Assembly (NCBI GenBank): GCA_007117355.1
Contig: SKGS01000226.1
Span: 1 to 33,699, forward strand
Source of the DNA: Lishizhenia sp.
GTDB lineage: Bacteria > Bacteroidota > Bacteroidia > Flavobacteriales_D > Crocinitomicaceae
Reading direction: 5' to 3'
DNA: 33,699 bases
Shown here: positions 1 to 33,699 of the stretch, piece after piece
Numbering within the stretch: the stretch's first letter is position 1
Layout of the letters: each line of letters starts with the position of its first letter
Made by a program: the position numbers and the translations under genes
Notes under the pieces: model-generated
Database searches by the model: none
What the model was told of the DNA's origin: nothing
Seen by the model: the letters and a program-made list of their open reading frames with translations, nothing else

Positions 1-336
1 CTGAATTACTTGAGCAAGGCTGAGCACAGAACAGTTTATCGTGATGAAATAGGGCTTTACGATGACGTTAGTAAAATTTATGATAAAAATGACTTTTCAC
101 CTCTAACTACTTCGCTTGTAGTAAGCTCTGGAATCAACCTAAAACAGTCTGTTCGTTTATTTATTAGATTAGAGCCAACATTTACTATTCAGCTAAATTC
201 GCTATGGCGCACCAAGCCTTATCAAGAAAGACTTTATGCCGGAGGATTAAAGATTTCGATATTAATGAATAAAGAAAAATTACCACTTCCTCCCGAAGAA
301 GAATGGGAACAAGACGAAGATTGGGAAGAATGGTAG
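1..336 (+). CDS. 3' end of an unrecognised gene upstream of mcrBC (partial)
   Basis: The reading frame is open from the first base of the window and stops with TAG at 334-336, so only about 111 C-terminal residues are visible and the real start lies outside. The first possible start inside the window is a TTG at 10, but this is probably internal. The fragment is mixed alpha/beta, with a beta-rich middle (TTSLVVSSGINLKQSVRLF) and a strikingly acidic, tryptophan-rich tail (PPEEEWEQDEDWEEW). I do not recognise the family. The mcrB frame begins directly after the stop (GTG at 337, better ATG at 397), so the two are probably co-transcribed. This makes the gene a likely member of the same defence operon. 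Function is left open. Confidence 0.6.
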   Translation: MNYLSKAEHRTVYRDEIGLYDDVSKIYDKNDFSPLTTSLVVSSGINLKQSVRLFIRLEPTFTIQLNSLWRTKPYQERLYAGGLKISILMNKEKLPLPPEEEWEQDEDWEEW

Positions 337-396
337 GTGAGGGGAGGGGATACCTATTTTTCAATTATATTTATACTTGAAAATTCAAAAACTGTC

Positions 397-3249
397 ATGA
401 GGATTAAAGATTCAATCATAACCAACCTTATAAAGCAATATAAAGCCCATATTTCTGAAAGCAAACTAAATGACGAGCGCTATAAATGGGAATTATTACA
501 AAATCATAGAGGGCGACCAAATACCGAAGTTGAAGATTTTGCAAAAGAATTCACAAGTATTAACTTCCAAAATCTAATTTATCACTTGAGTCCAGCAGTT
601 ATGAAAGATTTGCTGAATTCAGACGCCGAAGCTGTTAGAGAAATGTTTAAAGAACTTTTTGATGAATCTGTAACACTCACCCAAAGAATTAAAAATTTTA
701 AAACAAAATCAAAACGGCTATATTTAGACTTGGGAGAAAAAAAGCAAAATCATCAAGACGAACGTGCCATTGCCTGTTATTTATCATTTCGTTTTCCCGA
801 AAAATACACCTTCTATCAAGCATCATTTTATGTTGACTATTGTAATTTAACTGGAATAAAACATGCTAAAACGAACGAAAGGTACATTCATTATCTTGAG
901 CTTTTAGATGAAATAGTTTACAATTACATAGAACAAGATACGGAGCTAATACATTTGGTGCAAAGTTATGTGCCCAATAATGATATAATTAATCCAAGGT
1001 TAATTGCTCAGGACATGTTAAATCAAATGCTCAGGAAAAAAGAAAATACAAACTACTGGATTTTCCAAGCCAACCCCAATCATTTTGATTTTGAAACAGC
1101 TTTACGAGAAAATATTTTGGATGATTGGACTGTTACCGCACATAAAGATAAAATTAAGCCAAATGATAAAATAATTTTATGGATTACAGGAAAAATATCC
1201 GGTTGCTATGCGCTTGGTGAGGTAATATCAGAACCTTACGACAAAGAACAATCTTCAGATAGTCATCTTTGGAAAACAGAAAATCAAAATAAGACTAAAG
1301 TCGATTTAAAAATTACACATAATTGGGTGGATGAACCAATACTCAAAGCAGACATAGAAAATGTCTCTGATTTAAGCAAATTGAAAGTAGGAAATCAAGG
1401 GACTAATTTTAGTGCTACGGAAAAAGAATTTAACGCTTTATTAGATATGGGGAAAAATAAAATCTCTAACAAAAAATACTGGCTATTCGCTCCTGGAGAA
1501 AACGCCTCAAAGTGGGATGAGTTTTACGAAGAAGGAATTATGGGACTAGGTTGGGAAGAGCTAGGTGATTTGAAACAATACAAATCGAAAAATGAAATCG
1601 TAAAACGTTTACAAGAACTTGAAAACACCATTGGGTCTAAAAAAAATGATGCCACAGCCAATTATGACTTTTACAAGAACATATCAATTGGGGACATCAT
1701 CATAGCAAAAAGAGGTCGTTCAGAATATATTGGTTACGGGATAGTGCAATCAGATTATTTTTATGATGATGAAAGGGAATCACATAAAAAAATAAGAAAA
1801 GTAGACTGGAAAAAGAAAGGTTCTTGGAAAGAGCCTAACAAAGATATAGTATTAAAAACATTAACGGACATAACTCAATATCATGAGTATGTAGAAAGGC
1901 TTAAAAAGTTTATTGGAATCGAAGAAACAGCAATTACAGAAAAAATGAATATTCCCTTAAACCAAATCCTTTACGGTCCTCCAGGAACGGGAAAGACCTT
2001 CAAATTAAAATCAGATTATTTCCCAAAATATACGACGACTGAGGAAACAATAACAAAGGATGTTCATTTTGAAAATACAGTGCGAGATTGTTCTTGGTGG
2101 CAAGTCATTGCTATTGCGCTTATTCAGCTCGGAAAAAGTAAAGTAAGCGATATTGCTGAGCATCCATGGGTTATCCAAAAAACGAAATTATCGAATTCTA
2201 AAACTATTCGACCAACACTGTGGGGACAATTACAAAGTCACACGGTTGAAACATGTGAATACGTTAATGTTAAATCAAAACAACAACCTTTCATTTTTAA
2301 TAAATCTGAAGACTCGCATTGGGAAATCTTGGAGGAAGAGGTTAAGGAACAAATTCCAGAAATTTATGAAATTATAGATTCTGTCGAGAATTTTAAACCG
2401 AACCCAAATAAAGAAATCAAGCGTTACACATTCACTACATTTCATCAATCTTTTAACTATGAAGATTTTATTGAAGGGATTAAACCAGTAATGAATGATG
2501 AGGACGGAACTAGTGAAGTTGCCTATCAAATTGAAGAAGGGATGTTCAAAGATATTTGTAAACGTGCTGAAATAGATCCTAATAACCGCTATGCCATCTT
2601 CATCGATGAAATTAACAGAGGTAACGTTTCTGCCATTTTTGGAGAACTCATAACCTTAATCGAGCCTGATAAAAGACTTGGTGCTGAAAATGAAATGAAA
2701 GTTAAACTCCCTTACTCTAAAAGCTATTTTGGGGTTCCTTCCAATCTAGATATTTACGGCACCATGAACACCGCCGACCGCTCCGTAGAAGCCCTCGATA
2801 CTGCCTTACGTCGACGTTTTTCTTTTGTGGAAATGATGCCAAAACCGGAGCTACTTAGAGACAATGGCAAAGACCGAATAATCAACGAAATCAATCTCGT
2901 TGATTTATTACAAACCATCAACGACCGTATAGAAGTCTTAGTTGATAGAGACCACACCATTGGGCATTCCTATTTTATAAATGTTCAGAATCCAAGTGAT
3001 TTAAAAAATGTTTTCAAAGACAAAGTTATTCCTTTGCTACAAGAATATTTCTTTGGAGATTACCAAAAAATGGAGATGGTAATTGGAAGCAATTTCTTTG
3101 AAAAGATAAACAATAACGTCAAGTTTGCGGTCGATCATCATGAATATAATGAATTGCCAAAACGTTACGTCTTGAAGGATTTAGCGAGCGATGATTTCGA
3201 TATTATCGAAGCACTTCAACAACTCATGCGAATTAAAAAAGAAGAATAA
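397..3249 (+). CDS. McrB-like restriction NTPase with two EVE/PUA-like modules
   Basis: Probable NTP-driven motor subunit of a modification-dependent (type IV, McrBC-type) restriction system. Numbering from ATG 397 (950 aa): a helical N-terminal region (1-215); a first EVE/PUA-like module (about 219-350, starting NYWIFQANP and including KPNDKIILWITG); a second related module (about 360-490, KYWLFAPGE, GDIIIAKRG); then an AAA+ domain. The AAA+ domain has Walker A GPPGTGKT (527-534), Walker B FIDEINRGN (D737, E738), the McrB-type FTTFHQSFNYEDFIEG segment (about 679), TMNTADRS (789-796) and RRRF (805-808). EVE-type modules commonly read modified bases, so the two modules are the likely DNA-modification sensors (inference). 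An in-frame GTG at 337 would add 20 residues that do not resemble a domain, so ATG 397 is preferred. About 210 residues separate Walker A from Walker B, longer than in E. coli McrB. Confidence 0.88.
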   Translation: MRIKDSIITNLIKQYKAHISESKLNDERYKWELLQNHRGRPNTEVEDFAKEFTSINFQNLIYHLSPAVMKDLLNSDAEAVREMFKELFDESVTLTQRIKNFKTKSKRLYLDLGEKKQNHQDERAIACYLSFRFPEKYTFYQASFYVDYCNLTGIKHAKTNERYIHYLELLDEIVYNYIEQDTELIHLVQSYVPNNDIINPRLIAQDMLNQMLRKKENTNYWIFQANPNHFDFETALRENILDDWTVTAHKDKIKPNDKIILWITGKISGCYALGEVISEPYDKEQSSDSHLWKTENQNKTKVDLKITHNWVDEPILKADIENVSDLSKLKVGNQGTNFSATEKEFNALLDMGKNKISNKKYWLFAPGENASKWDEFYEEGIMGLGWEELGDLKQYKSKNEIVKRLQELENTIGSKKNDATANYDFYKNISIGDIIIAKRGRSEYIGYGIVQSDYFYDDERESHKKIRKVDWKKKGSWKEPNKDIVLKTLTDITQYHEYVERLKKFIGIEETAITEKMNIPLNQILYGPPGTGKTFKLKSDYFPKYTTTEETITKDVHFENTVRDCSWWQVIAIALIQLGKSKVSDIAEHPWVIQKTKLSNSKTIRPTLWGQLQSHTVETCEYVNVKSKQQPFIFNKSEDSHWEILEEEVKEQIPEIYEIIDSVENFKPNPNKEIKRYTFTTFHQSFNYEDFIEGIKPVMNDEDGTSEVAYQIEEGMFKDICKRAEIDPNNRYAIFIDEINRGNVSAIFGELITLIEPDKRLGAENEMKVKLPYSKSYFGVPSNLDIYGTMNTADRSVEALDTALRRRFSFVEMMPKPELLRDNGKDRIINEINLVDLLQTINDRIEVLVDRDHTIGHSYFINVQNPSDLKNVFKDKVIPLLQEYFFGDYQKMEMVIGSNFFEKINNNVKFAVDHHEYNELPKRYVLKDLASDDFDIIEALQQLMRIKKEE

Positions 3250-3259
3250 ACGCTTTCCT

Positions 3260-4513
3260 GTGATTAAGACCATAGATAGATACGAACACGATTGTTTATA
3301 CATCGGTCAGGATGGATTTCAGAAAGTCCACTGGGAAGCTATGGTAAAACTCAACGTTGTTCACGAAGGAGCATATTTTGATGTTTTGCACAATGGAATA
3401 AAATTTAAACAGTTTGTTGGGGTACTACAAATTGAAAATCTACTATTGCAAATTCATCCCAAGGCAGACAAAGATGATACTGATTCGGCTTGGCGAGGTG
3501 TTTTATTGGAAATGCTTAAAGCCTGCGGGAAAATTGGGGCTCAAACTGCTGGAGATGCAAATGTAAAGCGTCAAAATTTCAATTTATTAGAAGTTTATTT
3601 CGAAGATTTTCTGCTAAAAGTGGAAAAACTGTTGCACAATGGATTAATCAAGCAGTATCGCAGAAAATCGGGGAATGTCAAAGCACTAAAAGGGAAGTTA
3701 GTTTTCAACCAAAATATTCGACACAATTTGGTGCATAAAGAACGATTTTACACCACCCACCAAGTTTACGATAAAGACCATTTTCTGCATCAAGTACTTG
3801 CTTTAGCCTTGGATATAATGGGAAAATTCACCCGTGGTTCTCGTCTCAATGACCGTTGGCGACGTATTCAATTGGCATTTCCCGATGTAAAACGCATTAA
3901 GGTAACAGCCAAGAGTCTTGAAAAGATAGTTTTTAATCGTAAAACCATGCCTTACAAACGCGCTTTTGAATTAGCCCGTCTGATTATCCTAAATTACTCT
4001 CCCGACATCAACAAAGGCACCAAAAATATGATTTCATTGCTGTTTGACATGAATCAACTTTGGGAAGAATATGTTTATGTGCAACTAAAAAAAGAGCTTG
4101 AATCTTCTGCTAATTCAAACTTTAACATACAAGCCCAAGCAAATAAAAGCTTTTGGAAGTTTAATAGTCTTAAGCCTGATATAGTAATCTCGGATAAAGG
4201 TAATGGTCGCAACTTTGTCATCGACACCAAATGGAAACGTCCGAGTTATTCAGCCAGCATCCAAGATTTACGTCAGGTTTATGCTTACGCACGTTTTTGG
4301 AAAGCGGAAAACGTAATGTTGCTTTACCCAGGAAATAGCGAGCAAAATCAAAGTGGTGTTTTTGAAACTATAGACGATATTCAAGGCGAAAAAAATCGTC
4401 ACAAAGCATATATGAGGTTTGTCAAAGTAGTGGAAGATGGAAGGTTAAAGAATAATATTGGAAATAAAATAATAGAAGCTTTTATAAATTCGAACTTACA
4501 GAATACAGTCTGA
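3260..4513 (+). CDS. McrC-like PD-(D/E)XK nuclease subunit
   Basis: Likely nuclease partner of the preceding McrB-like motor; in McrBC systems McrC joins the McrB hexamer, stimulates NTP hydrolysis and cuts DNA. The N-terminus (VIKTIDRYEHDCLYIG, DGFQKVHWEAMVKLN) matches the usual start of McrC-family proteins. The C-terminal nuclease core is visible as KPDIVI (D307), then VIDTKWKRP (D322, K324) and QVYAYARFW, the D-x(n)-D-x-K pattern of the PD-(D/E)XK fold. Length is 417 aa from GTG 3260, ten bases after the mcrB stop. An upstream ATG at 3191 would overlap mcrB by 59 bases and add a basic, non-family N-terminus, so I prefer the GTG, with moderate certainty. It converges on the lipoprotein gene at 4554, with only 40 bases between the stops. 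Confidence 0.85.
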   Translation: MIKTIDRYEHDCLYIGQDGFQKVHWEAMVKLNVVHEGAYFDVLHNGIKFKQFVGVLQIENLLLQIHPKADKDDTDSAWRGVLLEMLKACGKIGAQTAGDANVKRQNFNLLEVYFEDFLLKVEKLLHNGLIKQYRRKSGNVKALKGKLVFNQNIRHNLVHKERFYTTHQVYDKDHFLHQVLALALDIMGKFTRGSRLNDRWRRIQLAFPDVKRIKVTAKSLEKIVFNRKTMPYKRAFELARLIILNYSPDINKGTKNMISLLFDMNQLWEEYVYVQLKKELESSANSNFNIQAQANKSFWKFNSLKPDIVISDKGNGRNFVIDTKWKRPSYSASIQDLRQVYAYARFWKAENVMLLYPGNSEQNQSGVFETIDDIQGEKNRHKAYMRFVKVVEDGRLKNNIGNKIIEAFINSNLQNTV

Positions 4514-4553
4514 GTTTGATTTCGCCATATTTCTCAATAAAATAATAAAGAAA

Positions 4554-5126
4554 CTACTCCATCTCAATAGGTATATCTCGATTATATTTACTCGTAAAAT
4601 ACCAACGATACAGAAATAATAGAATTGATTCTTTAACAAAAGGCATCGCATATTCTTCTTCGGGGACACTAGAAGCATAGATTTTAAATAATCGGTGAAC
4701 AGGTACTTCCTCATTTTCTGAAAATAAAGCGCGAATCGAGTCATTCACTGCATAAAATGGTAAGGACTGTATTCTTATTGAATCTATGTTATAGGTGTCT
4801 TCCACGCACAAGAGTATGTCACTCGGATTTTCATAGAGCAGCTTGGAATTGAAATCGTCTAATTTTAATGGTGGAGCAAAATATAATTCCTTACTTAATT
4901 TCCTTAAAAGTGCTCTATACCCCAAGTGATTTTTGGAAGTCAAATGCCCCTCTTTCATTAATTGTTCTTCAAAATCCGCCATTTTTTCCTTTACAGAAAC
5001 GCCAAGGTTTAAATAGAAATCTTCCTGACATTCATTGAGTAAATGATATAAATCCTCGTTGTTTTCTTTTTTACAAGAAACAAAAAAGAGTGAAATTCCA
5101 ATGAAGTAAACAAAGAGGTTATGCAT
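4554..5126 (-). CDS. Small predicted lipoprotein of unknown function
   Basis: A 190-residue protein starting with a hydrophobic signal sequence that ends in a lipobox (FFVSCKK, Cys18), so it is predicted to be exported and lipid-anchored. The mature part is acidic and mostly helical (LYHLLNECQEDFYLNLGV), with a hydrophobic stretch near the C-terminus (ESILLFLYRWYF). I recognise no domain. It is transcribed against mcrC and shares a strand with lpdA. The lpdA terminator hairpin lies in the 83-base gap between lpdA and this gene, so it is probably a separate unit. A possible -7 box sits just upstream of the ATG. Confidence 0.7.
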   Translation of the reverse strand: MHNLFVYFIGISLFFVSCKKENNEDLYHLLNECQEDFYLNLGVSVKEKMADFEEQLMKEGHLTSKNHLGYRALLRKLSKELYFAPPLKLDDFNSKLLYENPSDILLCVEDTYNIDSIRIQSLPFYAVNDSIRALFSENEEVPVHRLFKIYASSVPEEEYAMPFVKESILLFLYRWYFTSKYNRDIPIEME

Positions 5127-5145
5127 TGATGTTAAAATATAGGTT

Positions 5146-5153
5146 CAAAAATA
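5146..5153 (-). promoter_or_regulatory. Possible -7 promoter box for the lipoprotein gene
   Basis: On the minus strand this reads TATTTTTG, matching the Bacteroidota -7 consensus TAnnTTTG, 19 bases before the ATG of the gene ending at 4554. I see no TTG -33 element at the usual 17-23 base spacing, and the position is close to the lpdA terminator, so the call is weak. Confidence 0.3.
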
Positions 5154-5163
5154 GCAATAAAAA

Positions 5164-5192
5164 AATCCCGATAAACTTACTTTACCGGGATT
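5164..5192 (-). terminator. Rho-independent terminator of lpdA
   Basis: On the minus strand a 12-bp stem (AATCCCGGTAAA paired with TTTATCGGGATT, one G-T wobble) with a 5-base loop GTAAG is followed directly by a T-rich run (TTTTTATTG). It begins 17 bases after the lpdA stop codon. Confidence 0.85.
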
Positions 5193-5209
5193 ATAAATTT
5201 TTGAAAATA

Positions 5210-6601
5210 TTATAAATGGATTACCTCATCGTATGCAGCTGCTGCTGCTTCCATTACAGCTTCTGACATAGTTGGGTGAGGATGAACAGTCTTTATTAAA
5301 GCTTCTCCTGTTACTTCGAGATTTCTAATTGCCACAATTTCTGCAATCATCTCTGTTACATTGTAACCTATCATGTGGCCACCTAGTAACTCTCCATATT
5401 TTGAATCAAAGATTAATTTTACAAAACCATCTTTCGCACCTGCTGCGCTTGCTTTTCCAGATGCTGAGAACGGGAATTTACCTACTTTAACCTCATAACC
5501 CGCTTCTTTTGCTGCTTTTTCTGTCATTCCTACAGAAGCAACCTCAGGTGAACAATACGTACAACCTGGAATATTTCCATAATTAAGTGGTTCAGGATGA
5601 TGACCAGCTATTTTCTCTACACAAATAATTCCTTCAGCACTTGCAACGTGAGCTAAAGCAGGACCAGGCACACAGTCTCCAATAGCATAGTAACCAGGCA
5701 TATTTGTTTGGTAAAAGTCATTAACTAAAATTCGACCTTTATCTGTTACAATGCCTACATCCTCCAAGCCTAAGTTTTCAATATTTGCTTCAATACCAAC
5801 CGCAGAAAGAACTACATCACATTCAATGGTTTCTTCTCCACTTTTCGTTTTAACCGTAACCTTACAACCTTTGCCAGATATGTCCACTTTTTCAACTGAA
5901 GCTTCCGTTTTAACTGTGATACCTTGTTTTTTCAAGGACTTTTCTAATTGCTTAGAAACATCTTGATCCTCAACAGGAACAATATTTGGCAAATATTCTA
6001 CAATAGTAACCTCAGTACCAATCGCATTGTAGAAATAAGCAAACTCTACTCCGATTGCACCTGAACCAACAACCACCATTTTCTTTGGTTGAGATTCTAG
6101 CGTCATTGCCTCTCGGTAACCAATTACTTTTTTTCCATCTTGTGGTAAGTTTGGTAATTGTCTTGAACGAGCACCAGTTGCAATAATAATTCCTTTATCG
6201 GCTGAATACGTTTCTTTTTTTCCTTCCGCATCGGTAACTTCTAATTTTTTACCTGCAAGTAGTTTACCCGTTCCCTTGATAACATCAATTTTATTCTTCT
6301 TCATCAAGAACTGAATACCTTTACTCATGCCATCGGCAACTCCACGGCTTCTTTTAATCATAGCACCAAAATCAGCTTCACCACCTTCTACTTTTATTCC
6401 GTAATCAGAAGCATGATTCAAGTACTCAAATACGTTGGCACTTTTCAAAAGCGCTTTTGTTGGGATACATCCCCAGTTTAAGCAAATACCGCCCAACTCC
6501 TCGCGCTCTACTACCGCAGTTTTTAATCCGAGTTGCGAAGCTCTAATCGCTGCAACATAACCTCCAGGTCCACTACCTACTACAATTACATCGTATTTCA
6601 T
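5210..6601 (-). CDS. lpdA: Dihydrolipoyl dehydrogenase (E3)
   Basis: FAD-dependent oxidoreductase that re-oxidises dihydrolipoamide with NAD+, as the E3 subunit of pyruvate, 2-oxoglutarate or branched-chain 2-oxoacid dehydrogenase complexes, or of the glycine cleavage system, in the cytoplasm. The 463-residue length is normal for the family. Visible features in order: FAD-binding GSGPGGY (9-15); redox-active disulfide in GGICLNWGCIPTK (Cys40, Cys45); the NAD-binding GSGAIGVEFA segment; the GYYAIGD FAD motif; and the C-terminal catalytic His442/Glu447 in HPHPTMSE. No E1/E2 gene is adjacent, so which complex it serves cannot be told from here. It ends at a strong terminator, and 281 bases separate it from the next gene upstream, consistent with a single-gene transcript. 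No clear promoter box was found. Confidence 0.96.
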   Translation of the reverse strand: MKYDVIVVGSGPGGYVAAIRASQLGLKTAVVEREELGGICLNWGCIPTKALLKSANVFEYLNHASDYGIKVEGGEADFGAMIKRSRGVADGMSKGIQFLMKKNKIDVIKGTGKLLAGKKLEVTDAEGKKETYSADKGIIIATGARSRQLPNLPQDGKKVIGYREAMTLESQPKKMVVVGSGAIGVEFAYFYNAIGTEVTIVEYLPNIVPVEDQDVSKQLEKSLKKQGITVKTEASVEKVDISGKGCKVTVKTKSGEETIECDVVLSAVGIEANIENLGLEDVGIVTDKGRILVNDFYQTNMPGYYAIGDCVPGPALAHVASAEGIICVEKIAGHHPEPLNYGNIPGCTYCSPEVASVGMTEKAAKEAGYEVKVGKFPFSASGKASAAGAKDGFVKLIFDSKYGELLGGHMIGYNVTEMIAEIVAIRNLEVTGEALIKTVHPHPTMSEAVMEAAAAAYDEVIHL

Positions 6602-6830
6602 TATCTCTATTTTTTTTATAATTAACCCGATTTAACTCGGAAAAAATTAATGATTCGTTTAAAATAGCCTTTATTTAATGAGTACTTTACAAAATATTCA
6701 TTCAGTTGGGTTATTTCATTGAAGAATACAAAAAAATACCCTTTGACTAATTTGAACTTTTCAATTAATATCGGATTGCGAAGTTAATGATATTTGTTTA
6801 AAAAACAGTATTTTCATAAAGACAGAAAAC

Positions 6831-6863
6831 AAAAAGAGCTCACTATAAAAGCAAGCTCTTTTT
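6831..6863 (-). terminator. Palindromic terminator after the secreted hydrolase
   Basis: AAAAAGAGCT at 6831-6840 pairs perfectly with AGCTCTTTTT at 6854-6863 around a 13-base loop. On the minus strand the stem ends in a T-run (CTTTTTGTTTTC), about 20 bases after the hydrolase stop. The symmetric A/T flanks would also let it act on plus-strand transcripts, but no plus gene reads into it. Confidence 0.75.
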
Positions 6864-6882
6864 GAAGAATATGAGAATTAAA

Positions 6883-8136
6883 TTATTCTATAATCAATTT
6901 GTTTGTGCTTATACCTTGCGCAGTACGAATTTGTACTAAGTACATTCCACTTGGGAAGTCATAGTTATCAACAGTAACCTCTTGGTCAAGCAACTGCTCT
7001 TTTGTTGCCACAACCTGTCCATTCAATCCAATAATTGAATAAGCTTCAATTGGCTGGTCAGAAACAATTTTAAATGAACTGCTTGCAGGGTTTGGATACA
7101 TTGTAAAGTTTGGTTTTTCTACCTCATTTACAGAAAGTGTTTGGTCATAGAAACAATATTCTGCTTGATCACAAACAAAGTGTAAAAAGAAATTTGTTAC
7201 ATAATTGATTGTTGTATCTAAATAAGCTGCATTACCAACATGCGGAACATGATCTTGTCCAAAGAAAGGCTTAAAGCAATTTTGAAGTCCAATCTCATCT
7301 GCTTTTTGGTGAATAGAGAAACTACCCGATACTTCAATGATTTCAAAAATAGCCACAGAAATCATATCTGTAGCATATGGTACAGTTCCATCCTCATCGC
7401 CGTGTAAGCTTATTACAGGAGTATCATCTGCATTCATCCATTCTACATCACCTAAAGCACCCGCTAAATTTGCAATAGCTTTTAATTCAGTAGAAAAACC
7501 TGGATTACCACTATCTCCTTCAATTCCTCCTGTCAATCCTGGCTTTGAGAAATCAATAGACTCTGGAATTTCTGATTCTTCATCTAAATATGCATGATGT
7601 ACCGCCATAAATCCTCCAGCTGAGGAACCAACAACAAAGAAATTATCTGTGTCTAATTTATATGGGTTTCCGTCTTCTTCAATTGATTTTCTAAAGAAAC
7701 GAATAGCAGCTTTCAAATCTTGAGTAGCTCTAAATACTGCTTCTGAAGCATCTCCTTCACTTGGACCAGTTGGAGTTAATAGGTTGTCCATACCTAATCT
7801 GTAGTTAATAGATGCAGTAACATAACCTTTTTTAGCAAACTCTTGAGCCATTGGAACGACATCATCTCCAGTCTTACTACCAGCGATAAACGTACCACCG
7901 TGAGCAAAAATAATTAATGGTCTTTCTGATTCTGTATCGCCTTCTGGTTCATAAATATCAACTAATAAGTTAACATTGTTTCCATCTCGTCCTGTGTTGC
8001 TACCATACTGAACATCCGATGTCAAGTTGAAATTATCAAAAACAGGAAGTCTATATCTTCCTTCGGAGCAGTCCTGAGCTTGTGCTGTAAATAGCAAACC
8101 TACTGCTGCTAATCCTACTAAGTAAATTTTCTTCAT
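6883..8136 (-). CDS. T9SS-secreted alpha/beta hydrolase (esterase/lipase-like)
   Basis: Predicted secreted serine hydrolase of 417 aa. Residues 1-20 form a Sec signal peptide (cleavage after AQA). The catalytic domain (about 50-325) shows the oxyanion loop FAHGG (78-81), the nucleophile elbow GSSAGG with Ser172, the acid in HGDEDGTVPY (Asp249) and a His in GQDHVPH (296 or 299). This arrangement is typical of carboxylesterase/lipase-like enzymes. Residues about 344-417 are a type A T9SS sorting domain (FTMYPNPASS, SGMYLVQI, NKLIIE), so the protein should cross the outer membrane and be anchored or released. It lies 20 bases after a fadL-family gene on the same strand. Together they suggest extracellular hydrolysis of a lipid or ester followed by uptake of the hydrophobic product. 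The substrate is not known. Confidence 0.88.
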   Translation of the reverse strand: MKKIYLVGLAAVGLLFTAQAQDCSEGRYRLPVFDNFNLTSDVQYGSNTGRDGNNVNLLVDIYEPEGDTESERPLIIFAHGGTFIAGSKTGDDVVPMAQEFAKKGYVTASINYRLGMDNLLTPTGPSEGDASEAVFRATQDLKAAIRFFRKSIEEDGNPYKLDTDNFFVVGSSAGGFMAVHHAYLDEESEIPESIDFSKPGLTGGIEGDSGNPGFSTELKAIANLAGALGDVEWMNADDTPVISLHGDEDGTVPYATDMISVAIFEIIEVSGSFSIHQKADEIGLQNCFKPFFGQDHVPHVGNAAYLDTTINYVTNFFLHFVCDQAEYCFYDQTLSVNEVEKPNFTMYPNPASSSFKIVSDQPIEAYSIIGLNGQVVATKEQLLDQEVTVDNYDFPSGMYLVQIRTAQGISTNKLIIE

Positions 8137-8156
8137 AATTAAGGGTTTATATAGTT

Positions 8157-9380
8157 TTAAAATTTATACGAAAACGACACACCTGGAATAAAAGCACGAG
8201 AAGACCAAACCCCAGCAAACTGAGTTTCTAGGTTGGTATCTGAACGCTCTCCTGGTGTTACAAACAAGAAAGAGGCATCTACTGTCAACTTCTTGTATGT
8301 GTAACTAGCACCTATGGAAACACCAATTTTATCCATGTCTGGTGTTTCAGGAGTCATAAATCCATCTTGAACTGGAGTGAAATCATAATATGTTCCTGCT
8401 CTTAGGGTTAACTTTTCATTAAGTTCATATTCTGCACCTAATCTTAAAATCACTACATTTCTATATTGTCTTGGAGAGTTAACATCTTCCAAATTATCCG
8501 TGTTTTGTTCGAAATCAAAAGACAACGTATCGTAACTGCTCCAAGCGACATAATTCATGTCTAAAGCTAAAGTTAATTTTGCTGAGGCTTTAATTCCTAT
8601 ACCTAAATTGAAAACGCTTGGTAAATTTAATTGAGTAGTAAAATTTGTTTCAGGGAAGTTTGCGTTCAATGCCGGCGGAACATCAAATCTAGCTTTACCT
8701 TCGTCAAGAGAAACACCGATTCCTGAGCGATAACTTGCACCAATAGAAATGTTTTCTGCAACATCATAAAGTACTCCAACGTTAAAGCCATGACCAATAC
8801 CAGCTCCACTTAAGTTTGCTTCACCGTATTCACCGTTATTTAATTGAAGCGGAACAGCTCTACGAAGAACAAAATCACCCGTTCCAAAAACATAACCCAA
8901 ACCTATTCCTAATCTTTCATTAACTTGATAAGCAACAGTTCCTTGATAAAAAATTGCACGTAATCCCATTTCGCGAAGTAAAAACTGTCCTTTCCAGTCA
9001 TCATCATAAGCTATACTACTTCCAAATGGAGTGTAAACGCCTAGTCCAAATACAAATGGAGAATCATCAGATAATTTAAAAGCTGCGTAACCATGAAAAG
9101 GCGTACCTATATCGTCAGTTTTTTGCGCTTGATAAATACCGGGTTCAAATTCACTATATCCGACATAAGCAGAAATTAAGTTAATCCCAATTAAGACCTC
9201 CGAACGTGAAAATGCCAGAGCACCAGGGTTGAAAAACCCACTTGCTGCACCAAGTCTTAAACCTGTACCTGTATGCCCCATACCGGCACTACGGTTACCT
9301 TGTAAGTTTACTTGAAAACCTCCAGCAACAACATTTAGAGAAAGTGCCAGACTAAAAAGGAAAGTAGTAATATGTTTCAC
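8157..9380 (-). CDS. FadL/OmpP1-family outer-membrane transporter
   Basis: Predicted 14-stranded outer-membrane channel for long-chain fatty acids or other hydrophobic compounds (OMPP1/FadL/TodX family), 407 aa, the usual size. A signal peptide (residues 1-19) is followed by the N-terminal hatch signature GGFQVNLQGNRSAGMGHTGT and GFFNPGALAFS. Alternating beta-barrel segments follow to the terminal aromatic residue (VSFSYKF). The start codon is GTG, chosen because it gives the signal peptide directly. It is the first gene of a two-gene unit with the T9SS-secreted hydrolase 20 bases downstream. The 159 bases upstream, to gldA, contain no promoter box that I can defend. Confidence 0.9.
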   Translation of the reverse strand: MKHITTFLFSLALSLNVVAGGFQVNLQGNRSAGMGHTGTGLRLGAASGFFNPGALAFSRSEVLIGINLISAYVGYSEFEPGIYQAQKTDDIGTPFHGYAAFKLSDDSPFVFGLGVYTPFGSSIAYDDDWKGQFLLREMGLRAIFYQGTVAYQVNERLGIGLGYVFGTGDFVLRRAVPLQLNNGEYGEANLSGAGIGHGFNVGVLYDVAENISIGASYRSGIGVSLDEGKARFDVPPALNANFPETNFTTQLNLPSVFNLGIGIKASAKLTLALDMNYVAWSSYDTLSFDFEQNTDNLEDVNSPRQYRNVVILRLGAEYELNEKLTLRAGTYYDFTPVQDGFMTPETPDMDKIGVSIGASYTYKKLTVDASFLFVTPGERSDTNLETQFAGVWSSRAFIPGVSFSYKF

Positions 9381-9539
9381 AGTGTTTATTTTTTACAAAT
9401 TCGATGACCAATATAACAAAAAAATAACACTGAATTAATTATTGTGAAAAATAATTTAGTTTAAACTGTCTAATAAAAATAGATTAACAAGACATCTCCT
9501 CTCTTTAATCTGCTGATAACAAGGCTGGTTCAAGAAATT

Positions 9540-10442
9540 CTATCGAGTTAATTTTTTAAACACTTCTTCCAACGAATTTTCTTCTTTACGTAAGGATAGT
9601 ATCAACCAATTTTGTTTTTGCGCTGTTTGAGCTAATTCTTTTCTCAAATCTACATCCAAATTAGATTCAATAATAAATGAGGTTTCGTTTAGCTGTTTTA
9701 CTTTCTGAATAAATTTAAGACTTTTTAGGGTATCGCTTTTTAATGTAGATTCAAACTCAACAAAAACCACTTGAGTAAGACTATTTTCTTGCAAACTAGT
9801 AGCTTTATCATTAGCAACTATTGTTCCATTTTTAATAATAATCACACGCTCACAAATAGCTTCTACTTCTTGCATGATATGTGTGGAGAGCATTACTGTT
9901 TTTTCTTCACCTATCTTTTTTATCAACTGGCGAATATCTTCTAATTGATTAGGGTCTAATCCTGAAGTTGGCTCATCCAAAATTAAAACTTCAGGGTCAT
10001 GAATAATTGCTTGAGCCAATCCAACCCTTTGGCGGTATCCTTTTGAAAGCGCTCCGATTACTTTGTGTTGCTCTTTCATCAACCCAACTGTTTGAATCAT
10101 TTCGGCAACGCTTTCTTTTTTATTTGGAATTTTATAAATATCAGCGACAAAACCTAAGTATTCTTTAACATACATATCCAAATACAGTGGATTATGCTCA
10201 GGGAGGTATCCAATTTTCTTTCTGACTTCCATCGGATGTTGTTGGATATTCAACCCACAAACTTCAACCTCGCCCTCACTAGCAGGAATAAATCCTGTTA
10301 TTATTTTCATGGTAGTTGATTTACCTGCACCATTTGGTCCTAAGAATCCAACTACCTCTCCTTTTTTTGCCTTAAATGAAATATTATTGACTGCGGCTTG
10401 CTCTCCGTAATACTTAGATAAATGTTTTACTGATATAGACAT
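9540..10442 (-). CDS. gldA: GldA-type gliding-motility ABC transporter ATPase
   Basis: Cytoplasmic ATP-binding subunit of an ABC transporter; the 300-aa length and sequence match the GldA family, which in Flavobacterium is needed with GldF and GldG for gliding. Motifs: Walker A GPNGAGKST (35-43), Q-loop region YLPEHNPLY (79-87), signature LSKGYRQR (132-139), Walker B VLILDEPTSGLDP (152-164) and the switch His in STHIMQEVEAI. The C-terminal third (about 215-300) is the family-specific extension. No permease genes (gldF, gldG) are adjacent. It lies 78 bases after the PLD-like gene on the same strand with no evident terminator between, so read-through transcription is possible. A general drug-resistance-type ABC ATPase is the alternative reading. 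Confidence 0.88.
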   Translation of the reverse strand: MSISVKHLSKYYGEQAAVNNISFKAKKGEVVGFLGPNGAGKSTTMKIITGFIPASEGEVEVCGLNIQQHPMEVRKKIGYLPEHNPLYLDMYVKEYLGFVADIYKIPNKKESVAEMIQTVGLMKEQHKVIGALSKGYRQRVGLAQAIIHDPEVLILDEPTSGLDPNQLEDIRQLIKKIGEEKTVMLSTHIMQEVEAICERVIIIKNGTIVANDKATSLQENSLTQVVFVEFESTLKSDTLKSLKFIQKVKQLNETSFIIESNLDVDLRKELAQTAQKQNWLILSLRKEENSLEEVFKKLTR

Positions 10443-10520
10443 TACAATACGTTTGAATCACGAAGATATAATTTCAATGATAAATGCGCTTTAAAAAAGG
10501 TTAAAAAGAATATTTCAGCG

Positions 10521-12431
10521 CTAATTAATCACTAAACGCTCCATTCTTGTGGAATTGGTAGAATGAACTAATACAGAATAGATGCCTTTCGATAAATCAG
10601 AAATAGAAATGGATTGACTTTGACTTATTGTTTTCCAAGAAGCATTTTTCACTACTTTTCCATCTAAAGAATAAATGATGATTTCTGAAATCCCCGCCTC
10701 CCAATCAACAGATATAGCTTCATTTGAAGGGTTGGGATATAATCGAAAATCGTCTTTTGAATCGGGACTCATTGTACTTAATGGATTATCTACTGTAAGT
10801 TGTAACCAAGCTTCATCGCAAAAATCAAAAAGCGTTTCATTACAAATTGCATACTTCAAAGAATCTAATCCAACATAACTATTTGGCGTGTAAAATACAC
10901 CTTCTTCATTAGCTGTTGCATTACCATTCTCCGGAGGAGTTACAATATGAAAAGTTGGTTTTATGGTGAAATAATAACTATCGTTTGCCCCAACTTCGAT
11001 TAGCATTTCTTCGGAACCAACCACTAACGCAGCATCATCATTTGCATTAAGCTGAGAAGCCATCGGGGTATAACGAGCCATAAATTCCTGATAATATTGA
11101 TTAGTAATTTTATCATTGAAAATGATTAATGTATTTTCATCATTTCGTTCCTCTGCACTAGCACTCCAATTGTGTGAACCTGTAAGTACAAAAGGATTAT
11201 TATTTGAAATAAAATTGGCAATCATTAATTTATGGTGCAAGGTGCCTGTGATGGAAGTATATTCTGCTAATCGACCATGAAGACTATTTTGCAATGATTC
11301 AAAAGTACTCGTTTGTGCCTCTGAATTAACTAATACCGCTACGTTAGAACCAGATGCATTTTTAAAATTTATTGCACTAGTAATGTCATTTCGCGTAATT
11401 AACATCGTATTTACCGCTAGTTCATCATTTGCGTCTTGAACCGCTTTCAAGATTCTTTGATTAGTGCCATCTGAAGGGCTAAAATAACACTCAACTCTGC
11501 TATCTCCAATTTGCAGAAAATGAGGTGTATCATCTTTTTTATCCTGTCCAAAACGTGAATTTTGGGAATTCGGCAATATACTGGATCCACCCCACATTTC
11601 TTCAAATTCCATGGTATAGACTTTTGCCAGTGACTGGTCTTGAATAATAATCACATTATTGGCATCCGTATTAATTTGTTGCGTAGTTAGATTCGTAGAA
11701 CCTGTCCAAACAAAAGGTTTATTGGGATTAGAACTATTTGCATCAAAGACGAAAAATTTATGATGCATCAAGCCTATTCCTTGAAAAAAATCAGCAGCCG
11801 GACTTTCTAATCTTGGGATATCAGGGTGAAGATTTTGAATACCTGTATTCCCTGTGTTTTCATTATAAATCACACGTACTTGAACACCATTTAAAAATGC
11901 CTGATTCAATGCTTCAATATAGTTTGCAACAGAACTAGAATTGGTGGTATTATAAACAGCTAAATCAATAGATTCTTCCGCTCTTTCAATATATTTCACC
12001 AAAGTATCGTCTATGGTATTGGGCAAATGAATAGCAGGGTTGGCAGGTGATGCATACGATAAATCTACTGGCTGATTAAAGTAAGCAAGCATATTTCCCG
12101 AAGACAAGGATTTGGTAATTCCTACAATGGTATCTGATTCTGAAATAGAGGAACCACTTTCTGAAATAAGCTGAAAATAAACCAATGAAGCAGGCTGCAA
12201 ACTTGGAATGGTTATCGAAGGCTGAGCTGTATTTCCTCCCGATAAAACACCTAGTTCCAATTGTGGAGTTAAACCATATTTAATAGACGAATTTGATGAA
12301 CTAGCATTTTCCCACGAAATGGTAATACTGTTTTCTTCAATCGTTACAAATTCTAGCGAGTTTTGAATGATTTGGCTGTATCCATGGCCTGTTAAAAAGG
12401 TTAGGACGATAAATAGTAGATAGTACTTCAT
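10521..12431 (-). CDS. T9SS-secreted phospholipase D-like (HKD) phosphodiesterase
   Basis: Predicted secreted phosphodiesterase of the PLD/Nuc superfamily, 636 aa from ATG 12431. Using numbering from an upstream GTG at 12446 (add 5): signal peptide ending GHGYSQ; a fibronectin-III-like domain (about 30-115, ITISW, SIKYG); two HKD half-domains with HHKFFVFD (H228, K230, D235) and HHKLMIAN (H404, K406, N411), each followed by TGSTNLT or TGSHNWS; a cadherin/Ig-like domain (about 490-560); and a T9SS sorting domain (FRLYPNPSNE, KGIYSVLV). The second motif has Asn where Asp is usual. ATG 12431 begins one base after the preceding gene's stop, so the two are translationally close; the GTG start would overlap by 14 bases. 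The substrate could be DNA, phospholipid or another phosphodiester; the neighbouring nuclease family favours nucleic acid. Confidence 0.85.
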   Translation of the reverse strand: MKYYLLFIVLTFLTGHGYSQIIQNSLEFVTIEENSITISWENASSSNSSIKYGLTPQLELGVLSGGNTAQPSITIPSLQPASLVYFQLISESGSSISESDTIVGITKSLSSGNMLAYFNQPVDLSYASPANPAIHLPNTIDDTLVKYIERAEESIDLAVYNTTNSSSVANYIEALNQAFLNGVQVRVIYNENTGNTGIQNLHPDIPRLESPAADFFQGIGLMHHKFFVFDANSSNPNKPFVWTGSTNLTTQQINTDANNVIIIQDQSLAKVYTMEFEEMWGGSSILPNSQNSRFGQDKKDDTPHFLQIGDSRVECYFSPSDGTNQRILKAVQDANDELAVNTMLITRNDITSAINFKNASGSNVAVLVNSEAQTSTFESLQNSLHGRLAEYTSITGTLHHKLMIANFISNNNPFVLTGSHNWSASAEERNDENTLIIFNDKITNQYYQEFMARYTPMASQLNANDDAALVVGSEEMLIEVGANDSYYFTIKPTFHIVTPPENGNATANEEGVFYTPNSYVGLDSLKYAICNETLFDFCDEAWLQLTVDNPLSTMSPDSKDDFRLYPNPSNEAISVDWEAGISEIIIYSLDGKVVKNASWKTISQSQSISISDLSKGIYSVLVHSTNSTRMERLVIN

Positions 12432-12432
12432 A

Positions 12433-13527
12433 TTATTTGACTTCACGAATTAAAAACAAATATACAGGAAAGTGGTCACTGTACCCTGCTAAATATTGTC
12501 CTCCAGCAAAACTTCTGAACGGATATCCTTTAAATCTACCATCAGCTTGTCTTAAAAATGGTTTATTGAATACAACTGCTTTGTAAAATTTGAATTGCTC
12601 ATCATATATCCCATTTTTAGAAACCAAGGGAGGAGTCAGCATAATTTGATCAAATAAATTCCACGAATCTCTCCATGCTAATGTTCCTATCCCTTTTTTG
12701 AAAAAATACTCAAATGGATTAAATACTGTTTCCTCAGTCATTTTTCGTTCTTTTCCTACTGAACGCATATTTTGCTTTACACTAGTACTTGTTGGATCAT
12801 CGTTTAAGTCTCCCATGAAAATCACTTTCGCATTTGGACCTTCTGCCTTTTGAATAGAATCAATTATTCCACGAGCAAGGTCGGCTGCTGCTTCTCTTAA
12901 CGGTGAACTTCTTTTTTCTCCACCTCTTCTACTTGGCCAGTGAGCCACAATGAAGTGAAAACGTTCACCTAATAAATCTCCTGAAACCAATAATTGATCA
13001 CGTGTGTAAAAATTGTCCATTCCTTCAATTTTCAAGGTGTAAGATTTACTACTTTCAACGGTATAATATTGGGGTAAATATATCAGTCCAACATCAACAC
13101 CTCTTTTATCAGGGGAGTCATAATGCACTATCTCGTACCCTCTACCTTTTAGACGCTCAGTATCTATAAGGTCTTGAATTACTTCTCTGTTTTCAATCTC
13201 AGCCAAACCTAATACAGCCATACCATCTGGAGTTTTTTCAGTACCAAGTTGCTCTATGACCTCAGATAATCGATCTAATTTTTCGTAATAACGTTGTGTT
13301 CCCCATAGATTTGATCCTTCGGGAGTATATTCCAAATCACGAACCCCAGGGGTATTTATTGTATCAAATAAGTTTTCTACATTATAGAATCCAATGCCCA
13401 CTAAAGTATAGTCTTTCCCTTTCTCTTGACCGATTACTTGAAATCCGACCAAAAACGATAAAGCAAAAACAAAGGTTTGCTTCGAAAAAAATTGTTTAAA
13501 ACTTATTAAGTAATTGTTAATTATCAT
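12433..13527 (-). CDS. Exported endonuclease/exonuclease/phosphatase-family enzyme
   Basis: Member of the EEP (DNase I-like) metal-dependent phosphodiesterase/phosphatase superfamily, 364 aa. The N-terminus carries a signal-type hydrophobic segment (TFVFALSFLVGFQVIGQ, about 18-34), so it is exported. Catalytic motifs in order: FYNVENLFD (Asn49), LAEIEN (Glu110), IVAHWPSR (His196), MGDLNDDP (Asp240, Asn242) and the C-terminal YSDHFPV (Asp351, His352). The family hydrolyses DNA, RNA, phospholipid or phosphorylated sugars; the full DNase I-like set of residues is present. It is the first gene of a unit with the PLD-like enzyme and diverges from the TonB-dependent-receptor operon across a 167-base region with a clear promoter. 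I infer a role in cutting extracellular nucleic acid. Confidence 0.87.
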   Translation of the reverse strand: MIINNYLISFKQFFSKQTFVFALSFLVGFQVIGQEKGKDYTLVGIGFYNVENLFDTINTPGVRDLEYTPEGSNLWGTQRYYEKLDRLSEVIEQLGTEKTPDGMAVLGLAEIENREVIQDLIDTERLKGRGYEIVHYDSPDKRGVDVGLIYLPQYYTVESSKSYTLKIEGMDNFYTRDQLLVSGDLLGERFHFIVAHWPSRRGGEKRSSPLREAAADLARGIIDSIQKAEGPNAKVIFMGDLNDDPTSTSVKQNMRSVGKERKMTEETVFNPFEYFFKKGIGTLAWRDSWNLFDQIMLTPPLVSKNGIYDEQFKFYKAVVFNKPFLRQADGRFKGYPFRSFAGGQYLAGYSDHFPVYLFLIREVK

Positions 13528-13608
13528 GTCTAATTTATATAATTATTGATTTTCAATATTTTAAAACATCATATAATATTCAAAGAATGAATTTTAACAG
13601 CGAAATTA

Positions 13609-13638
13609 CAAACTTAGTGCCGTTTTGTTATTATCAAA
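13609..13638 (-). promoter_or_regulatory. Bacteroidota sigma-A-type promoter of the EEP/PLD operon
   Basis: On the minus strand TTTG (plus 13635-13638) is followed after 18 bases by TAAGTTTG (plus 13609-13616), an exact match to TTTG-N18-TAnnTTTG. Transcription would start near 13603, giving a leader of roughly 75 bases to the ATG at 13527. Confidence 0.75.
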
Positions 13639-13682
13639 TCATTAATTCTTAAAAATGATTAAATTTTAACAATGAATTACTC

Positions 13683-13690
13683 TAAATTTG
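13683..13690 (+). promoter_or_regulatory. -7 box (TAAATTTG) abutting the TonB-dependent receptor start
   Basis: TAAATTTG followed by CAGC matches the Bacteroidota -7 element TAnnTTTG, but it ends only four bases before the ATG at 13695. If used, the message would be leaderless or nearly so. No TTG element is visible at 17-23 bases upstream, which lowers the confidence. Confidence 0.4.
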
Positions 13691-13694
13691 CAGC

Positions 13695-16232
13695 ATGCTT
13701 AAATGGATTAATACAACACTATTTTTCGCTTTTTTGAGTTTTGGCTGTCTTTACAGTCAATCTAAAAACGATTCAATCAAAGCGAAATCAGCTGCTGATT
13801 CTGCTGCACGAAATATAGAGAACCGAATTCCGGTTTTTAATATGGACTCAGAAGGAGATTCAGATTTTGGATCTCAGGATATTTCTGGACTTCTTCAATC
13901 CTCCCGAGATGTATTTACATCAACCGCTGGATTTAATTTTGGTCAAGCAAGATTCCGAATTAGAGGTTTAGGAACAGAAAATAAAACCGTTTTTATAAAT
14001 GGTATTCGATTAAATGACATGGAAACGGGTAGAGCCATTTGGTCTAGTTGGGGAGGTTTAAATGATGTTACGAGATACATGGATGTTCAAACCGGCGTTG
14101 TTGCCTCTCGTGAAAGTTTTACAGGATTGATGGGATATAGTAGTATAAATGCTAGAGCTTCATCGTTACGACCTGGGACAAAAGTTTCTTACGCAGGTAC
14201 AAATAGAGCTTATAACCATCGATTCATGGTGACTCATGCAACAGGGAAAAGAAAAGATGGTTGGTCTTTTGCAGCTTCTGCTTCCAGAAGATATGCTGGA
14301 GAAGGGTATGTTGAAGGAACTTTTTTCGATGCATGGGCTTACTATTTAGCAGCTGAAAAAGAAATCAATAAAAAGCATACGATTAATGCGCTTGTGTTTG
14401 GAGCACCAATTATCCAAGGAAGACAAGGAATGGCTGTTCAAGAAGCGATGGATTTGGCTGGAACAAACTATTACAACCCTGATTGGGGATTTCAAAATGG
14501 TGTTAAACGAAACGCTAGGGTAAGTAATTTTCACAAACCAACGGCAATGATTAATCATTACTTTAATATTAATGAAACAACTCAACTTACTTCTAGTATT
14601 TTTTTCCAAGGGGGAAGAGGTGGCGTAACGCGTTTGAATTGGCATGAATCCGCTGATCCAAGACCGGCATTTTACAGATACTTGCCCTCGTTTTTTGAAG
14701 AAGGATCTTCTGATTACCTAGCTACAAAACAAGCTTGGGAAAATGATGTAAACAGAAGACAAATTAGCTGGGATGATTTTTACCATGCGAACAGAAAAAA
14801 TCTTTTCACTGCTGAAAATGTTAACGGTATTCCTGGAAATAATGTTACTGGAATGCGGTCTAAGTATATGTTAGAAGAAACACGCTACGATCATATTCAG
14901 TATGGAGCAAACACCGTTTTAGAGAAAAAATTATCACCGAAAACCGTTTGGACTACGGGCTATAATCTTACCATATATAAAGGGAATGTTTACAGTCAAG
15001 TTGCTGATTTATTAGGAGGAGACTTTTGGCTTGATATTGACCAATTTGCAGAACGAGACCTGAACGATGAAGCGATGGCAATCAATGACCTTAATAATCC
15101 AAATGCATTGATTGGGGTTGGTGATCGTTATTGGTTCGATTATATCAATAATATTGACAGACAAGAATTATTTACCCAAATTGAACATGATTTTGGTAAA
15201 TTTGAAGTATTTGCGGCGGCAAACTACACTTGGACACAGTTTTGGAGAACAGGAAATATGCAAAATGCGCGTTTCCCAGACAATTCTTATGGTGATTCTG
15301 AAAAACAAACCTTTCACAATTACGGTTTTAAAGGTGGCTTAACATATAAAATTTCTGGTCGTCAGTATATCACAACAAATCTAGCTTATATGACAAGAGC
15401 TCCATTTATGAGAAATGCTTATGTTTCTCCTAGAACAAGAGATGATTTAGTTCCAAATTTAGAATCAGAAGAATTATTAAGCGGCGATATTAATTATTTT
15501 CTGCGCTACCCAAAATTAAAAATGAGAGCATCACTTTATTACGCTCAAGTGAACAACCAAACATGGATGCGCAGTTTTTACCATGATGAATACCGAACAT
15601 TTGTAAATTATTCCATGACTGGAGTTGATAATTTGTTCACTGGTGTTGAATTTGGAGCAGAATGGAATGCAACATCGACTATTTCAATAAATGGCGTTTT
15701 TGCACATGGACAAAGTATTTATAATTCTCGCCCTACAGCAACAATAGCAAGAGACAATGATTCAGAATTAATAGCTGAAAATAGAACAGTTTACTTGCAG
15801 GATTTTAGATTGGGTGGTATGCCACAAACAGCGGCTTCTTTAGGTGTTCGATACAACTCTCCCAAATATTGGTTTATTGGAGCTTCAGCTAACTTTTTCG
15901 ACCATATTTATTTAGATCCTAATCCAGATAGAAGAACCGAAGAAGCGCTTTCTAGCTACGTAACAACAGATCCACAATGGAGAGAAATCATCGAACAAAC
16001 GAGATTAGACGCCAACTTAACCATTGATATTTATGGTGGAAAATCATGGAGAATTAAAAAGAAGTTCCTGAACTTCAATGCAAGTATTAGCAATGTTCTA
16101 AATAATCAAAACTTTCGAATTGGAGGATTTGAACAATTACGTTATACACCAGCAGATATTAATCGTTTTCCGCCTATGTATTCTTACTTATTCGGATTTA
16201 CATTTTTTGCTATGGTTAGTTTATCACTTTAA
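13695..16232 (+). CDS. TonB-dependent outer-membrane receptor
   Basis: Predicted TonB-dependent active transporter in the outer membrane, 845 aa. A signal peptide (1-21, ending GCLYSQ) is followed by a short linker rich in Ala, Asp and Ser. The plug domain comes next (about 58-160: DISGLLQSSRDVF, FRIRGLGTENKTVFINGIRLN), then a long beta-barrel ending in the strand LFGFTFFAMVSLSL. Unlike SusC-type receptors there is no N-terminal carboxypeptidase-like domain before the plug. No SusD gene follows; instead a DUF5689 lipoprotein starts 8 bases downstream and a T9SS-secreted protein after that, all on one strand and evidently one operon. I infer that it imports a product generated by the divergently encoded phosphodiesterases, such as oligonucleotides or nucleosides. 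Its substrate cannot be read from sequence. Confidence 0.88.
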   Translation: MLKWINTTLFFAFLSFGCLYSQSKNDSIKAKSAADSAARNIENRIPVFNMDSEGDSDFGSQDISGLLQSSRDVFTSTAGFNFGQARFRIRGLGTENKTVFINGIRLNDMETGRAIWSSWGGLNDVTRYMDVQTGVVASRESFTGLMGYSSINARASSLRPGTKVSYAGTNRAYNHRFMVTHATGKRKDGWSFAASASRRYAGEGYVEGTFFDAWAYYLAAEKEINKKHTINALVFGAPIIQGRQGMAVQEAMDLAGTNYYNPDWGFQNGVKRNARVSNFHKPTAMINHYFNINETTQLTSSIFFQGGRGGVTRLNWHESADPRPAFYRYLPSFFEEGSSDYLATKQAWENDVNRRQISWDDFYHANRKNLFTAENVNGIPGNNVTGMRSKYMLEETRYDHIQYGANTVLEKKLSPKTVWTTGYNLTIYKGNVYSQVADLLGGDFWLDIDQFAERDLNDEAMAINDLNNPNALIGVGDRYWFDYINNIDRQELFTQIEHDFGKFEVFAAANYTWTQFWRTGNMQNARFPDNSYGDSEKQTFHNYGFKGGLTYKISGRQYITTNLAYMTRAPFMRNAYVSPRTRDDLVPNLESEELLSGDINYFLRYPKLKMRASLYYAQVNNQTWMRSFYHDEYRTFVNYSMTGVDNLFTGVEFGAEWNATSTISINGVFAHGQSIYNSRPTATIARDNDSELIAENRTVYLQDFRLGGMPQTAASLGVRYNSPKYWFIGASANFFDHIYLDPNPDRRTEEALSSYVTTDPQWREIIEQTRLDANLTIDIYGGKSWRIKKKFLNFNASISNVLNNQNFRIGGFEQLRYTPADINRFPPMYSYLFGFTFFAMVSLSL

Positions 16233-16240
16233 ATAATTTT

Positions 16241-17518
16241 ATGAAACCAATATTTTATCTTTCGGCACTATTAACAGCATCATTACTTCTAATCGTTTCT
16301 TGTAAAAAATTGGAATATGATGAACCACCAATCAAAGACATACCGGTTGGTAATATTTTAACCATTCAAGAATTAAGGGATTTATTCGAAGGAGAGTCGG
16401 TTCGTTTTGACGAAGATTATTCCGTATATGCTACAGTTACCATGGATGATAGAAATGGTAATATTTTCCGAAATGCCTATCTTCAAGACGAAACCAATGC
16501 TATTGTAATCAGAACTAACTTTCCCGGAGGTTTATACCAAGGAGACTCTGTAAGATTGTACCTTAAAGGAACCGTTTTAGGTTCGTTTAATGGTTTATTA
16601 CAAGTTGATTCTGTCGATGTCAATAAAAATATCATCAAGCAAGCAACAAAGAAAAACATTAACCCTAGAGTGGTTACTATTGAAGAATTAATTACCCAAG
16701 ATTTGCAATCGCAATTGGTTCAACTTAACAATGTAGAGTTTGAGGCTTCTGCTTTAGGTTTAACATACGCAAATGCGGCGAATCAACAATCGCAAAACAG
16801 AACGTTGACGGATTGTGATGGAAATACAATTATTGTTAGAACGAGTGGATTTGCGAATTTTGCCAATGAAACCGTTGCAGATAAAAATGGAACTTTGATT
16901 GCCATCGCCAATGAGTTTAACGGTACTAAACAGCTTTTAATTCGAGATACGGAGGAGTTATCGATGTTTAATGAAAGATGCACAGGCGGAGGTAGTACAC
17001 CAGAAGACGCATACTTGTTCAAAGATTTTTCAGACCAAAGTATTACATCTGGAGGTTGGAATAGTTATGTAGTTCAGAGTTCTCCTGGTAGTCATAATTG
17101 GACAACTTCCAGTCAAGGTTCTCCGGGAAATTATTATGCCGTTGCTACTGGTTGGACAGGGTCTTCAGCTGATGAAACAGACTTATGGTTAATTTCACCA
17201 CCTTTTGATTTAAGTCAAGCGCAAGCACCTCAACTTTCGTTTAGATCCTCAACTCGATTTAACGGTCCAGCTTTAAAGTTAATGGTTTCCACTGACTATG
17301 ATGGTGTGAGTAATCCAACTACACAGGGTACTTGGACAGACTACTCTTCATTTGTTACTTGGTCGCCTGGAGATTTTCAATGGACAAATTCTGGTGTGAT
17401 ACCCATGTTGGCATTTTTAAGTCAGCAAAATGTTTATATTGCTTTTAGATACACAAGCGGAGATGCAGCTGGAGCTGCAACTTGGCAAGTGGACGACATT
17501 ATTATAAATGAAAATTAA
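16241..17518 (+). CDS. DUF5689-type surface lipoprotein with choice-of-anchor-J-like domain
   Basis: A 425-aa lipoprotein with lipobox LIVSCKK (Cys21). Residues about 40-250 resemble DUF5689, an OB-fold-like module found in Bacteroidota (SVYATVTMDDRNGNIFRNAY, LYQGDSVRLYLKGTVLG, LVQLNNVEF). Residues about 258-425 form a choice-of-anchor-J-like (jelly-roll) domain with DLWLISPPFDLS and STDYDGVSNP, ending in WQVDDIIINEN. This last domain is clearly related to the three repeats of the next gene. It sits 8 bases after the TonB-dependent receptor, the place occupied by SusD in SusCD pairs. It may therefore be the substrate-binding surface partner of the receptor (inference). An OB-fold would suit a nucleic-acid ligand but does not prove one. 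Confidence 0.8.
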   Translation: MKPIFYLSALLTASLLLIVSCKKLEYDEPPIKDIPVGNILTIQELRDLFEGESVRFDEDYSVYATVTMDDRNGNIFRNAYLQDETNAIVIRTNFPGGLYQGDSVRLYLKGTVLGSFNGLLQVDSVDVNKNIIKQATKKNINPRVVTIEELITQDLQSQLVQLNNVEFEASALGLTYANAANQQSQNRTLTDCDGNTIIVRTSGFANFANETVADKNGTLIAIANEFNGTKQLLIRDTEELSMFNERCTGGGSTPEDAYLFKDFSDQSITSGGWNSYVVQSSPGSHNWTTSSQGSPGNYYAVATGWTGSSADETDLWLISPPFDLSQAQAPQLSFRSSTRFNGPALKLMVSTDYDGVSNPTTQGTWTDYSSFVTWSPGDFQWTNSGVIPMLAFLSQQNVYIAFRYTSGDAAGAATWQVDDIIINEN

Positions 17519-17528
17519 TAGTTAAATT

Positions 17529-20027
17529 ATGAATACAAAAATCACAAATTCGTTCTCCATTTTCGTAATGATATGTTTGAGCGCTTTCGCTTATGGTCAA
17601 ACCTATTTTTCTGAAAATTTTGAGGGAAGTTCTTTGACTTCGAACAACGAATGGACAGTTTTCAACGTTGTTCCTTCAACAAGTAACCTGAGCTGGTTTC
17701 ATGATACCAATCAAAATCCGGGTAGAGCAAGAGTTTCTAATTACATCAATGCTACACAAAGCAATGAAGCTTTAGAGTCTTGGTTAATTACATCCAACAT
17801 TGATCTATCAGGTGCTTCTTCTCCTGTCTTTACTTTCGAAAATACTAAACGTTTTGCAGGAGATGATATTCAGCTATTGATTTCAACAAACTATGACGGT
17901 TCATCTGATCCATCCGATGCTCAATTTTCTTGGGAGGATATCACAGATGAAGCTAATTTCGACAACAACGTTGGCTCATGGAACATGGTAAGTTCGGATG
18001 AAGTCGATCTTTCAGATTTTTCTGGACAATCGATTTACATTGCTTTTAAATATGTTGGTTCGGATAGTGATGGAAGCACCTACCAAATTGACAATATTTT
18101 GTTAGAAGAAGATGATGAAGATGCGAATCCTAACCCTGGAACACCCGAATGTGCCATAGGTATTTTCTGCGATGATTTTGACGGGAACTCTCTAACTTCA
18201 AATAATGCTTGGACAGTATTTAATGTTGTAGAATCTGCAAATAACTTTACATGGACACATAGCATAAATCAGGGTAATGGTCGAGCAAGAATCAGCAATT
18301 ATTTGAATACAACTGAAACCAATGACGCAATGGAATCTTGGTTGATTAGTCCTGCAATAAGTTTAGAAGATGTAAGTTCTCCTATTCTTACTTTCGAAAA
18401 TACAAAGCGATTTGAAGGTGACGATATTCAGCTTTTAGTTTCAACAAACTACGACGGTTCGTCCAACCCGACAGATGCGGAATTTTCTTGGGAGAACTTA
18501 ACCAATGAAGCTAATTTTGATAGTGATATAAGTTCATGGAATATGATTCCTTCTGCAAATATTGATTTATCTGATTTCAGCGATGAAACAATTTACATCG
18601 CTTTCAAATATGTAGGTTCAGATAGTGATGGAAGCACCTACCAAATTGATAACATTTTATTAGAAGACAATGAAGATCCAACTGACCCAGATCCTGTTAC
18701 GCCAGAATGTGCCATAGGTATTTTCTGCGATGATTTCCAAGGAAATTCATTAACAGCAAATAATCCTTGGATTATCGTTAGTACCGTTCCATCTCCAAAT
18801 AATTTATCGTGGTTCCACAATGTATTTAGCGGTGAAGGTTCAGCTCAAATATCTAATTACATTTCAAGTTCGCAAACTAATCAAGTGCTTGAAAGTTGGT
18901 TAATCACTCCATCATTAAATCTAACTGATTACCCAGAGGTTGAATTCTCATTCGATCATACTAAACGTTTTGCAGGTGATGATTTAGAATTATTAATCTC
19001 AACAGATTACGATGGCTCAAATGATCCAACTTCTGCTACTTGGACAAATATTACCAACTTAGCAAATATGGATAACAACGTTGGCAGTTGGAACTTGATA
19101 AGCTCAGGTCAAATCAATATTTCCTCTATAGCTGGCGGTGAAGCAACTGTTTACATTGCCTTCAAATATACTGGAGGTGCAACAAGTGGTTCTACTTACC
19201 GTATTGATAACGTTCTCGTTAGAGAGGCTGAGCCAATAAGCACCGTTTCAATTTATGATATACAATTCACGACAGACCCAAGTGGTGACTCACCTTTAGA
19301 CGGTGAAGTTGTAACTACCTCTGGTATTGTTACGGCTGTTGGCGATGGCTTCTACTTTATTCAGGATGGTGTTGGTGCTTGGAATGGAATTGAAATATTT
19401 AACAATACCAATAATCCAAGCTTAGGAGATTCTGTTGTTGTTACAGGAACAGTAAAAGAATACTTTGGATTTACACAAATTGAGTTTATTACTAGTTTTC
19501 AGGTTATTACTAGTGGAAATAATCTACCAGAAGCTTTTGTAATTAGCACAGGTGATATGTCGGAAATGTATGAAGGGGTATTAATTCAAGCAAAAGAAGC
19601 TTTTTGCACTAATAATAATGCTGGTTTCTCTATGTGGGAAATAAATAATGGTACTGGTCCTCTTTTGGTGGACGATAAAATGTTTCTTTTTTCTGCAACA
19701 CAAAATACACAATACGATGTAACAGGAATCGGGAATTTCGCATTTGGAACTCATAGAATTTCACCTCGATTTGCTTCTGATGTTACGGAAACAGTTTCTG
19801 TTAAAGACGCTGTTAAATCTAAGGTTTCACTTTACCCGAATCCAGTTTCAGAAAAACTAAATGTTAAAGGATTAAACGAAGGGACTATCGAAATTATTGA
19901 TGTATTAGGTAAAACACACCTTGTTTTCGAATATCAAGGCGAAGGATTTCTTCCAGTTAATGAATTGGAAAGAGGTGCATATATCCTAAAGTCTTCACAA
20001 GGAATGTTTAAGTTTATTAAGGAGTAG
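17529..20027 (+). CDS. T9SS-secreted protein with three J-like repeats and an OB-fold-like module
   Basis: An 832-aa secreted protein, third gene of the receptor operon (10-base gap). A signal peptide (1-23, SAFAYGQ) is followed by three repeats of about 186 residues (about 25-197, 208-383, 394-565). Each has a core ESWLI, TKRFAGDD(I/L), STNYDGSSDP and YQIDN(I/V)L pattern typical of choice-of-anchor-J/cleaved-adhesin jelly rolls. Repeats 2 and 3 begin with the same CAIGIFCDDF segment (Cys208 and Cys394). Residues about 575-755 look like a YhcR/DUF5689-type OB-fold (GEVVTTSGIVTAVGDGFYFI, GDSVVVTGTVKEYFGF). Residues about 765-832 are a T9SS sorting domain (VSLYPNPVSE, RGAYILKS). No catalytic motif is seen, so it is more likely a binding or adhesive protein than an enzyme. 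Confidence 0.82.
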   Translation: MNTKITNSFSIFVMICLSAFAYGQTYFSENFEGSSLTSNNEWTVFNVVPSTSNLSWFHDTNQNPGRARVSNYINATQSNEALESWLITSNIDLSGASSPVFTFENTKRFAGDDIQLLISTNYDGSSDPSDAQFSWEDITDEANFDNNVGSWNMVSSDEVDLSDFSGQSIYIAFKYVGSDSDGSTYQIDNILLEEDDEDANPNPGTPECAIGIFCDDFDGNSLTSNNAWTVFNVVESANNFTWTHSINQGNGRARISNYLNTTETNDAMESWLISPAISLEDVSSPILTFENTKRFEGDDIQLLVSTNYDGSSNPTDAEFSWENLTNEANFDSDISSWNMIPSANIDLSDFSDETIYIAFKYVGSDSDGSTYQIDNILLEDNEDPTDPDPVTPECAIGIFCDDFQGNSLTANNPWIIVSTVPSPNNLSWFHNVFSGEGSAQISNYISSSQTNQVLESWLITPSLNLTDYPEVEFSFDHTKRFAGDDLELLISTDYDGSNDPTSATWTNITNLANMDNNVGSWNLISSGQINISSIAGGEATVYIAFKYTGGATSGSTYRIDNVLVREAEPISTVSIYDIQFTTDPSGDSPLDGEVVTTSGIVTAVGDGFYFIQDGVGAWNGIEIFNNTNNPSLGDSVVVTGTVKEYFGFTQIEFITSFQVITSGNNLPEAFVISTGDMSEMYEGVLIQAKEAFCTNNNAGFSMWEINNGTGPLLVDDKMFLFSATQNTQYDVTGIGNFAFGTHRISPRFASDVTETVSVKDAVKSKVSLYPNPVSEKLNVKGLNEGTIEIIDVLGKTHLVFEYQGEGFLPVNELERGAYILKSSQGMFKFIKE
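18063..18736. repeat. Direct DNA repeats with a 558-bp period inside the J-repeat gene
   Basis: A 29-base stretch at 18063-18091 recurs exactly at 18621-18649, and a 32-base stretch at 18147-18178 recurs exactly at 18705-18736. Both pairs are 558 bases (186 codons) apart, matching one protein repeat. Nucleotide identity, including third positions, points to recent duplication or gene conversion between repeats. Confidence 0.9.
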
Positions 20028-20220
20028 AATTTAACGGTTGTTCTTGCAGGGGATTATCTCCGCGAGCTTTTCATCTTTAAGGTTGAATTTACTATTTCCT
20101 TATTGTTTATACTATTGACATTTAAACTATTCATCACCTTGCCATCACAAACAACTGTATAAAAACCTTTCGAACAAGTATTATAAAATTGTTTACCCAA
20201 AACTTATTATAAAATTCTCA

Positions 20221-20250
20221 TTGATAATAAAGAAAAGTTCATTACCTTTG
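20221..20250 (+). promoter_or_regulatory. Promoter of tRNA-Arg
   Basis: TTG at 20221-20223, a 19-base spacer and TACCTTTG at 20243-20250 (followed by CACCC) match the Bacteroidota sigma-A promoter exactly. Initiation would be near 20256, about 50 bases before the mature tRNA. Confidence 0.8.
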
Positions 20251-20304
20251 CACCCGCAAAGAGTTAGTGAAATTGGAATATGATTTTACTATTCTTGCGA
20301 AGTA

Positions 20305-20378
20305 GGCCTCGTAGCTCAACTGAATAGAGTACTTGATTACGGCTCAAGAGGTTCCAGGTTTGAATCCTGGCGAGGTCA
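20305..20378 (+). tRNA. tRNA-Arg (anticodon ACG)
   Basis: A full cloverleaf of 74 bases: acceptor GGCCTCG/CGAGGTC (one G-U) with discriminator A; D-stem GCTC/GAGT; anticodon stem CTTGA/TCAAG with loop TTACGGC, so the anticodon is ACG at 20339-20341 (Arg, CGU; A34 would be edited to inosine by TadA). The variable region is AGGTT and the T-stem CCAGG/CCTGG with loop TTTGAAT. CCA is not encoded. Oddities: the D-loop reads CTGAATA, giving A instead of G at position 19, and the T-loop has T instead of C at position 56. The near-universal G19-C56 tertiary pair is thus replaced by a matching A19-U56 pair. It stands alone with its own promoter and terminator. Confidence 0.95.
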
Positions 20379-20387
20379 CGAAATAAG

Positions 20388-20424
20388 AACCCAATTAATT
20401 GTTAAACAGTTGATTGGGTTTTTT
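20388..20424 (+). terminator. Rho-independent terminator of tRNA-Arg
   Basis: A 15-bp stem (20388-20402 with 20406-20420, two wobble pairs and a 3-base loop TAA) ending GATTGGGTT is followed by TTTTCTTTCT. It lies 10 bases after the tRNA. Confidence 0.88.
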
Positions 20425-20455
20425 CTTTCTCCACATATTATTAAAAGTTGTTTGT

Positions 20456-21856
20456 TTACATGTCCTGTATATAATCAGGTCTTGGAATATCATCGTTATC
20501 TATATCAAGTACAAACTCAGATTTTAATTCTCCAGTATTCCAATCGATGAATGCCCATAATCCATTTTTTTTGACTAGCAAATATGGATTGCGCAATCCG
20601 CTAAATTGAACAATTCGGTAATCATCATATAAGCAAGGAATACTTTGCCTCCCTTTTTCAAAAGACCATGGAGGTAAATAGATTCCAACTTTTCCACCTT
20701 TGTAAACTCCTGTCAAAAGTTCATTTTTATAAAAATCAATAGAATCATATTCAAATGGAATAATAATATCTATTTCGTTTGGTTCTAATACCATAACCAT
20801 TCCCCATTTTTGTGACTTTTTATTTCTTGCCAACATCACTCCATCCTCATTATAATGGTCTGAAATCAATAAATCTGCTTTTAAGGTCTTTTTAATTTGA
20901 TTTTCACGCTCAATTTCCTGTTTCGACATATAAGTTAGAGGGACTTCATCAGCTGTTTCATAAATAAAATCATGAATCACGGAAGTTTCTTTGAAATCTA
21001 ACATGCCCCATTTACCATCTTTTTTAGCAATCATCACCTGATGTTCACCAAAATCACCATTTACACAAGTTACTTTTAATTTTTGATATTCCGGTTTATA
21101 CAAATTAAATTGATCATCATTTATATAAAGGTCACTTATCCCCCAAAGATTGGTTTTTGGGTCTTTGATTTGAGCGTAAGTCGTAGAATTTAAACATAAA
21201 TAAGGTACTCCATCTATCTCTTCTTTGTAAGTAACTTCCATAGGAATTACCAAATCAGACTTTAGTTTATTTCTAGCTAATAATAATTGTTCTAAGTCGT
21301 AATTTGAAACGTATAACTTTGGAAGATCTGAAAGGCTTGCGTATTCTAGTGGTAAAATGGTGTTATGAGCCCAAATATCAATAATCCCCCATTTACCAGC
21401 TTTCTTAGCGAATAAATATTCGCTCCTATAATCCCCATCATATTCAAAAGGTTTATGATGAATTATTATTTCATCGTATTCATAGTGTACTTTTGATAAA
21501 TCAATCGTCGTGTTTTCTTCCAGTTTGATAGATTTGGAATATTTGTTATTTTTTTTAAATACAACGATAGATTCATATGCGTCATAAGAAAAATAAAACA
21601 AAATACTATCGAACTCCATGGGAGTGACTTCTATTAACTTTAATTCATCATCATAATTTAGTCGAAATAACCCCCACTTGCCAGTTTTACTATTTTTGAT
21701 GCTTACATGTAAGAGGTCTGAAACTTCTCCGTAGGTGTATTCTGTTCCATGAACAGTATTTAATAATTCCGGAGTAAGTTCTTCTTGAGCTGATAACTTA
21801 GCACTGAATAAAAGTGTTAATGTTAAATTAACTAAGAGTAAAATCGAATTTTTCAT
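20456..21856 (-). CDS. Exported WG-repeat protein
   Basis: A 466-aa protein with an N-terminal signal peptide (1-23, SAKLSAQ) and a series of WG (KWG) beta-repeat units. Clear copies are KTGKWGLF (Trp61), KAGKWGIID (Trp156), KTNLWGISD (Trp238), KDGKWGMLD (Trp283) and KSQKWGMVM (Trp351). Degenerate copies follow (KGGKVGIY, KNGLWAFID). WG-repeat proteins in Bacteroidota are usually secreted or periplasmic and mostly of unknown function, perhaps in protein binding. No lipobox and no T9SS sorting domain are visible. It converges on the tRNA-Arg unit and lies 180 bases from the S9 peptidase gene. The 180-base gap holds no convincing promoter. Confidence 0.8.
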   Translation of the reverse strand: MKNSILLLVNLTLTLLFSAKLSAQEELTPELLNTVHGTEYTYGEVSDLLHVSIKNSKTGKWGLFRLNYDDELKLIEVTPMEFDSILFYFSYDAYESIVVFKKNNKYSKSIKLEENTTIDLSKVHYEYDEIIIHHKPFEYDGDYRSEYLFAKKAGKWGIIDIWAHNTILPLEYASLSDLPKLYVSNYDLEQLLLARNKLKSDLVIPMEVTYKEEIDGVPYLCLNSTTYAQIKDPKTNLWGISDLYINDDQFNLYKPEYQKLKVTCVNGDFGEHQVMIAKKDGKWGMLDFKETSVIHDFIYETADEVPLTYMSKQEIERENQIKKTLKADLLISDHYNEDGVMLARNKKSQKWGMVMVLEPNEIDIIIPFEYDSIDFYKNELLTGVYKGGKVGIYLPPWSFEKGRQSIPCLYDDYRIVQFSGLRNPYLLVKKNGLWAFIDWNTGELKSEFVLDIDNDDIPRPDYIQDM

Positions 21857-22036
21857 GGTTAAATTTAGAGAATTTTTACAAAAACCTCATTATATTTTTG
21901 TTTCAAATTAAGCGTTTCGCAAAGAAAAAAATCTCAGACCAGTTAATGAATTTTAACCAATTTTTAAATACACCGAATTCAGTGTAATTAAACAACTAGT
22001 AAACAATACAACCGCCTCTATACTTTAATAATCACC

Positions 22037-24070
22037 TTACTTAGTTAATGTTTCATCAAGCCATTTGTAAAATTCACGTTGCCAAAGTAAAGCATTTTGT
22101 GGCTGTAAAATCCAGTGATTTTCATCTGGAAAATATAACAACCGACTTTTAATGCCTTTTATTTTAGCCGCTTGAAAAGCTTCCAAACCTTGCGTGTCTG
22201 GAACTCGGTAATCTTTACCACCATGAATAACAAGAATTGGAGTGTCCCAATTTGCTACGAGATGATGAGGGCTGTTGTTTTCATAAATGGTTTTATTTTC
22301 CTCCTTCCAATATGGTCCACCAAGTTCCCAGTTTGCAAAAAACAACTCCTCTGTTGAGCCATACCAGGAAGTCATATTGAATAATCCACAATGTGAAATA
22401 AAGGAACTAAATCTACCTTCATGCATTCCTGCCAGGTAATAAACAGAAAAACCACCGTAGGAGGCACCAACAGCTCCGATTCGATTGGCATCAATATATT
22501 TTTCCTTTTTCACTTCATCAACAGCAGCAATATAGTCGCGCATTGGTTGTCCTCCCCAATCTTTGGAAATGGCGTCATTCCATTCTTGACCAAAACCGGG
22601 TAATCCTCTTCTATTAGGAGCAATCACGACATAACCTTGCTCAGCCATTAAGCGGAAATTCCAACGATAAGAGAAAAATTGACTAACTGCACTTTGAGGC
22701 CCTCCTTGACAGTAAAGTAATGAAGGGTATTTTTTACTTTCATCAAAGTTTGGCGGTAGAATAACCCAAGTCAACATTTTCTTATTGTCCGAAGTTGTAA
22801 TCCATCTTTTTTCAACCGTCGGTTTCGGTAAGTCATCTAGTAAATCTTCATTAACATCAGTTAATTGCTCCGCTTCACCTTTTTTACGTGAAATACTAAA
22901 TAAATCAGTAGGTACAAGCATTGATTGTCGGGTGGCGTAAATTTCTTTTGCTCCAATACTTAGGCTGTTGTAATTAAAAATGCCATCCGTTAGTTGTTCA
23001 TATTTTCGTTTTTTCAAGTCGTATTCAAATACTTGGTATGTTGCATTTGTTACCGCAATAAAGTAAATAGTTTTACTATCAGGTGACCATGAAAAAGAAC
23101 TCACTGTTAAATCTATTTCTTCTGTTAAATTAATATCTTCTTTTGACTTCAAGTCTCTGATAATAATATCATTTTTGTCTGATTCGAATCCATCTCTTTT
23201 CATGCTCAACCAAGAAAAATATTCGCCATTTGGAGAAAAAGTTGGATGTGTGTCATATCCTATATATCCTTTTGTCCAATTTTCTGTCGTTCCTTTTGGG
23301 ATGTGGTAAGCATAAATTTCAGAATTAGTAGAAGTGGCAAAATCATTACCATTCATCTTTTTCGTGGCATACAACACATATTCTTCGTCAGTGGAAAAAG
23401 TTATTTCTTCCATACCAGAAAAAGGTGGCATGACAGCATCGAAAGGTTCATTTAGAATAAGGTTTTTACCGTTTTCGGAAATATTTCCATCACTAACACC
23501 ATATAAGAAAAGCTGCGTGTTATATTCATCCTTCCAAGTATCCCAATGTCTATACATTAAGTCGTCACTAATAATGGCATTCGCCTTAGGTAAATCTGAA
23601 TATTGCTCTTGCAAGGTTGGTCTTGTTTTTACTCGTTGAAGGGCAACTAAATAATTTTCTTTTGGTGAAAATTTATAATCAAGTGTGGTCTTTGGTAAAA
23701 CGCCATGAACTTTTCTGTCTCCTCCAAAAACATTGACAGAAGCAATCTCTACTTCGTTTTCTTTTCGTTCTGTAAATGCTATCCGATAGTTAGACATCCA
23801 TCTTGGTTGGCTAATTTTTAAAAATGGAGAGTTTAACTGGAAAGTCTTTTTTGCTTTTGTATCGTAAATAAAAATATCTGTACTACCTTTTTCCTTTTCA
23901 ACGTCAATACTAGTCACTTTATAAAGCACATAATTTTCATTTGGGCTAAGAATACCTCCGGAAAGTCGTTTTAATTTCCATAATAATTCTGGTGTAAATG
24001 AGCTTGTTTGACTATTTACTAATAAAACAGAAATCAAACAAAGGACTAAGACTAACGACAGTTTTTTCAT
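22037..24070 (-). CDS. S9-family prolyl oligopeptidase-type serine peptidase, exported
   Basis: Predicted periplasmic or secreted peptidase of the acylaminoacyl-peptidase/dipeptidyl-peptidase branch of family S9, 677 aa. From ATG 24070 the protein begins with a good signal peptide (MKKLSLVLVLCLISVLLVNS). An upstream in-frame ATG at 24181 would add 37 basic residues and bury the signal, so it is rejected. Residues about 30-400 form the beta-propeller (FTPELLWKLKRLSGG, FSPNGEYFSWLS, WSPDSKTIYFIA). The catalytic domain (about 420-677) has YCQGGPQ, GASYGG with Ser537, HGGKDYRVP with Asp620 and DENHWI with His652. It probably cleaves short peptides. It lies downstream of tspO on the same strand, separated by an octamer repeat array. 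Confidence 0.92.
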   Translation of the reverse strand: MKKLSLVLVLCLISVLLVNSQTSSFTPELLWKLKRLSGGILSPNENYVLYKVTSIDVEKEKGSTDIFIYDTKAKKTFQLNSPFLKISQPRWMSNYRIAFTERKENEVEIASVNVFGGDRKVHGVLPKTTLDYKFSPKENYLVALQRVKTRPTLQEQYSDLPKANAIISDDLMYRHWDTWKDEYNTQLFLYGVSDGNISENGKNLILNEPFDAVMPPFSGMEEITFSTDEEYVLYATKKMNGNDFATSTNSEIYAYHIPKGTTENWTKGYIGYDTHPTFSPNGEYFSWLSMKRDGFESDKNDIIIRDLKSKEDINLTEEIDLTVSSFSWSPDSKTIYFIAVTNATYQVFEYDLKKRKYEQLTDGIFNYNSLSIGAKEIYATRQSMLVPTDLFSISRKKGEAEQLTDVNEDLLDDLPKPTVEKRWITTSDNKKMLTWVILPPNFDESKKYPSLLYCQGGPQSAVSQFFSYRWNFRLMAEQGYVVIAPNRRGLPGFGQEWNDAISKDWGGQPMRDYIAAVDEVKKEKYIDANRIGAVGASYGGFSVYYLAGMHEGRFSSFISHCGLFNMTSWYGSTEELFFANWELGGPYWKEENKTIYENNSPHHLVANWDTPILVIHGGKDYRVPDTQGLEAFQAAKIKGIKSRLLYFPDENHWILQPQNALLWQREFYKWLDETLTK

Positions 24071-24180
24071 TGTTTTAGATTTTTCGTGTGAAGATAACAA
24101 TTCTCTTTTGCTTTTTGAATGCGTTTTGTAAAAGATTTTTTCGGACAGGCTTCGCATTAGGATACCTAACCGTCTAATCA

Positions 24181-24244
24181 TCTTAGCGTCTTAATATCTT
24201 AACGTCTTAAAATCTTAATGTCTTAAAATCTTAACGCCTCAATA
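24181..24244. repeat. Tandem octamer array (TCTTANNN)
   Basis: Seven consecutive 8-base units all begin TCTTA (TCTTAGCG, TCTTAATA, TCTTAACG, TCTTAAAA, TCTTAATG, TCTTAAAA, TCTTAACG), followed by a degenerate eighth (CCTCAATA). A 16-base higher-order period is visible. The array ends two bases before the tspO stop codon and lies 110 bases upstream of the S9 peptidase start. It does not form a terminator hairpin. Confidence 0.85.
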
Positions 24245-24245
24245 A

Positions 24246-24776
24246 TCAATTCATCCACCAAATAGAAGCGTTTAACAAAGTGGCAAAGCTTACCCACACG
24301 ATGTAAGGGACGAGGAGAAACGAAGCAATTCTATCTACGCGATAATATTGTTTAGTCATAAAAATAATTATTCCGAGCATTGTAAGAATAACTATTAGGG
24401 CAAGACCAGGCATTTGTAAACCGAAAAATATAGGCGTCCAAGCAAGGTTGAAAATAAAATGAATAACAAATAATAGAATCCCTTTTTTAGTATAATTACG
24501 AATAATTGGATAACGATTCTTAGCCGCAAGCTGCCATATTCTACCAACTGAGATTCCCATTAACGTATATAACAGCAACCAAGCAGGTCCAAAAACCCAA
24601 TTTGGCGGAGTGAAGAAAGGTTTATTGATTTCTCCATACCAAGTTCCAACAGTATTTCCTGTTAATATTCCACTTAGAGAACCTAATGTAGAAATAATTA
24701 TGATACTTACTATGATTCTAAGCCAAAGCCCTTTTTTAAAAGAAGATGTGTTGCGCGGATCGGAATGTATTTGCAT
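24246..24776 (-). CDS. TspO/MBR-family membrane protein
   Basis: Five-helix integral membrane protein of the TspO/peripheral benzodiazepine receptor family, 176 aa. The family binds porphyrins and sterols and acts in stress and tetrapyrrole responses. Diagnostic segments: WYGEINKPFFTPPNW and FGPAW after the first helix, LLLYTLMGISVGRIW, the FNLAWTPIFFG helix, and a last helix ending NASIWWMN. A TTG at 24785 could extend it by three residues; ATG 24776 is preferred. Either way the start lies inside the 3' end of the HDAC-family gene (41-base overlap), implying translational coupling. The N-terminal 20 residues are soluble and longer than in minimal TspO proteins. Confidence 0.92.
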   Translation of the reverse strand: MQIHSDPRNTSSFKKGLWLRIIVSIIIISTLGSLSGILTGNTVGTWYGEINKPFFTPPNWVFGPAWLLLYTLMGISVGRIWQLAAKNRYPIIRNYTKKGILLFVIHFIFNLAWTPIFFGLQMPGLALIVILTMLGIIIFMTKQYYRVDRIASFLLVPYIVWVSFATLLNASIWWMN

Positions 24777-25638
24777 GTGCTTCAATTATGTGTTTAATCT
24801 CAGGCGAATAACCACCACCCATACTACTAACGAGAGGAATGTTATTTTGTTTCGCAAAATTCAAAACGATTTCATCTCTTTTTTTGCAACCTTCAATAGA
24901 CAAACCTAGTTTTCCAAGTTTATCGGTTTCAATTACATCAACCCCTGATTGAAAGAAAATGAAGTCTGGTTCAAAATGTTTTGATATTTTATCTAGATGT
25001 TTTTCAAGTAAATACAAATAAGGTTTATCTTTTATACCATCTTCTAAGGGAACATCTAAATCGGAAATTTCTTTATTCAAAGGATAGTTGTTTTGACCGT
25101 GCATGCTAAATGTAAAAACACGTTGTTCATTTTGAAATATTTCGGCACTTCCATTTCCTTGGTGAACATCTAAATCAATAATTAAAATCTGTTTCGCTAA
25201 ATTTTCTGAGAGTAACCAATTTGCTGCAATAGCTTGGTCGTTTAATAGACAAAACCCTTCTCCTCTGTCGCTGTATGCATGATGTGTGCCACCTGCGATA
25301 TTCATTGCGACCCCAAATTCGAGCGCGTATTCGGCACATGTTCGTGTTCCTTCCATAATGAGATGTTCACGATTAATAAGCTGCTCTGAGTGTAAAAAGC
25401 CTGTTTTGCGCTGGTCTCTTGGAGAAAGTTTCAAATTAATTAGTTTTTCATAATAAATTGAATCATGACAAGACAAGACCATTTGCGAATCTATTTTATT
25501 AGGAGAAAAAAGGTTGGTTTCTTCAATAGTGCCTTCGTAGAGAAGTTGCCTAGGTAATAAGTCATATTTTTCCATTGGAAAACGATGTCCTTCGGGTAAT
25601 GGATGAACGTAATCAGAGTGAAAAGCTACTTTTAGCAT
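24736..25638 (-). CDS. Histone deacetylase-family Zn hydrolase
   Basis: Class I/II HDAC-like Zn-dependent deacetylase or amidohydrolase, 300 aa, cytoplasmic (no signal). Catalytic landmarks are intact: the His pair in GGTHHAYSDRGEGFCLLND (His119, His120), Zn ligands in IDLDVHQGNG (Asp157, His159) and SGVDVIETDKLG (Asp234), and the transition-state Tyr in GGGYS (Tyr277). Bacterial members act on acetylated amines such as acetylpolyamines, acetoin-related or acetyl-lysine substrates; which applies here is not visible. Its 3' end overlaps tspO by 41 bases, so the two form a tight unit. The small beta-barrel gene lies 40 bases upstream on the same strand. Confidence 0.92.
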   Translation of the reverse strand: MLKVAFHSDYVHPLPEGHRFPMEKYDLLPRQLLYEGTIEETNLFSPNKIDSQMVLSCHDSIYYEKLINLKLSPRDQRKTGFLHSEQLINREHLIMEGTRTCAEYALEFGVAMNIAGGTHHAYSDRGEGFCLLNDQAIAANWLLSENLAKQILIIDLDVHQGNGSAEIFQNEQRVFTFSMHGQNNYPLNKEISDLDVPLEDGIKDKPYLYLLEKHLDKISKHFEPDFIFFQSGVDVIETDKLGKLGLSIEGCKKRDEIVLNFAKQNNIPLVSSMGGGYSPEIKHIIEAHANTFRSAQHIFF

Positions 25639-25678
25639 GATTTTTTCAGGATACTTAAGTCATGTAACATTCAATTTT

Positions 25679-26254
25679 TTATTTTGTTCTATTGGAATAA
25701 CCACCAAATCTATACTGAATACCAATAAGCGGTAAGTTATAACCATTAAGAGTGGAGTTCTTTAAAACATGATTTACAGCATACATTAGCGATAAATTCA
25801 AGGAGGGAGTTTTTTTCAAAAAAGTGATATTCATTCCAATTAATCCGCTGATATAGTGAAAAGAATTAGCAAAATAAGCATTATTTGCAAAACAATTTGG
25901 GCAATAATTCCCCCAATAAAATCCAGTTTCTACAAAAGGACTGACTCTGTCAAGATTTTCATAACTATATCGAACTGTAGGGCCGATGAGGTGACTCCAG
26001 TTCGAAAAGATTGGCGAAATTCGACTTTGAGCATTTACAATGTAAGTCCTTACCCCTAGATGAAAATTATCATAAACAGAAATGTTAAAAGAAGTGCTAG
26101 AACTGAATTCAGAATAAATAATTCCAAATCCAACATCGCCTTGATCCCAAACATATGAAAAACTTTGTTCTACGGACAGTTTTTGTGCATAGACTGCATT
26201 TATTTCTTGATTTATTAAAAAAGAAATAAATAAAAGAACTGCTGATTTAATCAT
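25679..26254 (-). CDS. Small predicted outer-membrane beta-barrel protein
   Basis: A 191-aa protein with a signal peptide (1-23, AVYAQ). Alternating-hydrophobicity strands follow (GVRTYIVNAQSRI, LIGPTVRYSYEN, VETGFYWGNY, SGLIGMNITF), and it ends with YNLPLIGIQYRFGG, like a small OMP_b-brl-type barrel. A Cys pair (NYCPNCF) lies in a loop. I do not recognise the family and no function is offered. It is on the same strand as and 40 bases upstream of the HDAC-family gene, so it could be the first gene of that unit. Confidence 0.65.
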   Translation of the reverse strand: MIKSAVLLFISFLINQEINAVYAQKLSVEQSFSYVWDQGDVGFGIIYSEFSSSTSFNISVYDNFHLGVRTYIVNAQSRISPIFSNWSHLIGPTVRYSYENLDRVSPFVETGFYWGNYCPNCFANNAYFANSFHYISGLIGMNITFLKKTPSLNLSLMYAVNHVLKNSTLNGYNLPLIGIQYRFGGYSNRTK

Positions 26255-26380
26255 AAAGCGAATATAGTAGAATGTAGTTAAATATTAAAAATGAAAATAG
26301 TGGAAATAGTATGGTTTATTAAAATATATAGCTGAAAAACAATTAATCGACGGATTTTCTTATTTAAGCAAATTTTTAAC

Positions 26381-26406
26381 TTGATTCATCGAAAACATTA
26401 GTTTTG
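26381..26406 (+). promoter_or_regulatory. Possible promoter of the SiaC-like gene
   Basis: TAGTTTTG at 26399-26406 matches TAnnTTTG, with TTG at 26381-26383. The 15-base spacing is shorter than the usual 17-23. It lies 45 bases before the ATG. Confidence 0.4.
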
Positions 26407-26425
26407 TCATAGAGGTTTTTGTAGT

Positions 26426-26440
26426 TTTAGTGACACTAAA
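26426..26440. promoter_or_regulatory. Perfect palindrome, candidate operator
   Basis: TTTAGTGACACTAAA is a perfect 7-1-7 inverted repeat ending 11 bases before the ATG of the SiaC-like gene and starting 19 bases after its putative -7 box. This places it in the initial transcribed region. It could be a repressor site or an RNA hairpin over the start. Confidence 0.5.
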
Positions 26441-26451
26441 CCAATTTTATT

Positions 26452-26850
26452 ATGAAACAATACTATCTACCAGCAACGGTTACAACGCCGGAAGTAAACT
26501 TCGACCCAGATTCAGGTCTTTTAGCAATAAAAGGCAGAGTAATACCAAATGATGCTAAGGAATTCTGGACACCAATCCTAGATTGGTTTTATTCTTACAG
26601 CAAGCGACCAAATCATTCCACGAAATTAGTTTTTCAAATAGATTATTTTAATGCTGCTTCTGCTAAGAAGATGTTATTTCTCATGAATCAAGTTAATTTT
26701 TTACATGGGATGGGTTACGATGTATCTATTCAATGGAATTATTCAAGTTCAGATACGGAAATGAGAGAAGCAGGAGAAGATTTTTCTACAATGATTGATT
26801 TTCGATTTGACTTTGAAATAATTGATCCGATGCATTCAATTGCTAGTTAA
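26452..26850 (+). CDS. DUF1987/SiaC-like regulatory protein
   Basis: A 132-aa cytoplasmic protein matching the DUF1987/SiaC family (TTPEVNFDPDSGLLAIKGR, PNDAKEFWTPILDWFYSY, VSIQWNYSSSD). In Pseudomonas aeruginosa SiaC is a phosphoprotein that, when unphosphorylated, activates the diguanylate cyclase SiaD; the kinase SiaB and phosphatase SiaA control it through Thr68. Here the matching segment is DYFNAASAKKM, with Ala68 and Ala69 where the Pseudomonas protein has Thr-Ser; Ser70 remains. No siaA, siaB or siaD gene is in the window. The gene is alone between a minus-strand gene and an SDR gene 113 bases downstream on the same strand. A palindrome lies directly before the start. Confidence 0.85.
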   Translation: MKQYYLPATVTTPEVNFDPDSGLLAIKGRVIPNDAKEFWTPILDWFYSYSKRPNHSTKLVFQIDYFNAASAKKMLFLMNQVNFLHGMGYDVSIQWNYSSSDTEMREAGEDFSTMIDFRFDFEIIDPMHSIAS

Positions 26851-26963
26851 AGTAGCATTAATAGTGAATGTCCAATAGCAATTGTTGTAATTTGTACGTT
26901 TAGTTTGTGATTTATTTTATTCTTGATTGAATCACATTGATAAAATGATTATACCTTTACCGT

Positions 26964-27974
26964 ATGATTTTTGTGACAGGAGGTACGGGATTAGTAGGTA
27001 GTCATTTGTTATTGAACTTAACGGAAGAAGACACTCCAATAACTGCGATATATCGCTCTGAATCAAGGCTGGACAAAGTTCGTCAACTCTTCCGTTATTA
27101 CCTTGGTGAGAATGCTGAAAACCATTTTCAAAAAATAAAATGGGAAAAAGCGGATATAATGGATATTCCTAGGCTTAATGATTTAATGGATAATCACCAT
27201 TATGTTTATCATTGTGCAGCAATCGTTTCTTTTGCCCGAAGAGATTTCAATAAACTAATACAAATCAATAGGTATGGAACAGCAAATGTTGTGAATGCTT
27301 GTTTGCATCATAATGTAAAAAAACTTTGTTATGTTAGTTCCACCGCTGCTGTTGGTAATAAAGACGTTCCTGAAAATGAACTAGTAAATGAATCGGGAAG
27401 TTGGGTGCTTACTGATGAAACGAGCGGATATTCTATATCGAAATATTCCGCTGAAAAAGAAGTTTGGCGTGGAATAGAGGAGGGATTGAACGCAGTAATT
27501 GTGAATCCGTCTATTGTTTTTGGAGCAGGAGATTGGAACGAAAGTTCATTAGTAATATTTAATACGATTAGAAAAGGATTACGATTTTATTCTCCCGGTG
27601 CTAATGCTTTTGTAGATGCTCGTGATGTAGCATCCATAATGATTAGTTTAATGGAAAGTGAAATTAGTAATGAACGCTTTCTATGTGTAAGTGAGAATAC
27701 TTCCTTTAAAAAGGTTTTTACTTTAATAGCCAATCAATTAAATAAAAAACCACCTAGATATCCAGTTAGTCCAATATTACTGGCTATTGCCTGGCGAATA
27801 GCTGTTTTTTGGTCGGTTATAACTTTTAGTTCTCCAACAATCACCAAATCCTCAGCAACTAGCGCATTTAAGACAATTAAATATAGTAACAAAAAATTAA
27901 GAGATGCTTTAGATTATAACTTTATTAGCTTAGAGGAAAGTATTAATAATGCCATTCAAGGAAGAATAGGATAG
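26964..27974 (+). CDS. Extended SDR (NAD(P)-dependent epimerase/dehydratase-like)
   Basis: A 336-aa cytoplasmic oxidoreductase of the extended short-chain dehydrogenase family. The nucleotide-binding TGGTGLVGSH (5-14) and HCAAIVSF (83-90) are visible, as is the active site VSST (124-127) and YSISK (Tyr156, Lys160). It is closest in appearance to dihydroflavonol-4-reductase/3-beta-HSD-like members. The substrate is not predictable; in bacteria such enzymes reduce or epimerise nucleotide sugars, steroids or aldehydes. The C-terminal region contains a hydrophobic stretch (PILLAIAWRIAVFWSVITF), which may anchor it to a membrane. It converges on the SusCD unit. Confidence 0.85.
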   Translation: MIFVTGGTGLVGSHLLLNLTEEDTPITAIYRSESRLDKVRQLFRYYLGENAENHFQKIKWEKADIMDIPRLNDLMDNHHYVYHCAAIVSFARRDFNKLIQINRYGTANVVNACLHHNVKKLCYVSSTAAVGNKDVPENELVNESGSWVLTDETSGYSISKYSAEKEVWRGIEEGLNAVIVNPSIVFGAGDWNESSLVIFNTIRKGLRFYSPGANAFVDARDVASIMISLMESEISNERFLCVSENTSFKKVFTLIANQLNKKPPRYPVSPILLAIAWRIAVFWSVITFSSPTITKSSATSAFKTIKYSNKKLRDALDYNFISLEESINNAIQGRIG

Positions 27975-28015
27975 GCTTTGATTGCGTCTATATTAACAAG
28001 ATATTTACAAAAAAA

Positions 28016-28045
28016 TAATCCGACTTCATCAACGAAGTCGGATTA
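28016..28045 (-). terminator. Rho-independent terminator of the susCD-like unit
   Basis: A 12-bp perfect stem (28016-28027 with 28034-28045, core AATCCGACTTC) with a 6-base loop. On the minus strand it is followed by TTTTTTTG-type sequence from the A-run at 28009-28015. It lies 50 bases after the susD-like stop. There is no T-run on the plus strand, so it serves mainly the minus strand. Confidence 0.85.
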
Positions 28046-28095
28046 TACCATGAAAGAAAAATATACACTTTATCTACACTTGGTAAATAATCTGG

Positions 28096-29676
28096 TTAGT
28101 AACCAGTATTTTGAATAAGGTTTGGATTTAAAACTAAATCTGCAGTTGGTAAAGGATATAAGTTTCTATGCGATGAAACAGCCTGACCTTCCACAGAACC
28201 GCCTTTGAACGACCACAGATAGTCTCCTTCGGTAAACAAGTTAAATCGAATTAAGTCCGTTCTTCTTGTACACTCCCAATGTAACTCCCTTGATCGTTCA
28301 TCAAGAATATCTTCTAAAGTTGGAGTACCAATGTTGAAGTCTGAATTGCCGTAAGCTCTTTCTCTCAACATATTAAAGTAAGTTGTTCCTTGACCTAAAT
28401 CAGCAAAACCTCTAGTTGCGCACTCGGCGTACATCAGATAAACGTCAGCTAAACGGAACATAGGGAAATCAACATCCACGAAAGCTGTGTTAGCATTGTT
28501 CGAACCAACTTGCCCTGTTGATTTTATGTTTTTAAACTTAGGTAGTGCATAACCATGAGAGAAAGTAGTTAGTGACTCAATTTCTTTTTGCTGACCTTGT
28601 CTGAAAAATTGAAAACGGTTATCCAACATAGAGTCTTGGAATTTATCAACAAACATCGGAGTTGCTCTTAAACCTGCCCACATACCATTTACACCGTAAT
28701 CGCTCGCAACCATTTCACCTCCAAGGGAAGCGCAAACTAAGAAAGTAGTGCCACCCCAAGTTTGGGCGTACAACCCATCAAAGACAACAGGGAAAATTAT
28801 TTCCTGAGATTTGTTATTGTCAGCTTTGAATAAATCTTCATAAACAGGTTCAAGCGAATAGAAACCTGAATTGATAATTTCTTGACATTGTGCCGCACAT
28901 TCGGTATATCTAGGCGTGCCTGTGTAAACTTCTGCATTCAAATAAAGTCTAGCAAGTAAAGTTTTTGCAGCGCTTTGTGTAGCATGCCCGTAAACAGCAG
29001 GTGAGGGTAGAGGTAAGTCGTTTTCAATGTCTAGCAATTCCGACTCAATATATTCAAACAGTTCAGAACGAGTAATACGCTCTGGTTGGAAAGCACCAAC
29101 TAAATCTTCTTCTGTTGTGAATGGAACATTTCCGTATAAATCCAGTGCATGATAATAACTTAAAGCACGAAGAAATCTTGCCTCTTGTCTATATCTTCTA
29201 ATACGTTCTTTATCCGCTTCGCTAAATTCTCTTCGCTCCATTTGCTCTTCACTAGCTTGACGAATAAATTCATTACAAAGGGTAATTTGATAATAAATTC
29301 TGTAATACATTCCAAGTATGAAAGAGGTTTCTGGAGACCATTGTAGAGCATTTAATTCAGGAATACCAGGGTCATTCCAACCACAAACTACTTCATCCGT
29401 TGGTAGTACTTGTAAATTATATAACACTCTTATATAGGCGGAAAATCCTTCGTCAATACCGGCAATATCACCATTTCCAGCTGGACCTTCTAGTCCAGTC
29501 ATGGATAAACCAGAATAAAGATTTGCGAGTACATTAATGTAATTGTTTGGGTCGCTGTAAACCGCTTCTGCATTTAGACCATATTTTGGGGTTTGGTCTA
29601 AATATTTGCGACATGAAGTAAATCCTAATGAAATCAGGAAAACTAAAAGCAAGGTATTTCTTAATATCGTTTTCAT
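28096..29676 (-). CDS. SusD/RagB-family surface lipoprotein
   Basis: Substrate-binding lipoprotein that caps a SusC-type channel at the cell surface, 526 aa, normal for the family. The lipobox GFTSCRKYLD (Cys22) is followed by the SusD N-terminal region (NNYINVLANLYSGLS). Helical TPR-like segments come next (RYRQEARFLRALSYYHALDLYGNVPF, a strong SusD signature; SAAKTLLARLYLNAEVY), and then the C-terminal RagB region (FRLADVYLMYAECA, DILDERSRELHWEC, RRTDLIRF, YPLPTADLVLNPNL). It starts four bases after the SusC-like gene stops, so the pair is one transcript. No glycosidase, peptidase or regulator is adjacent, so the ligand is unknown. Confidence 0.95.
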   Translation of the reverse strand: MKTILRNTLLLVFLISLGFTSCRKYLDQTPKYGLNAEAVYSDPNNYINVLANLYSGLSMTGLEGPAGNGDIAGIDEGFSAYIRVLYNLQVLPTDEVVCGWNDPGIPELNALQWSPETSFILGMYYRIYYQITLCNEFIRQASEEQMERREFSEADKERIRRYRQEARFLRALSYYHALDLYGNVPFTTEEDLVGAFQPERITRSELFEYIESELLDIENDLPLPSPAVYGHATQSAAKTLLARLYLNAEVYTGTPRYTECAAQCQEIINSGFYSLEPVYEDLFKADNNKSQEIIFPVVFDGLYAQTWGGTTFLVCASLGGEMVASDYGVNGMWAGLRATPMFVDKFQDSMLDNRFQFFRQGQQKEIESLTTFSHGYALPKFKNIKSTGQVGSNNANTAFVDVDFPMFRLADVYLMYAECATRGFADLGQGTTYFNMLRERAYGNSDFNIGTPTLEDILDERSRELHWECTRRTDLIRFNLFTEGDYLWSFKGGSVEGQAVSSHRNLYPLPTADLVLNPNLIQNTGY

Positions 29677-29680
29677 ATGA

Positions 29681-32600
29681 TTAGAAATTAAATGATAAAT
29701 TCAAAGAATAAACACGTGGTCTTGGGTAAATGTTGTTATCAATACCACCAATTATCTCAGGGTCTAGGCCTTTATAGGATGTAACAACAGCCAAGTTATT
29801 AATTGTTAATGATGCTCTTAGCGCTACTCTTTCTTTAAGTGCTTTAAGCCTTCCGAAATCGTAACCAACGCTTATGTAGTCAATTCTGAGGAAGTCAGCG
29901 CGCTCAATGTAATGGTCGCTCAGCAACTGACGCTCAGTAGTACGTTGAAGCTCATCTTCAAAATATAACTCAGTTAAGTTATTTAAGAATCCTTGAGTAC
30001 CATTTATGCCCATAAAAGTACCGTTATTGGAATGAATATTGTTGTAAATGTAACCTCCTAGCTCAGCTCTAAGTCCAACTCCTGCAAACCATTGTTTGTA
30101 TTGAAAATCAAATGAAGTACCAAGGAAAACAAGTGGAGCAGCTTGATTGAACACATAACGGTCATCAATGTTAATTACACCATCACCATTTTGATCTACA
30201 AAGGCGTCAAGTTCTGTATAAACGCCACCATCTGGATTTGGAGCACCAACTTCAATAGGGTTTCCAGCAGCGTCATATCTTTGCTCATAAACTAAAAACG
30301 AGAAAGTAGGTGAGCCAACTTGATGAACCTGAATAGTATTTCCAACTCCACCAGCAATTCCACCAACGAGTACACCTGGTGAACTAGGGTCGTCAATCTG
30401 AGAAAGTCTCAAAACAGTATTAACATTATACGCCGCATTAGCAGAAATATCTAGACGCATGTCTTTTTTTGAAATTGCAGCCCCGCTAATGTTTAATTCG
30501 ATACCTTCATTTCGCATACTTCCTACGTTAGTTAGAATCTGATTTGTGAAGTTAGAACCAGCAGGTACAGGAACAACAGCTAATAAATCTTCGGTAGTTC
30601 GGCTATATACATCAATCGAACCATTGATTCTGTCTTTAAAGAATCCAAAATCTAGACCGATATTGATACTAGATGTTGTTTCCCATTTTAAATTTGCGTC
30701 GAATCCATCTGGTCTTAAAACAGGAAAGAACATTCCACCAAAACCATATTGAGCAGTTTCAGAACCAGGGAAATAATTTGGGATATAAGCATAATCACCA
30801 ATACCATCTTGCTGGCCAGTAACACCCCATCCAGCTCTAACTTTCAACATGCTTAACTTTTTATATTTTTCCATGAACTTTTCGTTGGAAATAATATATG
30901 CTCCTGATACAGAAGGGAAATAACCCCATCTTGTTTGAGGGCTAAACCTAGAAGAACCGTCTGCTCTCAATGAAAAATTAAGGACATATCTATTGTCATA
31001 GGTGTAAATTGTTCTTCCAAAGTAAGAAAGTAAAGCATTTCTAGTATCAAAAGGATTGGCAGCAGCAGGTTGAATTATTGAGTCTTGTGCCTCGTTGTAA
31101 ATAGGTAAGTTAGGGCTAAATGTGTACCAATCTTGAGCAGTATAACCTAGTGTAACGTCAAGAAGATGTTTACTGTCTTGCTCTCCATTATTATAGTTTA
31201 ATAATGCCTCAAATAATTGGTTGCCTTTTCGCTGTTCATATTCGTTAAAGCTTCCTCTCGAGAAATGACCTGAGGCAGAGCTTGCAGGAGTAGATACTCG
31301 TCCATAACTTTCGGCTCTATCTGTACCCACATTAATTGTAGCTTTTACTTCACGCCAGAATGGAAGTCTGTATGTTGTTTTGAGGTTACCTATATAACGT
31401 ATCACTCTGCTTTCGTCTTCTCTTTGGTTTAATAAACCAACAGGGTTTCTTGGAGCAAGTTGATTAGGAAGTCCATTTTCTAACCATTCGAAGTAGCCAC
31501 CATAAATATCATCTCCTGACAATACAGGTTGTGTCGGGTCAAAATAAGCAGCACCAAGTGCACCTCTATTAGCAAAGAATGCAGTGGTGTGTGCTAATCT
31601 GTTGTTGAACTCAACTTGCAAGTCTCCATCTAAAAATGTAGGAGTAAGCGATATTGCTAATGAGTTTCTAGTAAAGTTGTCGCGCATTAAAAGTCCGTTT
31701 TCATAACGACTACCAAAAGACAGTCTGTAGGGTAAGTGTTTAATCCCTCCGGTTAATGAAACATTATTATCTGTGGTGTATGCAGGTCGGAAAACTTCTC
31801 GCTGCCAATCCGTATCTGCATCTCCTAATAGAGCTGCTTGAGCTGGAGTTCCGTTTGTTTGTACTAACTCTCTATATTCGTCTGCACTTAGTACCTCAGC
31901 ATATTTCCCTACTGTCATTAAATTATGGATAGACTGAACATTAGCCCGAACTTGAGTTTCTTTTGAACTACCTTTTTTAGTGGTTATCAAAATTACACCA
32001 TTTGCACCACGTGAACCATAAATTGCTGTTGCTGATGCGTCTCTTAAAATTACAAAAGATTCAATATCGTTGGGGTTTATTAATGATAATGCATTCGCTG
32101 AACCAGCTATCCCACCATTATCTAAAGGCACTCCATCCACGACAATTAACGGGTCATTACTCGCATTGATAGAAGTACCACCTCTTAATCGAATGGTGCT
32201 TCCAGATCCAGGTGCCCCATCATTGGTGTTTACCTTTAACCCCGCGGCTTTACCCATAATTAATTGTTCAGGTGTAGAGACATTACCTTTTAAGAACTTA
32301 TCTTCTTTAATAACGGAAGCAGCACCGGTTAAGTCTGAGGTACGCATTGTACCGTATCCAATAACCATTACTTCTTCTAACTCTTGAGAAGTCAAAAGCG
32401 TAATGTCTAAGACCAAAACCTCTCCCGCCGATAGCGTAACTTGTCTTGTTCTTTGAACATATTCAGGATTTCTGAAAATGACGTTGTACTCACCGGGTTT
32501 GATGTTAGGAACTTCATAGTTACCATCGAAATCGGTATAGGCTCCTTTTCCTTCTCCTTCAATAACAACAGATGTGTTATAAATTGGACTTCCGTCTTCA

Positions 32601-32692
32601 TCTGTTACAGTACCTTTAATTACAGCATTTTGAGCGATAATAAGTTGATGAGAAAATAGTAGAGCTACGAAAATAAATAAAATATTTTTCAT
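29681..32692 (-). CDS. SusC/RagA-family TonB-dependent transporter
   Basis: Outer-membrane TonB-dependent importer of 1003 aa, partner of the SusD-like lipoprotein. Order: signal peptide (1-20, LIIAQ); carboxypeptidase-D-like regulatory domain (about 22-100, AVIKGTVTDEDGSP); the SusC hallmark EEVMVIGYGTMRTSDLTGAA; plug domain (RLRGGTSINASNDPLIVVDG, ATAIYGSRGANGVILITTKKG); and a beta-barrel to the terminal YSLNLSFNF. A Ca-binding-like loop DQNGDGVINIDD lies near residue 825. Together with SusD it forms a hinged uptake complex for a glycan, peptide or other oligomer. It has its own promoter upstream and no adjacent ECF sigma/anti-sigma or hybrid regulator. Confidence 0.96.
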   Translation of the reverse strand: MKNILFIFVALLFSHQLIIAQNAVIKGTVTDEDGSPIYNTSVVIEGEGKGAYTDFDGNYEVPNIKPGEYNVIFRNPEYVQRTRQVTLSAGEVLVLDITLLTSQELEEVMVIGYGTMRTSDLTGAASVIKEDKFLKGNVSTPEQLIMGKAAGLKVNTNDGAPGSGSTIRLRGGTSINASNDPLIVVDGVPLDNGGIAGSANALSLINPNDIESFVILRDASATAIYGSRGANGVILITTKKGSSKETQVRANVQSIHNLMTVGKYAEVLSADEYRELVQTNGTPAQAALLGDADTDWQREVFRPAYTTDNNVSLTGGIKHLPYRLSFGSRYENGLLMRDNFTRNSLAISLTPTFLDGDLQVEFNNRLAHTTAFFANRGALGAAYFDPTQPVLSGDDIYGGYFEWLENGLPNQLAPRNPVGLLNQREDESRVIRYIGNLKTTYRLPFWREVKATINVGTDRAESYGRVSTPASSASGHFSRGSFNEYEQRKGNQLFEALLNYNNGEQDSKHLLDVTLGYTAQDWYTFSPNLPIYNEAQDSIIQPAAANPFDTRNALLSYFGRTIYTYDNRYVLNFSLRADGSSRFSPQTRWGYFPSVSGAYIISNEKFMEKYKKLSMLKVRAGWGVTGQQDGIGDYAYIPNYFPGSETAQYGFGGMFFPVLRPDGFDANLKWETTSSINIGLDFGFFKDRINGSIDVYSRTTEDLLAVVPVPAGSNFTNQILTNVGSMRNEGIELNISGAAISKKDMRLDISANAAYNVNTVLRLSQIDDPSSPGVLVGGIAGGVGNTIQVHQVGSPTFSFLVYEQRYDAAGNPIEVGAPNPDGGVYTELDAFVDQNGDGVINIDDRYVFNQAAPLVFLGTSFDFQYKQWFAGVGLRAELGGYIYNNIHSNNGTFMGINGTQGFLNNLTELYFEDELQRTTERQLLSDHYIERADFLRIDYISVGYDFGRLKALKERVALRASLTINNLAVVTSYKGLDPEIIGGIDNNIYPRPRVYSLNLSFNF

Positions 32693-32726
32693 GCTTGATT
32701 TTTAAGTTTTAACATAGTTTGAACTT

Positions 32727-32755
32727 CAAATATATTAATAATTGTTAAATGTCAA
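32727..32755 (-). promoter_or_regulatory. Promoter of the susCD-like unit
   Basis: On the minus strand TTG (plus 32753-32755, within TTTTTG) is followed after 18 bases by TATATTTG (plus 32727-32734), matching the Bacteroidota promoter. The -7 box ends 34 bases before the ATG, leaving a leader of about 28 bases. Confidence 0.72.
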
Positions 32756-32893
32756 AAAGACACTAAGAAAAAAAATGAAAAAAAATATGTTTCTGTCATT
32801 TGAATTATGACATTATAACTCGTTTTGCTTTCTGTATTCGATTTTTTTGATTTGCTTTCTTTTAATGCTAATTTGGAATCCGTAAATGTGAAA

Positions 32894-33699
32894 TTAATTT
32901 GACAATATTAAACCTAATTCCCATGCAGGGATGTATTTCACTCCATCTTGTTGGCTGTATGGCAGTTCGTCCATTGTAATTATCCACTTTTCATAGTTGT
33001 CTTTTATGGAAAGCAATGCGCTTTTTTCTCGATTATTTGTGTTAACATCTTCTACAGAAAATGCTACTTGTACATATATGGTTCGACTGTCCTTTTGTGC
33101 AACAAAATCGATTTCTTTATTACGTAGATGACCTACATAAACTGAAAACCCTTTATTTCTCAATGTTATGTACACTAAGTTTTCCAATAAATGAACGTAT
33201 CCATGTTTAGTACTTTCATAAACATAATTTTTAAAGGATAAATCATTAAGATAAAATTTTACTGTTCCACCTATGGTTTCTTTTCCGCGAACATCATAGC
33301 GTTCACACTTGTGTATGATAAAGGTTTGTGAAATATATTCCAAGTAACTTGCAACTGTATCGTAAGTCGTTTTCCGGTTTTTGGAACTAAAAAAGTTGAC
33401 CAAGTTCGTAATGGACGTCAAAACAGATACATTGTTCGCTACATATTTAAACACGTCTGTAAGTAGTTCCGTATCTTTTATTTGGTGGCGTTGTATAACA
33501 TCTCTCAATAAGATGGTATCTCTTAATGCTGCTAAATAATGCCGTTTGGTTTCTTCTTTTTCCAAGTGAAAAAGCTCTGGTAATCCACCTGTGTTTAGAT
33601 AATTTAAGTAAGATTTCCGTCCTTTTTCTATATTTTGAAAAGCGGTGTATTCCTCATAACTAAAAGGGTAGACATCCATTTTGACATACCTTCCAGAAA
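32894..33699 (-). CDS. DUF4143-type AAA ATPase, C-terminal part (cut by window edge)
   Basis: The frame is open to the right edge of the window. The Met codon at 33679 is preceded in frame by ...SGRYVK, giving SGRYVKMDVYPFSYEEY, the usual junction between the AAA_14 ATPase domain and the DUF4143 domain. The start is therefore outside and about 268 residues are visible. The DUF4143 region is clear: LNTGGLPELF, LRDTILLRDVIQRHQIKD, SYLEYISQTFIIHKCERYD, KFYLNDLSF, LENLVYITLRNKGF. A PD-(D/E)XK-like end follows (NKEIDFVAQK, TIYVQVAF). Such proteins are common, often multi-copy, in Bacteroidota; their role is unclear. Walker motifs must lie beyond the window. It does not appear linked to susCD, being 201 bases upstream with a promoter between. 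Confidence 0.85.
   Translation of the reverse strand, partial: SGRYVKMDVYPFSYEEYTAFQNIEKGRKSYLNYLNTGGLPELFHLEKEETKRHYLAALRDTILLRDVIQRHQIKDTELLTDVFKYVANNVSVLTSITNLVNFFSSKNRKTTYDTVASYLEYISQTFIIHKCERYDVRGKETIGGTVKFYLNDLSFKNYVYESTKHGYVHLLENLVYITLRNKGFSVYVGHLRNKEIDFVAQKDSRTIYVQVAFSVEDVNTNNREKSALLSIKDNYEKWIITMDELPYSQQDGVKYIPAWELGLILSN

Follow-up and report, generated by a model that had tools for sequence, protein, structure and literature searches.

A divergent locus of a TonB-dependent receptor, a DUF5689 lipoprotein and secreted enzymes as a candidate nucleic-acid import system of Bacteroidia

Closest described systems and the layout of the locus

The locus described here bears on how DNA enters pilus-less Bacteroidota through the outer membrane, and our search of the literature (preprints aside) found no TonB-dependent DNA importer in this phylum beyond the work on Riemerella anatipestifer. 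In this species, the receptor-like protein RA0C_RS04915 and the DUF5689/DUF5017 protein RA0C_RS04920 are essential for natural transformation, clean deletions yielding no transformants, and RA0C_RS04910 figures in the same study merely as an unaffected neighbor (PMC8459023). Transformation is lowered in tonB mutants, including one with no iron defect, and is affected by two TonB proteins (PMC8383284); it falls, rather than rises, without phosphate. Flavobacterium johnsoniae encodes homologs of the proteins, yet proved non-competent in the conditions that were tried (PMC8459023, PMC7965970). The receptor/DUF5689 pair has been in the literature since 2021, as has its wide occurrence in Flavobacteriaceae, and we found no literature naming DUF5689 beyond PMC8459023. 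Several other systems share parts of this organization. In SusCD polysaccharide utilization loci (PULs), a TonB-dependent transporter precedes a surface lipoprotein, and genes for secreted enzymes are close by. The phosphate utilization systems (Pus) of Flavobacterium are PUL-like, combine phosphodiesterases with a TonB-dependent transporter and use SusD-like partners; neither DUF5689 nor PF19580 is named in the text of that work (PMC8115612). NucT, a PLD nuclease of Helicobacter pylori, has a role in purine salvage and transformation (PMC5714352), and the extracellular DNase ExeM/NucH holds an OB-type module and an EEP domain in a single chain (NF033681).

The window analyzed here, a 33,699-nt stretch from Lishizhenia sp. 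(Crocinitomicaceae), is one contig (C228) of a 3.09-Mb assembly of 280 contigs. Five open reading frames and a shared divergent region of 167 bases, described earlier in a first-pass annotation, were all recovered in place. On the minus strand, a PLD gene (10521–12446) encodes an accessory nuclease candidate secreted by the T9SS, in which two HKD/PLD domains (PLDc_2 in two stretches, E=4e-35) are joined to a T9SS type A sorting tail (Por_Secre_tail; residues 569–640, 10527–10742, by profile search). This gene is preceded by the core EEP gene (12433–13527), whose product is a predicted exported nuclease/phosphatase of the Exo_endo_phos_3 family (PF19580, E=6e-119). On the plus strand, the core receptor gene (13695–16232) encodes a TonB-dependent transporter with plug and barrel (Plug profile; AlphaFold2), followed by the core gene (16241–17518) of a lipoprotein that joins a DUF5689 domain (residues 38–238, 16352–16954; E=1e-47, Pfam/NCBIfam) to an anchor-J or MAM-like jelly roll (residues 259–422, 17015–17506). 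This protein has a lipobox-like N-terminus and is the presumed surface partner of the receptor. The last gene (17529–20027) encodes a T9SS-secreted protein, hereafter J/OB, with three anchor-J domains (Pfam/NCBIfam), an OB module (residues 592–697, 19302–19619; NF033681, hmmsearch and HHalign) and a type A sorting tail (residues 768–826, 19830–20006). These matches bear out the domain content given in the first-pass annotation: an exported EEP-family enzyme and a T9SS-secreted HKD protein, facing a TonB-dependent receptor, a DUF5689 lipoprotein and a T9SS protein with an OB-fold-like module.

The EEP and PLD reading frames overlap by 14 nt and the plus-strand genes are spaced by 8 and 10 nt, which fits two operons read away from the control region between EEP and receptor (13528–13694, 167 bp, 20% GC). 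On its EEP side lies a Bacteroidetes-type promoter match, a match to the consensus alone (13637–13609, TTG-N18-TAAGTTTG), and on its plus side just a TAAATTTG box 4 nt ahead of the ATG. The PLD gene is adjoined by gldA, encoding the gliding-motility ABC transporter ATPase (9540–10442), and further out a T9SS-secreted esterase-like protein (BD-FAE, 6883–8136) stands beside a FadL/TodX-type outer-membrane protein (8157–9380). A tRNA-Arg gene (acg, 20305–20379) lies directly downstream of the locus, followed by genes for a WG-repeat protein with a signal-like N-terminus (20456–21856) and, at 24736–25638, a Histone-deacetylase-family protein.

The Riemerella counterpart and conservation across Bacteroidia

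An R. anatipestifer genome (G668, 2,164,087 bp) with exact matches to both comEC qPCR primers of PMC8383284 displays the order RecA, four genes, ComEC, two genes, and then an EEP gene divergent to a receptor and a DUF5689 gene. Because this order fits the tag steps RS04870, 04895, 04910, 04915 and 04920, we identify the locus as RS04910-04915-04920; judged by sequence, an EEP enzyme is encoded upstream of the essential receptor. The receptors of window and R. anatipestifer are 31% identical over their whole length (E=2e-133) and reciprocal best matches, with the next match in the window's genome at E=1e-4. The EEP enzymes share 38% identity (E=7e-82), and the DUF5689 protein is 27% identical to RS04920 (E=2e-25); its match to NF052645 reaches 150 bits, under the 475 cut-off of that narrower subfamily. 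In a receptor tree, both receptors group together in an EEP-linked clade with support of 0.95, to which the sister receptors described below do not belong. Three features of the R. anatipestifer type are present in the window, namely a reciprocal-best receptor, a DUF5689-anchor-J lipoprotein directly downstream and a divergent EEP gene, in the same order, and as far as sequence can tell the window core (EEP, receptor, DUF5689) is orthologous to RA0C_RS04910-04915-04920. Unlike its counterpart, the window receptor lacks a CarboxypepD_reg domain, and the window locus adds the J/OB and PLD genes; comEC and recA lie near the R. anatipestifer locus, but not near that of the window. In R. anatipestifer, comEC is two genes away from the EEP gene, itself divergent to the essential pair (L200, 10405–12213 and 14433–15626; L201, 2898–7134). 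The comEC-EEP order also occurs in two more genomes of that genus (L205, L213) and was absent from the other Weeksellaceae loci fetched.

A conserved gene order among relatives had been proposed as a check on the locus. Receptors at least 40% identical to that of the window were found in 43 of 245 genomes of the order, the window's own counted; neighborhoods were fetched, their ORFs clustered, and loci for adjacency counts picked by receptor alone. A divergent EEP gene is the upstream neighbor of the receptor in 35 of 36 order relatives, and DUF5689 lies directly downstream of it in all 37 of 37. A second sample comprised 80 named loci from another collection, covering Bacteroidales, Saprospiraceae, Chitinophagaceae and Flavobacteriales, and here the divergent EEP gene was found upstream in 53/75 and DUF5689 downstream in 71/77. 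Among class-wide loci picked by DUF5689, EEP is adjacent in 31 of 39. The gap between EEP and receptor has a median of 139 bp (67 loci). Since the window's own genome contains just two PF19580 genes in all, chance adjacency is negligible, and a chance neighborhood is rejected by the conservation of the divergent EEP gene in both samples. The core order, EEP divergent to receptor and DUF5689, is therefore kept across Bacteroidia, but the PLD gene, part of the order as proposed, is sporadic and accessory: PLD was found clustered in just 14 of 101 loci, for the most part fused to OB and in about half of these cases in the sister locus, and PLD was rejected as a core gene. The J/OB gene is found in most order relatives too. 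The closest receptor relative (75%) belongs to a Crocinitomicaceae MAG, and Crocinitomix algicola falls into the same family group.

Sister loci, exchanged nucleases and protein structure

Many relatives without the window receptor type harbor a sister receptor of about 910–1050 aa, with approximately 27–33% identity in the aligned region. In place of EEP or DUF5689 genes, the next gene codes for a T9SS protein in which a DUF5689/OB region is joined to either Endonuclease I or a pair of PLD domains. Upstream there is often a T9SS protein with an LTD domain, and in many cases a split 5′-nucleotidase (C-terminal domain, then metallophosphatase domain) is found downstream. The short DUF5689 lipoprotein and a sister-type fusion (730–800 aa) occur together in none of the 55 genomes scanned for DUF5689, a scan that returned an additional protein of 2255 aa in one genome (G166). 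In several genomes, the same prolyl-oligopeptidase and citrate-synthase genes (clusters c9 and c14) adjoin both receptor types, which suggests one chromosomal position for the two types; their relationship looks like replacement in place at a single site. The window's own prolyl-oligopeptidase (S9) gene, a member of the cluster found beside both receptor types, is located at 22037–24181.

In the PLD fusions, the OB region can be aligned to that of the window J/OB protein (HHalign 98.7%, E=4e-16; hmmsearch E=3e-16), and the OB module is common to 43 of 48 J/OB proteins. Three unrelated nuclease folds (EEP, PLD and Endonuclease I) share one module and one genomic place, which argues for a nucleic-acid substrate, and we regard this apparent swapping of nucleases as the strongest sequence evidence for it. 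Split 5′-nucleotidases stand beside 27 loci in all and flank EEP-type loci too. In the nearest relative of the window, the receptor is divergent to an EEP-PLD pair, with the nucleotidase pair next in line; the window's own genome has its nucleotidase gene elsewhere, away from the locus.

Phosphatases and phospholipases are known among proteins of the EEP and HKD folds. The complete set of EEP motifs (NVENLF, EIENRE, AHWPS, GDLND, SDHFP) is found in the window enzyme. In the PLD protein the first HKD motif, HHKFFVFD, is intact and the second, HHKLMIAN, has N for D (11168–11240), and inspection for HxKx4D...GSxN, the pattern of the PLD endonuclease subfamily of Nuc, NucT and Zucchini, gave the same result, with copy one intact and N for D in copy two. 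Unlike the window copy, all relatives in the PLD cluster keep both D residues; the D to N change may have weakened the second half. The closest solved relatives of the PLD protein are Zucchini and endonuclease Nuc (1byr), and its match to the NucT model is weak, far under the NucT cut-off. With NucT it probably has in common the HKD nuclease subfamily and extracytoplasmic DNA handling, whereas two HKD domains per chain and T9SS secretion set it apart. The ExeM/NucH model (NF033681) matches residues 599–700 of the J/OB protein (E=2e-7), but the window scores of 21.5 and 30.5 against this family are far under its cut-off of 300, and OB module and EEP are encoded by two divergent genes rather than in a single OB+EEP chain, which was not found in the window. 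For the EEP, receptor, DUF5689 and J/OB proteins, no solved relatives were found by sequence.

The AlphaFold2 model of the receptor (pLDDT 86) adopts a classical TonB transporter fold, with PqqU, Fiu, FecA and FhuA as best fold matches. The first-pass annotation had likened the locus to a PUL, with DUF5689 standing in for SusD, and a SusCD-type pair was not upheld: the receptor fold is FecA/FhuA/PqqU-like, and the partner contains an anchor-J/MAM-like jelly roll instead of SusD. SusC is absent from the best 50 fold matches of the receptor, an absence that by itself proves nothing. The locus shares with SusCD PULs the succession of TonB-dependent transporter and surface lipoprotein with secreted enzymes alongside, but a true SusCD locus is rejected on the composition of the partner (DUF5689 plus anchor J by Pfam/NCBIfam, no SusD domain), and the five genes comprise no glycan-active enzymes by the same profiles. 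Likewise, phosphodiesterases beside a TonB-dependent transporter are an idea common to the Pus loci, whose SusD-like partner is missing here. The same window contains a true SusD/SusC pair (28096–32692; SusD_RagB, and CarboxypepD_reg with plug and barrel), in contrast to the receptor of the locus. In the DUF5689 protein (AlphaFold2 pLDDT 92), the C-terminal jelly roll resembles 8jiy (VIA Z=18.1, rmsd 2.5, 165 residues) and the gingipain adhesin 4itc (VIA Z 15.6). Foldseek matches of this protein were filled by the J domain, with Teb1 (3u58; tandem OB, ssDNA-binding) at rank 29 (E=2e-5). Of the two OB-fold proteins proposed earlier, J/OB thus contains its module, and the OB assignment for the DUF5689 half is a weak lead.

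DNA capture and import and the alternatives

Collectively, we consider it probable, at roughly 60%, that the locus is an outer-membrane system for the capture and import of nucleic acid, most likely DNA. In its most likely form, TonB would drive the import of DNA across the outer membrane and the surface nucleases would be interchangeable, with the system serving transformation, feeding or both; we infer passage of DNA through the receptor, action of EEP and PLD on DNA, and surface binding by the OB/J proteins. The DUF5689 lipoprotein and the secreted J/OB protein would keep extracellular DNA on the cell surface, where EEP, and here PLD as well, would nick or shorten it. Powered by TonB, the receptor would then draw DNA or large fragments into the periplasm. 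From there, DNA could enter ComEC and recombination, or nucleotidases could break it down into phosphate and nucleosides. Against an importer count the acidity of the surface OB/J proteins (pI 4.0–4.4), the resemblance of the J domains to carbohydrate-binding and adhesin folds, the missing ComEC of the host MAG (see below) and the non-competence of F. johnsoniae despite its homologs. To our knowledge, there is no solved precedent for a TonB-dependent transporter carrying long DNA, and the loss of transformation in the deletion mutants could be indirect.

The locus had initially been read as a PUL-like system for nucleic acid. Nuclease swapping, 5′-nucleotidases and orthology to transformation genes strongly support the nucleic-acid part of that proposal; its nutritional side is half borne out, with use as food unproven and loss of transformation as the single phenotype on record for homologous genes. 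It is nevertheless conceivable, although unlikely, that the system is purely nutritional, with nucleases cutting DNA or RNA outside the cell, the receptor importing oligonucleotides or nucleotides, nucleotidases freeing phosphate and nucleosides, and transformation in Riemerella being a later use or an indirect effect. Such a role would fit the 27 loci adjoined by split 5′-nucleotidases and the second EEP enzymes present in 17, and secreted nucleases would damage transforming DNA. Moreover, Bacteroidota consume DNA in sediments (PMC8289736), and Flavobacterium has PUL-like loci of phosphate starvation as well as induced EndA nucleases that contain LTD and Endonuclease I domains (PMC8115612). 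It is at odds with the failure of R. anatipestifer receptor or DUF5689 deletions to yield transformants (PMC8459023) and with the drop of transformation without phosphate. ComEC (PF03772) was not found in the host MAG (G000, 280 contigs), in which DprA is present, and this keeps a purely nutritional role in play. However, a search of 68 other genomes, most of which carry the locus, found ComEC in 63, the nearest relative (G051) among them. Given this and the fragmented assembly, we place little weight on the missing gene, which is probably an assembly gap.

Another phosphodiester or glycan substrate, such as a phospholipid, a teichoic-acid-like polymer, inositol phosphate or a J-bound polysaccharide, with the enzymes acting as phosphatases or phospholipases, is improbable. 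It draws on the presence of such activities within the EEP and HKD folds (PMC5714352), on an EEP enzyme without solved relative by sequence, and on J domains that match carbohydrate-binding modules. It conflicts with the dedicated nuclease family Endonuclease I filling the same place in the sister locus, with the match of OB module and EEP each to the ExeM/NucH nuclease model, with a PLD protein closest to nucleases and with the transformation phenotype of the R. anatipestifer deletions; in addition, neither lipase nor glycoside hydrolase was seen as a recurrent core neighbor among the clustered neighborhoods. Surface defense or matrix remodeling, in which secreted nucleases remove extracellular DNA of traps or biofilm while the receptor, unconnected with them, transports iron or a vitamin, could appeal to the PQQ, siderophore and citrate transporters as closest receptor folds and to a T9SS-secreted nuclease that is an R. 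anatipestifer virulence factor (PMC10202324), but is highly improbable in view of the class-wide linkage of receptor, DUF5689 and nuclease, the fusion of DUF5689/OB modules to nucleases and the loss of transformation in receptor mutants.

As a wider and more tentative form of the DNA-importer reading, which we rate somewhat short of an even chance, the locus may represent an ancestral, Bacteroidia-wide TonB-driven gate for whole DNA that replaces the competence pilus, with EEP, PLD and Endonuclease I interchangeable around a shared OB module, and that serves feeding as well as transformation. There is a fair chance that Bacteroidia rely chiefly on this gate for DNA entry through the outer membrane. 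As far as our literature search went, the fixed divergent EEP gene, the class-wide range, the sister OB-nuclease fusions, the 5′-nucleotidase linkage and the common place of both receptor types have not been described before; a receptor and DUF5689 pair known from one duck pathogen is the core of a class-wide locus with fixed and swappable nucleases. If DNA import is confirmed, DNA scavenging and gene transfer would be joined in very common bacteria of water, soil and gut, and the cargo of a TonB-dependent transporter would be a polymer far larger than those known. DUF5689, a widespread unknown family, gains a testable role. The NCBIfam family named after R. anatipestifer M949_1556 is represented in the R. 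anatipestifer genome by one gene only, the DUF5689 gene of the locus, and by inference this ties the DUF5689 protein to the literature on M949_1556, which, according to a title cited in PMC12566107, has been studied for antigenicity and pathogenicity.
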